Of a stretch of DNA of 64,000 nucleotides, positions 1 to 64,000 are shown piece by piece. Where the stretch lies: the NCBI RefSeq assembly GCF_006265175.1, contig NZ_VDCQ01000043.1:1-64000 (forward strand). Direction: 5' to 3'. The notes under the pieces are model-generated. The model worked only from the letters and a program-made list of their open reading frames with translations. It ran no database searches and was not told where the DNA came from. This DNA is from Paenibacillus hemerocallicola (GTDB lineage Bacteria > Bacillota > Bacilli > Paenibacillales > NBRC-103111). Both the position numbers and the translations under genes were made by a program. Positions within the stretch are counted from its first letter, which is position 1. The number at the start of each line of letters is the position of its first letter.

Positions 1-285
1 AGCGAGAAAGCTTCGGCTGCTCTTAGCGTAATCAACGACGCCATCGAGAAAGTTTCGGCACAACGTTCCCAATTGGGCGCATTCCAAAACCGTTTGGAGC
101 ACACGATCAACAACTTGGGTACTTCTTCCGAGAACTTGGTCGCTTCCGAGTCCCGTATCCGCGACGTAGATATGGCGAAAGAAATGATGGAGTTCACGAA
201 GAACAACATCCTTTCCCAAGCGGCTCAAGCGATGCTGGCACAAGCGAACCAACAACCGCAAGGCGTACTGCAATTGCTCCGTTAA
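1..285 (+). CDS. hag: Flagellin, C-terminal part (cut by window start)
   Basis: The frame is open from base 1 and ends in the typical flagellin C-terminal domain: helix text with SESRIRDVDMAKEMMEFTK and the terminal QAMLAQANQQPQGVLQLLR. Flagellin is the filament subunit exported through the flagellar type III system; this D0 C-terminal helix packs in the filament core. About 94 residues are visible, so the N-terminal D0/D1 part and any variable domain lie upstream. A strong terminator follows directly, so transcription of this gene ends before the next one. Flagellar genes for the cap, its chaperone and a flagellin methylase follow on the same strand. The identification is secure; the symbol follows B. 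subtilis. Confidence 0.95.
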   Translation, partial: SEKASAALSVINDAIEKVSAQRSQLGAFQNRLEHTINNLGTSSENLVASESRIRDVDMAKEMMEFTKNNILSQAAQAMLAQANQQPQGVLQLLR

Positions 286-302
286 TCCGGTCCAATCTCC
301 GG

Positions 303-336
303 GGGACTCTAGTTGGACTAGAGTCCCTTTCTTTCT
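303..336 (+). terminator. Rho-independent terminator of the flagellin gene
   Basis: Perfect 10-bp stem GGGACTCTAG / CTAGAGTCCC with loop TTGGA, followed by TTTCTTTCT. It lies 18 nt after the flagellin stop codon. Confidence 0.92.
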
Positions 337-372
337 AATATGAGATACATTCACGAAGGCGAGGGTTACCCT

Positions 373-747
373 GTGTCCCCCGATTATGAAGTTCGAGAAC
401 GGACCTTGGTCCTGGCCGATACTTGTCTGGAAGGCTTGACGCATATGCAATGGCAAATGCAGCAGGGCTATTACGAATTGTCCCTGACGCTGTATTGCGA
501 TGTGCTGGACGCCATCTATCATATTGAACGATCGGTTTATCTGTCGATCGACACCGATTACAGTGAGCGTACCGACGGCTGGTTTGCGGTTCAGGAGCAG
601 TTAAACGAACGGTTGGATGATATGGCCGATGCTTTCCGTACTCGTCATTTTCACGAATTGCCGTTATCGCTTGCCCGACTAGTTCCTGTATATCGCTTAT
701 GGCATAACACCGTGCATCTTTACCTGAATCCAAATTACGTCGTGTGA
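373..747 (+). CDS. Small protein of unknown function in the flagellar locus
   Basis: Encodes about 124 residues, mostly predicted helical, rich in Trp, Tyr and His, with no signal peptide or membrane segment. I do not recognise a family. The frame could start at ATG 340, but that codon lies in the T tract of the flagellin terminator and has no ribosome site. GTG 373 has GAGGG 7 nt upstream, so I prefer it. It ends 12 nt before the probable start of the flagellin lysine methylase gene, and the two are probably co-transcribed. A role with flagellin or its methylase is an inference from position only. Confidence 0.7.
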   Translation: MSPDYEVRERTLVLADTCLEGLTHMQWQMQQGYYELSLTLYCDVLDAIYHIERSVYLSIDTDYSERTDGWFAVQEQLNERLDDMADAFRTRHFHELPLSLARLVPVYRLWHNTVHLYLNPNYVV

Positions 748-758
748 GGGGAATCGCT

Positions 759-2006
759 GTGACCGTAAAAACGAAAACGAGACTTGCCCTTGTCCCGCAA
801 TATATGCGGAAATTCCAATGCATCGGACCGAGCTGCGAAGACAGCTGCTGTGTCGGATGGCGCGTCAATATTGACGAAGCTACCTATCGAAAATACCAGG
901 ATGTGGATCATGCCGAGCTGCAGACTGATCTTGATAAATATGTGACCCGCAACCGCTCGAATCCGTCGCCGGCCAACTACGCGAAGATCAAGATGAAGGG
1001 CGGCGGGGCCTGTCCGTTTCTGGACGGGGAGAAGCTGTGCGGCATTCAGAAAAACTTGGGCGAATCGTATTTGTCCAACACTTGCTCGCAGTACCCCAGA
1101 TCGAACAATATGACGAATGGGCAGTGGGAGCGGTCCGCGACCGTCTCGTGTCCGGAAATCGCCCGTCTGGCTCTTCTGAATCCGGAGCCGATGGAGTTCG
1201 ACCAAATCGAAGAAGATGCCGAAGCGCGGTTTGCCGCCAATAAGGAGCTGCATACCGGCGACGTCAAATATTTGAACAAGCCTCAACGCTTTTTCTGGGA
1301 GCTGCGCATCTTCACCATTCAAGTGCTGCAGCACCGAGCTTTCTCTCTGTCCAGCCGTCTGATTCTACTCGGCTTGTTCTATCAAAAAGTGCAGGAAAAG
1401 GCCCAAGCCGGAGAAGTTCAGAAAATTCCGGAACTGATCGAAGAGTTCATGGTGATGCTTTTCCAAGAATCCGTCAAGAGTCAATTGGATGAAGTTCCCG
1501 TTCAGACGGCGCTTCAGATGAAGCTGGCTAAAGAAATCGTCGACCAGCGGTTCGCGAGCGGGGTCAACAGCTCCCGCTACATGGAAGTGATCACCCACTT
1601 CCTGCACGGCATTCAGTACACGAAAGAAACGCCGGTGGAACAAATCGCCCAGCGTTACGCGGAGGCTTACCAGGACCATTACGCGCCTTTTATGGCCGAG
1701 CATGAATATATTCTTGAAAATTATTTGGTCAATTACGTTTATAAAAACATGTTCCCTTTCACGGGCAGCAAGGAGCTGTTCGATGCCTATGTCATGATGG
1801 TCATCCATTATTCCATGATCAAGCTTCTGCTCATCGGCAATGCGGGGTATCACCAAGGACTCGACACCGATCGGGTGATGCTCGTTATCCAGTCGTTCGC
1901 CAAAACGATCGAGCATAGCGACGCCTATTTAAAGAAGATGGAGAAGCTTCTGAAGGAAAACGGCTATACTACGATGGCTTATATGAGCATATTGATCAAA
2001 AACTGA
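759..2006 (+). CDS. fliB: FliB-family flagellin lysine-N-methylase
   Basis: About 415 residues. The N-terminus has the Cys-rich signature CIGPSCEDSCCVGW, with further Cys in GGACPFLDGEKLCGIQ and NTCSQYPR, as expected for the metal/Fe-S-binding region of FliB, the enzyme that methylates lysines on flagellin (known from Salmonella). The C-terminal two thirds is helical with no obvious motif. An in-frame GTG at 744 overlaps the preceding stop; GTG 759 with GAGGGGAA upstream is the better start. Placement between flagellin and flaG supports flagellin as substrate. The methylase activity is inferred from the family, not from visible catalytic residues. Confidence 0.85.
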   Translation: MTVKTKTRLALVPQYMRKFQCIGPSCEDSCCVGWRVNIDEATYRKYQDVDHAELQTDLDKYVTRNRSNPSPANYAKIKMKGGGACPFLDGEKLCGIQKNLGESYLSNTCSQYPRSNNMTNGQWERSATVSCPEIARLALLNPEPMEFDQIEEDAEARFAANKELHTGDVKYLNKPQRFFWELRIFTIQVLQHRAFSLSSRLILLGLFYQKVQEKAQAGEVQKIPELIEEFMVMLFQESVKSQLDEVPVQTALQMKLAKEIVDQRFASGVNSSRYMEVITHFLHGIQYTKETPVEQIAQRYAEAYQDHYAPFMAEHEYILENYLVNYVYKNMFPFTGSKELFDAYVMMVIHYSMIKLLLIGNAGYHQGLDTDRVMLVIQSFAKTIEHSDAYLKKMEKLLKENGYTTMAYMSILIKN

Positions 2007-2016
2007 CGTTTCACCC

Positions 2017-2044
2017 TAAACTATCGTCGGAATTGTTCCGATGA
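2017..2044 (+). promoter_or_regulatory. Candidate sigma-D (flagellar) promoter before flaG
   Basis: TAAA at 2017-2020 and TCCGATGA at 2037-2044 with 16 nt between them resemble the sigma-D/FliA pattern TAAA-N15-GCCGATAT. The segment also holds an imperfect palindrome, TCGGAA TTG TTCCGA. It lies 34 nt before flaG. The match is imperfect. Confidence 0.45.
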
Positions 2045-2077
2045 ATGTAGTAACGGAACTCGAAAGGGGAAGGGACC

Positions 2078-2473
2078 ATGGACTCATCGCTTGGTTCAGT
2101 CAAAGGGGTTTCGGGTACGCCAATGTCGCCGCCTCCGCATCAGTCACAATTGCCAGCAGGTGTTCCCGATATCCCGCAACCCGCTTCTCACACTATAACC
2201 CAAGAGGAAGCCAAGAGAGCGGAAAAGCAAGGAAAACCGGTTTCCATGAGCGAGGAGCAATGGATTCGCGCGGTCGAGAAGGCGTTGAAGCTTGTGCAAG
2301 GCCCATTTACTTATTTGGATTTTTCCGTACACAAGTCGACAAAGGAAGTCATGGTCAAGGTCATGAACCGGGAGACCGGCGAAGTGATCCGCGAAATTCC
2401 CCCGGAGAAGCATCTCGATCTTGTGGCCGATCTGATGAAGATGGCCGGTATACTCGTGGATAAGCGAGTGTAA
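2078..2473 (+). CDS. flaG: FlaG family flagellar protein
   Basis: 131 residues: a Pro/Gln/Ser-rich N-terminal 50 residues, then the conserved FlaG domain ending in NRETGEVIREIPPEKHLDLV and ADLMKMAGILVDKR. FlaG proteins (YvyC in B. subtilis) sit before fliD and affect filament length, but their molecular role is poorly defined. ATG 2078 has AAAGGGGAAGGGA upstream. The next gene, fliD, starts 66 nt downstream with its own ribosome site. The gene order flaG-fliD-fliS-fliT matches B. subtilis. Confidence 0.92.
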   Translation: MDSSLGSVKGVSGTPMSPPPHQSQLPAGVPDIPQPASHTITQEEAKRAEKQGKPVSMSEEQWIRAVEKALKLVQGPFTYLDFSVHKSTKEVMVKVMNRETGEVIREIPPEKHLDLVADLMKMAGILVDKRV

Positions 2474-2538
2474 GCCTAAGCAGGACAACATGGAGACGAC
2501 CATGCAAGCCCCGGGCAAAAAAGGAGTGAGACGGCAGA

Positions 2539-4437
2539 ATGGTATTTCGAATTGGCGGGTTGGCTACCGGAATGGATACCGATTCCTTGGTCAAGCAATT
2601 GCTGCAGGCGTACCAAACTCCGATAGACAAGGTCAAGCAGCAGAAGCAATTGATCGAGTGGAAGCGGGACGATTACCGGGCAGTCAACACGAAGGTGCTC
2701 GCTTTTCGCGATGCCGCTTTCGATATGAAGCTCAAAGGCTCTTATACGACGAAAAAAGCCGAGTCCGAGAACGAGCAGGCCGTCAAAGTGTCGGCTACGA
2801 ACCAGGCGATCGAGGGCGTGTATACGATAAAAGTCAAGCAGCTGGCCAGCTCGGCTACCGTGACATCGTCCGCAATCGGCAAAAAAAATAATCAGGCCCA
2901 GATGTCCGAGCTCGGCGTAACGGAAGCTACATCCATCACATTATCCGGCGAAAAAGGCAGCGTAACGGTCATGATCAAGCCTACGGACAAAATCTCCGAC
3001 GTAATGGGCAATATCAATAACAAGACTCGTCTAACCGGCGTTAATGCAAGCTATGATGCGAGCCTGGACCGGTTTTATTTCACCAACCCGGCGACGGGGG
3101 AAGCCGCCAAGTTCGAGTTGAAAAGCACGAATGCGGATTTATTGGGCGACGTATTCAAGCTGTCCGGCTCTGCCGTATCGACGGTAAAGGGCGAGACGAT
3201 TACGACGACGGCGAAATTCGATAGCGTGCTGCTTCCCGTCATCTCTGCCGAATTGACGAAGGATAAGACGATCGATACCCAATTTTTCCGTATTACACGG
3301 GATGGCAAAGACTATGACTTCTCCATCAAGGCGGATACGTCCATCGGGAACCTGGTCGATCAAATCAACGGATCGGACTTGGGGAAGTCCGGCGTCTCGG
3401 CGTATTTGAACGCCGACGGCAAGCTGGCGTTTTTTAATGCCGATCAGTCCAAGCAGTTGGAGTTCGCCGAAGTCTCCGAAAGCACGACTCAAGACGATAT
3501 CAAAATTCTCGAGCAATTGGGCCTCCAGAATGCTTCGGGAACGAACGTGTTCACCACGACTTCCGATCAGGAATACACGAAATTGGAGACTAAAGGAAAA
3601 GATGCCGTAATCGAGTATAACGGCGTTGAAGCCAAGTATGCGACCAACAGCTTTGTCGTAAACGGGCTGAACGTTACCGCCAAGAAAGAGACGGACGATC
3701 CGGTTTCCGTCTCCATATCCGGAGATACGGATGCCATTTACGATAAAATCAAATCGTTCGTGGACAAATACAATACGCTGGTGGACGATATTACCGCGAA
3801 AACGAGCGAGACCCGGGATCGCGACTATACGCCTCTTACCGACGCCCAGAAGGAAGCAATGAGCGAGGAACAAGTCAAGGCATGGGAGACCAAGGCCAAA
3901 AGCGGGATGCTGCGGCGGGATGACATGTTGAGAAATGCCTTGTCCTCGTTCCGGAACTCGTTGGCAAGCGTGGTGGGCGGATTGACCGGAAGCGAGCTCA
4001 AGCAGTTGACCCAGATCGGCATCACAACCGGATCGTCCTATACGGAGAACGGGAAGCTTACGATTAAAGAAGAAACGCTGCGTAAAGCCATAGCGGAGCG
4101 CCCGGAAGAAGTTGCGGCCATGTTCACCGTGGATGACGGCAACTCCAAAACCGACGCCGGCGACGGCTTTGCCGTCCGACTTCATCAGAAGGCGACCGAG
4201 CTGATTGACAAGATCAAGTCTATAGCGGGAACAACGGACATGACTTACTCGCAATACGAGGAAGGCAAGCTTCTGAACGATTACGATGAACGAATCGAGC
4301 GGTTGACGGATCGGATGGAGGATGCCGAAGATCGGTATTACGCCCAGTTTACCGCAATGGAAAGATACATCAATCAATTGAACCAGCAGAGCAACTGGCT
4401 TGCTCAGCAGTTGGGCGGCTCCAATAAATCCAGTTAG
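2539..4437 (+). CDS. fliD: Flagellar hook-associated protein 2 / filament cap FliD
   Basis: 632 residues. The N-terminus FRIGGLATGMDTDSLVKQLL is the classical FliD_N domain, and the C-terminal 250 residues contain the FliD_C coiled-coil part (YNTLVDDIT, GITTGSSYTENGKL, ERLTDRMEDAEDRYYAQFTAM). FliD caps the growing filament and folds exported flagellin. It is longer than the roughly 500 residues of B. subtilis FliD; the extra length lies in the variable surface region in the middle, as often seen in Paenibacillus-type bacteria. Start ATG 2539 follows AAAGGAGTGAGA. fliS begins 14 nt downstream. Confidence 0.97.
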   Translation: MVFRIGGLATGMDTDSLVKQLLQAYQTPIDKVKQQKQLIEWKRDDYRAVNTKVLAFRDAAFDMKLKGSYTTKKAESENEQAVKVSATNQAIEGVYTIKVKQLASSATVTSSAIGKKNNQAQMSELGVTEATSITLSGEKGSVTVMIKPTDKISDVMGNINNKTRLTGVNASYDASLDRFYFTNPATGEAAKFELKSTNADLLGDVFKLSGSAVSTVKGETITTTAKFDSVLLPVISAELTKDKTIDTQFFRITRDGKDYDFSIKADTSIGNLVDQINGSDLGKSGVSAYLNADGKLAFFNADQSKQLEFAEVSESTTQDDIKILEQLGLQNASGTNVFTTTSDQEYTKLETKGKDAVIEYNGVEAKYATNSFVVNGLNVTAKKETDDPVSVSISGDTDAIYDKIKSFVDKYNTLVDDITAKTSETRDRDYTPLTDAQKEAMSEEQVKAWETKAKSGMLRRDDMLRNALSSFRNSLASVVGGLTGSELKQLTQIGITTGSSYTENGKLTIKEETLRKAIAERPEEVAAMFTVDDGNSKTDAGDGFAVRLHQKATELIDKIKSIAGTTDMTYSQYEEGKLLNDYDERIERLTDRMEDAEDRYYAQFTAMERYINQLNQQSNWLAQQLGGSNKSS

Positions 4438-4451
4438 GGAGGCATCTTTAG

Positions 4452-5018
4452 GTGAGTAATACGTATTCCCAGGCCCGTTCAGCTTATGGAAAACAGCCGC
4501 AAGCCGCATCTCAGGCAGCGGTGCAAGTACCGCCCCCAACGAATCAAGCCGTGCCGAGCATCCCGAAGAATCCGCCGCAAAATCAGTCGCAGCAGAGCAA
4601 ATATTTGGAGAACACGATCATGACCGCTCCGAAGGAGCAGTTGCTTCTGCTGCTGTATAACGTGGCGATCAAAGCTTGCAAAGAGGCGAAAGAAACGATC
4701 GTGCAGAAAGACTATGGTCAGGCGCACAAGCATCTGCTAAAGGCTCAGGAAGTGTTGCTGGAATTGATGATTACGCTGGATCAGAATATTCCGATCTCGG
4801 AACACTTGACGAAGCTGTACGACTATTTCATCGATCAATTGATCGAGGCCAACGTCAAGAAAGATGCTGCGCCTGTCGATCAAGTTCTAACCTTTCTAAT
4901 CGAATTGCGCGATACGTGGGCCGAGGCGGCCAAAAAAGCGAGAACCGGAGGAGCCGCAGTGCCTGCAGCTACTACAGCCGCACCGTCCGCCGCTTCCAGC
5001 GCATCCGCACATGGCTAA
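4452..5018 (+). CDS. fliS: Flagellin export chaperone FliS with extended ends
   Basis: 188 residues, against about 130 for usual FliS. The core begins near residue 52 with YLENTIMTAPKEQLLLLLYN and includes DQNIPISEHLTKLYDYFIDQ, both FliS hallmarks. The core is flanked by a Gln/Pro-rich N-terminal extension of about 50 residues and an Ala-rich tail of about 25. FliS binds the flagellin C-terminus and keeps it from polymerising before export. GTG 4452 is used, with GGGAGG about 10 nt upstream. The 3' end overlaps the next gene by 8 nt, which indicates coupled translation. The extensions look disordered and their role is unknown. Confidence 0.93.
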   Translation: MSNTYSQARSAYGKQPQAASQAAVQVPPPTNQAVPSIPKNPPQNQSQQSKYLENTIMTAPKEQLLLLLYNVAIKACKEAKETIVQKDYGQAHKHLLKAQEVLLELMITLDQNIPISEHLTKLYDYFIDQLIEANVKKDAAPVDQVLTFLIELRDTWAEAAKKARTGGAAVPAATTAAPSAASSASAHG

Positions 5019-5349
5019 CCCGGTAAGCGAGCTGCTTGAACTGACGGAGCGAATGGCGGAAGAGGCCGAGAATGCTACAGTAGAACAAGTAGATCGTTAT
5101 ATGGAGCGTCGAAGGCAGCTGTTTGACGTTATGGAACGGATGGACCCCGCAGAGCGTTTGGCTCTGTTGGCAGGCTTTCCCGGACAGTCTTTTCAACAAT
5201 GGGAATCGGTCATTGAACAGGCCATGGCTCGGTTCAAGGAAGAAGCCCAAGACAAGCTGCTTCGCTTTCGGCGGGCCAAGCAGCAGCGCACAGGATACGA
5301 CGTTTCCGCGATGGACACAAACAGCTTTTTCTTCGATCGCAAGAAATAA
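5011..5349 (+). CDS. fliT: FliT-like flagellar chaperone
   Basis: 112 residues, almost all helical and charged, without membrane segments. FliT sequences diverge strongly, so the call rests mainly on place and form: a short helical protein directly after fliS in the flaG-fliD-fliS operon, the position of fliT in B. subtilis. FliT binds the cap protein FliD. The ATG lies inside the end of fliS, 8 nt before its stop codon. A terminator follows 12 nt after the stop and closes the flagellar operon. Confidence 0.75.
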   Translation: MANPVSELLELTERMAEEAENATVEQVDRYMERRRQLFDVMERMDPAERLALLAGFPGQSFQQWESVIEQAMARFKEEAQDKLLRFRRAKQQRTGYDVSAMDTNSFFFDRKK

Positions 5350-5360
5350 ACATTCACCAG

Positions 5361-5388
5361 GACATGCCTATGAGGTATGTCTTTTTCG
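5361..5388 (+). terminator. Terminator of the flaG-fliD-fliS-fliT operon
   Basis: Stem GACATGCC / GGTATGTC (one G-T pair), loop TATGA, then CTTTTTCG. It begins 12 nt after the fliT-like stop. Confidence 0.82.
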
Positions 5389-5498
5389 TTGTTTCCAGCT
5401 CTAAATCTTCCAATCTTCGTCCACTTCGATAGGAGCAATTATATGAGTTTTGGGACTATGATTTCGGGTGACAAGCTTCGACTTTCTCCTGTTTCTTC

Positions 5499-5551
5499 TG
5501 TGAATAACTGGACAACCCACCTGTGGATAATGTGGATAAGCCTGTGAATAA
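5499..5551 (-). promoter_or_regulatory. Cluster of four DnaA boxes
   Basis: Four 9-mers read on the minus strand as TTATTCACA (5499-5507), TTATCCACA (5522-5530), TTATCCACA (5531-5539) and TTATTCACA (5543-5551). Two are the consensus DnaA box and two differ at one position, all in the same orientation within 53 bp. No gene lies between 5350 and 5743. The cluster is 113 bp upstream of the cold-shock promoter. A DnaA-titrating or DnaA-regulated site is possible; nothing else here suggests a replication origin. Confidence 0.7.
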
Positions 5552-5663
5552 CTAATGAAAACAAGCTTTCATAATGTGAGTTTTTTGTAAATAGCGAAAT
5601 TTTCCCGCAATTCGCTCTAGCAAAAAAATGACTTTTGCTGGAACTTAAGATATCGCTTTCACG

Positions 5664-5692
5664 TTGACATTAAGCGGTCCGGATGGTATAGT
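5664..5692 (+). promoter_or_regulatory. Sigma-A type promoter of the cold-shock gene
   Basis: TTGACA (5664-5669), 17-bp spacer, TATAGT (5687-5692). The leader to the start codon is about 45 nt. Confidence 0.85.
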
Positions 5693-5743
5693 CAGGATGT
5701 GGGCATAGCCCACAGCTATTTGAAGATGAAGGGAATGTTTTGC

Positions 5744-5941
5744 ATGCAAGGTAAAGTTAAATGGTTTAACGCAGAAAAAGGTTATGGATTCATCGAGCGC
5801 GAAGACGGTGGAGACGTATTCGTACATTTCTCGGCAATCCAATCGGACGGCTTCAAAACCTTGGAAGAAGGCCAAGCCGTAGAATTCGACATCGTGGAAG
5901 GCGCACGCGGACCGCAAGCAGCTAACGTCGTAAAGATATAA
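5744..5941 (+). CDS. cspB: Cold-shock protein, CspB type
   Basis: 65 residues forming a single cold-shock domain: [16 protein letters not shown] carries RNP1 and DVFVHFSAI carries RNP2. Such proteins bind single-stranded RNA/DNA and keep mRNA unfolded in the cold. ATG 5744 has GAAGGGAA about 9 nt upstream and gives the usual family N-terminus; upstream ATGs at 5726 and 5735 are in frame but lie over or against the ribosome site. The gene is monocistronic, between a consensus promoter and a strong terminator. Paralogue naming (cspB, cspC, cspD) is arbitrary. Confidence 0.95.
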
Positions 5942-5985
5942 TCAACCGGCTACGTGGCCGCGATTGAATATATACGCTAGCAGCG

Positions 5986-6017
5986 AAGACTCCCCGGGAA
6001 ACCGGGGTGTCTTTTTT
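5986..6017 (+). terminator. Terminator of the cold-shock gene
   Basis: Stem AAGACTCCCCGG / CCGGGGTGTCTT with one mismatch, GAAA-type loop, followed by six T. Confidence 0.93.
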
Positions 6018-6108
6018 GTATTATACGCGGTTTATCCGGACGAGAAGGGTTCGTCTTTTTTTAATTTATCTGAATATACAAAACATTTTGAATTATTGTA
6101 AAGTTTTT

Positions 6109-6137
6109 TTGAAGTGGGCATCTTAATATGATATAAT
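6109..6137 (+). promoter_or_regulatory. Promoter of hpf
   Basis: TTGAAG (6109-6114), 17-bp spacer, TATAAT (6132-6137), in AT-rich DNA. It leaves a 5' leader of about 200 nt before hpf. An AAGGAGG at 6172-6178 in the leader has no start codon behind it. I see no riboswitch family in the leader. Confidence 0.7.
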
Positions 6138-6344
6138 GATAGTAAGAAAAACGGCTGTAGACGACCTGATTGAAGGAGGCCCCGTACTGCGGCAGTTTTT
6201 CCGGATTGTCACAGAAAATCATGCTTTTGGAAGACCAAGCGTTTTTTCTGACGATAGTCGTTTTCCTGATAAAGCCATTCCTTTTTCGCTCCTTGAGTGC
6301 GGAAGGCGAATATGCTTTATCCATTTGAAAGGAGCTGTTGGACA

Positions 6345-6899
6345 ATGAACTTTACCATTCGCGGACAAAACTTGCTGCTCACCGACGCTCTAAAAGATTA
6401 TGCGGCAAAGAAGATCGGAAGGCTGGAAAGGTACTTTGAAACTGCTCCCACCGCAGATGTGACCGTCACGTTGAACGTAATCAAAAATATGCAAACCGTT
6501 GAGGTGACGATTCCGCTGCCGGGCGTACTGCTCCGCGCCGAAGTGCGAAGCGAAGACATGTACGCTTCGATCGATCTGGTAACCGAGAAGCTCGAACGTC
6601 AAATTCGCAAGCATAAGACGAAGGCCAACCGCAAATTCCGGAGAGACGGCACCCGCTCATTGTTCAGGGAAAGCTACGACGGCTCCACCGCAGTACGTTA
6701 CTTGGATGAAGAAGACGATGACTTGGAACTCGTGCGCACAAAGCGCTTTAATTTAAAACCGATGGATGTGGAGGAAGCGATTCTCCAAATGAACATGGTC
6801 GGCCATAACTTTTTCGTATTCGCCAATTCGGACTCCAAGGAAGTGAACGTGGTCTATAAGAGAAACGACGGTAAATACGGCTTGATCGAACCGAGCTGA
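6345..6899 (+). CDS. hpf: Long-form ribosome hibernation promoting factor
   Basis: 184 residues. Residues 1-100 are the S30AE/YfiA domain (MNFTIRGQNLLLTDALKDYA, then IKNMQTVEVTIPLPG) and residues 125-184 the C-terminal dimerisation domain (VRTKRFNLKPMDVEEAILQM, GHNFFVF). Long HPF pairs two 70S ribosomes into inactive 100S dimers in stationary phase. ATG 6345 follows AAAGGAG; the 16-residue upstream extension of the frame does not fit the family. The gene has its own promoter and terminator, so it is regulated apart from secA as in B. subtilis (yvyD). Confidence 0.96.
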   Translation: MNFTIRGQNLLLTDALKDYAAKKIGRLERYFETAPTADVTVTLNVIKNMQTVEVTIPLPGVLLRAEVRSEDMYASIDLVTEKLERQIRKHKTKANRKFRRDGTRSLFRESYDGSTAVRYLDEEDDDLELVRTKRFNLKPMDVEEAILQMNMVGHNFFVFANSDSKEVNVVYKRNDGKYGLIEPS

Positions 6900-6977
6900 A
6901 ACACATAATCGAATGTAAAGGCAAAATCACATAGCGTATCGAATGGAAGATGAAGGCAGCACGAATAGCGGCCAGCC

Positions 6978-7011
6978 AAAAGCCCGATCCTGAAACGGAT
7001 CGGGCTTTTTT
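6978..7011 (+). terminator. Terminator of hpf
   Basis: Perfect 13-bp stem AAAAGCCCGATCC / GGATCGGGCTTTT around TGAAAC, then T residues. It covers the start of the longer reading frame of the next gene, so that gene must start further down. Confidence 0.95.
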
Positions 7012-7048
7012 GCGTAATAAGAAGAAAGCCGCAAGGAGGGTAACGCCA

Positions 7049-8137
7049 TTGGAGAACAAATCGGCTAAACGAGGCGGCGGATGGCTGTTCGGGGCAGCCG
7101 GGCTGTTTTTGCTCAGCAAAGCCAAGACGCTTCTGGCGCTTTTGAAGTTCAGCAAGTTCGGTTCGGCCATCGTCAGCATGCTGGTTACGGTATGGGCCTA
7201 TACGATCGTATTTCCGCTGCAGGTGGCGGTTGGCTTGGTTGCGATGATATTTATTCATGAAATGGGCCACGTCATGGCGGCCAAGCGTAAAGGGCTGCCG
7301 GTGAGCGCGCCCTTTTTCATTCCGTTCGTGGGTGCGCTGGTCATGATGAAGCGGCATCCGAGGGACGCGCTCACGGAAGCGTATATTGCTTACGGCGGAC
7401 CATTAATCGGGACTGTGGGCGCCACGCTGGCATTCGCGACGGGCTGGTACGGGTTGCAGACGGGCGGGGGATCCGGCTGGTATATTTGGATCGTGATCGC
7501 CAAGATCGGGTTTTTCTTGAATTTGTTCAACCTGCTGCCTATGCAGCCTTTGGACGGGGGCAGAATCGCGTCGGCGATCAGCCGGTGGCTGTGGATCGTC
7601 GGTCTTATCGGCGGAGCGCTGCTTATTGTGTTTATGAAAGCCTGGATCTTGATTATTTTCTGGATATTGTTTGCTTATGATCTGTACAAAAAGTATATCC
7701 GCCAAGTGAAAGTGACCCCGATGAAGCATACGCTGAGCTGGGAGACGCCGCTGCAGCCGTTGCTGGATCAAGGCTATTTCATCCCGGGCGAAGAACATAG
7801 ACGCGAGCTGCCGTTCACGACCTCGAGCACGCTGGAAGGCGTACAGCAAATTACGGTGAGATGGGAAGCGTTGGGACTGGAGCATACCGCCGATTTGACC
7901 GGGCAATCCATTATTGAAAAGGTCGAAGTATTCCGCGTCGAGAGAAAGACCGACGGGGAGGAGCATAAACTTTTCATAGTTGCAACGGTACAAGGCCATA
8001 CTCATGAAAGTGAGACTTATTATGAAGTTCCGGCGAAAGCGAGGCTAGGCTACGGGTTCGCCTACTTCGGATTGATCGCGTACTTGCTCCTGATGTTCTG
8101 GGCGATTAGCGCGATGGCCATCCCGCAGTTAACTTAA
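7049..8137 (+). CDS. Site-2 protease family membrane metalloprotease
   Basis: About 362 residues with six or so hydrophobic segments. The zinc motif HEMGH lies in the second hydrophobic helix ([15 protein letters not shown]), and the distal motif [11 protein letters not shown] gives the third zinc ligand, both typical of M50 proteases that cut inside membranes. A soluble region of about 130 residues follows, then a final transmembrane helix. TTG 7049 is chosen because AAGGAGGG precedes it by 8 nt and an ATG at 6950 would put the hpf terminator inside the gene. It differs from SpoIVFB and RseP in lacking a PDZ domain. The substrate is unknown. It lies alone between hpf and secA. Confidence 0.9.
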
Positions 8138-8167
8138 CTCTCGCAAGGCTTGTCCAAAACCCGATTG

Positions 8168-8196
8168 TTGCGGCGGCTGGCGCAACCTGTTACAAT
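8168..8196 (+). promoter_or_regulatory. Probable secA promoter
   Basis: TTGCGG (8168-8173), 17-bp spacer, TACAAT (8191-8196), about 95 nt before secA. Confidence 0.6.
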
Positions 8197-8292
8197 TTAT
8201 GCAAACCGGTTTCGGGGGCAAGCGGCTATATTCCATCCATACATTCATGTTTGTTCCAAGGACGAACTACGTATAGCGAAAGGGGTTCTCGC

Positions 8293-10797
8293 ATGTTAGG
8301 ACTCGTAAAAAAAATATTTGGCGATACCAATGATCGTGAAATCAAACGCCTGATGAAGACGGTCGAAGTCATCAACGGGCTGGAACCGGAACTAAAGCCT
8401 TTAACGGACGAGCAGCTCCGGGATAAAACCGGGGAGTTCCGTTCGAGACTCGAGCAGGGCGAAGAGCTGGACGATCTGCTTCCGGAGGCGTTCGCCGTCG
8501 TGCGGGAAGCTTCTTTGCGCACATTGGGCAAAAGGCATTACGACGTACAGCTGATCGGCGGAATGGTGCTTCATGAAGGCAAAATTGCCGAGATGAGAAC
8601 CGGGGAAGGCAAGACGCTCGTAGGCACTCTTCCCGTTTATTTGAACGCGCTGCTCGGTAAAGGCGTCCACGTCGTGACGGTCAATGAATACTTGGCCGCA
8701 CGGGACAGTGCCGAGATGGGGAGAATTTACGAATTCCTGGGCATGACGGTCGGCGTCAATCTGAACAGTCTGTCTCATCACGATAAGCAGGCGGCTTACG
8801 CGTGCGACGTTACGTACGGGACGAACAATGAGTTCGGCTTCGATTATTTGCGCGACAATATGGTGCTTTACAAAGAGCAGATGGTTCAGCGGCCGCTCTA
8901 TTTCTCCGTTATCGACGAAGTCGACTCGATTCTTGTCGATGAAGCTCGGACGCCTCTTATTATTTCCGGACAAGCTGCCAAATCGACGGATCTGTACTAC
9001 TCCGCCGATCGTTTCGTGAAGCGTCTGACCGCGGAGGAAGACTATGTGGTCGATATTAAAGTGCGTTCGGTCAACTTGACCGAAGCCGGGGTGGCCAAAG
9101 CGGAGAAAACGTTCGGCATCGAGAACTTGTACGACCATGCCAACGTTACGCTTAACCATCATCTTACCCAAGCGCTGAAGGCGCATGTCATTATGAAGCG
9201 CGACGTCGATTACGTCGTTCAAGAGGAAGAAGTCATCATCGTCGACGAATTTACCGGACGTCTAATGGTCGGTCGCCGCTATAGCGACGGCTTGCACCAA
9301 GCGATCGAAGCGAAAGAGCAGCTGAAGGTGCAAAACGAAAGCATGACTCTTGCCACTATTACGCTGCAAAACTACTTCCGGATGTACCGCAAGCTATCCG
9401 GTATGACCGGTACGGCGAAGACGGAAGAGGAAGAGCTCAAGAAAATTTACGGGCTCGAGGTAGTCGTCGTGCCGACGAACAGGCCCATGATCCGTAACGA
9501 TGCGCCGGATGTCGTATACAAAAGCGTGAACGGTAAATTCAAAGCGGTAGTGGAACAAATCGTGGAGTCCCACAAGAATGGACAACCGGTTCTTGTCGGT
9601 ACCGTATCCATCGAGAATTCCGAGCGTTTGTCGGACATGCTGAAGAAAAAGGGCATCCAGCATAAGGTATTGAATGCGAAGCACCATGCGGAGGAAGCCG
9701 AAATCGTCTCGAGAGCGGGTCAGCACGGCGCGGTAACGATCGCGACGAACATGGCCGGACGCGGAACGGACATTGTGCTGGGAGAAGGAGTTCCGAACCT
9801 CGGCGGGCTGCATATTATAGGTACGGAGCGGCATGAAAGCCGCCGGATCGACAATCAGCTTCGCGGACGCGCAGGTCGCCAAGGCGACCCGGGTTCGTCG
9901 CAGTTTTACTTGTCGATGGAAGATGAGCTGATGCGCCGATTTGGCGCGGAGAACATCATGGGCATGATGGAGCGGATCGGATTCGAGGAAGATCAGCCGA
10001 TCGAGAGCAAGCTCATTACAAAGGCGATCGAGTCGGCGCAAAAGCGGGTGGAGGGCAATAACTTCGACACGCGGAAAGTCGTCCTGCAGTATGACGACGT
10101 CATGAATCAACAGCGCGAAATCATTTACAAGCAGCGCCGCGAGGTGTTGGAGCACGAGAACATTAAAGAAATTACGCTCGATATGATTATGCCTGTCATC
10201 GAACGGATCGTTAAGGCGCATACTCCAGACGATCAGGTGCCGGAAGAGTGGGACTTGGCCGCGATTGCGGAGTATGCCAACTCGACTTTCCTGCACGAAG
10301 GTCAGCTGACGGCGGATGAGCTGTGGGCGAAGGAACGTGAAGAGATCGTCGAACACGTACAAAGCCTTGTGAAGAAGCTGTACGATCAACGCGAGCAAGA
10401 TATGGGCGAAGAGACGATGCGCGAATTCGAGAAGGTCGTCGTGCTGCGTGCAGTAGACAGCAAGTGGATGGACCACATCGATGCGATGGAGCAGCTGCGC
10501 CAGGGCATTCATCTCCGTGCATATGGGGGAACAGATCCGCTTCGCGAGTATCAATTCGAAGGCTTCGAGATGTTCCAGGAAATGATCGAGAGCATTCGAG
10601 AAGAAGTGGCCAAGTACATTATGAAGGCCCATGTCGAGTCGAATCTGGAGCGTCAAGCCGTGGCCGAAGGCCAGGCCGTCGACCCGAAGATTGAAGCGGA
10701 AGGCAAGCAGCCGGCCAAGGCCGAGGATAAAGTCGGCCGCAACGATCCGTGCCCATGTGGAAGCGGCAAAAAATTCAAGCAGTGCCACGGCAAATAA
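8293..10797 (+). CDS. secA: Preprotein translocase ATPase SecA
   Basis: 834 residues. Walker A is [10 protein letters not shown] and the DEAD-type motif is [33 protein letters not shown] and [15 protein letters not shown] form the second helicase domain. The C-terminus is the SEC-C zinc finger [14 protein letters not shown]. SecA drives proteins through SecYEG using ATP. ATG 8293 follows GAAAGGGG; the upstream in-frame ATG at 8251 lacks a ribosome site. The gene is followed by a hairpin and then prfB, the same neighbour as in B. subtilis. Confidence 0.99.
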
Positions 10798-10845
10798 TCC
10801 GTTTGCCGCGCTGCCTACTATAAACTGCGCAAGCAGGTTTTGGAG

Positions 10846-10873
10846 AGCCCCCTAAGCAAGGGGGCTTCCCTTT
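10846..10873 (+). terminator. Terminator-like hairpin between secA and prfB
   Basis: Perfect stem AGCCCCCT / AGGGGGCT with loop AAGCA, followed by the weak tract TCCCTTT. It may only partly terminate, leaving some read-through into prfB. Confidence 0.6.
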
Positions 10874-10915
10874 GCCGAAACAAGCTGTTAATAAACTTTA
10901 GAGGTGATCGTAATT

Positions 10916-12032
10916 ATGTTGGAAGCGGACGTAAAACAAGATTTGCGAGAAGTGGCAAAACGTATCCAAGACCTTAGGGGGTCTCTTTGACTTAGATCTC
11001 AAGCTGGAGCAAATCGCCAACTTCGAAGAGAAGATGGCCGCGCCCGACTTCTGGGACGACAATGAGAAGGCGCAAAAATTGATCGGCGAGATGAATGCGG
11101 TCAAATCGGTCGTCGACGAGTTCCAAGGACTCGCCTCCGCATATGACGATATTGAGGTCATGCTGGAGCTGGCCGAAGAAGAGGGCGACGACAGTATGGC
11201 GGCGGATCTGACCGCCAGCATCCGGGAGCTGCATGCGAAGCTGCAGAGCTTCGAGCTGCAGCTGCTGCTCAACCAGCCGTACGACAAATACGACTGCATT
11301 CTCGAGCTTCACCCTGGCGCTGGCGGCACGGAGTCCCAGGACTGGGCGGACTTGCTGCTGCGCATGTATCGCCGTTACGCGGAGAAACAGGGCTTCAAGG
11401 TCGAGGTGCTCGACTACTTGCCGGGTGACGAAGCCGGCGTCAAAAGCGTGACGCTGTCCATTAAAGGGCACAATGCGTACGGCTACTTGAAAACGGAAAA
11501 AGGCGTACACCGGCTGGTCCGCATCTCGCCGTTCGATGCTTCCGGCCGCAGGCATACTTCGTTCGTATCGTGCGACGTCGTTCCGGAGATCGAGGAGGAT
11601 GTGGAGGTCGAAATCCGCACGGAGGATTTGAGAGTCGATACCTACCGTGCCAGCGGCGCCGGCGGTCAGCACGTCAACCGGACCGAATCGGCCGTGCGCA
11701 TTACGCACATTCCGAGCGGAATCGTCGTTGCATGCCAATTGGAACGGTCGCAAATCCAAAACCGCGAGCGCGCGATGAAAATGCTCCGGTCGAAGCTGTA
11801 CGAGAAGAAGCTGGAGGAGCAGGCCAAGCATCTTGCCGAAATTCGCGGAGAGCAATCCGATATCGCCTGGGGCAGCCAAATCCGATCTTACGTATTCCAC
11901 CCGTATAGCATGGTGAAGGATCACAGAACCCAGGCCGAGACGGGAAATGTGCAGGCCGTCATGGACGGGGAGATCAATCCTTTTATCGATGCATACTTGC
12001 GGCAGCAAATAAAACCGGAATCAGCTTCATAA
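10916..12032 (+). CDS. prfB: Peptide chain release factor 2 (programmed +1 frameshift)
   Basis: The 5' part (ATG 10916, 24 codons) ends in an in-frame TGA at 10988-10990. A +1 shift at CTTTGAC joins it to a 347-codon frame ending at 12032, for about 371 residues. The catalytic motif GGQ is present ([15 protein letters not shown]), and the stop-codon-recognition domain precedes it. RF2 releases peptides at UGA and UAA; low RF2 favours the frameshift, so the gene regulates itself. Ribosome site GAGGTGAT precedes the ATG. A gene finder without frameshift handling would wrongly start it at 11034. Confidence 0.98.
10976..10991 (+). promoter_or_regulatory. prfB programmed frameshift site
   Basis: AGGGGG (10976-10981) acts as the internal Shine-Dalgarno-like stimulator, TCT follows, and then CTT TGA C (10985-10991) is the slip site. 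Spacing and sequence match the classical RF2 site. Confidence 0.96.
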
Positions 12033-12050
12033 TTATTCGGGGGAACGTTT

Positions 12051-12077
12051 ATCCTACACATAGTGTAGGATTTTTTT
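12051..12077 (+). terminator. Terminator of prfB
   Basis: Perfect 9-bp stem ATCCTACAC / GTGTAGGAT with loop ATA, followed by a run of T. Confidence 0.92.
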
Positions 12078-12141
12078 CCTTCCTGCTGTCCGTCAAGCCA
12101 TGCCTCCGACTTGGAGGCATCATGAATCGAGGAGGGTGTCG

Positions 12142-13011
12142 ATGCGCCGCAAACATCCCGCCATACGGATCGGAAGTCCGCTGCACCAGGCGATCGAGTA
12201 CGGGCTGCTGCTGGCAGGCTGCCTGGCTATAGCGCTCAGCTTCAACTTTTTCCTGAATCCGAATCAAATCGCCTCCGGCGGAGTGGCCGGCATCTCCACC
12301 ATCATCCAGCAATTGTTCAGCATCGAGCCGGCCGTTATGCAATGGGTGCTCAACATCCCTTTGTTTATTTTGGGCATGCTCTTCCTGGGCGGCCAATTCG
12401 GGCTGAAGACGGCGGTTGCTTCCGTCGTGCTGCCTTTGTTCGTTCTGCTGACCCGCGACCTCGGTCCGCTTACGACGAACGCGCTGCTTGCCACCATCTA
12501 TGGAGGCATCGGAATCGGGGCCGGACTCGGCATCGTATTTCGCGGCAGAGGCTCGACCGGCGGGCTGGACTCGGCGGCCCAGCTCATTCACAAATGGACC
12601 GGAGTCGGCTATGGAATTGCCGTAGCCATGCTGGACGGAGCGGTTATACTGGCGGCCGGCATCGTATTCTCGCCGGAGAAGGCGCTTTATGCGCTGATCG
12701 GTCTGTTCGTAACGACGAAAACGATCGATATCGTACAGATCGGATTCCGGTACTCCAAAGTCGCTTTCATTATGACCAAGGAGATGGAAGCCATCCGCGA
12801 CGCGATCCTGTTCGAGCTCGATCGGGGATTGACCCTTCTGGACGGCCGAGGCGGTTACACCGGGGAAGATCGCCCGACGCTGATGGTGGTCGTCAGCCAA
12901 ACGGAGGTTACCCGATTGAAGACGATTGTGAGGTCCGTCGACCCGAACGCTTTTATCATTTTGACCGATGCGCACGAAGTTCTGGGGGAAGGGTTCAAGC
13001 TGCACGGGTGA
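12142..13011 (+). CDS. YitT family membrane protein (DUF161 + DUF2179)
   Basis: About 289 residues. Five or six hydrophobic helices in residues 15-200 contain GVAGISTIIQQLF and GIGAGLGIVFRGRGSTGGLD, typical of the YitT membrane domain. The C-terminal 80 residues form the soluble DUF2179 part (GLTLLDGRGGYTGEDRP). The function of the family is not established. ATG 12142 follows GAGGAGGG; the frame extends upstream without a ribosome site. B. subtilis has a YitT-type gene (yvjA) at the same place after prfB, so this is probably its orthologue. The arginine cluster follows. Confidence 0.88.
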   Translation: MRRKHPAIRIGSPLHQAIEYGLLLAGCLAIALSFNFFLNPNQIASGGVAGISTIIQQLFSIEPAVMQWVLNIPLFILGMLFLGGQFGLKTAVASVVLPLFVLLTRDLGPLTTNALLATIYGGIGIGAGLGIVFRGRGSTGGLDSAAQLIHKWTGVGYGIAVAMLDGAVILAAGIVFSPEKALYALIGLFVTTKTIDIVQIGFRYSKVAFIMTKEMEAIRDAILFELDRGLTLLDGRGGYTGEDRPTLMVVVSQTEVTRLKTIVRSVDPNAFIILTDAHEVLGEGFKLHG

Positions 13012-13078
13012 GCTTGTAAAACCTATTGCAGTGACGGAAAATATTCCGTATGATCGATGAAGGGCGTTTAAAAAAGAG

Positions 13079-13096
13079 ATTGAATTTTTATTCTCT
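13079..13096 (-). promoter_or_regulatory. ARG box (ArgR/AhrC operator) on the argC promoter
   Basis: The minus strand of 13079-13093 reads GAATAAAAATTCAAT, which matches the second part of the B. subtilis AhrC/ArgR consensus CATGAATAAAAATKCAAK at all 15 positions. It covers the -35 element and the spacer, so arginine-bound repressor would block RNA polymerase. Confidence 0.75.
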
Positions 13097-13108
13097 TGAT
13101 TGTATAAT
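13080..13108 (+). promoter_or_regulatory. Promoter of the arginine cluster
   Basis: TTGAAT (13080-13085), 17-bp spacer, TATAAT (13103-13108), giving a leader of about 60 nt before argC. Confidence 0.85.
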
Positions 13109-13174
13109 GATGCATATGTTTTAAGGGACGGCATCATCGGGATGAGCGAGTTTCAACATGGGGGAGGGTTTGCC

Positions 13175-14224
13175 ATGAGCGGCAAATTGCGTGCGGCTAT
13201 CGTAGGTTCGACCGGCTACGGTGGCGTGGAATTGATCCGGCTGCTGCTGCAGCATCCGGAGGTGGACATTGCGTCGGTCATTTCGTCTTCCAACGCAGGG
13301 GCTTTATACGCCGAAGGATATCCGCATTTATCGGAAATTATTACGGATCGGCTGGAAGCGATCGATGTAGAAGCGATGAAGGGCAAGGCCGATGTCGTAT
13401 TTTTGGCGACGCCGCATGGGGTCAGTACGGAACTGTCTCCGAAGCTTGTCGAGGCTGGCTTGAAGGTAATAGACGTATCGGGCGATCTGCGGCTGAAGCG
13501 GGGAGACGTATACGAGAAATGGTATAAACATAAGCCTGCCGACCCGGCGTATTTGGAGCGCGCGGTGTACGGCTTGTGCGAGGTGTTCGGCAGCGACGTG
13601 TTGGGGGCGGATCTGATCGCCAACCCGGGCTGCTTCCCGACCGCTACTGCACTCGGCTTGGTGCCGCTTCTGGCCGAAGGCTGGATCGATGCGGAGACAA
13701 TCGTATCCGACGCGAAGACGGGCGTTTCCGGAGCGGGACGCGGTCTCGGACTGTCGTACCATTATTCGGAGATCAACGAGAACACGCTCGCTTATAAAGT
13801 AAATCGTCACCAGCATACGCCGGAAATCGAGCAGACGCTTAGCCGGGTAGCCGGACAACAGGTAACGATGACGTTCACGACGCATTTGCTGCCGATGACC
13901 CGGGGCATTTTGGTGACGAGCTACGCGAAGCTGACCCAAAAAAGGACGGACGAGGAAGTGCTCGACCTGTTCCGGAATTATTATGAAGGGCGCCGGTTTG
14001 TACGCATCCGTCCCGCTGGAAAATGGCCTGCGACGAAGGAAGTGCTCGGTTCCAACTATTGCGATATCGGCGTTTCCGTAGACGAGCGGACGAACAGAGT
14101 GACGGTAATCTCGGTTATCGACAACCTGGTGAAGGGCGCTGCCGGTCAGGCGGTGCAGAACTTGAACCTGATGATGGGCTGGGACGAAGGATTGGGCTTG
14201 GCGTTTACGCCAGTATACCCGTAA
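13175..14224 (+). CDS. argC: N-acetyl-gamma-glutamyl-phosphate reductase
   Basis: 349 residues. The Rossmann motif is AAIVGSTGYGGVELIRLL, and the catalytic Cys lies in LIANPGCFPTA; the end NLVKGAAGQAVQNLN is conserved. It reduces N-acetylglutamyl phosphate with NADPH to the semialdehyde, the third step to ornithine. ATG 13175 follows GGGGGAGGG; an upstream ATG at 13142 and the frame start at 13100 overlap the promoter region and are less likely. It is the first gene of a seven-gene arginine cluster. Confidence 0.97.
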   Translation: MSGKLRAAIVGSTGYGGVELIRLLLQHPEVDIASVISSSNAGALYAEGYPHLSEIITDRLEAIDVEAMKGKADVVFLATPHGVSTELSPKLVEAGLKVIDVSGDLRLKRGDVYEKWYKHKPADPAYLERAVYGLCEVFGSDVLGADLIANPGCFPTATALGLVPLLAEGWIDAETIVSDAKTGVSGAGRGLGLSYHYSEINENTLAYKVNRHQHTPEIEQTLSRVAGQQVTMTFTTHLLPMTRGILVTSYAKLTQKRTDEEVLDLFRNYYEGRRFVRIRPAGKWPATKEVLGSNYCDIGVSVDERTNRVTVISVIDNLVKGAAGQAVQNLNLMMGWDEGLGLAFTPVYP

Positions 14225-14330
14225 AGCACCCCAAAAAGTGGAGCTACGTAGCAAATGCCGAATACTTTCGGGAACGCCGGGGTTGGGCATGCATATAGCA
14301 TTGTTGAAGAAAGATGGTGATGGTTGCGGT

Positions 14331-15563
14331 ATGGCGCAGCATAACGAGTTTGTAGTAGTGGATAACGGTTCGGTTACGACACCGCTCGGCTTTCGGGCCG
14401 GAGGGCTGCATTGCGGTCTCAAGAAGACGCAGCGCAACGATTTGGGCGTCATCGTATGCGATGTCCCGGCTACGGCGGCGGGCGTATATACGCTCAACGC
14501 GTTCCAGGCGGCCCCGCTCAAGGTAACGAAGGAAAGCATCGCCGTGGAAGGCAAGCTGCAGGTCATGCTCGTCAACAGCGGCAATGCGAACGCCTGTACC
14601 GGCAAGCAAGGCGAAGACGATGCCCGGACCATGCGTGCGGAAGCGGCCCGGATGTTCGGCGTGCCGGATCATTACGTAGGCGTAACCTCAACCGGCGTCA
14701 TCGGCGAGCTGCTGAAGATGGACAAGGTAACGGCGGGCATCGCCGGCTTGCCTGCTCGGGTATCGGCCACGGATGAGGGCGGCGACCAATTCAGCCAAGC
14801 GATATTGACGACCGATCTGGTGAAGAAGACGATCTGCGTCCGGTTGACGGTCGAAGGCCGTACGGTACATATTGCGGGTGCGGCTAAAGGTTCGGGCATG
14901 ATCCATCCGAATATGGCGACTATGCTCGGCTTCCTTACGACCGATGCGGCAATTTCGTCGGCTGCGCTTCAAAAGCTGCTGAACGCGTCGACCGATACGA
15001 CGTTCAACATGATTACGGTTGATGGCGATACCAGCACGAACGATATGGTCGTCGCGATGGCGAGCGGCTTGGCCGGCAATGGCGAGCTCGGCGAAGGACA
15101 TCCCGATTGGGAAGCATTCGCGGCAGGGTTCCGTTATGTCGGAGAAGTGCTGGCGAAAGCGATTGCCCGCGACGGCGAGGGTGCGACGAAGCTGATCGAG
15201 GTGAGCGTCGTCGGAGCGGAGTCCGTTGAAGCGGCGCGCGCTTTCGCGAAGACGGTCATCGGGTCGAGTCTGGTGAAGTCGGCCTGCTTCGGCGCCGATG
15301 CCAATTGGGGGAGAATCATCGCCGCCGTCGGGCGGGCTGGTTATCCGGTCAATACGGAGACGGTGGACATCCGCTTGGGAGATATCGTAACACTCGAGCA
15401 GTCGCGTCCGGTTAAGTTTGACGAAGAGAAGGCAGCGGAATATTTAAAAGGCGATTTTGTTCTCATCCATGTCGATTTGCATATGGGCGGCAGCGGGGCT
15501 ACGGCTTGGGGCTGCGACCTGACCTATGATTACGTCCGCATTAACGCGGCATACCGGACTTGA
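14331..15563 (+). CDS. argJ: Bifunctional ornithine acetyltransferase / N-acetylglutamate synthase
   Basis: About 410 residues, the usual ArgJ size. The self-cleavage site is in GMIHPNMATMLGFL, where the Thr becomes the N-terminal nucleophile of the beta chain. ArgJ moves acetyl from acetylornithine back to glutamate, so no argA or argE is needed. The frame is open from 14238, but ATG 14331 with GGTGAT upstream gives the family N-terminus. The 106-nt gap after argC holds nothing I recognise. Whether it also uses acetyl-CoA (bifunctional form) cannot be seen from sequence. Confidence 0.95.
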   Translation: MAQHNEFVVVDNGSVTTPLGFRAGGLHCGLKKTQRNDLGVIVCDVPATAAGVYTLNAFQAAPLKVTKESIAVEGKLQVMLVNSGNANACTGKQGEDDARTMRAEAARMFGVPDHYVGVTSTGVIGELLKMDKVTAGIAGLPARVSATDEGGDQFSQAILTTDLVKKTICVRLTVEGRTVHIAGAAKGSGMIHPNMATMLGFLTTDAAISSAALQKLLNASTDTTFNMITVDGDTSTNDMVVAMASGLAGNGELGEGHPDWEAFAAGFRYVGEVLAKAIARDGEGATKLIEVSVVGAESVEAARAFAKTVIGSSLVKSACFGADANWGRIIAAVGRAGYPVNTETVDIRLGDIVTLEQSRPVKFDEEKAAEYLKGDFVLIHVDLHMGGSGATAWGCDLTYDYVRINAAYRT

Positions 15564-15638
15564 ACGATCGATCATAAGTAAGGGGCTGCGAATGGAAGAC
15601 AATCGCGGCTCCTTAGCAGGTAAAGGAGCACTTTTTTC

Positions 15639-16427
15639 ATGAGCGACGGCTGTTTTGTAATGAAATGCGGGGGGAGCACGCTCGCGGCGCTGCCCGACGC
15701 TTTTTTCCTCGATTTGAAGAAGCTGCAGGACGAAGGCACGATCCCGGTCATCGTTCACGGCGGGGGACCGGCTATTTCCGATACGCTTGGCAAGCTGGGG
15801 ATCGAAACGGAGTTCGTGAACGGCTTGCGCAAAACGAACGAAGCGGTGCTGGACGTAGTCGAGATGGTGCTCTCCGGCCAAATCAACAAAGAAATCGTCC
15901 GCAAAATCCAGCAGTCCGGGGCAAAGGCGCTCGGATTGTCCGGGGTAGACGGTCATTTGATCCAAGCTCAGCCCGTAGCCAACGCCGATGAGGTCGGCCT
16001 TGTCGGCGACGTGACCAACGTGAATGCGGCCATTATCCAAGGAATCGTCGATATGGGCTATATGCCGGTCATCGCGCCTGTCGGGCTCGGAGACAACGCC
16101 CAGCGCTACAACATCAACGCCGATACGGCCGCGGGAGCGGTAGCTTCGCATCTGGGCGTGGAACGGATGATCGTCGTTACGGACGTGCCCGGCATTATGA
16201 AAAACGTCGACGGCGAGAAGCGGGTTCTGCCGATCGTGACCGTTGCGGAAATCGAACAAATGATTGCCTGCGGCGACATCTATGGCGGGATGATCCCGAA
16301 GGTTCGCGCCGCAATCCAATGCATTCAAGGGCAAGTGCAGGAAGTCGTCATCGTAAACGGAACCGAGCCGGAAGTGCTGAGCAAAGTGCTGCGGGGCGAC
16401 AAGATCGGCACGCGCATTCAACGGTAG
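15639..16427 (+). CDS. argB: Acetylglutamate kinase
   Basis: 262 residues of the amino-acid kinase fold: VMKCGGSTL at the N-terminus binds phosphate, IPVIVHGGGPAIS is the glycine-rich loop, YNINADTAAGAVA and GGMIPKVRAA complete the active site. It phosphorylates N-acetylglutamate, the second step to ornithine. It lacks the N-terminal kinked helix of the arginine-inhibited hexameric type, so direct feedback by arginine is less likely (inference). ATG 15639 follows AAAGGAG. Confidence 0.96.
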   Translation: MSDGCFVMKCGGSTLAALPDAFFLDLKKLQDEGTIPVIVHGGGPAISDTLGKLGIETEFVNGLRKTNEAVLDVVEMVLSGQINKEIVRKIQQSGAKALGLSGVDGHLIQAQPVANADEVGLVGDVTNVNAAIIQGIVDMGYMPVIAPVGLGDNAQRYNINADTAAGAVASHLGVERMIVVTDVPGIMKNVDGEKRVLPIVTVAEIEQMIACGDIYGGMIPKVRAAIQCIQGQVQEVVIVNGTEPEVLSKVLRGDKIGTRIQR

Positions 16428-16496
16428 CCGAAACGGCTTCGGATTTGCTTGACGTTTTTATCGAACGGAATAAGAACCGAAATGGAGTGAGGACTT

Positions 16497-17687
16497 GTGA
16501 GCGAACAACAGAGCGCGCTGTTCCCGACGTATGCCAGATTCCCGATTACGCTTTTGAAAGGGGAAGGCAGCCGTCTTTGGGACGATACGGGCAAAGAGTA
16601 CCTCGATTTCGCCAGCGGACTGGCGGTAACGAACTTGGGCCACGTGCCGGAACGTGTCAAGGAAAAGCTCGTCGAGCAGCTTGGCGAGCTGTGGCACGTG
16701 AGCAACCTGTTCCATATCCCGAATCAGGAGAAGCTGGCCCGGTTGTTAGCCGACAATAGCTGCGCGGACGCCGTCTTTTTCTGCAACAGCGGGGCCGAAG
16801 CGAACGAGGCCGCAATCAAGCTGGCCCGCCGTTACAATGCCAAAGTACTCGGCAAGCAGCGCTATGAAATCATAACGTTCCATACTTCGTTCCACGGACG
16901 GACACTTGCTACACTGACGGCGACGGGGCAGGACAAGGTGAAGGAAGGCTTCCATCCGCTGCCGGAAGGGTTCGTATACGCCCCTTACAACGACGCGAAT
17001 GCGCTCAAGAGCTACGTGACCGACAAAACGTGCGCGATCATGCTCGAGCTGGTACAAGGCGAAGGCGGCGTAAATCCGGCAGACGCGGCGTTCGTGCAGG
17101 AAGCCGTACGGCTGTGCAAGGAGCACGATCTGTTGCTCATCGTCGACGAGATCCAGACCGGCATGGGCCGGACGGGCAAGCTGTTCGCCTATGAGCACTA
17201 CGGCATCGAGCCGGACATATTTACTTTGGCAAAAGGTCTCGCCAGCGGTTTTCCGATCGGGGCGATGCTGGGCAAGGCGAAGCTGCGCGATGCATTCTCC
17301 GCGGGCAGCCACGGCTCCACCTTCGGCGGAACGCCGATCGCTACGGCAGCCGGAATCGCCACGGTCGAAACGTTGGTCGAAGGCAAACTGCCGCAGCGGG
17401 CAGCGGAATTGGGAGACTATTTCGTAGCCCAGTTGAACGCCAAGCTGGGCAGCAATCCTCTCGTGAAGCAAATTCGCGGCAAAGGGCTCTTGATCGGCAT
17501 CGAGTGCACGCTGCCGGCATCGGAGTTCATTCCGGCCATTCATGAGGCGGGATTGCTGGTTACGGGTGCGGGGCCAAACGTGATCAGGCTGCTTCCGAAC
17601 TTGCTCGTTACCCGCGAGGACGCGGATAAAGGGATCGATATTATCGCCTCCGTGCTGGCTCAGAAAGCGGCGGCATCGGTCAAGTAA
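16497..17687 (+). CDS. argD: Acetylornithine aminotransferase
   Basis: 396 residues, class III PLP aminotransferase. The PLP lysine lies in FTLAKGLASGFPIGAM; IVDEIQTGMGRTG and FFCNSGAEANEAAIKLARR are family signatures. It converts N-acetylglutamate semialdehyde and glutamate to acetylornithine. GTG 16497 follows GGAGTGAGGA. It continues the argC-J-B-D order. Confidence 0.96.
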   Translation: MSEQQSALFPTYARFPITLLKGEGSRLWDDTGKEYLDFASGLAVTNLGHVPERVKEKLVEQLGELWHVSNLFHIPNQEKLARLLADNSCADAVFFCNSGAEANEAAIKLARRYNAKVLGKQRYEIITFHTSFHGRTLATLTATGQDKVKEGFHPLPEGFVYAPYNDANALKSYVTDKTCAIMLELVQGEGGVNPADAAFVQEAVRLCKEHDLLLIVDEIQTGMGRTGKLFAYEHYGIEPDIFTLAKGLASGFPIGAMLGKAKLRDAFSAGSHGSTFGGTPIATAAGIATVETLVEGKLPQRAAELGDYFVAQLNAKLGSNPLVKQIRGKGLLIGIECTLPASEFIPAIHEAGLLVTGAGPNVIRLLPNLLVTREDADKGIDIIASVLAQKAAASVK

Positions 17688-17731
17688 CAGATTGGAAATA
17701 TGGACAAAATTAACGATAAGACTTAACATAC

Positions 17732-17755
17732 GGGCGGTTTCATGCGAAATCGCCC
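17732..17755 (+). other. Intercistronic hairpin between argD and argF
   Basis: GGGCGGTTTC / GAAATCGCCC (one G-T pair) with loop ATGC, not followed by T. It may protect or process mRNA rather than terminate. Confidence 0.6.
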
Positions 17756-17773
17756 CGTCTGAGGGGGAGCACA

Positions 17774-18733
17774 ATGTCCGAAACATTGCTGCAGGATATG
17801 GCCGCCAGCCTAAAAGGCCGGGATTTTCTCGGGCTGGTCGATTACACGCCGGAGGAAATCCGCTACCTGATCGATCTGGCGATCGATTTGAAGAAAAAGC
17901 AAAAAGCCGGTGACGGCCAACAGCCGCTAAAAGGCAAGACGCTTGGCATGATATTCGAGAAGTCGTCTACGCGCACGCGCGTTTCGTTCGAGGTGGGCAT
18001 GTACCAGTTGGGCGGTCACGCGCTGTTCTTAAGCAAAAACGATCTGCAGCTCGGCCGCGGCGAAACGATATGGGATACGGCGCAAACGATGTCCCGCTAC
18101 TTAGATGGGATCATGATCCGTACGTATGCTCACCGAACCGTGATCGATCTCGCCCGAGGGGCGACCGTACCGGTCATCAACGGTCTGACGGACCGTTCCC
18201 ATCCTTGCCAGGCTTTGGCCGACTACCAGACGGTGTTGGAGAAGAAAGGCAAGCTGGAAGGGTTGAAAATCGCGTATATCGGCGACGGCAATAATATGGT
18301 ACACTCCTTAATGATGGGAGCGGCCAAGCTTGGCCTCCATATGGCGGTAGCGTCCCCGGAAGGGTACGATCCCGATTCGGAGGTCGTGGCGAATTCCCGC
18401 GAAAACGCGGCGCAAACGGGAGGCTCGCTGCTGCTGACCCGCGATCCGAAGGAAGCGATCGCCGACGCCGACGTCGTGTACACGGACGTCTGGGCGAGCA
18501 TGGGCTTCGAGGCCGAGCAGAAGGAACGGGAAATCGCGTTTGCCGGCTATCAGGTCAATGAAGAGCTGGCCCGCTATGCGAAAAAAGATTATTTGTTCAT
18601 GCACTGCCTGCCGGCTCATCGCGGCGAAGAAGTGAGCGAGGGCGTCCTCGAAGGGCGGAACTCGATTATTTTCGACCAGGCGGAGAACCGTCTGCACGCG
18701 CAAAAAGCGGTCATGGCCGCGCTTATGGGTTAA
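17774..18733 (+). CDS. argF: Ornithine carbamoyltransferase
   Basis: 319 residues. The carbamoyl-phosphate loop is SSTRTRVSFE, HPCQALAD is the second phosphate-site motif, and HCLPAHRGEEV carries the ornithine-binding Cys. It makes citrulline from ornithine and carbamoyl phosphate. ATG 17774 follows GAGGGGGAG. A catabolic role is unlikely because it sits in a complete biosynthetic cluster without arcA or arcC. Confidence 0.97.
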   Translation: MSETLLQDMAASLKGRDFLGLVDYTPEEIRYLIDLAIDLKKKQKAGDGQQPLKGKTLGMIFEKSSTRTRVSFEVGMYQLGGHALFLSKNDLQLGRGETIWDTAQTMSRYLDGIMIRTYAHRTVIDLARGATVPVINGLTDRSHPCQALADYQTVLEKKGKLEGLKIAYIGDGNNMVHSLMMGAAKLGLHMAVASPEGYDPDSEVVANSRENAAQTGGSLLLTRDPKEAIADADVVYTDVWASMGFEAEQKEREIAFAGYQVNEELARYAKKDYLFMHCLPAHRGEEVSEGVLEGRNSIIFDQAENRLHAQKAVMAALMG

Positions 18734-18753
18734 TGGATGCCAATCAGTCGCGC

Positions 18754-18788
18754 TTAAGCCGCATATGTCTTTCCGCTATGCGGCTTAA
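18754..18788 (+). other. Intercistronic hairpin between argF and argG
   Basis: Perfect 12-bp stem TTAAGCCGCATA / TATGCGGCTTAA with an 11-nt loop and no T tract after it. Confidence 0.7.
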
Positions 18789-18843
18789 AGTTCGGCACAA
18801 ACATACATTGATGAAGTTCGTTTAGAAAGGGAGACAAGAAACG

Positions 18844-20082
18844 ATGGCGAAACAAAAAATCGTATTGGCCTACTCCGGCGGGCTGGATACATCCGTAATT
18901 TTGACATGGCTGAAGGAATCGTTCGATGCGGAAATCATTACATTCACTGCCGATATCGGACAAAAGGACGAGCTTGACGGGCTGGAAGAGAAAGCGCTGC
19001 GCACCGGCGCCACGAAAGCTTACATTGATGATTTGCGCGAAGAATTCGCCCGCGATTTCATCTACCCGATGTTCCAGGCCGGCGCGCTGTACGAAGGCCA
19101 ATATTTGCTCGGCACGAGTATAGCCCGTCCGCTGATCGCGAAGCGCATGGTCGAGATCGCCCGCGCCGAAGGCGCTACGGCTATCGCGCACGGCGCCACC
19201 GGCAAAGGCAACGATCAGGTCCGTTTCGAGCTGACCGCGGCTGCGCTTGCACCGGAGCTTGACGTCATCGCGCCATGGCGCATCGAGGAGTTCCGCGAGC
19301 AGTTCCCGGGCCGCGCGGAAATGATCGCTTACGCCGAGAAGCATGGCATCCCGGTTACCGCTACGGCATCCAAGCCGTATTCGACCGACCGCAACCTGCT
19401 GCATATCAGCTTCGAGAGCGGCATGCTGGAAGATCCTTGGTTCGACCCTAGCGCCGATTCCAACCGCGACATGTATGTGCTGAGCCGCGCTCCGGAAGAG
19501 GCTCCGGACCAAGCCGAATATATCGAGCTCGAATTCGAGCAAGGCGACTGCGTAGCCGTAAACGGCAATCGTCTGAGCCCGCTCGAAGCGATGGAGACGT
19601 TGAACGAGCTGGGCGGCAAGCACGGCATCGGACGCGTCGACATGGTCGAGAACCGCTTCGTAGGCATGAAGAGCCGCGGCGTGTACGAAACTCCGGGAGG
19701 AACGATCCTGTTCGCCGCTCACCGGAAAATGGAGTCGCTCACGATGGATCGCGAAGTGATGCACCTGCGCGATTCGCTCATTCCGAAATATGCGTCTCTC
19801 GTATACAATGGCTTCTGGTTTGCGCCGGAACGTCTTGCGATTCAAGCGCTTGTCGACGAAAGCCAGAAAAACGTAACCGGTACGGTCCGGCTGAAGCTGT
19901 ACAAAGGAAACATTATGGGCGCAGGCGTACAAAGCCCGGTCAGCCTGTACAACCCGGACATCGCGACGATGGAAGCAGATCCGTCCAAAGCATACAACCA
20001 AGGCGACGCTACCGGATTTATTCGCCTGAACGCGCTCCGTCTGCGCGTGGCATCAGGTGTAGCCCAAAACGCTAACAAATAA
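18844..20082 (+). CDS. argG: Argininosuccinate synthase
   Basis: 412 residues. The ATP-pyrophosphatase P-loop [12 protein letters not shown] is at the N-terminus, and [15 protein letters not shown] is the citrulline/aspartate site. It joins citrulline and aspartate at the cost of ATP. ATG 18844 follows AAAGGGAGA. The gene is flanked on both sides by strong hairpins without T tracts, suggesting that its part of the message is processed or is expressed at a level of its own. Confidence 0.97.
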
Positions 20083-20091
20083 AAGGCCTAT

Positions 20092-20123
20092 GCCGAATTC
20101 GCGCCACCAACGGCGAATTTGGC
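20092..20123 (+). other. Intercistronic hairpin between argG and argH
   Basis: GCCGAATTCGC / GCGAATTTGGC (one G-T pair) with a 10-nt loop and no T tract. Confidence 0.6.
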
Positions 20124-20260
20124 CTATGTAACAAAGATCGAACGAGGGGCAAGGAGGCGCGCCGGGATCGTCTGCTTCATGCGGACGGCAACGAAAGCGA
20201 CCCTTGCCTTTCGAGCGAATTCGCGACAATGACAACAATGCCAAGGAGGGAATGGATCAC

Positions 20261-21676
20261 GTGTCGAAGCTTTGGGGTGGACGCTTTACGAAAAAAACGG
20301 ATCAGCTCGTCGAGGAATATACGGCCTCGATCCTGTTCGATAAAGAGCTGGCGGAGGAAGATATCCAAGGGAGTCTCGCCCATGTAACGATGCTCGGCAA
20401 ATGCGGGATTTTGCCGGCGGACGATGTGGAGAAAATTCAGGACGGGCTGCATAAAGTGATGCAGATGATCCGCCGGGGAGAAGTCGAATTTTCGGTGTCC
20501 GACGAGGACATCCATATGAATATCGAGAAGACGCTGATCGATGAAATCGGTCCGGTCGGAGGCAAGCTTCATACCGGACGGAGCCGCAACGACCAAGTGG
20601 CGACCGATATGCACCTGTACTTGCGGAAGCGGGTCGTCGAATTTGTCGGCATGCTCGTGAAGCTCCAGGAGGCGCTGATCGGACAAGCGAAAGCGAACCT
20701 GGATACGATCCTGCCCGGCTACACGCACCTTCAGCGTGCTCAACCGATTTTGTTCGCGCATCATATGATGGCGTACGTGTCGATGTTCGGACGCGACATC
20801 GAGCGTTTCCGCGACAGCTACAAGCGAGTGGACATGCTCCCTCTGGGCGCGGGCGCATTGGCGGGAACGACATTTCCGATCGACCGCCATTTCGTAGCGC
20901 AGCAGCTCGGCTTCGAGCGCGTCTATGAAAACAGTCTGGACGCGGTTAGCGATCGCGATTTCATCGTCGAGTTTCTCGCTAACGCCTCGCTCGTCATGAC
21001 GCATTTGTCGCGGCTGTGCGAGGAAATCGTACTATGGTCGAGCACCGAATTCCAATTTGTCGAGCTGGACGATGCTTTCACGACCGGAAGCAGCATTATG
21101 CCGCAGAAAAAAAATCCGGACGTGGCCGAGCTTGTACGCGGCAAAACGGGACGCGTATACGGCAACCTGATCGGTATGCTCACCGTGCTGAAGGCGTTGC
21201 CTCTCGCGTACAACAAGGACATGCAGGAAGACAAGGAAGGCATGTTCGATACGGTACGTACGCTGCAGGGCGCTCTCCAGCTGTTCGCGCCCATGATCGC
21301 GACGATGAAGGTAAACCGGGACCGAATGCGTCAGGCGGTCAATCAGGATTTCTCCAACGCCACCGATATCGCCGACTATTTGGCGAGCAAGGGCATGCCG
21401 TTCCGGCAGGCGCACGAGGTAATCGGCAAAACGGTATTGTACTGCATCCAGAACAAAAAATATTTGCTGGACTTGACCCTTCAGGAGTTTCTGCAATTCT
21501 CGGAGCTGTTCGACGATCGCATTTACGAGGTGCTTCAGCCGGAAAACGTCGTCAACGCCCGCAACGTGTACGGTGGCACGGCTACTGCCCAAGTGTCCGA
21601 GGCAATCGGCCGCGCGGAAGAAGCCGTCGGTTTGAATAACCGCTGGTTCGAGGAGTATATCGAGAAGAGCAAGTAA
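20261..21676 (+). CDS. argH: Argininosuccinate lyase
   Basis: About 471 residues of the fumarase/aspartase superfamily. The signature [12 protein letters not shown] carries the catalytic Ser loop; [12 protein letters not shown] and [10 protein letters not shown] are further active-site regions. It splits argininosuccinate into arginine and fumarate, the last step. The ribosome site AAGGAGGG ends 10 nt before GTG 20261 but only 1 nt before ATG 20252, so GTG is preferred. The gene closes the arginine cluster. Confidence 0.97.
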
Positions 21677-21726
21677 ATGTGCCACAGGCATACGCTTCGG
21701 GACATCAATGTACGGCATCTCCCATT

Positions 21727-21770
21727 CCTATCGGGATCTTGATTTAGTACGATGAAATCAATCCGATAGG
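21727..21770 (+). promoter_or_regulatory. Hairpin touching the ribosome site of the PhyH-type gene
   Basis: CCTATCGG (21727-21734) pairs with CCGATAGG (21763-21770), and TTGATTT (21739-21745) pairs with AAATCAA (21755-21761). The 3' arm runs into AGGAGGGG, the ribosome site of the gene at 21783. No T tract follows, so translation control is more likely than termination. Confidence 0.55.
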
Positions 21771-21782
21771 AGGGGAAGAGCT

Positions 21783-22640
21783 ATGTTGAAGCCTGCCGAG
21801 AATCCGCTCGATATACGCAACAGCATGTACCGGTTCGACCAGCTGGCGAAACACCGTATTCCATCGCCGGATCAGGTAACCGAAGAAACGGTGAAAACAT
21901 ATCGCGAATTGGGATATGTGGCGATTGACGGGGTACTGACCGACGAAGAAGTGAAAGAAGCGATTCGAAACATCGACGACGTGATACACGGACGCATTGT
22001 CGGACCCAAAATCCAATATGTTCGCGGCAAGGGCGAGTTGAAGGACAGGCCCGAGTTTGAGTCCGAGAGGGAACGCGAGTTCGCCGTCCGGAAGCTGCAC
22101 AAGTTCGTTGACCATTGTCCGGCGCTGCATCACATTTGCTTTCATCCGAAAATAATGGACGTGCTGGAGAAAGTGTTCGGCGAGAGTCCGCGATTTTGCG
22201 AAGATCAGGCTCTGCTCAAGCCGCCGTCCGCAGATGCGGGCATCGAGAAGCCGTGGCACCAGGATATGGCGTACGGCAATTTTTCTTATACGAAAATGGT
22301 TGCCGGCGTATGGATCGCCTTGGACGAGGCTACATTGGACAATGGCTGCATGCATGTCATACCCCGGTCCCATATGAACGGACCCGTACCGCATTACGCG
22401 GTAAGGGATTGGCAGCTGTGCGATACCGTCGTCGACGTGCCCAAGGATGAAGCCGTACCTTTAAAACCCGGCGGTCTTATGATTTTCTCCGGACTGCTGC
22501 ATCATGGAACGCCTCCGAATTTGTCGGATACGCGGCGAAGAGCGCTGCAGTTCCATTATGCGCCGGAGTCGGCGACCAAAATGTCGCCCGAAGCATACAA
22601 GATCGTCTTTACGAACGAGATGACGAAAGCGGAATGTTGA
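21783..22640 (+). CDS. Phytanoyl-CoA dioxygenase (PhyH) family protein
   Basis: 285 residues. The Fe(II) facial triad is visible as HQD in KPWHQDMAYGNF and the distal His in GLLHHGTPPN; Arg in RRRALQFHY would bind 2-oxoglutarate. VWIALDEATLDNGCMHVIPRSH is the usual PhyH core. Bacterial members oxidise diverse small molecules, and the substrate cannot be told from sequence. It starts at ATG 21783 (AGGAGGGG upstream), and an AraC regulator follows 24 nt later, so the two form a small operon, probably with the regulator controlling it. Confidence 0.9.
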   Translation: MLKPAENPLDIRNSMYRFDQLAKHRIPSPDQVTEETVKTYRELGYVAIDGVLTDEEVKEAIRNIDDVIHGRIVGPKIQYVRGKGELKDRPEFESEREREFAVRKLHKFVDHCPALHHICFHPKIMDVLEKVFGESPRFCEDQALLKPPSADAGIEKPWHQDMAYGNFSYTKMVAGVWIALDEATLDNGCMHVIPRSHMNGPVPHYAVRDWQLCDTVVDVPKDEAVPLKPGGLMIFSGLLHHGTPPNLSDTRRRALQFHYAPESATKMSPEAYKIVFTNEMTKAEC

Positions 22641-22664
22641 AGGGCAAGGTCCGGAGGCGGCAGC

Positions 22665-23513
22665 ATGAACCATCCTTTGGAAACGGTTACGTTCAGAACC
22701 GGAGGGTCCTATGGCAAGCGGGCGTGCTCTCCCGGCTGGTATTGGGATCATCAGAAGCCTTTCCACGACTACGATATTTTCTACGTCATATCCGGCAGGG
22801 GCACTATGACCTTGGGAGAAGAGACGTTCGAGCTGCAAAAGCAGAGCTGTGTCGTTATGCGTCCCGGGGATTTGCCTAAAGCCGCCCAAGATCCGAAAAA
22901 CCGGCTGACCGTCCTATATTTGCATTTCGGTCTGTCGGGAGCGGAGGAATGGGACGCCGGCTTTCCGTTCCCGCGCTTCACATTGGTGGGGGAAGCGTTC
23001 CAAGCGGAGAACATGCTGTATCAGGCGATGGATGTGCTGGAATTTCCATTGCCTTTGCAGCAGCTCGAATTCGATTGTTTAATGAAGCGGTTCTTCGCCA
23101 ATTTGTTCCGGCTGCATCTGTCACCGCAAGAACCGACGGGTTGCTCCGTCCGGCAAATGCAAAAAGCGCGCCAAATGATGGCTTATATCCGCGAGCGAAG
23201 CGGGATCGGCATGGATTTGGAGCTGCTTGCCCGGGAAATGAACATGTCCGCGCAATATATGAGCCGTCTGTTCAAAGCTTGCACGGGGGAAACGATAAAA
23301 GCTTTTATAGCCAGAACGAAAATGCAAAGGGCGGGAGAGCTGCTCGTACAGTCCCGCATGAGCATATCCGAGCTGGCCGAACGGATGGAGTACAGCGATG
23401 TGTATGCCTTCAGCAAAAGCTTCAAGAAAGTGTTCAATGTCTCTCCCACGCAATATTTGGCCAGTACCCGGCTTTCTCAGCAAGTTCCGTCGCCTGCTCG
23501 CCGGGAGAGGTAG
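22665..23513 (+). CDS. AraC family transcriptional regulator
   Basis: 282 residues. Residues 10-140 form a cupin-type sensor domain (FYVISGRGTMTLGEE, CVVMRPGDLPK) and residues 165-270 the double helix-turn-helix (LLAREMNMSAQYMSRLFKAC, then ELAERMEYSDVYAFSKSFKK and the motif NVSPTQYL). It probably senses a small ligand and controls the dioxygenase gene just upstream. ATG 22665 follows GGAGG. Such pairs are common around sugar or metabolite use genes; the ligand is unknown. Confidence 0.92.
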   Translation: MNHPLETVTFRTGGSYGKRACSPGWYWDHQKPFHDYDIFYVISGRGTMTLGEETFELQKQSCVVMRPGDLPKAAQDPKNRLTVLYLHFGLSGAEEWDAGFPFPRFTLVGEAFQAENMLYQAMDVLEFPLPLQQLEFDCLMKRFFANLFRLHLSPQEPTGCSVRQMQKARQMMAYIRERSGIGMDLELLAREMNMSAQYMSRLFKACTGETIKAFIARTKMQRAGELLVQSRMSISELAERMEYSDVYAFSKSFKKVFNVSPTQYLASTRLSQQVPSPARRER

Positions 23514-23592
23514 TGTCCATTGACGACGTATTCATGGTACCTGCAAATTCTCGGAGATAGCTTAGGGCAGGGCTCAACTTGGGTGGGACTGC

Positions 23593-25062
23593 TCAACGTC
23601 CCTTAGGAAATACCGGACCGCTGACCCCATCCTCGATAATGGAACGGCTGCCTCCGGGAGGTCCGTCTTTGTCGGGCGCTGCATCGCTGCCATGAACGGC
23701 TATCAAAGCGGGCTGCGGCTGGTACTTGTCTTGCGACAACCGCTCTTTGCTTGTGACGGCGCCGTTTTCTTTCCGAATGCGGAACGTTTCCACTACATAT
23801 CCCGGCTTGCCCTGCTGCAAAACGGTTTGCGCCCCGACCTGAAGAGTCGGATTGCGGACATACTTGACCGGAGGCTCCAACGTTTGCAAAATGTTCGATT
23901 CGATTTCGTATGTCACCGACTCCGGCATTGTGCCGAATAGCTTCACGGTAACCCGATTGCCGTCCGACTCCGTGCGGATCAATAGATGATGCTCGCTGCT
24001 GTTCGTAAACATGAAGTTGATGTAGCCGTTCGCGTACGTAGCATCCTGACCGAGAGGCACGTAGCTCACCGGAAGCGAATGGTTTCGTCTTTCGTTCACC
24101 TGCAATCCGGCCAGAAGGACGGCGTTGTACAGCGTGGTCGACACTTGACAGATCCCGCCGCCGATGCCGGGAACAAGCTTCCCGTTGTAAATGACCGGGG
24201 CTTCGCGGTACCCGACTTTTTTCTCGGTCGACTGAATGATGGTGCTATAGTCGAATCGTTCCCCGGGGGCAAGCAGCTTGTCGTGAATCGTAGCGGCAGT
24301 CGCCTGGATGTTATGGATGCGGCCCGGTACGCTGCCCGGAAAAGAAGTAGTAAATTCGGATATTTTCCGATTTACCCCCTGCGCCTTCAACATATCCTGC
24401 GTCACCTGCGGAACCAGCTCGCGCATCGGCACTTGGACGGAGGTCGCATAAGAGGCTTCCTCGCCGGTATTCGGATTGGAAGAGCGGTTAAAGCGCTCGT
24501 AACCTGCAGCAACGAGTCGTTCGGCCAGCGGCCGTGTATCTACGGCTTGGGCCCGCAGCTCGGGCGTATATACAATCCGGTCGTCACCGGTAACGACCCG
24601 TTCCGCATTTTTGGTAGGCGGATTCATCCGTTCAGGCCAGGCCGCCGTCAAAGTTTGTTGAAGTACGGCCTCCGATACGGTCAATTCCAACCGAAGAACC
24701 GCATTACGCATATGCAGCCTTCGTTTCGCTTTAGTTAGCCGGCTCCCTTCGAACATGTAGTCGGATAGCTTCGACAACTGCTCCTCGTTGGCAGACAACC
24801 CGAGACTTCCCAACTTGAAAGCCCCCTTACCCGAATCCCCCCCATTCAGCTCGAGTCGGATCGGTTCGCTGTAGAGCCGATCTATCCGAGCTTGCAGCTG
24901 AAGCCGGAATTCTTTCTCCGGCATTCCTCCGATACTCCATTCCCCCAAGCGGACGCCGTGAGGAACGGTACGGAGTGCGGAATACCACCAAAACCAACCC
25001 CATAGCATGACGACTCCGACAACGATAACGAGCAAGAGACGGTTTATAAATCGGCGATTCAT
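23593..25062 (-). CDS. VanW family protein with G5-like C-terminal domain
   Basis: About 489 residues. A membrane helix near residues 8-27 is followed by a peptidoglycan-binding-like region (residues 45-210) and the VanW domain: FSTSFPGS.. region, PGERFDYSTII, GGGICQVSTTLYNAVLLAGL and RRNHSLPVSYVP. Residues after 380 resemble a G5 domain. VanW proteins are linked to cell-wall glycopeptide resistance clusters, but their own function is not settled; here there are no van genes near. The start MNRRFINRLL (GGAGGAGC upstream) is preferred over the longer frame. It is divergent from ftsE. Confidence 0.88.
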   Translation of the reverse strand: MNRRFINRLLLVIVVGVVMLWGWFWWYSALRTVPHGVRLGEWSIGGMPEKEFRLQLQARIDRLYSEPIRLELNGGDSGKGAFKLGSLGLSANEEQLSKLSDYMFEGSRLTKAKRRLHMRNAVLRLELTVSEAVLQQTLTAAWPERMNPPTKNAERVVTGDDRIVYTPELRAQAVDTRPLAERLVAAGYERFNRSSNPNTGEEASYATSVQVPMRELVPQVTQDMLKAQGVNRKISEFTTSFPGSVPGRIHNIQATAATIHDKLLAPGERFDYSTIIQSTEKKVGYREAPVIYNGKLVPGIGGGICQVSTTLYNAVLLAGLQVNERRNHSLPVSYVPLGQDATYANGYINFMFTNSSEHHLLIRTESDGNRVTVKLFGTMPESVTYEIESNILQTLEPPVKYVRNPTLQVGAQTVLQQGKPGYVVETFRIRKENGAVTSKERLSQDKYQPQPALIAVHGSDAAPDKDGPPGGSRSIIEDGVSGPVFPKGR

Positions 25063-25466
25063 CGGCTCGCTCCTCCAACAGGGTACAACCTTTTCTTTAT
25101 CTATATGCGGAGGGTTGTCTGGATTTGACACCAACATTAGACGCCTAAAACCGCGCGACTCGAGTCCGAGCCGACGCCTGGAAGTTGAAAGAATATGTTG
25201 AATCGCAAAGTTTCATAGAGGATTTTCGTGGCAAGTGTCGAACTTCTATATGCTAACCCATTTACGGGTTGCGCCGAGAAAGCGCGAATCGACGTAATTC
25301 GAGGAGCAACGATCGGGATTTCCCACACAGTCAACAAAGCCCCGCAACTTACCCTCGTGCTTTGCGGAGGTCCATAGATCATGAGCCGGTTTGTCATCAC
25401 CGATCGAACGGTTATCGCTCGTGCGAACGATTCGTTCCATCGCAGCTTCTTACAGGATGTGATAGC
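25063..25466. other. Divergent intergenic region between the VanW gene and ftsE
   Basis: About 400 bp without a supported gene. Open frames here lack ribosome sites. It must hold promoters for both directions, but I see no good -35/-10 pair. A small hairpin AACCC / GGGTT lies near 25256-25271. Confidence 0.5.
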
Positions 25467-26153
25467 GTGATCGAAATGCAAGACGTATGGAAAACTTATC
25501 CGGACGGAACCCATGCTTTGAAAGGAATCAACGTCAAAATCGACGCCCACGAATTCGTATACGTGGTAGGCCCGTCGGGTGCGGGCAAATCCACGTTCAT
25601 GAAGTTGATATATCGCGAGGAAAGGCCGACCAAAGGCCACATTTTCGTAAACGGCTTCAATTTGGAGAAGCTGAAGCAGCGTAAAATTCCATATGTCCGC
25701 CGCAACATCGGCATCGTTTTTCAAGACTTCAAGCTGCTTCCAAAGCTGACGGTGTATGAAAATGTCGCTTACGCGATGGAAGTGATCGAGGCTCCCAAGA
25801 AGCTGATGAAGAAGCGGACGATGGAGGTGCTCGAATTGGTCCGGCTGAAGGAGAAGGCGGGTTCGCTTCCCGGCCAGCTGTCCGGCGGCGAGCAGCAGAG
25901 GGTAGCGATTGCCCGGGCAATCGTGAACAACCCCGCCGTTATTATCGCGGATGAGCCGACAGGCAATCTGGATCCGGAAACTTCATGGGGCATTATGAAG
26001 CTGCTCGAGGAAATCAATTTCCGGGGAGCTACGATCGTAATGGCTACGCACAACAAGGAGATTGTCAACACGATCCGCAAACGGGTCATCGCCATCGAGA
26101 AGGGCAATATCGCCCGCGACCAGCTGAGAGGGGAATACGGCTATGAGGATTAG
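25467..26153 (+). CDS. ftsE: Cell division ABC transporter ATPase FtsE
   Basis: 228 residues. Walker [13 protein letters not shown], signature [14 protein letters not shown], Walker [13 protein letters not shown], and the H-loop in MATHNKE. FtsE with FtsX passes an ATP-driven signal across the membrane to a peptidoglycan hydrolase. GTG 25467 gives the family start [12 protein letters not shown]; the frame is open further upstream with no ribosome site. The end overlaps ftsX by 11 nt, so translation is coupled. Confidence 0.97.
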
Positions 26154-27060
26154 CACCTTCGCTCGGCATATACGGGAAGGTGGCAAAAATGTCGTACGGA
26201 ACGGCTGGATGACGTTCGCCTCGATCAGCGCGATTTCCATATCCTTGTTCGTGTTGGGCGTTTTTCTGCTGCTGGCGCTGAATGTAAACCGATTGGCCGA
26301 CCAGATCGAGAGTCAGGTAGAAATACGCGTCTACCTGGAAGTCAATACGAGCGAGCAGCAAAGAAATGCGGTTCAGCGGGATATTGCCGCCATAGCCGAC
26401 GTAAGCAAAGTGACGTTTGTCTCCAAGGAGGAAGGCCTGACGATCCTGCGCGAGAAAATGGGGAACGAAGGCAAGGAGCTGCTCGAAGGCTTCGACGGCG
26501 ACAACAATCCGTTAAACGACTCGTTTACGGTCGAAGTGGCCGATCCGCGGGTGGTAGGTCAGGTGGCGGATCAGATTAAAGCGATCGATGCGCGGAACAA
26601 CCCGCCGCTTCTATATAAAATCAATTACGGCAAAGGCACCGTGGAAACCTTGTTCAAAATTACCGACATCGTGCGCAACGTCGGTCTCGTATTCGTGCTG
26701 CTGCTTGCTCTCACGGCCATGTTTTTGATTTCCAATACGATCAAAATCACGATTGTGGCCCGCAGACGCGAGATCGGCATCATGAAGCTCGTCGGGGCGA
26801 CGAACGGCTTTATCCGTTGGCCGTTTTTCATCGAGGGCGCGCTGTTGGGCCTAATCGGTTCCGCTATTCCGGTAGGCGTATTGCTGTGGGGGTACGCCGA
26901 GTTTCTGAAATATATGCAGGTCCCTCTCGGGTTGATGCTGATCAAGCTTATCCCTATTCACGAGCTCGTTCTGATCGTCCCCGTTCTGCTGCTGGGCATC
27001 GGCGTGATGATCGGCGTGTGGGGCAGTTTGTTGTCCGTCCGCAAATTTTTGAAAGTATAA
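26143..27060 (+). CDS. ftsX: Cell division permease-like protein FtsX
   Basis: 305 residues with the FtsX layout: a transmembrane helix near residues 22-44, an outside domain of about 120 residues, and three helices near 170-295 with ARRREIGIMKLVGATNGFIRWPFF between them. FtsX carries no solute but relays the FtsE signal to a wall hydrolase outside. ATG 26143 lies inside ftsE. A coiled-coil M23 protein, the likely hydrolase partner, follows 64 nt downstream. Confidence 0.97.
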   Translation: MRISTFARHIREGGKNVVRNGWMTFASISAISISLFVLGVFLLLALNVNRLADQIESQVEIRVYLEVNTSEQQRNAVQRDIAAIADVSKVTFVSKEEGLTILREKMGNEGKELLEGFDGDNNPLNDSFTVEVADPRVVGQVADQIKAIDARNNPPLLYKINYGKGTVETLFKITDIVRNVGLVFVLLLALTAMFLISNTIKITIVARRREIGIMKLVGATNGFIRWPFFIEGALLGLIGSAIPVGVLLWGYAEFLKYMQVPLGLMLIKLIPIHELVLIVPVLLLGIGVMIGVWGSLLSVRKFLKV

Positions 27061-27124
27061 GCTTCCAAATTCGGAAGGTCCAAGCCCGTTTCGGTATGTC
27101 CGAACGCCAAGGAGGAGTAACGCG

Positions 27125-28303
27125 TTGAAAAAGGTGGAAAAATCGCTAATTTTGGTTTGCGGATTGTCGCTGCTGCTTATGTCGGAGGTAAAACAAGGGT
27201 ATGCTATGACTGATGCCGAAATCGATAAGCGGCTTGGGGTTATTCAGGCGTTGGAAGCGAAAGCGGCCAAAGAGCAGCAGGACAGCGAAAAGATGAAGAA
27301 AGAGGTCGCGAACCGCAAAGCCCAAGAAGCTGGCAACCTCCAAGAGCTGCGGAGTCAGATCGAAGCGCAGGGCGCCAAGCTGAATGAAATTTTGAAGCAG
27401 ATTCAGACGACAGAGGACAACGTGAAGCAAACGAACAGCGAGCTTCAGGAGGCTGAGCATCGGGTGGAGACCCGCGATCAGCTCTTGAAGTCGAGAGTGC
27501 GTCTCATGTATACGAACGGGTTCGTATCGTACATGGAGGTGCTGTTCGAGTCGACCAGCTTCAGCGATTTTTTGGACCGGTATCACGCGTTGAGATCGAT
27601 CGTCAACCAAGACAAGGAAATATTGCAGTCGAACAAAAGGGACCGGGAATCGGTAGCCCAGAAGAAGACCGAGGTGGAAGCGCAGCTGGCGCAAGTCCAA
27701 GTCCAGTACGCGGAGAGCGAGCAAATCAAAAACGCGCTGGTAACGAAGGAAAAAGATAAAGAGGTGCTGATTGCGAGCCTCGCCAAGCAAGAGGAGCAAT
27801 TCGAGGAGCTGAGCGAAGAACAGGAAGCGGCCTTGAAAAAGCTGGCGGCGGAAAAATCGAAGCTGTGGGCGGAGAAAAACAAAAACAAGCAGACGGCCGT
27901 GTACAGCGGCGGGAAATTCAGTTGGCCGCTGCCGGGACGAACGACGATTTCTTCCGGGTTTATCCACCGGATCAATCCGGTAACGAAGAAGAGCGAGAAC
28001 CATAAAGGAATCGACATACCCGCCCCCGCCGGTACGGAAATTCATGCCGCCGCTCCGGGTACGGTCATTATCGCGCAATGGGTAAGCGGGTACGGAAATA
28101 CGATTGTCATCGATCACGGAAGCGGATTGCAAACATGGTACGGCCACGCAAGAGGCTTGGCCGCGAAAGAAGGAGACCAAGTGAAGACCGGGGATGTCGT
28201 CTCCTATGTGGGGTCGACCGGACAATCGACCGGAAACCATTTGCATTTCGAAGTGCGCAAAAACGGCGATCCAGTCGATCCGATACCGTATGTAACAAAA
28301 TAA
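27125..28303 (+). CDS. EnvC/CwlO-like secreted M23 peptidoglycan hydrolase
   Basis: 392 residues. A signal peptide covers residues 1-28 (cut near GYAMTDA). A long coiled coil rich in Glu, Gln and Lys spans about residues 30-255, and the C-terminal M23 LytM domain has the zinc motif HKGIDIPAPAG and HLHFEVRKNG with the further His in WYGHARG. This is the layout of hydrolases activated by FtsEX (EnvC in E. coli, PcsB in streptococci, and functionally CwlO in B. subtilis). Unlike degenerate EnvC, its zinc ligands are intact, so it should be a working endopeptidase. TTG 27125 follows AAGGAGGAG. Confidence 0.93.
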   Translation: MKKVEKSLILVCGLSLLLMSEVKQGYAMTDAEIDKRLGVIQALEAKAAKEQQDSEKMKKEVANRKAQEAGNLQELRSQIEAQGAKLNEILKQIQTTEDNVKQTNSELQEAEHRVETRDQLLKSRVRLMYTNGFVSYMEVLFESTSFSDFLDRYHALRSIVNQDKEILQSNKRDRESVAQKKTEVEAQLAQVQVQYAESEQIKNALVTKEKDKEVLIASLAKQEEQFEELSEEQEAALKKLAAEKSKLWAEKNKNKQTAVYSGGKFSWPLPGRTTISSGFIHRINPVTKKSENHKGIDIPAPAGTEIHAAAPGTVIIAQWVSGYGNTIVIDHGSGLQTWYGHARGLAAKEGDQVKTGDVVSYVGSTGQSTGNHLHFEVRKNGDPVDPIPYVTK

Positions 28304-28379
28304 TTACTATTCGATCGGACTTCATCATACAATAGAACGGTACGCTTAAGACAAGCCAGTGAAGGCGGTGAAATCGATC

Positions 28380-29834
28380 ATGTTCTGGAAGGGACGCAAT
28401 CTGTATATTCTCGTGGCGTTCATTTTGCTCGCCATGTTCGCGAGCAGCGTGCTGACGCTTACGATTGTAGGGCCTTTGTCGCTGGCCGAGCAAGGACAAA
28501 GCGTGTCCGGAAGCAAGCCTGGCGCAAGCGGGTTTACTACCCAAGAAATGAAGAAGCTCTCGACGACGTATGAATTGATTCAAGGCCAATATTTGCATGA
28601 GGTGGACCGGACGAAGGTGATTGACGGAGCCATCAGCGGCATGCTCCGTTCCTTGGACGATCCTTACACGACGTACATGGACAAGAAGGAAGCGGAGCAA
28701 TTCAACGACATGTTGAATTCCACGTTTCAAGGAATCGGCGCGGAAGTATCGCTCGAAGAAGGGCGGGTCAAGGTCGTATCCCCCATTAAAGGATCTCCGG
28801 CCGAAAAAGCCGGCATTCGCACGAACGATATTATCCTGTCCGTGAACGGCGACAAGCTGGACGGGCTTTCGTTATCCGAAGCGGTCATGAAAATTCGCGG
28901 CACGAAAGGCTCGCAAGCGAAGCTGCAAATTATGCGGACCGGCTCCGAGCCGATCGAGATCGTAGTCGTTAGAGATGATATTCCGGTTGAAACGGTCCAC
29001 TCCGAAATGTTGGACGGACAAGTGGGCAAAATCGAAATACGCGAGTTCGTACAAAATACGGCCAAAGCGTTCAAGGACCAGCTGAAAGCGCTGGAGGACC
29101 AAGGCATGAAGGCGCTCGTGATCGATGTCCGCAACGATCCGGGCGGCATGCTGCAGGCTGTCGTGGAGATGCTCGAGCCGTTCGTCCCGAGCGGCAAGCC
29201 GATCGTTCAAGTCGAAGACCGCAAGGGCGAGCGCGAGCAAACCGTGTCCAAAGGCTCGACCAAGCCTTACCCGATTGCCGTGCTTATCAATAACGGCAGC
29301 GCCAGCGCTTCGGAAATTATGGCGGGTGCGCTGCAGGAAGCGTCCGGCGCCAAGCTGGTCGGCGAGAAAACGTACGGCAAGGGCACCGTTCAAGTGACCT
29401 ACCAGCAGGAATTGGGCGATGGCAGCAACATCAAGATGACCGTGATGAAATGGCTGACACCGAACGGAAACTGGGTTCACCAAAAGGGGATCGAGCCCGA
29501 TATCGCGGTCGAGCAGCCCGCTTACTTCAGGGCGTCGCCGATGTCCAAAAAAACGACGCTCAAAGCCGATATGCTGGGCGACGACGTCAAAAACTTGCAG
29601 CTTATGCTCGAAGGACTCGGACTTGCGCCGGGACGCACCGACGGTTACTTTAACGATAAAACGGCCCAGGCGGTCAAATCGTTCCAAACCGAGCATGGCT
29701 TGCCGGCGAACGGCGAGGTGGACGTGAAAACGGCTCAAGCGATCGAGGACGCGATTACGAAGCAAATTCGCGACCCGAAAAACGACCTGCAGCTGAAAGC
29801 GGCTGCCGATGCGATGAGAAAAGCGATTAAATAA
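28380..29834 (+). CDS. ctpB: CtpB-type S41 carboxy-terminal processing protease
   Basis: About 484 residues. An N-terminal membrane helix (residues 6-30) is followed by a PDZ domain (residues 95-180, SPAEKAGIRTNDIILSVNGD) and the S41 core: NNGSASASEIMAGAL has the catalytic Ser and GEKTYGKGTVQ the catalytic Lys. A peptidoglycan-binding domain (DGYFNDKTAQAVKSFQTEHG) lies near residues 400-450. In B. subtilis CtpB cuts SpoIVFA to activate sigma-K during sporulation and lies at this place after ftsX. ATG 28380 (AAGGCGGTGA upstream) is better than the GTG at 28359. Confidence 0.93.
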   Translation: MFWKGRNLYILVAFILLAMFASSVLTLTIVGPLSLAEQGQSVSGSKPGASGFTTQEMKKLSTTYELIQGQYLHEVDRTKVIDGAISGMLRSLDDPYTTYMDKKEAEQFNDMLNSTFQGIGAEVSLEEGRVKVVSPIKGSPAEKAGIRTNDIILSVNGDKLDGLSLSEAVMKIRGTKGSQAKLQIMRTGSEPIEIVVVRDDIPVETVHSEMLDGQVGKIEIREFVQNTAKAFKDQLKALEDQGMKALVIDVRNDPGGMLQAVVEMLEPFVPSGKPIVQVEDRKGEREQTVSKGSTKPYPIAVLINNGSASASEIMAGALQEASGAKLVGEKTYGKGTVQVTYQQELGDGSNIKMTVMKWLTPNGNWVHQKGIEPDIAVEQPAYFRASPMSKKTTLKADMLGDDVKNLQLMLEGLGLAPGRTDGYFNDKTAQAVKSFQTEHGLPANGEVDVKTAQAIEDAITKQIRDPKNDLQLKAAADAMRKAIK

Positions 29835-30034
29835 ACGGTAAAGGCCGCGATCCGACAAAGCGGGATTTGCTGGAAAAGTACGCGTTACGGCAGGAATCGG
29901 CCAACGACGCGTCGAACTTAAACGGGGAGGTTGATTCGTTCAGCCTTCTCTTTTCTTTTGCTCGAATCAGTCATGCCGGAACGATAACATTCCGCCACGG
30001 ATATAAAGGCTTTGTTGAAAAGGAGCGGTGTTCG

Positions 30035-31327
30035 ATGGACGTCGCGGTGGAATTGGCGCGGAAGGTGCTCCACGCTTTGCTGCAGCTGGCAGCGCAACCG
30101 TTTTACTATGTCGGAATCGTCTTCGTCGTCCTGCAATACCGCAGGCAAATCGTGCTCGAACGGCAGCTGTTCTCGACTCGCCTCCATTCTTTGCTGGATA
30201 CGGCTTGGAAGACGGTACTATGGGGAATCGTGGCCGGGATGGCCGCTTCCTTGGTCATGGCGTTCATTGGAGCAACCGTGCCTCTAGGCGTTGTGGTATG
30301 GCTATGGGTGCTGTCCGCTCTGCTGGCAATCGTTCGGGTCAGGTTCATTTGTTTGGCCTATTCGGTCGGGCTGCTCGGCGTGCTTCATTTCATAGTCATG
30401 GCGTTTCCGGCATTAGCCGATGTCGACTATGTAGGAAGGGCGATCGCGCCGCTGCAGGAGCTGCCTATTTCCTCCATGCTCGCTTTGGTCGGATTGCTCC
30501 ATTTGCTGGAAGCTTTCTTCGTGGGCAAGCAGGGAGCGGATATGGCGATGCCCGTATTTGTCGAAGGCAAACGCGGCAAGGTGATCGGCGGTTATCAGCT
30601 TCAGCAATTTTGGCCGGTTCCGCTGCTGCTGCTCGTTCCGATCCAGGCAGGGTCATCCTCGGCCGGCCTGCCGTGGACGCCTCTGTTCGGGGGGGATATA
30701 TGGTCGGCCGGTTGGACCTTTGCGGCTATGCCGGTTATGCTCGGATTCGCCGAGATGACGACGACCCGTTTGCCGCAGGTCAAGGCGAAGCGCAGCGCCA
30801 GGCTGCTGCTCGTTTATGCAATTGCGGTGATGGGTCTTGCCGCGGGCGCCGAGTGGCTGCCGGGATTCGCGCTGATCGGCTCTATTGCCGCAATGGTGCT
30901 GCATGAAGCATTGTTCCTGTGGAGCAGGCGGGAGGAGACGGCAAATCCCCCGTTCTATGTGCACGACGACCAAGGACTGAAAATATTGGGCATTCTGCCC
31001 GGCAGTCCGGCGAAAGAAATGGGACTGTTGGCCGGAGAAATTATTCATAAGGCGAATGGCATCAAGGTTCGCACGAAAGAAGAGCTGCATGAAGCGCTGC
31101 GAACGAACGGAGCATTTTGCAAGCTGGAGGTCATCAATACGGAAGGGCACAGCAAATTCGTGAAGCGCGCTTTATTCGCGGGCGAGCACCATTTGCTGGG
31201 AGTCATTTTGTCGCCGGACGACAAAGCGATGTACGTTCTGGAGCAACGCAACATCAACTGGTTCACGCAAGCGGAGCGTCGCAAGTCGGCGACTGCCTCC
31301 GGCAGCGATACGGGCAGGACGATGTGA
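30035..31327 (+). CDS. minJ: MinJ/SwrAB-like PDZ-domain membrane protein
   Basis: About 430 residues with six to eight hydrophobic helices in residues 15-310 and a PDZ domain at about 315-395 (GILPGSPAKEMGLLAGEIIH and NGIKVRTKEELHEAL). B. subtilis MinJ, which links DivIVA to MinD for division-site placement, has this layout and the same locus between ctpB and uvrB. ATG 30035 follows AAAAGGAGCGG; the longer frame has no support. I rely on layout and gene order, because MinJ sequences diverge. It is followed by a strong two-way terminator. Confidence 0.8.
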   Translation: MDVAVELARKVLHALLQLAAQPFYYVGIVFVVLQYRRQIVLERQLFSTRLHSLLDTAWKTVLWGIVAGMAASLVMAFIGATVPLGVVVWLWVLSALLAIVRVRFICLAYSVGLLGVLHFIVMAFPALADVDYVGRAIAPLQELPISSMLALVGLLHLLEAFFVGKQGADMAMPVFVEGKRGKVIGGYQLQQFWPVPLLLLVPIQAGSSSAGLPWTPLFGGDIWSAGWTFAAMPVMLGFAEMTTTRLPQVKAKRSARLLLVYAIAVMGLAAGAEWLPGFALIGSIAAMVLHEALFLWSRREETANPPFYVHDDQGLKILGILPGSPAKEMGLLAGEIIHKANGIKVRTKEELHEALRTNGAFCKLEVINTEGHSKFVKRALFAGEHHLLGVILSPDDKAMYVLEQRNINWFTQAERRKSATASGSDTGRTM

Positions 31328-31337
31328 AATGTCGAAA

Positions 31338-31383
31338 GAAAGCCTCCGCGCATACCTGAGGGCAGGTATGTACGGAGGCTTTC
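31338..31383. terminator. Bidirectional terminator between minJ-like gene and trpB
   Basis: GAAAGCCTCCG (31338-31348) pairs with CGGAGGCTTTC (31373-31383), with an inner stem CATACCTG / CAGGTATG. It stands between converging genes. Confidence 0.9.
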
Positions 31384-31392
31384 ATGCCGTCG

Positions 31393-32562
31393 TTATTGTT
31401 TCAGCATGCGGTACACTTGCTCGACGTCCTTGTCGCCGCGTCCGGACAAATTGATAATAATGATTTGGTCTTTGTCCATCGTCGGGGCGAGCTTCTTCGC
31501 ATGGGCTACGGCATGGGCGCTTTCCAACGCGGGGATGATGCCCTCGGTACGGGACAATTCCTGGAACGCCGCCAGCACTTCCTCGTTCGATACGGTAACG
31601 TACTCGGCGCGTCCGGATGTTTTCAGGTGACTGTGCTCGGGTCCGATCCCGGGGTAGTCAAGCCCGGCGGCGATGGAATAAGTCGGCTTCGGATTTCCTT
31701 CCTCGTCCAGCAGCACCAGACACTTGAACCCGTGAAGGACGCTCGGAACGCCTTGCGTCAAGGTAGGTGCCTGATCGGGCTCGACTCCGATCAATCGTAC
31801 GGCAGGCTCGTCCAAATAATGCGCAAACGCTCCGATCGCGTTGCTTCCTCCTCCTACGCAGGCAAGAACCGCGTCGGGAAGACGCCCTTCCTTCTCCAGG
31901 ATTTGACGCTTCGACTCTTCGCTTACGATCGATTGGAAATGCTTGACCATAGTCGGGAACGGATGAGGCCCTACGGCGGAGCCCAACAAATAGAAGGTGG
32001 TTTTATAATTTTCGACAAGGTCGTTCAACGCTTCGTCGACCGCATCCTTCAATCGTCCTTGCCCTTTGGACACCGGCACGACCTTCGCTCCAAGCAGCTC
32101 CATCCGGAACACGTTCAGCGCCTGACGCCGGGTATCTTCTTCGCCCATATAGATGATACAGTCCATCTCGAACATGGCACAAGCGGTGGCCGTTGCGACG
32201 CCGTGCTGTCCGGCCCCTGTCTCGGCAATGATTCGTTTGGCCCCCATCCGCTTCGCCAGCAAAATTTGGCCGATTACGTTATTGATTTTGTGCGCGCCTG
32301 TATGATTCAAATCTTCGCGCTTCAAATAAATTTTGGCGCCGCCCCAATGAGAAGTCAGCCGTTCTGCGAAGGTAAGCGGATTTTCGCGGCCGACATATTC
32401 GCGCAAGTAATACCGGTACTCTTCATTGAATTCGGGATCGTCCTTGTATTTATAAAACTGTTCGGTCAAAACATTCATAACTTCCTGTAGGTCCGGGGGA
32501 ATAAAGCTCCCGCCGAATTGTCCGAAATAGCCCTGCTCTCCTGTTGGTTGACTCAACTCCAT
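31393..32562 (-). CDS. trpB: Tryptophan synthase beta chain (orphan copy)
   Basis: 389 residues. The PLP lysine is in [13 protein letters not shown], the phosphate loop is [10 protein letters not shown], and catalytic Glu lies in [13 protein letters not shown]; this is the TrpB1 type. It condenses indole with serine. No trpA or other trp gene is near, so the alpha subunit must be encoded elsewhere. ATG 32562 is only 3 nt behind GGAGG, and the in-frame TTG two codons later has better spacing, so the exact start is open. Its leader carries a stable hairpin. Confidence 0.95.
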
Positions 32563-32585
32563 CTACCTCCGTCGAAATGGAATAA

Positions 32586-32627
32586 GGAGCTGTCACGTAT
32601 TTATCCTCTTATGGACGCAACAGCTCC
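32586..32627 (-). promoter_or_regulatory. Hairpin in the trpB leader
   Basis: GGAGCTGT (32586-32593) and ACAGCTCC (32620-32627) form a perfect 8-bp stem with a 26-nt loop, 24 nt upstream of trpB. No T-box motif or run of (G/U)AG triplets for TRAP is visible. Confidence 0.4.
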
Positions 32628-32720
32628 CGGGTCTGCTTGTACCGCAGCTACTCTAATGATACAATGTTGCATCAACCCGGCGCTACAACGAAATAACTCC
32701 AGTAACCCAATCGGATAAAA

Positions 32721-32751
32721 GAAAAAAACCGTATCGACGAAGCGATACGGT
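32721..32751 (-). terminator. Terminator of motA-motB
   Basis: On the minus strand ACCGTATCG / CGATACGGT with a 6-nt loop is followed by seven T. It lies 4 nt after the motB stop. Confidence 0.93.
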
Positions 32752-32755
32752 ACGG

Positions 32756-33535
32756 CTAATTTCCATTTGTGTCGCCCCGGAGCACGACGATTTCGACGCG
32801 GCGGTTTTTTTGCCGGTTCGTATCGGAATCGTTAGGAGAGACCGGCTTCGTATCTGCATAAGCTGAAGAAATAAACGTACCGGGCTGCAAATTGGCCGAA
32901 TTGACGAAATACCGGATTACCGAGACGGACCTGGCTTGGGACAGTCCCCAGTTATCTTGAAATAGCGAACCTGCGGCGAGCGGCAAATCGTCCGTGTGGC
33001 CTTCGATGCTTACCTTGGCGTTAAGCTTTGGAAAAAGACTGGCGAGCTTCTCCAGAACCGGATAGGCGCCCTGCTTCAGGTCGGCTTTGCCGAGGTCGAA
33101 CAGGAACAAGTCGTTAAGCGTAATCGCAATACCTCTTGAAGTATCGCTTGCGGAAACTTGTCCCTCCAGATGCTGCTCGGCGATGTATTGCTGAACGACC
33201 TTGAGCAGGTTTTGCAAATTTTGTTCTTTTTGCTCCAAATCCGTACTGGCCGTTTGCACAGGTGGCGCATCCTTTTGCTGATCTTCCCCCGCCGGCGCCT
33301 CGCCCGGAATGGCATCGCCCATAATGCCGGTTCCTTTCGGAATGATGGACGGACCGTCGTTGAACTGGACTTGCAGCGCTTTGGACAACGTTTCGTATTT
33401 GGCGATATCGACCTTGCTCATGGCGTACATGATAACGAAAAAAATCATGAGCAGCGTGATGAGATCGGCGTAGGTAATCAGCCATCGCTCGCTGCTCGAA
33501 TGGGAAGAAGCTTGCCGTTTACGTCTCCTCGCCAT
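32756..33535 (-). CDS. motB: Flagellar motor stator protein MotB
   Basis: 259 residues. A basic N-terminus precedes one membrane helix, WLITYADLITLLMIFFVIMY, with the ion-binding Asp24. A linker of about 80 residues with the plug region leads to the OmpA-like peptidoglycan-binding domain (VSIEGHTDDLPL, NRRVEIVVLRG). MotA4B2 stators pass ions to turn the flagellum. The ATG lies 17 nt inside the motA 3' end, so translation is coupled. I cannot tell proton from sodium use from sequence alone. Confidence 0.95.
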   Translation of the reverse strand: MARRRKRQASSHSSSERWLITYADLITLLMIFFVIMYAMSKVDIAKYETLSKALQVQFNDGPSIIPKGTGIMGDAIPGEAPAGEDQQKDAPPVQTASTDLEQKEQNLQNLLKVVQQYIAEQHLEGQVSASDTSRGIAITLNDLFLFDLGKADLKQGAYPVLEKLASLFPKLNAKVSIEGHTDDLPLAAGSLFQDNWGLSQARSVSVIRYFVNSANLQPGTFISSAYADTKPVSPNDSDTNRQKNRRVEIVVLRGDTNGN

Positions 33536-34313
33536 CGCCGTTCGAGTCCTTTCCGTTCGCCTTCACCGTTTCCAATTGGAGGAACGAGGTCAGCTTTTTC
33601 TGGATGAGCTGCGGATTTTCCCCCGCCTGCAAGGCGAGCATGCCCTCAAGCATCATCTCCATCTCCGCGACATGCTCTTCTCCGCGGACTTTGATCTTGT
33701 TGGCAACAGGCAAATAAATGACGTTGGCGCTCGCTACGCCGTACAGGGTAGCGGAGAAGGCGACGGCGATCGCTGCGGCGAGCGTCTCCGGCTCGGATAA
33801 ATTGCTAAGCACGTGGATGAGTCCCATGACGGTACCGATGATGCCCATCGTCGGGGCATAGCCGCCGGCCGCTTCGAATATTTTGGCGTAGCCGTTATAC
33901 AGCTTTTCTTTCGCGTCGATCTCCACCTCGAGAATTTGGCGGAGCTGGTCCGGATCCGTGCCGTCTACTACCATTTGCAGCCCGTCGCGCAGAAAACCGT
34001 CCGGATGCTGCTGCGCGCGGTCCTCGAGGGCCAGCACCCCTTCGCGGCGGGCTACCATCGCCATATCGACGAGCTCCGCGATCAGCGCTTCGGGGTCGGT
34101 CTTTTTCTCCCGGAACGCCAGACGGAGAGCCTTCGGAATTTGCTTCAGCTGCGATTTCGGAAAACTGACGACGACCGCCCCGATCGTTCCTCCGAACACG
34201 ATGATGGCCGCACTGAATACGAGCAGCCCGCTAATATGGCCGCCGTCGAGAAGAAAGCCGCCGACCAGCGCGAGCAGGCCGAGCGCTATGCCGAGTATTG
34301 TAGTCAAATCCAT
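33519..34313 (-). CDS. motA: Flagellar motor stator protein MotA
   Basis: About 264 residues with four membrane helices in the MotA/TolQ/ExbB pattern: two near residues 1-50 (LTTILGIALGLLALVGGFLL), two near 145-205 (GGYAPTMGIIGTVMGLIHVL and AFSATLYGVASANVIYLPVA). The cytoplasmic loop near 90 is charged (ALRLAFREKKTDPEALI) and would contact FliG. The start MDLTTILG with GGGCGTGGG upstream is preferred to the longer frame. The gene is divergent from uvrB and far from the flagellar cluster at the window start. Confidence 0.95.
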   Translation of the reverse strand: MDLTTILGIALGLLALVGGFLLDGGHISGLLVFSAAIIVFGGTIGAVVVSFPKSQLKQIPKALRLAFREKKTDPEALIAELVDMAMVARREGVLALEDRAQQHPDGFLRDGLQMVVDGTDPDQLRQILEVEIDAKEKLYNGYAKIFEAAGGYAPTMGIIGTVMGLIHVLSNLSEPETLAAAIAVAFSATLYGVASANVIYLPVANKIKVRGEEHVAEMEMMLEGMLALQAGENPQLIQKKLTSFLQLETVKANGKDSNGDGEET

Positions 34314-34344
34314 ACGTTCAGACCCACGCCCTTTGTTTGAAAAT

Positions 34345-34374
34345 TTGCAACAATTCGGGAAAAGAGGTATAATA
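34345..34374 (+). promoter_or_regulatory. Promoter of uvrB-uvrA
   Basis: TTGCAA (34345-34350), 18-bp spacer, TATAAT (34369-34374). Confidence 0.65.
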
Positions 34375-34377
34375 ATG

Positions 34378-34391
34378 AGAACAAACATTCG
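34378..34391 (+). promoter_or_regulatory. LexA (SOS) box-like site before uvrB
   Basis: AGAACAAACATTCG matches the Firmicute LexA box CGAAC-N4-GTTCG with one mismatch in each arm and the right 4-bp centre. It covers the expected transcription start, so LexA would block uvrBA until DNA damage. Confidence 0.65.
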
Positions 34392-34469
34392 GCAATCTTC
34401 ATGTCATACCATATATCGGCAAGAGTCAAATGAACCAATAGAGTCAAAAGACCCAGTGAGGTATAAACG

Positions 34470-36464
34470 ATGAGCGATATCGTGCTTCAAAACAAGCCGT
34501 TCCAATTAGTGTCGGAATTCAAGCCCCAGGGCGACCAGCCGCGGGCGATCGGCGAGCTCGTGCACGGAATAAACGAAGGGAAACGGTATCAGACGCTGCT
34601 CGGGGCAACCGGAACGGGTAAGACGTTTACGGCGGCCCAGGTTATCGCGCAGCTGAACAGGCCGACGCTTGTCATCGCGCACAACAAGACATTGGCGGCT
34701 CAGCTGTGCAGCGAGTTCCAGGAGTTTTTTCCCAATAACGCCGTGTCGTATTTTGTCAGCTACTACGACTACTTCCAGCCGGAAGCGTACATTCCCTCGA
34801 GCGACACTTACATCGAGAAGGATTCCAGCATTAACGAAGAAATCGACAAGCTCCGCCACTCCGCCACCAGCTCGCTGTTCGAACGGAGAGACGTCATCAT
34901 CGTTGCCAGCGTTTCGTGCATATACGGCCTCGGTTCCCCGATCGAATACCGGAATTTGGTGCTCTCGCTGCGCACGGGAATGGAGCGTCCGCGCAATGAA
35001 ATTCTTCACAAGCTGGTCGATATCCAGTATAAGCGCAACGATTTGAACTTCGTTCGCGGTACGTTTCGCGTTCGCGGCGACGTGATCGAAATTTTCCCGG
35101 CCTCGCGGGGAGAGCAGGCGGTGCGCGTCGAGCTGTTCGGAGACGAGATTGAACGCATTACCGAAATCGACGTGTTGACCGGCGAAATTATCGGGGAGCG
35201 CGACCATATCGCCATTTTTCCGGCCTCTCACTTCGTCACGCACGAGGATACGATGAAGGTCGCTCTTGTCGATATCGAGCGCGAGCTGGAGGAGCGATTG
35301 GCCGAGCTGCGCTCCCAGGGGAAGCTGCTGGAGGCGCAGAGGCTGGAGCAGCGTACCCGTTACGATCTGGAAATGATGCACGAGATGGGGTTTTGCTCCG
35401 GAATCGAGAACTACTCGGGTCCGCTCACATTCCGCGAGCGGGGAGCGACTCCCTATACGCTCTTCGACTATTTCCCCGACGATATGCTCGTCATCGCCGA
35501 CGAATCCCATGTAACGCTCCCGCAAATCCGCGGCATGTACAATGGCGACCGGGCGCGGAAGGAAGTGCTCGTGGAGCACGGCTTCCGACTGCCGTCGGCA
35601 CTGGATAACCGGCCGCTGCGATTCGAGGAATTCGAGAAAAAGGTGAGCCAAGCGATTTTTGTTTCCGCTACGCCGGGTCCTTTCGAAATCGAGCACTGCC
35701 CTGTAATGGTGGAACAAATTATACGTCCTACGGGCCTTCTCGATCCGATTATCGAGGTGCGTCCGACCAAGGGGCAGATCGACGACATGATCGGCGAGAT
35801 CAACGATCGGATCGCCAAAGACGAGAGAGTGCTCGTTACGACGCTCACGAAAAAAATGTCCGAGGATTTGACCGATTATTTGAAGGAGCTCGGCATCAAG
35901 GTGCGCTATTTGCACTCGGATATAAAGACGCTGGAGCGGATGCAGCTGCTGCGCGATTTGCGTCTCGGAACGTATCATGTGCTCGTAGGGATCAATTTGC
36001 TGCGCGAAGGCTTGGACTTGCCGGAAGTATCGCTCGTAGCGATTCTCGACGCGGACAAGGAGGGGTTCCTGCGCGCGGAGCGGTCGCTGATCCAGACGAT
36101 CGGCCGGGCGGCCCGGAATGCGAACGGCCGGGTTATTATGTACGGAGACAAACGGACCGATTCGATGGAGAAAGCCATTCGCGAGACCGAGCGGCGGCGC
36201 GCGGTCCAGATCGCCTTCAACGAGAAGCACGGCATTACGCCGCAGACGGTACAGAAGCGGGTACGCGACGTCATCGAGGCCACGAAGGTAGCCGAGCAGA
36301 AGGCCGACTATTTGACCGATATCAAGTCCGAGAAAATGTCGAAGAAGGACCGCGCTTCGGTGATCGAACGGTTGGAGGCGGAGATGAAGGAAGCGGCCAA
36401 AAATTTGCAGTTCGAACGGGCGGCCGAGCTTCGCGACGCGATATTGGAACTGAAGGCGCAGTAA
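34470..36464 (+). CDS. uvrB: Excinuclease ABC subunit B
   Basis: 664 residues. Walker A is [12 protein letters not shown]; the beta-hairpin that opens DNA is in [20 protein letters not shown]; helicase motifs include [20 protein letters not shown] and [19 protein letters not shown]. The C-terminal UVR motif that binds UvrC is at about residues 625-660. UvrB verifies lesions and loads UvrC in nucleotide excision repair. The start ATG 34470 follows GTGAGGTA. uvrA follows after 18 nt. Confidence 0.98.
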
Positions 36465-36482
36465 AGGAAAGGATGATCCGAA

Positions 36483-39365
36483 TTGGCACAAGATCGTATT
36501 GTGATCAAAGGAGCGCGAGCTCATAATCTTAAAAATGTAGACGTGACGATTCCACGCGACAAGTTCGTCGTTCTGACCGGGCTAAGCGGCTCGGGCAAAT
36601 CGTCGCTTGCTTTCGATACGATTTATGCGGAAGGACAGCGGCGTTATGTCGAGTCGCTGTCCGCATACGCACGGCAATTTCTCGGACAGATGGATAAGCC
36701 TGACGTCGATTCGATCGAGGGGCTGTCGCCGGCCATCTCCATCGACCAGAAGACGACAAGCCGCAATCCGCGTTCAACGGTCGGGACGGTAACGGAAATA
36801 TACGATTATCTCCGTCTTATGTTCGCGAGAATCGGGCGGCCGCATTGTCCGGACCACGGGATCGAAATAACGGCCCAATCCGTGGAGCAGATGGTCGACC
36901 GGATCATGGAGTACCCGGAGCGGACGAAGCTGCAAATTTTGGCGCCGATCGTATCAGGACGCAAGGGAGAGCATACGAAGCTGCTGGCGGATATCCAGAA
37001 GCAAGGCTTCGTACGCGTTCGCGTGAATGGCGAGGTGCGCGATTTATCCGAGAAAATCGAGTTGGAGAAAAACAAAAAGCATTCGATCGAAGTGGTTGTC
37101 GACCGGATCGTCGTAAAGAACGACATTCACGCGCGTCTGGCCGATTCCCTGGAGACGGCCTTGAAGCTGTCGGACGGACGCGTAATCGTCGATGTGATGG
37201 ATCAAGAGGAGCTGCTGTTCAGCCAGAAGCTCGCTTGTCCGGAATGCGGCTTCAGCATCGAGGAATTGGCGCCCCGCATGTTCTCGTTCAACAGTCCGTT
37301 CGGAGCATGCCCGGAATGCGACGGCTTGGGCGCGAAAATGATCGTTGACCCGGACCTGCTCGTGCCGAATTCGGCTCTGACGATCGAAGACGGTGCATTC
37401 GAAGCGTGGGCGGGAAGCACGTCGAACTACTACCCGCAATTTTTGGCCGCCGTTTGCGAGCATTACGATATACCGAAGAACGTTCCCGTATCCGAGCTTG
37501 ATGCGGATCATATGAAGAAAATATTGTACGGTACCGGCGGGGAAAAGATCAAATTCCGTTACGAGAACGACTTCGGGTTTACGAAGGAGGCACTCGTCCC
37601 GTTCGAGGGAATCGTGCGCAACCTGGAGCGGCGTTACCGGGAGACCGGATCAGACGGCATCCGGGAGCATATCGAGCAATATATGAGCGCGAAGCCGTGC
37701 CAAGGCTGTAAAGGACATAGGCTGAAGCGGGAAAGCTTGGCCGTCACGATCGCCGGCCAAAACATGGCTTACGTTACCCGTCTATCGATCGGAGAAGCGG
37801 CGAGCTTCTTCGAGTCGTTGGAGCTGAGCGAGAAAGAACGGACGATCGCCAATCTCGTTCTGAAGGAAATCGAAGCCCGACTCGGGTTTCTCGTAAACGT
37901 AGGGCTGGACTATTTGTCGCTCAATCGTTCGGCCGGAACGTTGTCCGGCGGCGAAGCGCAGCGGATCAGGCTTGCTACCCAGATCGGCTCCAGCTTGATG
38001 GGCGTTCTATATATTTTGGACGAGCCCAGCATCGGGCTGCACCAAAGGGATAACGACCGGCTAATCCAGACGTTGGAGCATATGCGCAACTTGGGCAACA
38101 CGCTTATTGTCGTCGAGCATGACGAGGATACGATGCTGGCTGCCGACTACATTATCGATATAGGGCCGGGAGCGGGCATACATGGCGGACAAGTAGTCGC
38201 GCAAGGGACTCCCGAAGAGATTATGAAAGATCCGAACTCGTTGACCGGTCAATATTTGAGCGGCAAGAAGTTCATTCCTATACCGAGCCCGAGACGCAAA
38301 CCGAACGGCAAATGGCTTGAAGTCAAAGGGGCGAAGGAAAACAATTTACGCGGCGTGAACGTCAAAATTCCGCTCGGCGTTTTCAGCTGCGTCACCGGAG
38401 TATCCGGCTCCGGCAAAAGCACGCTGATCAACGATATTTTGTATAAGGCGCTTGCCCGCGATTTGCAGAAAGCCAAGACGCGTCCCGGGGAGCATAAGGA
38501 GATAGCGGGGCTGCAGCATATCGAGAAGGTGATCGATATCGATCAGTCGCCGATCGGCAGAACGCCGCGTTCCAATCCGGCTACTTATACCGGCCTGTTC
38601 GACGATATTCGCGACGTCTATTCCAACACGACGGAAGCGAAGGTCCGAGGCTATAAGAAAGGCCGATTCAGCTTCAACGTGAAAGGCGGACGGTGCGAAT
38701 CGTGCCGCGGGGACGGCATCATCAAGATCGAAATGCACTTCTTGCCCGACGTGTACGTGCCGTGCGAAGTATGCAAAGGGAAACGGTACAATCGCGAAAC
38801 GTTGGACATCAAGTATAAAGGAAAAAGCATCGCGGAAGTGTTGGAGCTTACAATCGAAGACGGCTGCGAGTTTTTCCAGAACATTCCGCGAATTCACCGG
38901 AAGCTGCAGACGCTGCTTGATGTCGGCCTCGGTTACATGAAGCTCGGTCAACCTGCAACGACATTGTCCGGGGGAGAGGCGCAGCGGGTGAAGCTGGCCG
39001 CCGAGCTGTACCGGCGCAGCACCGGCAAGACGATATACATTTTGGACGAGCCGACGACGGGACTTCATATTGACGACATCGACCGGCTGCTGACGGTGCT
39101 GCACCGTTTGGTAGATAGCGGAGAAACGGTACTCGTCATCGAGCACAATCTGGACGTGATCAAGACGGCAGACTACTTGATCGATCTGGGACCGGAAGGC
39201 GGGAACCGGGGCGGTACGATCGTTGCGGTCGGCTCTCCGGAGGAAGTGGTCCAAGTAGCCGAATCTTATACGGGCAAATATCTGAAACCGATCTTGGAAC
39301 GAGACCGGGTAAGGACCGAGCAGCAGCGGGACGCTGCAAAGCTGCAAGAAAACGCCGTCGTATAG
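36483..39365 (+). CDS. uvrA: Excinuclease ABC subunit A
   Basis: 960 residues with two ABC ATPase modules. Module 1: [15 protein letters not shown]; signature [15 protein letters not shown]; Walker [15 protein letters not shown]. Module 2: [44 protein letters not shown]. Two zinc fingers are visible as CPECGFS..CPEC and [12 protein letters not shown]. UvrA finds DNA damage and hands it to UvrB. TTG 36483 follows AAAGGATGA. It shares the promoter of uvrB and ends in a strong terminator. Confidence 0.98.
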
Positions 39366-39382
39366 AGCCGGGTAGCGAGTGG

Positions 39383-39429
39383 CACCCATAGGTGAGGAAT
39401 GCTGCATTCCGGTCCTGTGGGTGTTTTTT
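39383..39429 (+). terminator. Terminator of uvrB-uvrA
   Basis: CACCCATAGG pairs with CCTGTGGGTG, inner stem GGAAT / ATTCC, followed by six T. Confidence 0.9.
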
Positions 39430-39637
39430 CTCGGCATGCGAGGTGTTATAAATAGTAGAAGAGATGGACATCTTATACATGCAGGATCAAATGTCCGATT
39501 TATTCCTATCGGCACGTTGGGGAAATGGTGACAAACTTGTTAACAATACAGAATTTGCTTGCAACGATTGACCGGGCAGGATAACATAGATGAAGATGAG
39601 AATTTTGTGATGTTTAACCTTAAGGAGGTCCCAAGCT

Positions 39638-39850
39638 ATGTTTTTGGCAGATGAAGCTGCTGCGGCAAGTGCATCCAACTTCCACACATTCGACCTTTTC
39701 ATGATTTTGTTTACGATCCTTTTGATCGTCGCCGTGGTGAGATTGGTCGGCGCAAAGGTAAAAAATAAATTCGCGATCGGATTTGCCGCGTTCAGTCTAT
39801 TCGTGTTTATCGTATTGGACATCTTTATGGTACAAGGATGGATGGGTTAA
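39638..39850 (+). CDS. Small two-helix membrane protein, DUF2759-like
   Basis: 70 residues with two hydrophobic helices (about 18-37 and 46-66) joined by a short Lys-rich loop, GAKVKNKFA. The pattern resembles DUF2759 proteins of Bacillales, whose function is unknown. The start is secure: TAAGGAGG lies 9 nt before ATG 39638. It has its own terminator downstream and is well separated from uvrA, so it is probably transcribed alone. I cannot assign a function. Confidence 0.8.
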   Translation: MFLADEAAAASASNFHTFDLFMILFTILLIVAVVRLVGAKVKNKFAIGFAAFSLFVFIVLDIFMVQGWMG

Positions 39851-39908
39851 ACATAACGTAGTCATACCGACAGAGGTTCGTAGTTAAAATCGATAGGCAG
39901 AGTACCAG

Positions 39909-39945
39909 CTACCGTGTTGCAAGAAACCGGTAGTTTTTTGTTTTT
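39909..39945 (+). terminator. Terminator of the small membrane protein gene
   Basis: CTACCG / CGGTAG stem with a 13-nt loop, followed by six T, G and five T. Confidence 0.75.
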
Positions 39946-39973
39946 CCAATTTAGTGCGGCAATACGTTAGGGT

Positions 39974-40162
39974 GAGGGGTTCAATACAATAGCGCCCATT
40001 CCGAGCAATGCAATCTCCGAGGCGGTTAGTAATCGAAACATGGTTTATTTGGACACCCCGATAAGAGGCGGCACTGTAAGCGCCAAGGAAGGGTCATTGA
40101 TTGTAAAGCTCGGAGGGGACCCGTCGGCATGCGAAAAAGTAAAGGATATGCTTCGCGCGATA
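39974..40162 (+). pseudogene. Fragment of a beta-hydroxyacid dehydrogenase (HIBADH/6PGDH type)
   Basis: One frame encodes FNTIAPIPSNAISEAVSNRN then MVYLDTPIRGGTVSAKEGSL and IVKLGGDPSACEKVKDML. This is the central part of the 3-hydroxyisobutyrate dehydrogenase family, around the D-x-P-x-x-GG substrate motif. The N-terminal Rossmann domain and the C-terminal helical domain are missing, and the frame has no good start. After about 40160 the text loses family character. I take it as a relic of a lost gene. Confidence 0.7.
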
Positions 40163-40264
40163 AGCAATTCCATTTACCATAATCGGCCCTTCCCGGTGGC
40201 TTGTATCCAGTATAAACAATCGGCGAACAGTGAACGGCAGGCCCTTCAGCTAACTGGAAATGAT

Positions 40265-40466
40265 GAGACTGTTGAATAAGTCAAAAGAGAGGTTTGTCAT
40301 ACAAAAAGAGGTGGGGGAAATGTGCGGAAAGCGAAGCGGTTGACTTTAAAATCGTGTTGTAACCGCTAAAATCTTAAAAACAACACGATGTTAACGGATG
40401 TGGAGCGCATTCCCCCACCTCTTGTCTCCGGCGCTTCCTCTCTTTGCAGACTTTTTCAACAGCCTC
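40265..40466. mobile_element. 202-bp MITE-like element with 7-bp target duplication
   Basis: Ends are inverted repeats: GAGACTGTTGAATAAGTC at the left and GAGGCTGTTGAAAAAGTC read inward from the right. Two further nested inverted repeats lie inside: AAGAGGTGGGGGAA (40306-40319) with TTCCCCCACCTCTT (40410-40423), and ATCGTGTTGT (40351-40360) with ACAACACGAT (40380-40389). Identical AAATGAT copies flank it at 40258-40264 and 40467-40473. It codes for nothing. The end sequence resembles IS1182-type terminal repeats, so a full-length IS elsewhere could move it. Confidence 0.85.
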
Positions 40467-40510
40467 AAATGATGCAGGTAAATTCAGGTCTTAGGCGATT
40501 TCTGACGAAA

Positions 40511-40593
40511 TAACTGGAAAACATACCGTTAAATCACCACGAAACCGCCGAATGATCGAAACCGCCCGAAAATAACTGGACTTTTTACAGTAA
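40511..40593. repeat. Copies of a short dispersed TAACTGG repeat
   Basis: TAACTGGAAAACATACCGTTA at 40511-40531 and TAACTGGACTTTTTACAGTAA at 40573-40593 are imperfect inverted repeats of about 21 bp. A third copy, TAACTGGAAATGATGCAGGTAA, is cut by the MITE at 40251-40264 and 40474 onward. More copies lie at 55.8-56.0 kb. The stretch 40474-40683 has no gene. Confidence 0.6.
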
Positions 40594-40683
40594 GCAATGG
40601 CTGACTGTAGGCTACCCGATAAATAACAGCCTATTTTACAGCTGCTCGACATCACTGAGTGTCCAAGGACCGAGGCAATTGTG

Positions 40684-40720
40684 AAAAGACCTGCAGGCGA
40701 TTATCGCCTGCAGGTCTTTT
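40684..40720. terminator. Terminator of the Dlt-like operon (works both ways)
   Basis: AAAAGACCTGCAGGCGAT / ATCGCCTGCAGGTCTTTT, a perfect 17-18-bp stem with T on either strand. It lies 44 bp after the MBOAT stop codon on the minus strand. Confidence 0.92.
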
Positions 40721-40763
40721 CCGTCTCCAAATAAACAGACGCCGAACCCCGGATATTTCGGCC

Positions 40764-41912
40764 TCAAAACTGAAGCAACCCTTTATAAATACGCAGCACC
40801 ACGTCCGAATTCCCGCTATATACGATGACAGCCGCCGTCACCAGCAGTTGGGTGCATATGCAGCGGAAAAAGAAATAGCCGGACGACACCTTTTTCCGGT
40901 TAACGAGAGACAGCTTCATTAAGCTTTCCAGTGCCATCAGGATGCCGTGGTAGAGCCCCCAGAGCAAGTACAGCCACGAGAAGCCATGCCATAGTCCGAT
41001 GCATACCATGATCAGGATCGACAATCCGGCAGCCGCGCCGCGGGATGAATATTTGCGCGAGAAAATCATGAAAATATGGTCCCGGAACCAGTCGCCGAGC
41101 GTAGCGTGCCAATTGCGCCAATATTGGGTGAGCGTAGGGGACAGGAACGGCTGTTTGAAGTTTTCCGGAATCGTATAGCCCATCAGCCGGCCGAAGCCGA
41201 TCGCGATATCGGAATAACCGGAGAAATCGAAATAAATGAGCGCATAAAACCATACCATCAGAAACAAGCTGTGGTAAAAACGAAGATCGTGCCCGAGCAC
41301 GTCCTGAAACACGACGGTCATGCCTGCGACTAGCACGACTTTCTTGAACAAGCCCAATATGATGCGCTTGATTCCGGCTGCGAAATCGGCTGCGGATACG
41401 GCATAAGGCTTCTTGGAATCGGCGATGAAGTCGCGGAACTTCAGGATCGGTCCCGAGGTGAACGTCGGGATGAACAGCAAGTAGTTGACGAAGTCCAGAA
41501 ACGGCGCTTTGCCGTCCTTGCCTACGTAATAAGCGAAATAGTAGGCGTCGATCACTTTCAGAACCGTGTAAATAAGACCGAATAAGTAGATCGCGTCGAA
41601 AAGCGGATGCTCGAATATGTGCATCCCGAACAGCCGGAGCGAGGCGACGGCGGCCACATTGAGCACGATCGCGGTACCGAACAGCAGTCTCCGTCCTTTG
41701 GGAGCGTAGCACATCCATACGTATCCCGCGTAGTTGACGAGTACGTACACGGCCGAGAAAAGGAACAGCTTGCGGCTGAACAAGTACAGGAAGCATAGGT
41801 TGAACAAGAGCACGAGTATTCGTTTGTTGTGCGGCCATCGCCGAGTTAAGCTGAGCACGAAGACCATGCCGAGCAGGGCGGCCAAAGCGTGCAGGTTCAA
41901 CAAATAAGACAT
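40764..41912 (-). CDS. DltB-like MBOAT acyltransferase
   Basis: 382 residues with about ten membrane helices. MBOAT landmarks: YFDFSGYSDIAIGFGRLMGY (228-246), QYWRNWHATLGDWFRDHIF (263-281) and the active-site His309 in IGLWHGFSWLY. DltB moves D-Ala from carrier DltC toward the outside polymer. Here it is the last gene of a minus-strand operon with a carrier protein, a synthetase-like ligase, a DltD-like protein and a DltX-like peptide, so aminoacyl transfer across the membrane is the best guess. AlgI-type O-acetyl transfer is the alternative, but the carrier and ligase speak against it. The start codon follows AAAGGAGC. Confidence 0.9.
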   Translation of the reverse strand: MSYLLNLHALAALLGMVFVLSLTRRWPHNKRILVLLFNLCFLYLFSRKLFLFSAVYVLVNYAGYVWMCYAPKGRRLLFGTAIVLNVAAVASLRLFGMHIFEHPLFDAIYLFGLIYTVLKVIDAYYFAYYVGKDGKAPFLDFVNYLLFIPTFTSGPILKFRDFIADSKKPYAVSAADFAAGIKRIILGLFKKVVLVAGMTVVFQDVLGHDLRFYHSLFLMVWFYALIYFDFSGYSDIAIGFGRLMGYTIPENFKQPFLSPTLTQYWRNWHATLGDWFRDHIFMIFSRKYSSRGAAAGLSILIMVCIGLWHGFSWLYLLWGLYHGILMALESLMKLSLVNRKKVSSGYFFFRCICTQLLVTAAVIVYSGNSDVVLRIYKGLLQF

Positions 41913-41942
41913 GAGCGGGCTCCTTTGGGAATGGACGGTCGA

Positions 41943-42053
41943 TCAAAAGCCTTCATAAATAAACAGCCCTTTGCCCGTAAAGCAAACGGCCACAAGAGCG
42001 AGCATGATCGCGTAGACGATCACTTCCCCGACTTTTCGAAGGAACGCAGCCAT
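41943..42053 (-). CDS. DltX-like micropeptide
   Basis: 36 residues, easily missed. One membrane helix (about residues 9-28, VIVYAIMLALVAVC) and the C-terminal sequence GLFIYEGF. DltX of canonical dlt operons is a single-helix peptide ending in a FIY-type motif, and its C-terminal Tyr has been reported as an acyl relay between DltB and DltD; Tyr33 would be the equivalent here. Translation signals are excellent: GGAGGTGG then ACCG before ATG. The start lies 34 nt inside the 3' end of the DltD-like gene, and the MBOAT gene starts 30 nt after its stop. The motif and location make this call much stronger than length alone would. Confidence 0.8.
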   Translation of the reverse strand: MAAFLRKVGEVIVYAIMLALVAVCFTGKGLFIYEGF

Positions 42054-42955
42054 CGGTCCACCTCCGACGTAAATTTGGGCGCGCCCGTCTCCCGGTTCAA
42101 GTGGACGAGGTCGTGAAATTCGTCCGGCTTGAAGACGTCGGATAAGTCCAGGACGGGTATGCCGTTCGATTGCAAAGTACCGCCTACGCGTTCCTTGAGC
42201 TGCTTCCAGTAGGCCGGCTGCGGATAAGCGGTGTCCGGATTGAGCGGCATCCATACGACTTTAAGTGGCAGCGCGCGATCGTTCGCATAACGGATTACCC
42301 AGTCGAGCGCATCGAGATTGTCGGCCATATCCCCTAGCTGCATCCAGCTGTAATTGGCTTCGTAGCGTTCCCAGTCCTTCTTCAGCTGTTCGGCCGGTTC
42401 GCGCCCGAAGTACAGCTCCTTGTCGATCCAGCGGGGCTCGTACGTGCCGAAATCGAGTTCCCTCCGGAGCAGTCCGGCCCAAGCGTTGCGGATCCACTCC
42501 CCGCCCGCATCCTGGAAATAGTCGCGATAGTGGAATATATACGGGCTGTACCACGGCCTGGACCAAGGGAAACGGGGATCCGTCTGCATCCGGTCCAGCA
42601 TCGTATGCACGTCGATGCCGATGACGAGCTGCTCTTGGAAGTCATATAAGCCGCGCTTCATGATTGCCCGCAGATCGGTAATTTTGCCGTACGACATGCC
42701 CATTTCCACCAGCGGCAGCTGCGCCTTGTCTTCCATATACGCACCGGTAACGGCCGAGTTGCCAAAAAAAACGGGACCGGACCGATCCCACTGATGATGA
42801 AACAACGTTTTCGTAAAATCGTCTTTCTCGAACCGCCGGGAGTTCGTCATCGGGTCCAGCCGAGCGACGAATACGTCAATCAGCAGGAACGCGACGACGA
42901 GCAGCAGCACGAATCCGTTCTTTCTCACATAGCTCAAAAGTTTCACGCGAATCAC
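42020..42955 (-). CDS. DltD-like SGNH-type membrane-anchored protein
   Basis: 311 residues. One N-terminal membrane helix (residues 13-31) anchors an outside domain. VFFGNSAVTGAYME near residues 62-74 holds the likely nucleophile Ser67, and FHDLVHLNRETG near 280-290 holds Asp282 and His285 in the D-x-x-H spacing of SGNH hydrolases and DltD. DltD passes D-Ala to lipoteichoic acid at the outer face. Here it stands between the ligase gene and the DltX-like peptide gene. It starts 9 nt after the ligase stop codon. Confidence 0.82.
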   Translation of the reverse strand: MIRVKLLSYVRKNGFVLLLVVAFLLIDVFVARLDPMTNSRRFEKDDFTKTLFHHQWDRSGPVFFGNSAVTGAYMEDKAQLPLVEMGMSYGKITDLRAIMKRGLYDFQEQLVIGIDVHTMLDRMQTDPRFPWSRPWYSPYIFHYRDYFQDAGGEWIRNAWAGLLRRELDFGTYEPRWIDKELYFGREPAEQLKKDWERYEANYSWMQLGDMADNLDALDWVIRYANDRALPLKVVWMPLNPDTAYPQPAYWKQLKERVGGTLQSNGIPVLDLSDVFKPDEFHDLVHLNRETGAPKFTSEVDRWLRSFEKSGK

Positions 42956-42964
42956 TCGTTATCT

Positions 42965-44170
42965 TTATTTGGATTGCCAAGCGCGGTACTGCTCGCGGAA
43001 CGACACGGGCCAGCCTTCCTCGTTCAAGCCGAATTGGGCAAGGAACGCGAATACCCACCGCTCGAGCCCGAAGCCGACGCAGCCGGTAGTGGCCGGCCGT
43101 TTGCCGATCTTGATATCGAACGCGGTACCGAAGGCGGTGCTGTGAAAGTTGACGGAGCTGCAGGCGATCGATTTGTTGATGTAAGGGATGGTCAGCCGCA
43201 TTTCATACTTCATTTCCTGATTGCGCTGGAACGAGGCCTTCACTTGAAAATCGTTCGTGAAGAACGGGTCGTTCGCGTTCTCGATCAGGCAGTCGATTTC
43301 CCATTCGCGGGCCAGCGTCTTCAGATGCTCTACCGCTTTCAGCCGGCTCTCGCGGACGAACTCCGGTTTGCCGACGAAAATGATTTCGCGCATGCTGAAG
43401 TCGAGCAAGCGGCCGAAGTCGGTATGGTTTTTCGATTCGTAACGGTGGCATTTGGCCACCGCGGTCGCGACGATGCCGTCTCCCTCGAGCGACTCTCCCT
43501 GCAGCCCTTCATAGCAATGATAGCACGTAGACGGATTCATCGCGAAGCGGGGCTTGGGCATATTCCGATTCAAATCGAGCGGAGCGTCGGCTTTCCAGCC
43601 GCCGGATTGCCGGATCGATTCGGAGAACGATTCGATGACGTCCAGATCGTCCCTCAGATGGCTCAAGAAATGAAGGTGCTCCGGGAACGAGGTGAAATGA
43701 TTCGTCTTATCGAGCGTAGACAAATGGATGACGGCCGGATACGACTCCTCTTTGGCCCCGAAGGCGTTCGCGATCCGCTGCACGAACGTGTCGTCGAAGA
43801 AGCGCAGCAAGCTCGAGAACGGTTCGCGGAATATGAACAGACCCGGCTCCAGCACCTTGATCGTCTTGGCCTCGACCAGATCCGCGATAATATCGCCTCG
43901 GTATGGCATCGTGCCCCTGTTCTCGAACAGAATATGCTCTTTAAAGCCGAAGTCGCCCTTGGAAAACCGTTCGATCAGCCGCTGGACGCCGGCTGCGATC
44001 TTGTCCCCGCCGTCCGGATCGTGGTGGGTGATCGTTATCGTGCCATTCTCCAGTCGTATGTCGTCAATATGCTCGCTTACGAACGCCGAGGCGTATTTGA
44101 GCTGTCCATGCTGGTTCGGATCGAGCCGATCCAAGGAAATGACGCAGGTAGTCGCGTTATCGGTATGCAT
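42965..44170 (-). CDS. SerRS-like amino acid:carrier-protein ligase
   Basis: 401 residues of a class II synthetase core. Motif 2 is CHRYE (241-245), with REIIFVG after it; motif 3 is GFGLER (366-371). Probable zinc ligands Cys216, Glu262 and Cys364 have the spacing seen in archaeal-type SerRS and the bacterial amino acid:carrier-protein ligases. The N-terminal about 150 residues are not the long coiled-coil tRNA arm of SerRS, so tRNA charging is unlikely. Known relatives activate Gly or Ala and load a carrier-protein phosphopantetheine. The carrier gene ends 4 nt upstream, which makes it the obvious partner. It would replace DltA. Ribosome site GGGGAGG precedes ATG. Confidence 0.85.
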   Translation of the reverse strand: MHTDNATTCVISLDRLDPNQHGQLKYASAFVSEHIDDIRLENGTITITHHDPDGGDKIAAGVQRLIERFSKGDFGFKEHILFENRGTMPYRGDIIADLVEAKTIKVLEPGLFIFREPFSSLLRFFDDTFVQRIANAFGAKEESYPAVIHLSTLDKTNHFTSFPEHLHFLSHLRDDLDVIESFSESIRQSGGWKADAPLDLNRNMPKPRFAMNPSTCYHCYEGLQGESLEGDGIVATAVAKCHRYESKNHTDFGRLLDFSMREIIFVGKPEFVRESRLKAVEHLKTLAREWEIDCLIENANDPFFTNDFQVKASFQRNQEMKYEMRLTIPYINKSIACSSVNFHSTAFGTAFDIKIGKRPATTGCVGFGLERWVFAFLAQFGLNEEGWPVSFREQYRAWQSK

Positions 44171-44174
44171 GGCG

Positions 44175-44426
44175 TTACCTCCCCGTTTTGGCGGCGATAA
44201 AGGAGGATATCTCCGTTATCGTGTTGAGCGGATACAGCATCAAATCCTGATTCGTTACTTGAATGCCGTACGTTTTCTCGATATGCGCGATCAAGGCGGT
44301 CGCTCCGATCGAATCGATGAAGCCATAATCGAACAAATGGACATCGGTGGTGAAATCGTCATCGTTCTCTTCGATTTCGTAGCGCTCCCGGATATGGCGC
44401 TCCAGTTCCAGCATAATGTCTTCCAT
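44175..44426 (-). CDS. Carrier protein (DltC/ACP-like)
   Basis: 83 residues, acidic, four-helix ACP pattern. The phosphopantetheine Ser39 sits in DYGFIDSIGATAL, where most carriers have DSL. The end ITEISSFIAAKTG is the usual helix 4. It most probably carries an aminoacyl thioester made by the ligase encoded 4 nt downstream and gives it to the MBOAT protein. ATG 44426 is 8 nt behind GAAGGAG; a TTG two codons upstream is too close. It follows the FG-GAP gene by 30 nt in the transcript. Confidence 0.9.
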   Translation of the reverse strand: MEDIMLELERHIRERYEIEENDDDFTTDVHLFDYGFIDSIGATALIAHIEKTYGIQVTNQDLMLYPLNTITEISSFIAAKTGR

Positions 44427-44456
44427 CGTCAAGTCTCCTTCTAAAAGTCTGGTATG

Positions 44457-47400
44457 TCAATCGCTCGGCATCGTAACGGTAATGCTCGTCTTGGCCCCGA
44501 AATGCGTGACGGTATACAGGTTGTCCTGCGGGTCTTTCTCGATCTTCAGGTCTTGGCCGGTTATGTTCAGCGGCCTAGGGGCGTACAGCTTGACCTGCTG
44601 CATGCCGTCGGAGTCGAGCCGGATCGTCCATGCCGTCCCGTTGTCCTCGATGCGGACGGGAACGTTGGAACGGACGATATGGAAAGGCTCGGCGCCCCAG
44701 TTGACGGAGACGCTGGTGAGACGGCGCAGGCCGAGACCGACGTACAGCTTGTCCTCTTTTTTTGTAAAGATGGGAGAGTCCGTCGCGAACGGGTAGTCCG
44801 CATAGCGTTCGCCCGGCTCGAAGACGACTCCGGCCGTATCTCGGTATTCGCCTGCCATGTCCGGCACTCCGTCCGTATCGGCGGAGATGGAAAGCGTCAA
44901 ATGCAGCCCTTTGCCGAATTTCGTCTTCAGCCGATCGATCGCATAGACGAGCCAAGGGCGTTCCACCCGGATCTCGCTTTTCATCGTGGCGAGGAACGAG
45001 CGGGCCATTTGCGGCTCGGCCATGAAATTGTAGTCGTAGGACGTCCGCAATTCGTCGAAGAAGCGGACGAACGTGGTCATCATATTCCTTTTGTCCGGAT
45101 CGTCGTATTGGTATTCGATATGCTCGAAATAATCGATCGGCATGTCCAGCATGGCGTACGATTTGTAAATGTCCGACGTACCTTTGTCGCCCGGCTTGTA
45201 CATAAAGCCCGGGGCATGGAGCAGCATCGACGTCTTCAACCGGCTGTCGTCCAGCAGAAAAGGGAAGCTCCATACGAAGTCTTGGCCCCATTGAGGCTCC
45301 GTCGGACTGTCCGACGGCTTGAAGCCGAAGTTGTACCAAATGTCGGCTTCGTTCTCGTTGCGCAGCGTCTGCAGCCGATCGAGCTGATTGATCCGCCATG
45401 TATGCTGGTTCGTTCCCGTATGGGTCCACGGTAAGCCTAGCGCGGCGAACGACTTGCGCTGCAGCTGCAATTCCAGCTTCTCCTGCTCGGAGCTGAGAAA
45501 GCTGTGCACGTATACGTGCGGAACGATTTCCAGCTTGTTCGTAGCGGCGTAGTCGAGAAATTCCCGCAGTTCCTTCTTGAACGGAAACGCGGGGTCGTCC
45601 ACCGGAACGGGCTTGCTGTACTGCAGCTGGCCGACGATCAAATCTTCCTTGCCGTCATGGTTCAGATCGGCCCAGAGCGGCACCGAATACTGTCCGCCGA
45701 CGAGCGCCTTCGAGCCCATCTGATTGTTCGTACGGCCTTCGATCGGCCCTTGCAGCAGCCAGCTCCCGGCGTTTTGGGCGTATACGAGCAAATCCCCTTC
45801 GCTGTTGCCAACGACAAGGTCGGGGATTTTGTCTCCGTCCATGTCGCGGATAGCCGGCGCCGCGTAACCGGCTTTTATTTGGAACAGCGGCCGGCCCGGG
45901 CCGAACTGCATCGGTTTGCTGGGAATGCCGGCATAGGCCGTAAGACGTCCGTCCGCATCGCCGACGACCAGATCGATCGTCCCGTCCCCGTCCATATCTC
46001 CGATAGCGGGAGCCGCATGGGAGCGGGCCCGAATCGGCTGCCCGTCGGACAATAGAGAGACGGGGGAGGCGAAGCCGCCCTTTTTTTGCTGAAGCAGGGC
46101 TACGACGTCCCCTTTGGCGCTTCCTATCGCCAGGTCGATCAAGCCGTCACCGTTAAGGTCGGCTGCCGCTACCGTAGAGTAGCCGTCCGTGCGGAATACC
46201 TGTCCGTTAGCGAGCTTCAGCTGCTGCGGGGCTCCGAACCCGTCGGGGTGCGAGGTCCCTTCCGGCACCATTTGCGTGGACAATTGTTTCCCCGCGTTCG
46301 GATAGTGGTATAAATAACCATCGAAGCTGCCTACGATCAAATCGGGCAGGCCGTCCCCGTTCAAGTCGGCCAGGGCCGGATATGCCCGGTACGGCAGCTC
46401 GAGCTTCATCCCGAGCTGGTTTTTGCCGGGATAAAGGCCGACCGTCAGCGGACTGTTCCCGCTGGTGACGAGCGTCCCGCTGGAATAGAACGAGTTCGGG
46501 AATTCTCCGACGAATTGCGGCTTCTCCGTAGTTCCCGTATTCAAATGAACCGTAATGCCCTCGTACCAGTGGTGCCAGTCGAACGACGAACGCACGAGCG
46601 AGAACGATGGAATCTGGTTGTACGTCTTGAGCTGCTCCGCCCACGCGATGCCTTCCTTATGCTCAATCGCGGGAAGCGCCTCGAAATGGTTCTGGTACGC
46701 CATGGCCGGGCGTCCGTAAGGGCCGAACACCTTCTTGAGGCTGTATCCGAGCGTTTCCTTCGATACGTAGGATAAATATTCATTGCGGAACAAATGGTTG
46801 GCCGCCGCGAACGAGAAATGAAAGTAAGGCTCTTGCGGCAGTCCGGTCTTGAATTCGAAATATAAAGAGCGTCCCGGCGCATTCAGTCCCATGTCGTGCT
46901 TCGTCGCTTTCGTCGGAAAGCCTTTGGCCGAATCCATTCCGCTTTGCAGATCGAACCCGGTAATGAAATACCGGTTCGGCAAAAACGTGCTTGCCGATAG
47001 TACGGTGCCCAGCCCGTACCGGTTGACCGCGTACAGCGCCTGTCCGTTCATCGATACGAGAGGCTCGGCCGTGGAAGGGACGATCGCTTGCCCCCAATCG
47101 AACCCGGGCATCATATCGGTCATGTCGGTTATGTATCCGTGGGCGGTAAAGTTGTCCGCAAACTGCTTGAATACGTTTTGCAAGCCTTGCAAATTTCCGC
47201 GTACTTGCGGGTAATCGAATATCGGCTTGGCCGAGCCTTTGACTGGCTCGAGGGCGGATGCGCCGAGCAGCTGCGCGGGCAAGTCATTCAGCAGGTCGTT
47301 CTCTACGAACAAGTGGCCGCCTTGGCTCACATACGCTTCCAGATCGGGTATGGCTTCCCGCAGCACGGGCGATTGCTTGAGCGAAACGTCCAAATAAACG

Positions 47401-47633
47401 GCATCGTAAGATTGAAGCCGTTTCGCATCGAGCTTGTCGAGAGAAAGCCGGCTCACGTCGGCATTGGCTACAATCGCTTGTTGGAAATTCAGATAAGCCG
47501 CCCGGTCGTAAGCATCCCCCCCGCTGGCGTACAGCAGCCGCACCCGCTCCTGCCTGTGGCTGAATACGAGCGCGAACACCGCGACGAGCAGCAGGAGCCC
47601 GACGAACCAGGCCGCTTTTTTGCGCAATGACAA
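44457..47633 (-). CDS. Large membrane-anchored FG-GAP/VCBS repeat protein
   Basis: 1058 residues, first gene of the Dlt-like operon. One N-terminal membrane helix (8-24); residues 30-250 resemble a Rossmann-type or amidotransferase-like fold (YDAVYLDVSL, YVSQGGHLFVENDLL). Five FG-GAP repeats between about 415 and 670 have calcium-loop text such as DLNGDGLPDLIVG and DMDGDGTIDLVVG and should form a beta-propeller outside the cell. The C-terminal 370 residues (from about 690) may be a barrel-type domain like polysaccharide deacetylase relatives, but I cannot confirm this. A surface glycan-binding or processing role is inferred from the operon. TTG start with GAGGGA upstream. Confidence 0.8.
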   Translation of the reverse strand: MSLRKKAAWFVGLLLLVAVFALVFSHRQERVRLLYASGGDAYDRAAYLNFQQAIVANADVSRLSLDKLDAKRLQSYDAVYLDVSLKQSPVLREAIPDLEAYVSQGGHLFVENDLLNDLPAQLLGASALEPVKGSAKPIFDYPQVRGNLQGLQNVFKQFADNFTAHGYITDMTDMMPGFDWGQAIVPSTAEPLVSMNGQALYAVNRYGLGTVLSASTFLPNRYFITGFDLQSGMDSAKGFPTKATKHDMGLNAPGRSLYFEFKTGLPQEPYFHFSFAAANHLFRNEYLSYVSKETLGYSLKKVFGPYGRPAMAYQNHFEALPAIEHKEGIAWAEQLKTYNQIPSFSLVRSSFDWHHWYEGITVHLNTGTTEKPQFVGEFPNSFYSSGTLVTSGNSPLTVGLYPGKNQLGMKLELPYRAYPALADLNGDGLPDLIVGSFDGYLYHYPNAGKQLSTQMVPEGTSHPDGFGAPQQLKLANGQVFRTDGYSTVAAADLNGDGLIDLAIGSAKGDVVALLQQKKGGFASPVSLLSDGQPIRARSHAAPAIGDMDGDGTIDLVVGDADGRLTAYAGIPSKPMQFGPGRPLFQIKAGYAAPAIRDMDGDKIPDLVVGNSEGDLLVYAQNAGSWLLQGPIEGRTNNQMGSKALVGGQYSVPLWADLNHDGKEDLIVGQLQYSKPVPVDDPAFPFKKELREFLDYAATNKLEIVPHVYVHSFLSSEQEKLELQLQRKSFAALGLPWTHTGTNQHTWRINQLDRLQTLRNENEADIWYNFGFKPSDSPTEPQWGQDFVWSFPFLLDDSRLKTSMLLHAPGFMYKPGDKGTSDIYKSYAMLDMPIDYFEHIEYQYDDPDKRNMMTTFVRFFDELRTSYDYNFMAEPQMARSFLATMKSEIRVERPWLVYAIDRLKTKFGKGLHLTLSISADTDGVPDMAGEYRDTAGVVFEPGERYADYPFATDSPIFTKKEDKLYVGLGLRRLTSVSVNWGAEPFHIVRSNVPVRIEDNGTAWTIRLDSDGMQQVKLYAPRPLNITGQDLKIEKDPQDNLYTVTHFGAKTSITVTMPSD

Positions 47634-47710
47634 GGCAATCCCTCAAAACTTGTAGAATAGTCGTTCCGTAATGTTGAAATAAATCGCCAATCGGCTTAAG
47701 GACTAGTGTC

Positions 47711-47738
47711 ATTATAGCATTTCATGCTTGCTTGTTAA
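47711..47738 (-). promoter_or_regulatory. Promoter of the Dlt-like operon
   Basis: On the minus strand TTAACA (47738-47733), 16-bp spacer, TATAAT (47716-47711). The spacer holds the small palindrome GCATGAAATGC. The leader is about 70 nt. Confidence 0.7.
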
Positions 47739-47844
47739 ACATTTGACGATCGGCGGAAGGAGAAAGTTGCCGATCCGACTCCACTTTTGTCGATACATCC
47801 GATATAATTCGAGGCAAGACTTCCGTTTGGAGGAGGAAACACGC

Positions 47845-48828
47845 ATGGAAAAAAATACAGTGGTTTGCTTGGGAGAGCTTTTGATAGATTTTGTGCCGCA
47901 ATCGAACGGGCTGCCTTTGTCGCAAGTCGACACGTTTCACAGAGCGGCCGGCGGCGCTCCGGCGAACGTGGCTGCCGCGGTGGCGAAGCTCGGAGGGAAG
48001 TCGCGGTTTATCGGGAAGGTCGGCCGCGATCCGTTCGGGGAATTTTTGCGCACGGCGTTGGAGGAGGCAGGCGTCGAGCCGGCTCTTACCATTACGGACG
48101 ATGCCCGGACCGGGCTTGCTTTCGTATCGTTGAGGGAAGACGGAGAACGCGATTTCGTGTTTTTCCGCAGCCCGGCGGCGGATATGCTGCTGCGCAAGGA
48201 GGATGTGGAAGATAAATGGCTTCGCGATGCGGCCATCTTTCACTTCGGCTCGGTGTCGCTCATAGCGGAGCCGTGCAGGACGGCGACGCTGGATGCGGCC
48301 AGACGGGCAAGAGCGTACGGGGCGCTCGTCTCTTACGATCCGAACGTCAGACTGCCGTTATGGACGAATGCGGACTTTGCCCGCCGGACGATACTCGATC
48401 AGCTGCCGTTTGCCGACTTGGTCAAAGTAAGCGAGGACGAGATCGGGTTTCTGTACGGCGGAGCCGGCATCGAGGAGGGAGCGCGGCTGATGCTCGGGCT
48501 CGGGCCGCGGTGCGTCGTAGTGACGCTGGGCGCAGCAGGCTGCCGCGTATTCACGCAGACGGGCGATGTAACCGTTCCCGGCGTATCGGTCGAGGCGGTC
48601 GATACGACCGGAGCGGGCGACGGCTTTGTCGGCGGGCTGCTCTGGAAGCTGGCGAACGCGCATATCGATGCGTCCGGGTTGGATGAGACGCTCGCCGAAC
48701 CGGCTTTCGCCGTCGAGGCTCTCCGTTTCGCCAATGCGGTCGGGGCGCTCGCGACGACGAAGCGCGGTGCTATTCCTGCTCTGCCCGCGCGGAGCGAGGT
48801 CGAACGCAAGCTGAGCGGGGAGGCGTAA
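47845..48828 (+). CDS. PfkB-family sugar kinase, probable fructokinase
   Basis: 327 residues. GGAPANVAAAVAKLGG near residue 36 is the first PfkB signature and DTTGAGDGFVGGLLW near 250 the second, with the catalytic Asp. The N-terminus VVCLGELLIDFVP is typical of bacterial fructokinases and related 2-keto-sugar kinases. It would phosphorylate fructose or a similar sugar with ATP. ATG 47845 follows GGAGGAGG; a TATAAT at 47803-47808 may be its -10. It is divergent from the Dlt-like operon, and a phosphoesterase gene follows 3 nt later. Confidence 0.9.
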   Translation: MEKNTVVCLGELLIDFVPQSNGLPLSQVDTFHRAAGGAPANVAAAVAKLGGKSRFIGKVGRDPFGEFLRTALEEAGVEPALTITDDARTGLAFVSLREDGERDFVFFRSPAADMLLRKEDVEDKWLRDAAIFHFGSVSLIAEPCRTATLDAARRARAYGALVSYDPNVRLPLWTNADFARRTILDQLPFADLVKVSEDEIGFLYGGAGIEEGARLMLGLGPRCVVVTLGAAGCRVFTQTGDVTVPGVSVEAVDTTGAGDGFVGGLLWKLANAHIDASGLDETLAEPAFAVEALRFANAVGALATTKRGAIPALPARSEVERKLSGEA

Positions 48829-48831
48829 CGG

Positions 48832-49344
48832 ATGGCCGACGTTTTCTTTATATCCGACCATCATTTCGGGCATAAGCACATTATCGATTTCGAGTCGAGA
48901 CCGTTCGGCAGCACGGAGGAAATGACCGAGACGATGATCGCGAAATGGAACGCGGCCGTCGGCAAGGACGATGTCGTCTTTCATTTGGGCGATTTTTCCT
49001 TCCTCAATAAGGAGAAAACGAGCGCCATACTGGGACGGTTGAACGGAACGAAAACGTTGATCATGGGCAATCACGACAGGGGACGCTCGCGGACTTGGTG
49101 GCTCGATGCGGGTTTCGAGCAGGTGAGCGAATACCCGATCGTGTACGGCGGTTTTTTCCTGCTGTCGCACGAGCCGATGTATATGAACAAGCACATGCCG
49201 TATGTGAATATCCACGGACACATCCACGGGCAAAAGTACGAGGGCAATCAGTATTTCAACGTAAGCGTGGAGCATTGGGACTACACGCCCGTATCGTTCG
49301 GGGAGATCAAGAAAAGGGTCGTCCCGAGCGAGGAGCATGGATAG
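48832..49344 (+). CDS. Calcineurin-like metallophosphoesterase
   Basis: 170 residues. Metal motifs in order: ISDHHFGH (D-x-H), HLGDFSF (GD-x-x), MGNHDRG (GNHD), SHEPM and NIHGHIHG (GH-x-H). Single-domain members like this act on small phosphoesters or nucleotides, but the substrate cannot be read. ATG 48832 lies 4 nt after the sugar kinase stop, with GGGGAGG in the kinase end, so both are translated from one message. A terminator follows. Confidence 0.92.
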   Translation: MADVFFISDHHFGHKHIIDFESRPFGSTEEMTETMIAKWNAAVGKDDVVFHLGDFSFLNKEKTSAILGRLNGTKTLIMGNHDRGRSRTWWLDAGFEQVSEYPIVYGGFFLLSHEPMYMNKHMPYVNIHGHIHGQKYEGNQYFNVSVEHWDYTPVSFGEIKKRVVPSEEHG

Positions 49345-49369
49345 TCTATCGTGCATATGAGGGTTATAG

Positions 49370-49407
49370 AGCGATCGGTTCCCTATTCGGGAGCTTGATC
49401 GCTTTTT
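49370..49407 (+). terminator. Terminator of the sugar kinase-phosphoesterase operon
   Basis: AGCGATC / GATCGCT with inner TCCC / GGGA, followed by TTTT. The stretch from here to 49720 holds a promoter but no supported gene. Confidence 0.8.
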
Positions 49408-49639
49408 ATGCTGCGGCCTATTGTAACGGGCACGCCGATTGACCGCCGGTTACCCGGGGGCGATTGCTTCGTTCGACGGATCTGGCCGACGCCAGAAAAT
49501 GCGACGGGACGTCCGTCGAACGGCTGGACGGGCTGCGTGTCGCTTACCGGGACACGAATTTGGTCGGGCTTCTCGTCAAAGCTTTCTAAACAATCCGACG
49601 AGCTTGCGCATAAAATCGATCCAAATTGCTCCGATGGCG

Positions 49640-49669
49640 TTGCTGCCCCCTTTTCTGGTACACTATAAG
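49640..49669 (+). promoter_or_regulatory. Promoter of the U32 peptidase gene
   Basis: TTGCTG (49640-49645), 18-bp spacer, TATAAG (49664-49669), about 45 nt before the start. Confidence 0.55.
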
Positions 49670-49720
49670 GATAAGGGGGCGGTCGGAACCGCTCCATGCA
49701 AGCTATTGGAGGAACGAATC

Positions 49721-52255
49721 ATGCGCGAAGACATTCGCATCGAACATATCGAGCTGTTGGCTCCTGCCGGCGATTGGGACTGCATGCGGGCAGCCGTCGC
49801 CAACGGGGCCGACGCCGTCTTTTTCGGCGTGGACAAATTCAACGCCCGCGTACGGGCGAAAAACTTTACGATGGACGAGCTGCCGGACATTATGTCGTTT
49901 TTGCACCTGTACGGGGTAAAAGGGTTCGTCACGTTCAACATTCTCGTGTTCGAGGAGGAGCTGAACGACGCCAAACGTCTGATCGAGGCTTGCATCGACG
50001 CCGGAGTCGATGCGGTCATCGTCCAGGACCTCGGACTGGTGAAGCTGATCCGGGACATATCTCCGGATTTCCCGATTCACGGCTCGACGCAAATGACGAT
50101 CACCTCCCCGGAGGCGGTCGAATTTACGAAGCCGTTCGATATCGAACGGGTCGTACTCGGACGCGAGAACAATTTGAAGCAAATCAAGCAAATCGGCGAC
50201 CAGGCGAAGCTTCCGATGGAAGTGTTCGTACACGGGGCGCTGTGCGTTTCCTATTCGGGCCAATGCTTGACTTCGGAAATGTGGGGCGGCCGTTCGGCCA
50301 ACCGCGGGGAATGCGCGCAAGCATGTCGGCTGCCTTACGATCTCATGGTCGACGGCGTGCAGAAGCCGATGGGAGATGTCGCCTACTTGCTGTCGCCCAA
50401 AGATTTGGCCGCTCTGGAGCTTGTGCCGGAGCTGATCGAGGCCGGAGTGACCTCGTTCAAAATCGAGGGCCGGCTGAAGTCGCCGGAATATGTGGCCAAC
50501 GTTGTCGGCAAATACCGTAAGGCGATCGACAGCTACTTTGCCGGACGCGACCCGCAGCCGACGAAGGAGGAGCTGCGCGAGCTGCAGCAAAGCTTCTCGC
50601 GCGGCTTCACGTACGGTTTTCTCAAAGGAACGAACAATAAACAGCTGGTCGAAGGAACCTTTCCGAAAAGCCGCGGCGTATTCCTCGGGCGCGTGAAGCA
50701 GCTGCTGCGCGACGGCGTCTTGTGCGAGCTGGAAGCGCCGCTGAAGCGCGGGGACGGCATCGTGTTCGATGCAGGCGATCCTACGAAGCCGGAGGAAGGC
50801 GGACGGGTATACGACATCCGGCGCAAAGGGCAGAAGCTCGAGGGCGAGGCGGCGGGCGGATTGATCGAAATCGTGCCCGGACGCAACGATGTCGACTTGA
50901 AGCGGGTGCGCGTAGGGGACCGGATTTGGAAAACGAGCGATCCGCATTTGGACAAGAAGCTGCGGCAAACGTTCGAGACGGACAAGCCGTACCGCGTATT
51001 TCCGATAAACGTCAAAGTTGCGGGACGGCTCGGACAGCCGCTGCAATCCGTATGGACGGACGAGCTGACGGGGCATTCCGTGGAAGTTCGGTCGGAGCTG
51101 GGTCTCGTGCAGGCGGAGAAAAGACCGATGGACCGGGCGCTGTTCGAGGAGCAGTTCGGACGGCTCGGGGGGACTACTTGCGCCCTGAACGGCCTGGAGC
51201 TCGACCTGGAAGGGTCGCTCATTATCCCGATGAGGGAGCTCAACCAGATGCGCCGTCTTGCGGTCGAGCAGTTGGAGAAGGCTCGCCAGCAGCCGCGCAA
51301 ATATAGGAAGCGTAGTGTAGATGTGTATGAGGATGCGCACCGCCAAGTACCGGCCGGAATATTCTCCTCCGATGCAGGGGGCGATCGTCCGCAACAGCCG
51401 CATCTCATCGCGTTATGCCGCAATCTGGAGCAGGTGAAGGCGGTATTGACGACCGAAGTGGAATGGATCTACGCCGACTTCGAGTTCATCAAGCAGTTCC
51501 CGGCGGCGATGGAGGCGGTGCGGGCGGCAGGCCGGAAGATCGCTTTGGCTACACCTCGCATCCATATGCCCGGAGAAACCGGCTACTTCAAAAACATGCT
51601 CAATCTTCGTCCGGACGCCATGCTCGTAAGGAACACCGGCGCGATGTATTACTTCATGAAGCACCGGGCGGAGAGCAAGGACGGTTACCGGCCGGAGCTG
51701 ATCGGCGACTTCTCGCTTAACGCGGTCAATCATAAGACTGTCGAGCTGTTCGTCGATGCGGGCTGCAGCCGGGTAACGCCTTCTTACGACCTGAACATCC
51801 AGCAAATGGTCGATATGCTGAGAAGGACCGATCCGTCGACTCTGGAGATCGTCATTCATCAGCATTTGCCGATGTTCCACACCGAGCATTGCGTCTATTG
51901 CACGTTCCTGAGCGAAGGGACGAATTACACGAACTGCGGGCGCCCTTGCGAGGATCACCGCGTTTCGCTGCAGGATCGAATCGGCATGTCCCATCCGGTC
52001 CGTGTCGACGAAGGCTGCCGCAATACGGTGTATAATGCGATCGAGCAATCCGGCGCGGAATATTTGCCGCAGTTCCGGGAGCTGGGCGTAACCTCCTACA
52101 GGGTCGAGTTTCTGGAGGAGTCGCCGGACCAAGTGCGCGAGGTGCTCGATCTGTACAGCCGTGCGCTGCAAGGCGCGATCAGCGGCACGAGCGTGTGGCG
52201 CGCTTTGAAAGCGACGAACCAGCTCGGCGTTACGCGGGGGCAGTTGGTCAAATGA
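49721..52255 (+). CDS. U32 family peptidase with DUF3656 (RlhA/YrrO-like, enlarged)
   Basis: 844 residues. Residues 8-330 are the U32 domain (ELLAPAGDWDCMRAAVANGA, GVDKFNARVRAKNF, signature region EVFVHGALCVSYSGQCLTS). The Cys cluster GGRSANRGECAQACR and the C-terminal HCVYCTFLSEG with NCGRPCEDH suggest an Fe-S site, as in RNA hydroxylases RlhA and TrhP, which belong to U32 despite the peptidase name. A DUF3656 part lies between about 370 and 560. A further barrel-like segment follows. ATG 49721 is 8 nt behind TTGGAGGAA. RNA hydroxylation is my preferred role, on family grounds only. Confidence 0.88.
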   Translation: MREDIRIEHIELLAPAGDWDCMRAAVANGADAVFFGVDKFNARVRAKNFTMDELPDIMSFLHLYGVKGFVTFNILVFEEELNDAKRLIEACIDAGVDAVIVQDLGLVKLIRDISPDFPIHGSTQMTITSPEAVEFTKPFDIERVVLGRENNLKQIKQIGDQAKLPMEVFVHGALCVSYSGQCLTSEMWGGRSANRGECAQACRLPYDLMVDGVQKPMGDVAYLLSPKDLAALELVPELIEAGVTSFKIEGRLKSPEYVANVVGKYRKAIDSYFAGRDPQPTKEELRELQQSFSRGFTYGFLKGTNNKQLVEGTFPKSRGVFLGRVKQLLRDGVLCELEAPLKRGDGIVFDAGDPTKPEEGGRVYDIRRKGQKLEGEAAGGLIEIVPGRNDVDLKRVRVGDRIWKTSDPHLDKKLRQTFETDKPYRVFPINVKVAGRLGQPLQSVWTDELTGHSVEVRSELGLVQAEKRPMDRALFEEQFGRLGGTTCALNGLELDLEGSLIIPMRELNQMRRLAVEQLEKARQQPRKYRKRSVDVYEDAHRQVPAGIFSSDAGGDRPQQPHLIALCRNLEQVKAVLTTEVEWIYADFEFIKQFPAAMEAVRAAGRKIALATPRIHMPGETGYFKNMLNLRPDAMLVRNTGAMYYFMKHRAESKDGYRPELIGDFSLNAVNHKTVELFVDAGCSRVTPSYDLNIQQMVDMLRRTDPSTLEIVIHQHLPMFHTEHCVYCTFLSEGTNYTNCGRPCEDHRVSLQDRIGMSHPVRVDEGCRNTVYNAIEQSGAEYLPQFRELGVTSYRVEFLEESPDQVREVLDLYSRALQGAISGTSVWRALKATNQLGVTRGQLVK

Positions 52256-52265
52256 ACGGTTGGAG

Positions 52266-52297
52266 GAAGAGTGGCTTAGGCCTCTCTTCTTTTTTTT
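52266..52297 (+). terminator. Terminator of the U32 gene
   Basis: GAAGAG T GGC pairs with GCC T CTCTTC (one T-T mismatch), followed by eight T. Confidence 0.88.
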
Positions 52298-52500
52298 GAT
52301 TCCATTCCGAGTCGAGAGGGGAACCCCTTTCTGCTGCCGAATTCATAGATACCCCAAGGGAGTGGCGGTGATTTTTAGCTGTGACCCTATAGCGATACTC
52401 AAGCTTCTGCTGCAAAAGGGGTGAAGGACAGTTGTATTTGCGAAGATGGGGGAGCAAGAACCGGCAATGTGTTCAAGAAAGGATGAAAGAGGGTGTAAAG

Positions 52501-52947
52501 ATGAGTGAGAAATGGTTGATCGGAACAGAATGGAGCATCCCGAGCGAGTTCGGGCGGGAGAAACGGATTTCCGCCAACATCGCGAAGCTTTCGGGTACCT
52601 CCAGCCTATTCGGCGACCGTTTGGACGATATGATTACGACAGTCACCGAGGCTTGTCTAAATGCGCTGGAGCACGGCAACAAGCTGGACGGGCGCCTGCA
52701 GGTGCGAGTACGGGTACAAGTTTCGGATTCCAGAACCGTATACCGCATTTTCGACTGCGGGTCGGGCTTCGACTATGCGCAATGGGAGGAAAAGCGGCTC
52801 GCGGCTATGGTAGCCGGAAATAAGCTGCAAGAGGACAATCCTCGCGGATGGGGGCTGAAGCTGATCCTGTCGCTTGCGGATCGGGTCCGTTTCGGAAGCG
52901 AAGCGGGTGCATTTTATACGGAAATCGAATTTGGATATGACAAATAG
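52501..52947 (+). CDS. RsbW-like anti-sigma factor serine kinase
   Basis: 148 residues of the GHKL ATPase fold: N-box TEACLNALEHGNKL, G1 IFDCGSGFD, and G2 PRGWGLKLI. Such proteins bind a sigma factor or other target and phosphorylate an STAS partner. A STAS gene follows 16 nt later, in the reverse of the B. subtilis rsbV-rsbW order. No sigma factor gene is near. ATG 52501 follows GAGGGTG; ATG 52483 with AAAGGATG is also possible. Confidence 0.9.
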   Translation: MSEKWLIGTEWSIPSEFGREKRISANIAKLSGTSSLFGDRLDDMITTVTEACLNALEHGNKLDGRLQVRVRVQVSDSRTVYRIFDCGSGFDYAQWEEKRLAAMVAGNKLQEDNPRGWGLKLILSLADRVRFGSEAGAFYTEIEFGYDK

Positions 52948-52963
52948 AAGGGAGTCGTCTCGC

Positions 52964-53335
52964 ATGGATACTCATTTTCAAGTTCGGCTGCGGTCATTCG
53001 AACGCGGGATCATTCTCGATATGAACGGCGACATGACCAGGCAAGCCGAGGAAGAGATGCTCGGACAGCGATCGTGGGAAACCGGCTTGGGGGCGTCGGG
53101 ACCGTATTTGATTTTGAATTTCACGCACGTTCCATATATTAATAGCGCCGGTATCGCCGTTCTGATCCGTATCGTCAGGGCTGGCATGAAGGGCGGGTTC
53201 CGGACGTTCGCATACGGCATATCGCCGCATTTTCAGAAATTGTTCCGGATGGTCGGGTTGACCGACTATTTGATGATTTACCCTGACGAATATGCCGTTC
53301 TGCAACGGATCGAGAGCCTGGAGGCAAGCCCGTAA
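52964..53335 (+). CDS. STAS-domain anti-anti-sigma factor
   Basis: 123 residues. The phospho-acceptor Ser is in the motif YINSAGIAVLIRIV, and the preceding strand LILNFTHVPY is typical. As an RsbV/SpoIIAA-like antagonist it should free a sigma factor or partner from the kinase encoded just upstream when unphosphorylated. ATG 52964 follows GAAGGGAG. Its residues near 90-110 (FQKLFRMVGLTDYLMIYPDE) fit the STAS C-terminal helix. Confidence 0.92.
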   Translation: MDTHFQVRLRSFERGIILDMNGDMTRQAEEEMLGQRSWETGLGASGPYLILNFTHVPYINSAGIAVLIRIVRAGMKGGFRTFAYGISPHFQKLFRMVGLTDYLMIYPDEYAVLQRIESLEASP

Positions 53336-53432
53336 ACGGGTCGGGGATGCATGCGATGGTACCTTAGCAATATGTGCAGCCTGCGTATAGTAGTATAGCG
53401 CGGGTTTCTTCGCATGGGCGGCAGATGTGCTC

Positions 53433-53861
53433 TTATTCGTCGATAAACGTGCGGTTCAGCTTGGCCAGCAGCTGTCCGAGCATCCGGCATTCCTCTTCCG
53501 ACCAGTCGTGGAACAGCTTAGAGAAACGGACCAATCTGGCCTGCTTGGTCTCTTGGAGCTCCTGCATGCCCAGCTCCGTAATTTGAAAGTTGCTTGCTCT
53601 GCCGTCTGTAGGATCGGGCAGACGTTGAATATATCCTTTGGTTTCCAAAACGGCCGTCTGTCTGCTGACGGTCGAGATATCGAGGCGGAATTGCTCGGAC
53701 AATGCCTTGACACCGATCGGACCGTGGGCGGACAACTGAGTCAGCAGCAAGTAGGCCGAGCGCTCCAACGTGCCCAGTTTTTTGTCCGTAGCTGCCGCGG
53801 TTGCTCTTCGAACGAGTGTGGCCAGTTCCAAATCGATGTCCTCCAAACGTTTTTGCTCCAT
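53433..53861 (-). CDS. MarR family transcriptional regulator
   Basis: 142 residues. The winged helix-turn-helix spans about residues 45-100 (KALSEQFRLDISTVSRQTAV and LETKGYIQRLPDPTDGRA with the usual wing Asp-x-Arg). It is divergent from an MFS transporter gene, with two palindromes in between, so it most probably represses that gene and itself. ATG 53861 with AAAGG 9 nt upstream is preferred over ATG 53870, which is too close to the ribosome site. Its transporter target is now broken. Confidence 0.93.
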   Translation of the reverse strand: MEQKRLEDIDLELATLVRRATAAATDKKLGTLERSAYLLLTQLSAHGPIGVKALSEQFRLDISTVSRQTAVLETKGYIQRLPDPTDGRASNFQITELGMQELQETKQARLVRFSKLFHDWSEEECRMLGQLLAKLNRTFIDE

Positions 53862-53968
53862 CGTTCCCATCCTTTCGCATTCGTCTCCTATGTGCTACTT
53901 TACTTGATTGTCCGATTCCGGATCAACCTCGTGCGGGAATCTTGCCCGATTGATAGAAAGGAGATAAG

Positions 53969-54009
53969 TTGTATAATACAATTGCATTATAGTTGTATTG
54001 TGCAACTAT
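53969..54009. promoter_or_regulatory. Probable MarR operators
   Basis: TTGTATAATACAA (53969-53981) is a perfect palindrome, and ATAGTTG TATTGTG CAACTAT (53989-54009) has perfect 7-bp arms. Both lie between the divergent marR and MFS genes; the first contains a TATAAT that could be a -10. Confidence 0.7.
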
Positions 54010-54090
54010 GTAAAGGCGACTCGCTCCGCCGAGGTTAACCGGACTGCACCAATCGGCCATACATTCAAGTAAATCGGGAGGTTCAAGTAT

Positions 54091-54974
54091 ATGTCATCCG
54101 CACCATCCGTCAATGTTCAGGAGCTTCGGAAACGATCCGGCACTTTCAGCCAACCGCTCGCCGTATGGGCTGTAGCTTTTGCCTGCGTCATTTCTTTTAT
54201 GGGAATAGGCCTGGTCGGTCCGATATTGTCGGCGATAGCCAAGAAAATGAACGCGACTCCGAGCCAAGTATCGCTCCTGTTCACGAGCTATAATCTTGTA
54301 ACCGGCATAGCCATGCTTATTACCGGTTTTGTGTCCAGCCGTCTCGGGACGAAATGGACGTTAATCGTCGGCATTGCGTTGATTATTATGTTCTCGGCCT
54401 TCGCGGGCAACTCCGATACGATCAACTCGATCGTGTGGCTGCGAGGAGGCTGGGGACTGGGCAACTCGCTCTTTCTTGCGACAGCTCTGTCCGCCATCGT
54501 CGGTTTGTCTGCGTCGGGGACGGCCAAGGCCATTATCTTTTATGAGGCTGCGCTCGGACTCGGTATCGCCGTCGGTCCGTTGTTGGGCGGCGAGCTCGGT
54601 TCGATTTCCTGGCGCGGGCCGTTTTTCGGCGTCAGCATTCTGATGGGAGCCGCCTTTCTGTTCCTGTCACACCGGCGACGATTATTGCATGCGTCGTAAT
54701 CTCCGGCATTTTCCTCGGCATTAACAACACGCTGATAACGACAGCGGTTATGGAGTCGGCCCCGGTCGAGCGATCGGTCGCTTCTGCGGCTTACAGCTTC
54801 GTTCGGTTTATGGGAGGCGCGATTTCGCCTTGGTTGGCCGGAAAGCTCGCCGAATGGTACAGCCCGAGAGTTCCTTTCTACTTCGGCGCATTTATGGTTT
54901 TATTGGGCGTTGCGTTCGTCTTGGCCAGACGCAAGCATTTGGCCGGCATTGATGCGGCGGTAGCGCATCATTAA
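54091..54974 (+). pseudogene. MFS transporter broken by internal deletion and frame change
   Basis: The first frame (54091-54699, 203 codons) encodes transmembrane helices 1-6 of a drug-efflux type MFS protein (VGPILSAIAKKMNATPSQVS, FVSSRLGTKWTLIVG, LGGELGSISWRGPFFGVSIL). From about 54669 another frame encodes the last helices (FLGINNTLITTAVMESAPVE, GAISPWLAGKLAEWY) to 54974. About 150 residues expected between, the central loop and helices 7-9, are missing. The joint lies near 54665-54675. So the gene lost an internal segment and its frame; it cannot make a working transporter. Confidence 0.85.
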
Positions 54975-54989
54975 GTGGGGTTAAAATTG

Positions 54990-55035
54990 AAAAAGCAAAC
55001 CTATGCGGCAAAACTGGCCGTTAGGTTTGCTTTTT
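54990..55035. terminator. Bidirectional terminator
   Basis: AAAAAGCAAACCTA pairs with TAGGTTTGCTTTTT around an 18-nt loop. It stands between the MFS remnant and the converging XRE gene. Confidence 0.9.
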
Positions 55036-55070
55036 TACTGTACTAACAAATCAATCCAAGCAGTATCCAG

Positions 55071-55286
55071 CTACAATTTGATATTGGGCGTTCGTCGTTC
55101 CTTCCACTCATCAATCTCACGAGGATCGATCCCCAGTATCTCGCATATATGCAGAGCGATTGTTACAGTCGGAACACTTAACCCATGTTCAATGTTTTGA
55201 TAATGCTTTAAAGATACACTAATTATACGACTTAATTGTTCTTGAGAAACGCCTGCCTGTTTTCGTGCGTCAACAAGTCTCACCAA
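55071..55286 (-). CDS. Small XRE-family helix-turn-helix regulator
   Basis: 71 residues consisting of one Cro/C1-type helix-turn-helix: ARKQAGVSQEQLSRIISVSL then HYQNIEHGLSVPTVTIALHI. No sensor or oligomerisation domain is attached. Such small proteins occur as lone regulators, phage or plasmid relics and antitoxin-like genes; no toxin-like partner is next to it. The upstream region has GAAGGGG before ATG on the minus strand. Target unknown. Confidence 0.85.
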   Translation of the reverse strand: MVRLVDARKQAGVSQEQLSRIISVSLKHYQNIEHGLSVPTVTIALHICEILGIDPREIDEWKERRTPNIKL

Positions 55287-55432
55287 TTTTAAACCCCTTC
55301 TGAGGGTGATCTATACTTAATTGTAGACAGTTTGAGAAAAATATGTAACAAATTATACTTGGCTAATTATAGGTTATGAATTATAATACCTAATATACAA
55401 TAATAACTTGATCCAGTATCGGAGTGTGTCCG

Positions 55433-55711
55433 GTGAGCGATATTCGCGAGGCATTTCACAAGCTCATTCTCGATCAGACGATCGTACACGGTAAGCTGTT
55501 GGCCATACGGGTTCCCGATTACGATGATTTGATGCGAGACATTAACCGATTGTTTGCCGAATTGAAAAATATGCTGCCGGATGAGGGCGAAGAGATGTGG
55601 TTCGAATACGAGGAGAAGATGAATCACCTGCACAGCTTGGCGGAAGCGTTTCTGTACGAGCAAGGGTTGAAGGACGGATTTGTTTTGAGCCAAATGCTGC
55701 TCGAGAGGTAG
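55433..55711 (+). CDS. Small helical protein, DUF6809-like
   Basis: 92 residues, acidic and helical, without signal or membrane segment. The end, HSLAEAFLYEQGLKDGFVLS with QMLLER, resembles the C-terminal motif of small phage-island-associated DUF6809 proteins (…F..GFRLG...M), but I am not sure of the family. GTG 55433 has GGAG 8 nt upstream. It is alone between an XRE gene and a decayed repeat region, so it may be a remnant of a mobile island. Confidence 0.6.
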   Translation: MSDIREAFHKLILDQTIVHGKLLAIRVPDYDDLMRDINRLFAELKNMLPDEGEEMWFEYEEKMNHLHSLAEAFLYEQGLKDGFVLSQMLLER

Positions 55712-55796
55712 CCTCTTTTTCTAACAAGACAGCATCGGTGCCAGTTGTGGCGCTGCATTACGCGGCGGCGGGTCAGAGAAATACGCTACTGTATAA

Positions 55797-55985
55797 GCTA
55801 AATGGAAAAACTACATCAAAAAACGGATTTTTAATGGTTACGTTTGTTTTTAATGGAAAACATGCAGGTAATCAAGTATTCACCACCCGATCAGCCGAAA
55901 TGGAGCGAATTTAGATGCATGTTTTCCAGTTAAGGTATCTCCTCAACCGGTTTGGCCAAATTTACCTGTATCTTTTCCATTTAGC
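55797..55985. repeat. Cluster of dispersed TAACTGG-type repeats
   Basis: Copies in both directions: TAATGGAAAACATGCAGGTAA (55851-55871), its relative TTAACTGGAAAACATGCA on the minus strand (55916-55933), and GCTAAATGGAAAAGATACAG with GTAAA on the minus strand (55961-55985). The same family is seen at 40.25-40.6 kb. The segment 55712-56042 holds no gene. Confidence 0.6.
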
Positions 55986-56042
55986 GGTCGAGCCATAAAT
56001 GTAGAAGAGAAGTAGTGCGGATTAACGCAGAATAACTAACGA

Positions 56043-56432
56043 AGTACGTGTATAAGAGAAGAACTGCAGGATCCCTTACACCGTTGGCTGCTTTTCATGG
56101 ACAAGAAGTTGCCTGCCGATCAATTGAAGGAGCTGATACAAATGGGCCCTGTCATTGGGAAAACCGAAGAGCGGCTGGAATGGTTGAGCAGCGACGAGGA
56201 GACGATCCGCCTGTACGAGGCAAGGGAACATTCGTTGATCGAGCGGAACAGTCTCATAGCCTAGGGAGAAGCTAGAGGAGAAGCTAGAGGGGAAGCAAAG
56301 GGAGAAGCAAAAGCAAAAGGAAAAGTGGCGCTTTCCATGCTTCGCAAAGGAATGGATATTGCCCTGATCGCGGAAGTGACGGGGTTATCGGAAGCGGAGA
56401 TTCGTCGATTGTCCGAGAGCAAGGCGGATTGA
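56043..56432 (+). pseudogene. C-terminal remnant of an Rpn/PD-(D/E)XK family transposase
   Basis: One frame reads ELQDPLHRWLLFMDKKLPAD, then EETIRLYEAREHSLIERNSL, then a stop TAG at 56262-56264, then GEARGEARGEAKGEAK and ALSMLRKGMDIALIAEVTGL to the final stop at 56432. This is the C-terminal part of the Rpn (TIGR01784) family. The nuclease domain is missing and a stop interrupts the rest. Four 12-bp repeats (GGAGAAGCTAGA and variants) encode the GEAR/GEAK part, which is usual in this family. Confidence 0.8.
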
Positions 56433-56625
56433 GGATCGATCGGATGGCCGTCGGGACGCAAGCTCCCGGCGGTTTTTCATCGGCTTTACACGTAGACCGA
56501 TAGTCATCCTTCAACCCGGCTACCGCCTTTTGACGATGGGCCATCGATGAAAAATGGATCGAGCAAGATCGGCATGCGATCCGCTCCAATATTTACGAGG
56601 CTATAAGTCAGTATTCCGATAAGGT

Positions 56626-56654
56626 TTGCACATCTTGCCATTGTGTTGTATGAT
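56626..56654 (+). promoter_or_regulatory. Promoter of the metE transcription unit
   Basis: TTGCAC (56626-56631), 17-bp spacer, TATGAT (56649-56654), just upstream of the riboswitch. Confidence 0.65.
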
Positions 56655-56694
56655 CCATGTGTAAGTGTGCAACCCGATAACCGAATATCGTGGG

Positions 56695-56976
56695 AATGGG
56701 TGCGCCGGCCGAGGCCGGTGCTTAAAAGGGAAGATCGGTGCAATACCGACGCGGTCCCGCCACTGTAACGGAGTAGTTGTCAGCTTAGGAAGCCACTGGT
56801 CGAACGACCGGGAAGGCTGCTGACGGCGATGATTCCGGAGCCAGGAGACCTGCCTGTTCTGACAGCACTGCTTCACCTACGGGAGATAGGGAGGTGTTAA
56901 AGATCGCGTCCGCCAATTGTACAAATGAGGGGCATCTTTTACCTATGCTTTTTTCCGGGTAAAAGATGTCTTTTTT
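56695..56976 (+). promoter_or_regulatory. Cobalamin (B12) riboswitch controlling metE
   Basis: Aptamer text in order: GGGTGCGCCGGCCGAGG and GCTTAAAAGGGAAG at 56698-56734, CGCGGTCCCGCCACTGTAA near 56750, GGAAGCCACTGGTCGAACG near 56789, and the B12 box GAGCCAGGAGACCTGCC at 56838-56854. A terminator (56931-56976) follows as expression platform. Bound adenosyl- or methylcobalamin should stop transcription before metE, which makes sense because MetE is the B12-free enzyme. Confidence 0.95.
56931..56976 (+). terminator. Riboswitch-controlled terminator before metE
   Basis: GGCATCTTTTACC pairs with GGTAAAAGATGTC, followed by six T. It lies 54 nt before the metE start. Confidence 0.88.
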
Positions 56977-57029
56977 GCGTCCGCATGCAAGAGAAACGTA
57001 GAGAAAGCTAGAATAACAGGAGGATGGAT

Positions 57030-59321
57030 ATGAACGGGATAAGCAGCAGCTCGCTCGGCTATCCGCGTATCGGAGCGGACCGGGAATGGAAGAAGGCGTT
57101 GGAATCGTTCTGGGCAGGCAAGACGAATGAGACCGATCTTGCCGCGCAATTGGAACAAATCCGGCTAAAGCATCTGAAGGTACAGCAGGAGAAAGGAATC
57201 GACCTCATTCCGGTAAACGATTTTACGTTATACGACCATGTGCTCGATATGGCGGTCCAATTCGGCGTCGTCCCGGCCCGTTTCGGCCATAAGGGCGGTC
57301 CGGTTCCGGTCGCGACCTATTTCGCCATGGCAAGGGGCATCCAAGGGGCGACCGCGTGCGAGATGACGAAATGGTTCAATACGAACTACCATTACATCGT
57401 GCCCGAGCTGAATGGGGTCACCCCGTCGCTCGTCGAGAATCGCGCGCTTCAAGCCTATCGGGAAGCGAAGGAGAAGCTGGGTATTGAAGGCAAGCCTGTC
57501 GTGCTCGGACTCTATACGTTCCTGAAGCTGTCCAAAGGCTATCGGGCCGACGATCTTGACGCTCTGGTCGAACAGTATCTCCCTCCTTTCGTCCAGCTGC
57601 TGAGCGAACTGGAGCAGGCAGGCGTCGAGTGGGTGCAAATCGACGAGCCGATCTTGGCGGTATCGCTGCCCAAATCCGAGATGAAACGTGTCGCCGCGAT
57701 TTACGAGGCGGTACGCAGGGCCGTTCCGGACCTGAAAATCATGCTTCAGACCTATTTCGACAGCGTGGAGCATTACGAAGAAACCGTTAGCTTGCCGGTC
57801 GACGGGATCGGTCTGGACTTTGTGCACGGCTATGACCGCAATCTTTCCCACATATCCCGATTCGGCTTCCCTGCGGACAAGAAGCTGGGTGCGGGCGTGA
57901 TCGACGGAAGGAACATTTGGCGGGCGGACCTCGGCGCGAAGCTGGAGCTGATCGAAAGCTTGACGGCCCATGTCCCGCAAGACCGCATCGTCGTGCAGCC
58001 TTCCTGCAGCCTACTTCATGTTCCCGTATCGACGAGCCGCGAGAAGGAATTGGATCCGGTATTGAGACAATCGCTCGCCTATGCGGAAGAGAAGCTGGAG
58101 GAGATTGTTCTCCTCGTTCGAGCGCTGCGTGAAGGCAAAGAAGCGGTTGCCGAGCCGCTACAGGCTTCACGGCGGGCGCTGGAGGGGCTTCAGGCTCACC
58201 CGGGCCGCGTATCGGCCAAAGTACGCGAGGCCTACGCCGCCGCTTCGGGCTCCGAGCCCGAGCGGAGCAAGCCGTTCGCGGAGCGCCGCTATACCCAGCA
58301 AGAGCGCTGGAAGCTGCCTTTGCTGCCCACCACTACGATCGGCAGCTTCCCTCAGACGGCAGAAGTCCGGCAAGCCCGGCGCAAATGGCGTTCCGCCGAA
58401 TGGAACGACGAGCAGTACGAATCGTTCGTTCGCGAACAGATCGACCTGTGGACGAAAAGGCAGGAGCAGATCGGGCTCGACGTGCTTGTTCATGGAGAAT
58501 TCGAGAGGACCGACATGGTCGAATTTTTCGGAGAGAAGCTGAACGGCTTCGCCTTTACTTCGAACGGCTGGGTGCAATCGTACGGTTCGCGCTGCGTGAA
58601 GCCTCCGGTTATTTACGGCGATGTCGAGCACGTCCGGCCGATGACCGTCTCGGAGACCGTGTATGCGCAATCGCTGACGTCCAAGCCCGTCAAGGGAATG
58701 TTGACAGGTCCGATTACGATACTCAACTGGTCGTTCGTCCGCGACGATCTGCCGAGGGAACAGGTAGCGGGGCAGATCGCCTTGGCGCTGCGCGAGGAAG
58801 TGGAGCTGCTGGAGCGCTCCGGCATCGGCATGATCCAAGTCGACGAGCCGGCGCTCCGCGAAGGGCTGCCGCTCAAGGACGAGGACGGTCCCGCTTATTT
58901 GGAGTGGGCGGTCCGCGCATTTAAGCTGGCTACCTCGACGGTAGGGGAATCGACGCAAATTCATACCCATATGTGCTACTGCGAATTCCATGACATGATC
59001 GATTCCATCCGGGCCCTGGATGCCGACGTCATCTCTTTGGAGACGTCGCGCAGCCACGGAGAAATGATCCCGGCGATCGAGCGGGAAACATACGAGCTCG
59101 GCATCGGCTTGGGCGTCTATGACATTCACAGCCCGCGGGTTCCGCCGGTGGAGGAAATGGTGAATATTATCGATAGCGCGTTGAAGGTGCTGGAGCCCGA
59201 ATTGTTCTGGGTCAATCCGGATTGCGGATTGAAGACTCGCGGAGTTGACGAGACGGTAGCCTCGTTAACCAACATGGTCGAAGCGGCCCGGGTCGTCAGA
59301 GAGCGATTGGCGGTACAATAA
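57030..59321 (+). CDS. metE: Cobalamin-independent methionine synthase
   Basis: 763 residues, the usual size. The N-terminal domain has LGYPRIGADREWKKALESFW and the C-terminal catalytic domain the zinc ligands in HTHMCYCEFHD (His, Cys) and NPDCGLKTR (Cys), with LLPTTTIGSFPQT at its start. It moves a methyl group from 5-methyltetrahydropteroyltriglutamate to homocysteine. ATG 57030 has GGAGG 7 nt upstream; ATG 57024 is too close. The B12 riboswitch upstream implies that a B12-dependent MetH exists elsewhere in the genome. Confidence 0.98.
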   Translation: MNGISSSSLGYPRIGADREWKKALESFWAGKTNETDLAAQLEQIRLKHLKVQQEKGIDLIPVNDFTLYDHVLDMAVQFGVVPARFGHKGGPVPVATYFAMARGIQGATACEMTKWFNTNYHYIVPELNGVTPSLVENRALQAYREAKEKLGIEGKPVVLGLYTFLKLSKGYRADDLDALVEQYLPPFVQLLSELEQAGVEWVQIDEPILAVSLPKSEMKRVAAIYEAVRRAVPDLKIMLQTYFDSVEHYEETVSLPVDGIGLDFVHGYDRNLSHISRFGFPADKKLGAGVIDGRNIWRADLGAKLELIESLTAHVPQDRIVVQPSCSLLHVPVSTSREKELDPVLRQSLAYAEEKLEEIVLLVRALREGKEAVAEPLQASRRALEGLQAHPGRVSAKVREAYAAASGSEPERSKPFAERRYTQQERWKLPLLPTTTIGSFPQTAEVRQARRKWRSAEWNDEQYESFVREQIDLWTKRQEQIGLDVLVHGEFERTDMVEFFGEKLNGFAFTSNGWVQSYGSRCVKPPVIYGDVEHVRPMTVSETVYAQSLTSKPVKGMLTGPITILNWSFVRDDLPREQVAGQIALALREEVELLERSGIGMIQVDEPALREGLPLKDEDGPAYLEWAVRAFKLATSTVGESTQIHTHMCYCEFHDMIDSIRALDADVISLETSRSHGEMIPAIERETYELGIGLGVYDIHSPRVPPVEEMVNIIDSALKVLEPELFWVNPDCGLKTRGVDETVASLTNMVEAARVVRERLAVQ

Positions 59322-59350
59322 AATCGGTAACGGTTGACAAGCGAGTCCCG

Positions 59351-59382
59351 AGGATCCCATAATAAGTGGGGTCCTTTTTTTT
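59351..59382 (+). terminator. Terminator of metE
   Basis: AGGATCCCA / TGGGGTCCT (one G-T pair) with loop TAATAAG, followed by eight T. Confidence 0.92.
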
Positions 59383-59557
59383 CCAACGGAAGCCGTTTGT
59401 CCGTTCACAATTTGGACACAAAATTTTAAGCAAATCTTCAGATTCGTTTAAGGTTCGCTTATTGTTGCGGCAGTATATTGTTGTTGGTTAAACTGGATAT
59501 GAGAACGTTTGCAAAAATTGCGATTAAAGTTGCCGCCACGGATTAGGAGGGAGTCAA

Positions 59558-60553
59558 GTGCTCGAAGTCAAGCAGGTCAGCAAGCTGTACGAGAATCAGC
59601 GAGGGGTCAACAACATCGACTTTTCGATGAGCCGCGGCGAAATCGTCGGTTTCTTGGGGCCGAACGGCGCCGGCAAAACGACCACCATGCGCATGATCAC
59701 CGGTTATTTGAATCCGACGAAAGGATCGATCCTGATTGACGGACTGTCGATGGCCGATCATCCCCGCAAAGCACGCAGAAAGATAGGGTACTTGCCGGAG
59801 ACTCCGCCGCTCTACCCGGAGATGACGATCACTTCGTATTTGAAGTTCGTCGCCAACCTGCGCGATGTGCCCGTCCGCGAGCACAAAATGCGCATAGGCG
59901 AAGTGATCGAGAAGCTCGGCCTGCAAGGCCGGGAGAAGCAGGTTATCCGCAATTTGTCCAAAGGCTACAAGCAGCGCCTCGGTCTGGCGCAAGCGATTTT
60001 GCACAAGCCGGATTTGCTTATTATGGACGAGCCGACGTCCGGTCTCGATCCGAAGCAAATTATCGAGATTCGCCAGCTGATCCACGGGTTGGGCGAGAAT
60101 CATACGGTTTTGCTGAGCACGCACATTTTGCCGGAGGTCAATGCGATCTGCAACCGGGTGTTGATCATTAACCAGGGGCGCATCGTGCTGGACGAGCATC
60201 CGGAGCATATCGGCGGCTCGATGGGCGAATCGTTCCAAGTCCGGCTCGAAGTCAAAGGTCCCAAGGAGGATATACTGCGCGAAGTGGGCGCTCTGTCCGA
60301 CGTCGGCAGCGTGAAGGAGCTGGAGCGCGAGCAGGCGGTCGAATCGGAGACGGTCCTTCTGCAGGTGGTCGCCAAAGACCGGAACGACATCCGCGAAGCG
60401 TTGTTTTACCGGATGGCCGAGCGGGGCTATCCGATACTCGAAATGAAGAGAGAAAGCCTCAGTCTGGAAGATATCTTCCTGAAGCTGACGACGGACGAGA
60501 AGGGCCCCGTGGAGCAGGAAGAAGAGCAGCCGGAGGTGGAATCCCATGCGTAG
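59558..60553 (+). CDS. ABC transporter ATPase, GldA type
   Basis: 331 residues. Walker A GPNGAGKTTTMRM, signature NLSKGYKQRLGLAQA, Walker B LLIMDEPTSGLDPKQ, H-loop LLSTHILPE. A C-terminal extension of about 100 residues ends in Glu-rich text. The following permease, GldG-like and DUF4340 genes mark the GldA/F/G-type exporter found widely outside gliding bacteria; the cargo is unknown. GTG 59558 follows TAGGAGGGAG. It overlaps the permease gene by 8 nt. The 59383-59557 upstream region has TTTAAG-like direct repeats but no promoter I can call firmly. Confidence 0.92.
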   Translation: MLEVKQVSKLYENQRGVNNIDFSMSRGEIVGFLGPNGAGKTTTMRMITGYLNPTKGSILIDGLSMADHPRKARRKIGYLPETPPLYPEMTITSYLKFVANLRDVPVREHKMRIGEVIEKLGLQGREKQVIRNLSKGYKQRLGLAQAILHKPDLLIMDEPTSGLDPKQIIEIRQLIHGLGENHTVLLSTHILPEVNAICNRVLIINQGRIVLDEHPEHIGGSMGESFQVRLEVKGPKEDILREVGALSDVGSVKELEREQAVESETVLLQVVAKDRNDIREALFYRMAERGYPILEMKRESLSLEDIFLKLTTDEKGPVEQEEEQPEVESHA

Positions 60554-61262
60554 AGCTTTTGCCATATGCAGCAAGGAGCTGCAGCTTTACTTCTACTCGC
60601 CTACCGCATATGTGGCGTTTGCGTTCTATGTATTGCTGTCCAGCATCATGTTTTACTTGAATTTCGTTCTGACCTCTACGAGCATCGTGGACGCCCGTCT
60701 CGTAGTCGGCAATACGACGTTCATCTTCCTGTTCATTATCCCGCTGCTGACGATGCGCCTCGTGTCGGATGAATTCCGTCAAGGCACGGACGAGATGCTG
60801 CTCACGTCGCCGGCCAGCATTACCGAGATCGTCATGGGCAAATATTTGGCCGCGTTGACGCTGCAGCTGATGCTCGTCGTATGCAGCTTGATCTATCCTT
60901 GGATCATGTCCGGCTTCGGCGACTTGGACCAAACGGTTCTGTGGCTGTCGTACTTGAGCATGTTCCTGCTCGGCGCATCGATGATGGCGATCGGCTTGTT
61001 CGCCTCCACGCTGTCCAACAACCAGATGGTCGCGGGAATCGCCGCATTCGTCATCCTGCTGCTGTTGTGGATTATCGATTGGGCGGGAGAAGGGTTCGGC
61101 GGCAAGCTGAAGGAATGGGTCAACCAATTTTCGCTCACGCAGCGCCAGGTCAATCTGCAGAAGGGCATCTTCCATTTGGGGGATATCATGTTCTATGTGC
61201 TGCTGGTCGCCGTGTTCCTTGTACTGAGCATTCAAGCGCTTGAAAGAAAACGGTGGAGATAG
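60546..61262 (+). CDS. ABC-2 type permease, GldF-like
   Basis: 238 residues with six membrane helices (about 15-40, 52-75, 100-122, 130-155, 165-188 and 210-233), the ABC-2 membrane protein pattern: LVSDEFRQGTDEMLLTSPAS lies in the conserved loop between helices 2 and 3. It should form the membrane channel of the exporter driven by the upstream ATPase. The start lies inside the ATPase gene, and the GldG-like gene begins 11 nt after its stop. Confidence 0.9.
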   Translation: MRRAFAICSKELQLYFYSPTAYVAFAFYVLLSSIMFYLNFVLTSTSIVDARLVVGNTTFIFLFIIPLLTMRLVSDEFRQGTDEMLLTSPASITEIVMGKYLAALTLQLMLVVCSLIYPWIMSGFGDLDQTVLWLSYLSMFLLGASMMAIGLFASTLSNNQMVAGIAAFVILLLLWIIDWAGEGFGGKLKEWVNQFSLTQRQVNLQKGIFHLGDIMFYVLLVAVFLVLSIQALERKRWR

Positions 61263-61273
61263 GGGGAAGAGAC

Positions 61274-62665
61274 GTGAACAAGTGGATAAGAGGAACGAAC
61301 GCGACGATCATTTCCATCGCCGTGATCGGGATATTTATTATCGTTACGCTCTTCCTGAACTCGATGAAGGGCATTCAATGGGATTTGAGCGTGAATAAGA
61401 AATATTCGTTGTCCGAGCAAACGATCTCCGTGCTGAAAAAGCTGGACAAGGATATCAAGGTGACGTTGTTCACCGGTGGCGGCTCGACGGACGAAAGCAT
61501 CATGTACCGCGATATTCGCGATTTGTTGAACGAGTACAAGAAGCGTACGAATAAAGTCACGTTCGAGGAGATCGACCCGAACCGGGACCCTGCGAAGGCG
61601 CAGCAGTACCAGATCGATCAGGCGGGCACGATCATCTTCGAGATGGGCGAGAAGCAGAAGAAGGTTTACAGCTACGAGCTGTTTATGTCGGGTCAGGCGC
61701 AAGGCTCCTACAATTTTATGGGGGAAAGCAAATTTACGCAGTCGATCATGGGACTGATCACGGACGTGAAGCATCCGATCTACTTCCTGACCGGCCATAA
61801 TGAGCTTCCTGCCGCGCAAATCTCGATGTTCCGCTCTTCCCTTGAAGGCGAGAACTATGAGATTAAAGATTTGAACCTGTACAAGGAAGGCAAAATTCCC
61901 GACGATGCCCAGGCGGTGTTCATACTCGGACCGCAGAACGACCTTGATCCGAAGGAAACCGCCTTGCTCAAGGAGTATGTGCAGGGCAAAGGCAAGCTGT
62001 TCATTTCGACCGGATATTCCAAGGATCTGCAAAGCATGAAAAATCTCGACGAGCTGCTCACCGCGGTAAACGTCAAAAATGCGAAAGGCGTCGTCATCGA
62101 AACCGGACGTACCTTGTACAACAACCCGTTGACGATCGTGCCGAACATTCAATTTCACGCGATTACGAACGACTTGGCCGATTCGGACCGCGTAGTCGTG
62201 CTTCCCGTCGCGGTGGCGTTGTCGACCGAATCGGGCAACCCGGATTGGAAAGCGAACTCGCTGTTGAAATCGTCCGACAAGGCATACGGCGAGACCGATA
62301 TGACGCAGTTGACTTCCAACGCCTCCAAGCAGGACGACACCGATCTGAAAGGGCCGCTCGATATGGCATACGCGGTCATGGACAAGGACAATAAGCCGAA
62401 GGCCGTCGTAATCGGGAACTCGCAGTTCCTGCAGGACCAGATCATTACCGAGCAAGGAAACCGCGATTTCGCCTTGAATAGCGTCAACTGGATGCAGGAG
62501 CAAACCGATCAGCTGACGATCCGGCCGCGCGAGGAGGCTGCGTTGCAGCAAGCGTTCATTATGCCGAACAAGGCGAAAATGATTTTGTACGGAACGGTTG
62601 TCCTATTCCCGCTGGCCATACTGGCGCTCGGCGGAGCGATTTGGTGGAGGAGGAGAAAAGGATGA
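61274..62665 (+). CDS. GldG-like ABC transporter auxiliary protein
   Basis: About 463 residues. One N-terminal membrane helix (residues 8-30) and one at the C-terminus (about 437-457) with basic WWRRRKG after it enclose an outside domain. Residues 40-130 (YSLSEQTISVLKKLDKDIKV, ITLFTGGG-like strand) and 160-260 (YFLTGHNELPAAQISMFRSS) match the GldG/DUF4350-type fold related to class I amidotransferases. It works with the ATPase and permease of the same operon; its role is unknown. GTG 61274 with AGGGGGAAGAG upstream is chosen over the longer frame. Confidence 0.88.
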   Translation: MNKWIRGTNATIISIAVIGIFIIVTLFLNSMKGIQWDLSVNKKYSLSEQTISVLKKLDKDIKVTLFTGGGSTDESIMYRDIRDLLNEYKKRTNKVTFEEIDPNRDPAKAQQYQIDQAGTIIFEMGEKQKKVYSYELFMSGQAQGSYNFMGESKFTQSIMGLITDVKHPIYFLTGHNELPAAQISMFRSSLEGENYEIKDLNLYKEGKIPDDAQAVFILGPQNDLDPKETALLKEYVQGKGKLFISTGYSKDLQSMKNLDELLTAVNVKNAKGVVIETGRTLYNNPLTIVPNIQFHAITNDLADSDRVVVLPVAVALSTESGNPDWKANSLLKSSDKAYGETDMTQLTSNASKQDDTDLKGPLDMAYAVMDKDNKPKAVVIGNSQFLQDQIITEQGNRDFALNSVNWMQEQTDQLTIRPREEAALQQAFIMPNKAKMILYGTVVLFPLAILALGGAIWWRRRKG

Positions 62666-63582
62666 AACGGTTCATTCCGACGATCGTTCTCGTCGTCGTA
62701 TGTATCGGGGCGTTCTGGTATGCCTCCAGTCAATCGTTTTTCAAAAAAGAGGACGATGCCGACAAGCCGAAGCCTATCGTGACCGTAAAGCAAGAGGACG
62801 TTGCCGGCATCCAAATCAAGCAGGGCGGCATAGAATTGCAGAAAAAAGACGGAAAATGGGCGGTCACCAAGCCCGCGGCCTATCCGACGAACGCGTATTC
62901 GGGAGATAGCTGGGCAGGGGCGTTCATCGCCCTGACCCAGGATAGCGAAATCGATGCCAATCCGTCCGACCTGTCGAAGTACGGGCTGACCAGTCCCGCG
63001 CAGGAATTTGGCGTAACGATGGCGGACGGCTCGTCCAAAACGTTGCAGATCGGCTCGGCGCTCCCGATCGCGGGTCATTCGTACGCCAAGCTGAAGGATG
63101 CCCCGAACGTGTTCCGGGTGTCCGACGAGCAGATCAAGACGCTGCAAAAGGACGTCTCGGAGTTCGTGGACAAAAGTCCGTTCCAAATGACGTACAACGA
63201 AGTGTCCAACGTCCAGATGGAGTGGAAGGGGTCATCCAAGTCGCTGTCGAAGGTCGATCCGGCCAAGACGTCGACCGAATCCGCCTGGAAGCTGGGCGAC
63301 AAGGAGATGAAGGGCACCGACGTAGAGCCGATTCTCGACAAAATGCTGCTCATGTCTTCCGAGCAGATGGTCAAGGCGATATCCGAAATCAAGATGGATG
63401 CGCCCGAGATGAAGCTGCAGCTGAAGTCGACCAAAGACGGCAAAGAGACGACCTCGGTTTATGTGGGCAAAATCGAGGGAGAGCAAATATGGATCGGGCT
63501 GCAAAGCGGACCGTGGGTGTACTCGGTGCCGGTCGCGACGATCCAGGAGCTGTTCGACCGAATCAAGCTGCCGGAAGCCTAG
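62662..63582 (+). CDS. DUF4340 domain protein of the GldAFG-type operon
   Basis: 306 residues. An N-terminal membrane helix (residues 4-22) is followed by two DUF4340-type repeats outside the membrane (residues 40-180 VKQEDVAGIQIKQGGIELQK, and 190-300). The family accompanies GldG-like proteins in many bacteria; function unknown. The start ATG overlaps the upstream stop as ATGA, and GGAGGAGGAG stands before it. A hairpin without T tract follows 25 nt after the stop. Confidence 0.9.
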   Translation: MKRFIPTIVLVVVCIGAFWYASSQSFFKKEDDADKPKPIVTVKQEDVAGIQIKQGGIELQKKDGKWAVTKPAAYPTNAYSGDSWAGAFIALTQDSEIDANPSDLSKYGLTSPAQEFGVTMADGSSKTLQIGSALPIAGHSYAKLKDAPNVFRVSDEQIKTLQKDVSEFVDKSPFQMTYNEVSNVQMEWKGSSKSLSKVDPAKTSTESAWKLGDKEMKGTDVEPILDKMLLMSSEQMVKAISEIKMDAPEMKLQLKSTKDGKETTSVYVGKIEGEQIWIGLQSGPWVYSVPVATIQELFDRIKLPEA

Positions 63583-63607
63583 GCGCAATGACGAATCGAT
63601 ATTGAAA

Positions 63608-63649
63608 GCAAGCAGGACCGCCGTTCTCGGAGACGGCGGTCCTGCTTGC
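63608..63649. terminator. Long hairpin between converging genes, probable terminator
   Basis: Perfect 17-bp stem GCAAGCAGGACCGCCGT / ACGGCGGTCCTGCTTGC with an 8-nt loop. There is no T tract on either side, so it may end transcription weakly or protect 3' ends. Confidence 0.6.
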
Positions 63650-63704
63650 GTCTGTCAAGCGAACGTGCTTGTCGGCTTTCGGCAACGGACGGCCTGCGTC
63701 GTTG

Positions 63705-64000
63705 CTAGGTGACGGAGACGGTCAGCTCCGGGAACATTTCCATTTCCGCCGTGCGATTCCACGGCAAACCTGACTGCCAGCCATTCAACCGAGTTATGGT
63801 TCCGAAGAGGGGCTGCGTTCCGGCAGCGCCCAATGCGACGCGCTCGCCTTGGAAATGATCTTGGTACCACTGGTTGCCGTAAGGCAGCGCATGTTCGACC
63901 GCATAACGATCGATCTCCTTGTAGTGCGCCATGAGCCGCTGAGGGTCGTCGCCAATCGATCTCGCATAAGCGACGGCCCCGTTGCGGACATGGTTGCGGT
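63705..64000 (-). CDS. Unknown protein, C-terminal part (cut by window end)
   Basis: The minus-strand frame is open from the window edge to a TAG at 63705, so about 97 residues are visible; the true start lies beyond 64000. The text includes GDDPQRLMAHYKEIDRYAVE, GNQWYQDHFQGERVAL and ends NRTAEMEMFPELTVSVT. It is soluble-looking, rich in aromatic residues, and I do not recognise the family. The codon use is like that of the neighbours. A surface or carbohydrate-related enzyme is possible, but I have no firm evidence. Confidence 0.65.
   Translation of the reverse strand, partial: RNHVRNGAVAYARSIGDDPQRLMAHYKEIDRYAVEHALPYGNQWYQDHFQGERVALGAAGTQPLFGTITRLNGWQSGLPWNRTAEMEMFPELTVSVT

Follow-up and report, generated by a model that had tools for sequence, protein, structure and literature searches.

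A conserved gene cluster of Paenibacillus hemerocallicola, best read as Dlt-type aminoacyl export with a class II synthetase-like front end

Genes and transcription signals of the locus

The window analysed here, a 64,000 nt stretch, comes from the 9.65 Mb genome (167 contigs) of P. hemerocallicola. Inspection of its open reading frames verified six genes on the minus strand between positions 40764 and 47633, as the initial annotation had described, and the same six recur in all complete loci. In the direction of transcription they encode an FG-GAP protein, a carrier protein, a SerRS-like ligase, an SGNH protein, a microprotein and an MBOAT protein, with a promoter-like site ahead of the first gene and a strong terminator hairpin behind the last.

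The FG-GAP protein (44457..47633; TTG start) has 1058 aa and a membrane anchor read from its hydrophobic N-terminal stretch. It matches Pfam FG-GAP_3 (4.1e-25), and PDB matches to an integrin-type propeller are restricted to approximately residues 404–672; pieces of its C-terminus gave no Pfam match except a short FG-GAP one. An H-x3-H pattern prompted a reading of this C-terminus as a NodB-type deacetylase with an inserted propeller. That reading was rejected: profile comparisons with 16 deacetylases of the same genome gave E values of 0.06–0.67, and unrelated controls gave 0.013 and 0.35.

The carrier protein (44175..44426, an 85 aa ORF) matches Pfam PP-binding (3.3e-10) and carries its phosphopantetheine serine in the motif D-S-x-G-A; Asp40 and Ser41 (numbered on the 85 aa ORF) are invariant in 83 of 83 sequences. 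It scores under the cut-offs of the DltC models (27.5 of 68 bits and 21.4 of 52.35 bits). Next come the SerRS-like amino acid:carrier protein ligase (42965..44170; 401 aa) and an SGNH acyltransferase (42020..42955) with the motif F-x-G-N-S and an N-terminal membrane anchor read from the sequence. The 36 aa microprotein (41943..42053; Shine-Dalgarno GGAGG) has one hydrophobic stretch and ends in F-I-Y-E-G-F, which includes Tyr33. The last gene encodes an MBOAT acyltransferase (40764..41912; Pfam MBOAT, 4.2e-18; DltB structures, 8.4e-29) of short form, lacking a fused shuttle motif.

A consensus scan located the promoter-like site (TTAACA-16-TATAAT, 47738–47711, minus strand) 78 bases before the first gene, with 11 of 12 consensus bases and an extended −10. 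The hairpin 3′ of the MBOAT gene (40721–40683, minus strand; 18 bp stem, −33.9 kcal/mol) was identified by folding and is absent from the output of the terminator pattern scan. Promoter-like sites as such are not enriched, with three found against a shuffle mean of 3.8 at a looser threshold.

On either side of the cluster the window carries uvrB and uvrA (34470–39365) and genes for a PfkB kinase and a U32 peptidase (47728–52255). Among the loci of related genomes, with genes named from sequence, a uvrA-like gene flanks the cluster in 71 of 82 and a U32-like gene in 67 of 82, and since these flanks recur, the chromosomal site of the cluster is taken to be old.

Conservation and co-inheritance

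When a collection spanning 84,980 species was scanned once, 86 relatives were confirmed, and the best 80 of these 86 were used as loci. All six genes are found in 77 of the 80, the contigs of the other three stopping before the MBOAT gene. When the window is counted with the best 80, the carrier protein, ligase, SGNH, microprotein and FG-GAP genes are found in 81 of 81 loci, some of them split or cut by contig ends (in L082, L110 and L111 one or more genes are divided into at least two ORFs). The MBOAT gene is found in 78 of 81; the misses (L038, L043 and L106) are contigs that end nearby. In this same set the carrier protein gene lies just upstream of the ligase gene in every locus, with the SGNH and microprotein genes just downstream, and the MBOAT gene follows next in 77 of the 78 loci that have it on the contig. 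The median gap is 5 bases between the carrier protein and ligase genes and 52 bases between the microprotein and MBOAT genes. A chance arrangement is excluded by the conservation of the gene set. In L105 the MBOAT gene is displaced by 5.4 kb from the microprotein gene, and the gap (12208–17579 of that locus) holds YfbR-like and Cu_amine_oxidN1 genes.

Among the best 80 of the 86 relatives, the nearest named ones found were Paenibacillus mesophilus (ligase 94% identical) and P. ginsengarvi (90%). Within the family the ligase occurs in 96 of 104 genomes, and the whole set is also present in two loci (L162, L163) of another family of the same order. Co-occurrence of ligase and MBOAT, proposed beforehand as a check, was borne out across 296 genomes of the order: 96 hold both the ligase ortholog (E < 1e-130) and the MBOAT type (> 340 bits), two the ligase alone, none the MBOAT alone and 198 neither; these counts combine two tables whose 296-genome draws are assumed to be identical (the handles shown agree), and the genomes are related, with the cases mostly in one family, so that they are not independent events. 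The next MBOAT below the cut-off scores 148 bits, if a split gene's second fragment (198.5 bits) is set aside, and both ligase-only genomes (G007 and G025) are incomplete drafts, 68% and 78% complete. A sample of 398 genomes from across the phylum gave two matching genomes, the source genome and one with a distant paralog, and none of 208 pattern stretches from viral contigs was a relative.

The arrangement also differs in Tumebacillus (L112), from an order in which the ligase occurs in one of 14 genomes (G786, paired with L112 by contig and sequence). Its FG-GAP gene has moved downstream, remaining in the cluster, and a GNAT acetyltransferase gene (11190–11690 of the locus) stands between the ligase and SGNH genes. 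This copy with altered gene order suggests that the cluster was transferred as a functional unit. The GNAT enzyme may N-acylate the cargo, and the retention of the FG-GAP gene despite relocation would likewise fit a scheme in which the carrier-bound cargo is altered ahead of export, for instance by N-acylation, with the FG-GAP protein, or a glycan that this protein bears, as the acceptor. We give this scheme a small chance, for in the other 79 of the best 80 loci no ORF of at least 100 aa lies between the ligase and SGNH genes.

The ligase and the acyl-transfer proteins

The ligase is homologous to the crystallised glycine:carrier protein ligase Bll0957, and shares with Bll0957 and Atu2573 the fold, the zinc ligands, the motifs and a neighbouring carrier protein gene; it differs from both in an identity of 24–25% over the aligned part and in an extra N-terminal domain. 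The zinc, motif 2 and motif 3 residues, on whose integrity the initial annotation had staked its assignment, are invariant in 35 of 35 aligned ligases. The alignment and tree comprise 10 of 83 orthologs, 20 paralogs from 26 paralog regions (omitting L129, L131, L172, L175, L179 and L180) and five plasmid-borne relatives. Homology, residues and gene context together support the prediction of a class II synthetase-like enzyme that activates the amino acid for a carrier-protein-fed cluster of MBOAT, SGNH protein and microprotein. The cargo would probably be glycine or L-alanine, with no residue favouring Gly, Ala or Ser over the others.

Against the carrier-protein ligase model NF005479 (NCBIfam) the ligase scores 144 bits and does not reach the cut-off of 357, and its score against the type-2 SerRS model (141.5 bits; cut-off 611) is on a par with this. 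Residue 1 of the ligase model superposes on residue ~95 of archaeal type-2 SerRS, and the match continues onward from there. Such likeness could mean that the ligase aminoacylates tRNA, or acts as a tRNA-dependent donor for envelope modification. We hold this to be highly improbable: the first ~95 SerRS residues have no counterpart in the ligase, the carrier protein gene adjoins the ligase gene in all 81 loci, and the source genome has two ordinary type-1 SerRS genes (L232 and L233, both above the cut-off), so the ligase is not required for translation. The description of the ligase as lacking the tRNA arm was nevertheless too strong. Part of the N-terminal domain is kept, and on the structural model the SerRS domain looks truncated rather than lost. 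The second type-1 SerRS of the genome may be a drug-insensitive or specialised copy.

The MBOAT protein has its catalytic histidine (His309) in 79 of 80 sequences, the exception being a split gene. It had been described as DltB-like. Matches to DltB structures and models do exist, but the model scores do not discriminate: the DltB model gives 165 bits (cut-off 375), and the long MBOAT of the same genome scores 159, for which reason the score was rejected as proof of DltB kinship. A tree was built from 41 sequences (14 of 82 of the operon type, 6 short, 10 long AlgI-like and 11 DltB, the last comprising 9 of 16 above the cut-off plus L228 and L229). Each of the four groups falls on one side of a branch, with support of 100/100 for the operon type, 100/100 for DltB, 84/93 for short, 90/87 for long and 89/94 for short and long together. 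The operon MBOAT is thus a lineage of its own, outside the DltB clade. As the tree was built without an outgroup, and with a program warning that long branches meet, either DltB or the short/long classes could be sister to the operon type.

The motif P-[LM]-G-[GN] is absent from all 80 operon MBOATs, and within the tree set P-L-G occurs in none of 14 operon-type and none of 11 DltB sequences, in 6 of 6 short ones and in 8 of 10 long ones. It aligns within the stretch of DltB on which DltC docks, given as Met302 to Lys312 in the available text of PMC11035591. The absence of P-L-G would support a carrier-protein donor, if acyl-CoA use by the short and long classes is assumed from PatA and AlgI. 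No operon MBOAT (0/80) has the shuttle motif fused to it; a looser pattern that accepts Phe in the Tyr position also picks up 5 of 11 DltB ends.

In the SGNH protein Ser67 is conserved in 83 of 83 sequences, Asp282 in 81 and His285 in 82. The initial annotation had called it DltD-like, which the comparisons do not uphold. No Pfam DltD match was obtained up to E 1, Pfam Lipase_GDSL_2 gave 0.067 (below the cut-off), and in profile comparison the SGNH protein that accompanies the 'short' MBOAT class was the closer match (7.6e-8), DltD matching weakly at 1.7e-4 with 49% probability. By these profiles the protein is of another lineage than DltD.

The C-terminal end of the microprotein is F-[IL]-Y-E-x-F in 83 of 83 sequences. 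Over the last 26 codons, comparison with L033–L036 gave 5:1, 8:3, 10:1 and 11:3 synonymous to nonsynonymous changes, and because synonymous changes exceed nonsynonymous ones the microprotein is judged to be a real gene under purifying selection. Pfam DltX did not match the window copy or that of L048 and gave 0.27 for L112, compared with 9e-18, 1.2e-18 and 1.8e-11 for three true DltX proteins; the same motif scan detects DltX in 9 of 11 dlt loci. According to the available text of PMC12148441, a motif of the F-x-Y-x-x-F type carries the acyl group in Dlt and in PatA.

Six loci of the short class (L221–L226; for example, L223:9120–11477) carry an SGNH gene, a short MBOAT with P-L-G and a microprotein ending in FIYTDF (34–40 aa; 69 aa as called in L226). 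They have no adjacent carrier protein gene, and a carrier-like ORF lies ~9 kb away in L221. This looks like a DltX-like microprotein in an apparent acyl-CoA system, and it would go against the statement, in the available text of PMC12148441, that non-Dlt pathways are without such a microprotein. Since these loci have one with no carrier protein adjacent, a separate shuttle microprotein alone is no mark of a carrier-protein donor; and because the operon SGNH protein is nearer to the short class, which has its own shuttle microprotein, a simple kinship with Dlt is weakened.

The same two observations lend themselves to a reading in which the MBOAT, SGNH protein and microprotein perform ordinary O-acetylation from acyl-CoA, with the ligase and carrier protein having a separate task beside it, for instance the synthesis of a small aminoacyl metabolite. 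Inspected relatives of the ligase do occupy other, biosynthetic-looking clusters; among the five plasmid-borne ones, the neighbour is an acyl-CoA dehydrogenase gene in four cases and dpg and amidinotransferase genes in the fifth, and their regions hold no MBOAT, SGNH protein or microprotein of the operon's kind. Yet the MBOAT type never occurs without the ligase among the 296 genomes, P-L-G-G/N is missing from 80 of 80 operon MBOATs, and these fall outside the branch that joins short and long. O-acetylation of this kind is therefore quite unlikely.

Relation to known systems and proposed pathway

The Dlt system (DltA, DltB, DltC, DltD and DltX; D-alanylation of teichoic acids) shares with the operon a carrier-protein donor, a short MBOAT, an SGNH protein and a separate microprotein with C-terminal F-x-Y-x-x-F. 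The operon differs in having a class II synthetase-like ligase in place of DltA, an MBOAT and an SGNH protein of other lineages, an extra FG-GAP protein, and coexistence with dltA in four genomes. Organisation is strongly Dlt-like; common descent is not established by the tree or the profiles.

The expected absence of dltA from the operon was confirmed and extends to the genome, where no protein exceeds the curated cut-off (TIGR01734 requires 559.85 bits and gives at most 269). In 4 of 103 family genomes DltA was found at E ≤ 1e-150, in three of them above the cut-off. All four also hold the ligase, and none of them is among the eight family genomes without it. The two systems therefore do not exclude each other in every genome, and replacement of Dlt as the cause of dltA absence is unsupported; rather than DltA having been replaced, as first proposed, the operon would represent a separate pathway.

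PatA/PatB and AlgI-type O-acetylation also combine MBOAT and SGNH chemistry with a shuttle tyrosine, but differ in having the motif fused to the MBOAT, an acyl-CoA donor and no carrier protein, as far as the available text of PMC12148441 describes them; by the same source, the microprotein motif is placed as in Dlt and unlike in PatA. Carrier-protein ligases were the subject of a 2010 PNAS work, which we cite through the available parts of PMC9437257 and PMC2922099. The latter (2010) predicted that a SerRS-like ligase supplies an amino acid for attachment to a sugar of the cell surface; in its available text the proposal differs from ours in an amide bond made by the Atu2574 product or its like, and names no MBOAT, SGNH protein or microprotein. 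Among the literature matches listed, from coverage that leaves out most subscription journals, there was no MBOAT/SGNH system fed by a synthetase-like ligase, and none is named in the available parts of PMC12419801 and PMC6174289.

The cluster is real, conserved and functional-looking, and on sequence grounds is best read as Dlt-type aminoacyl export with a class II synthetase-like front end. We consider it likely that its products aminoacylate the envelope in Dlt fashion, along a route from ligase to carrier protein, MBOAT, microprotein, SGNH protein and acceptor. Its parts, residues and co-inheritance are observed, and from them we infer the chemistry of each step as well as the identity of amino acid and acceptor. 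The ligase would adenylate an amino acid, glycine or L-alanine being the likeliest, and attach it to the phosphopantetheine arm of the carrier protein. At the cytoplasmic face of the membrane the MBOAT would take the aminoacyl group from the carrier protein and pass it to the tyrosine of the microprotein motif, from which it would reach the catalytic serine of the SGNH protein outside. The SGNH protein would then form an ester with an acceptor outside the cell, probably a polymer of the wall or surface, and the FG-GAP protein may bind, present or itself be that acceptor.

On balance, we favour the view that this is a second, independently assembled carrier-protein route for exporting aminoacyl groups, near-universal in one family that mostly lacks DltA; fed by a relative of class II tRNA synthetases, it could decorate the envelope with an amino acid different from D-alanine. 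If the proposed pathway is correct, the relay of MBOAT, microprotein and SGNH protein would be a general export device able to work with more than one kind of activating enzyme, and SerRS-like carrier-protein ligases would gain a defined role in the envelope. It would also follow that a whole bacterial family bears a so far unrecognised amino acid ester on its surface.
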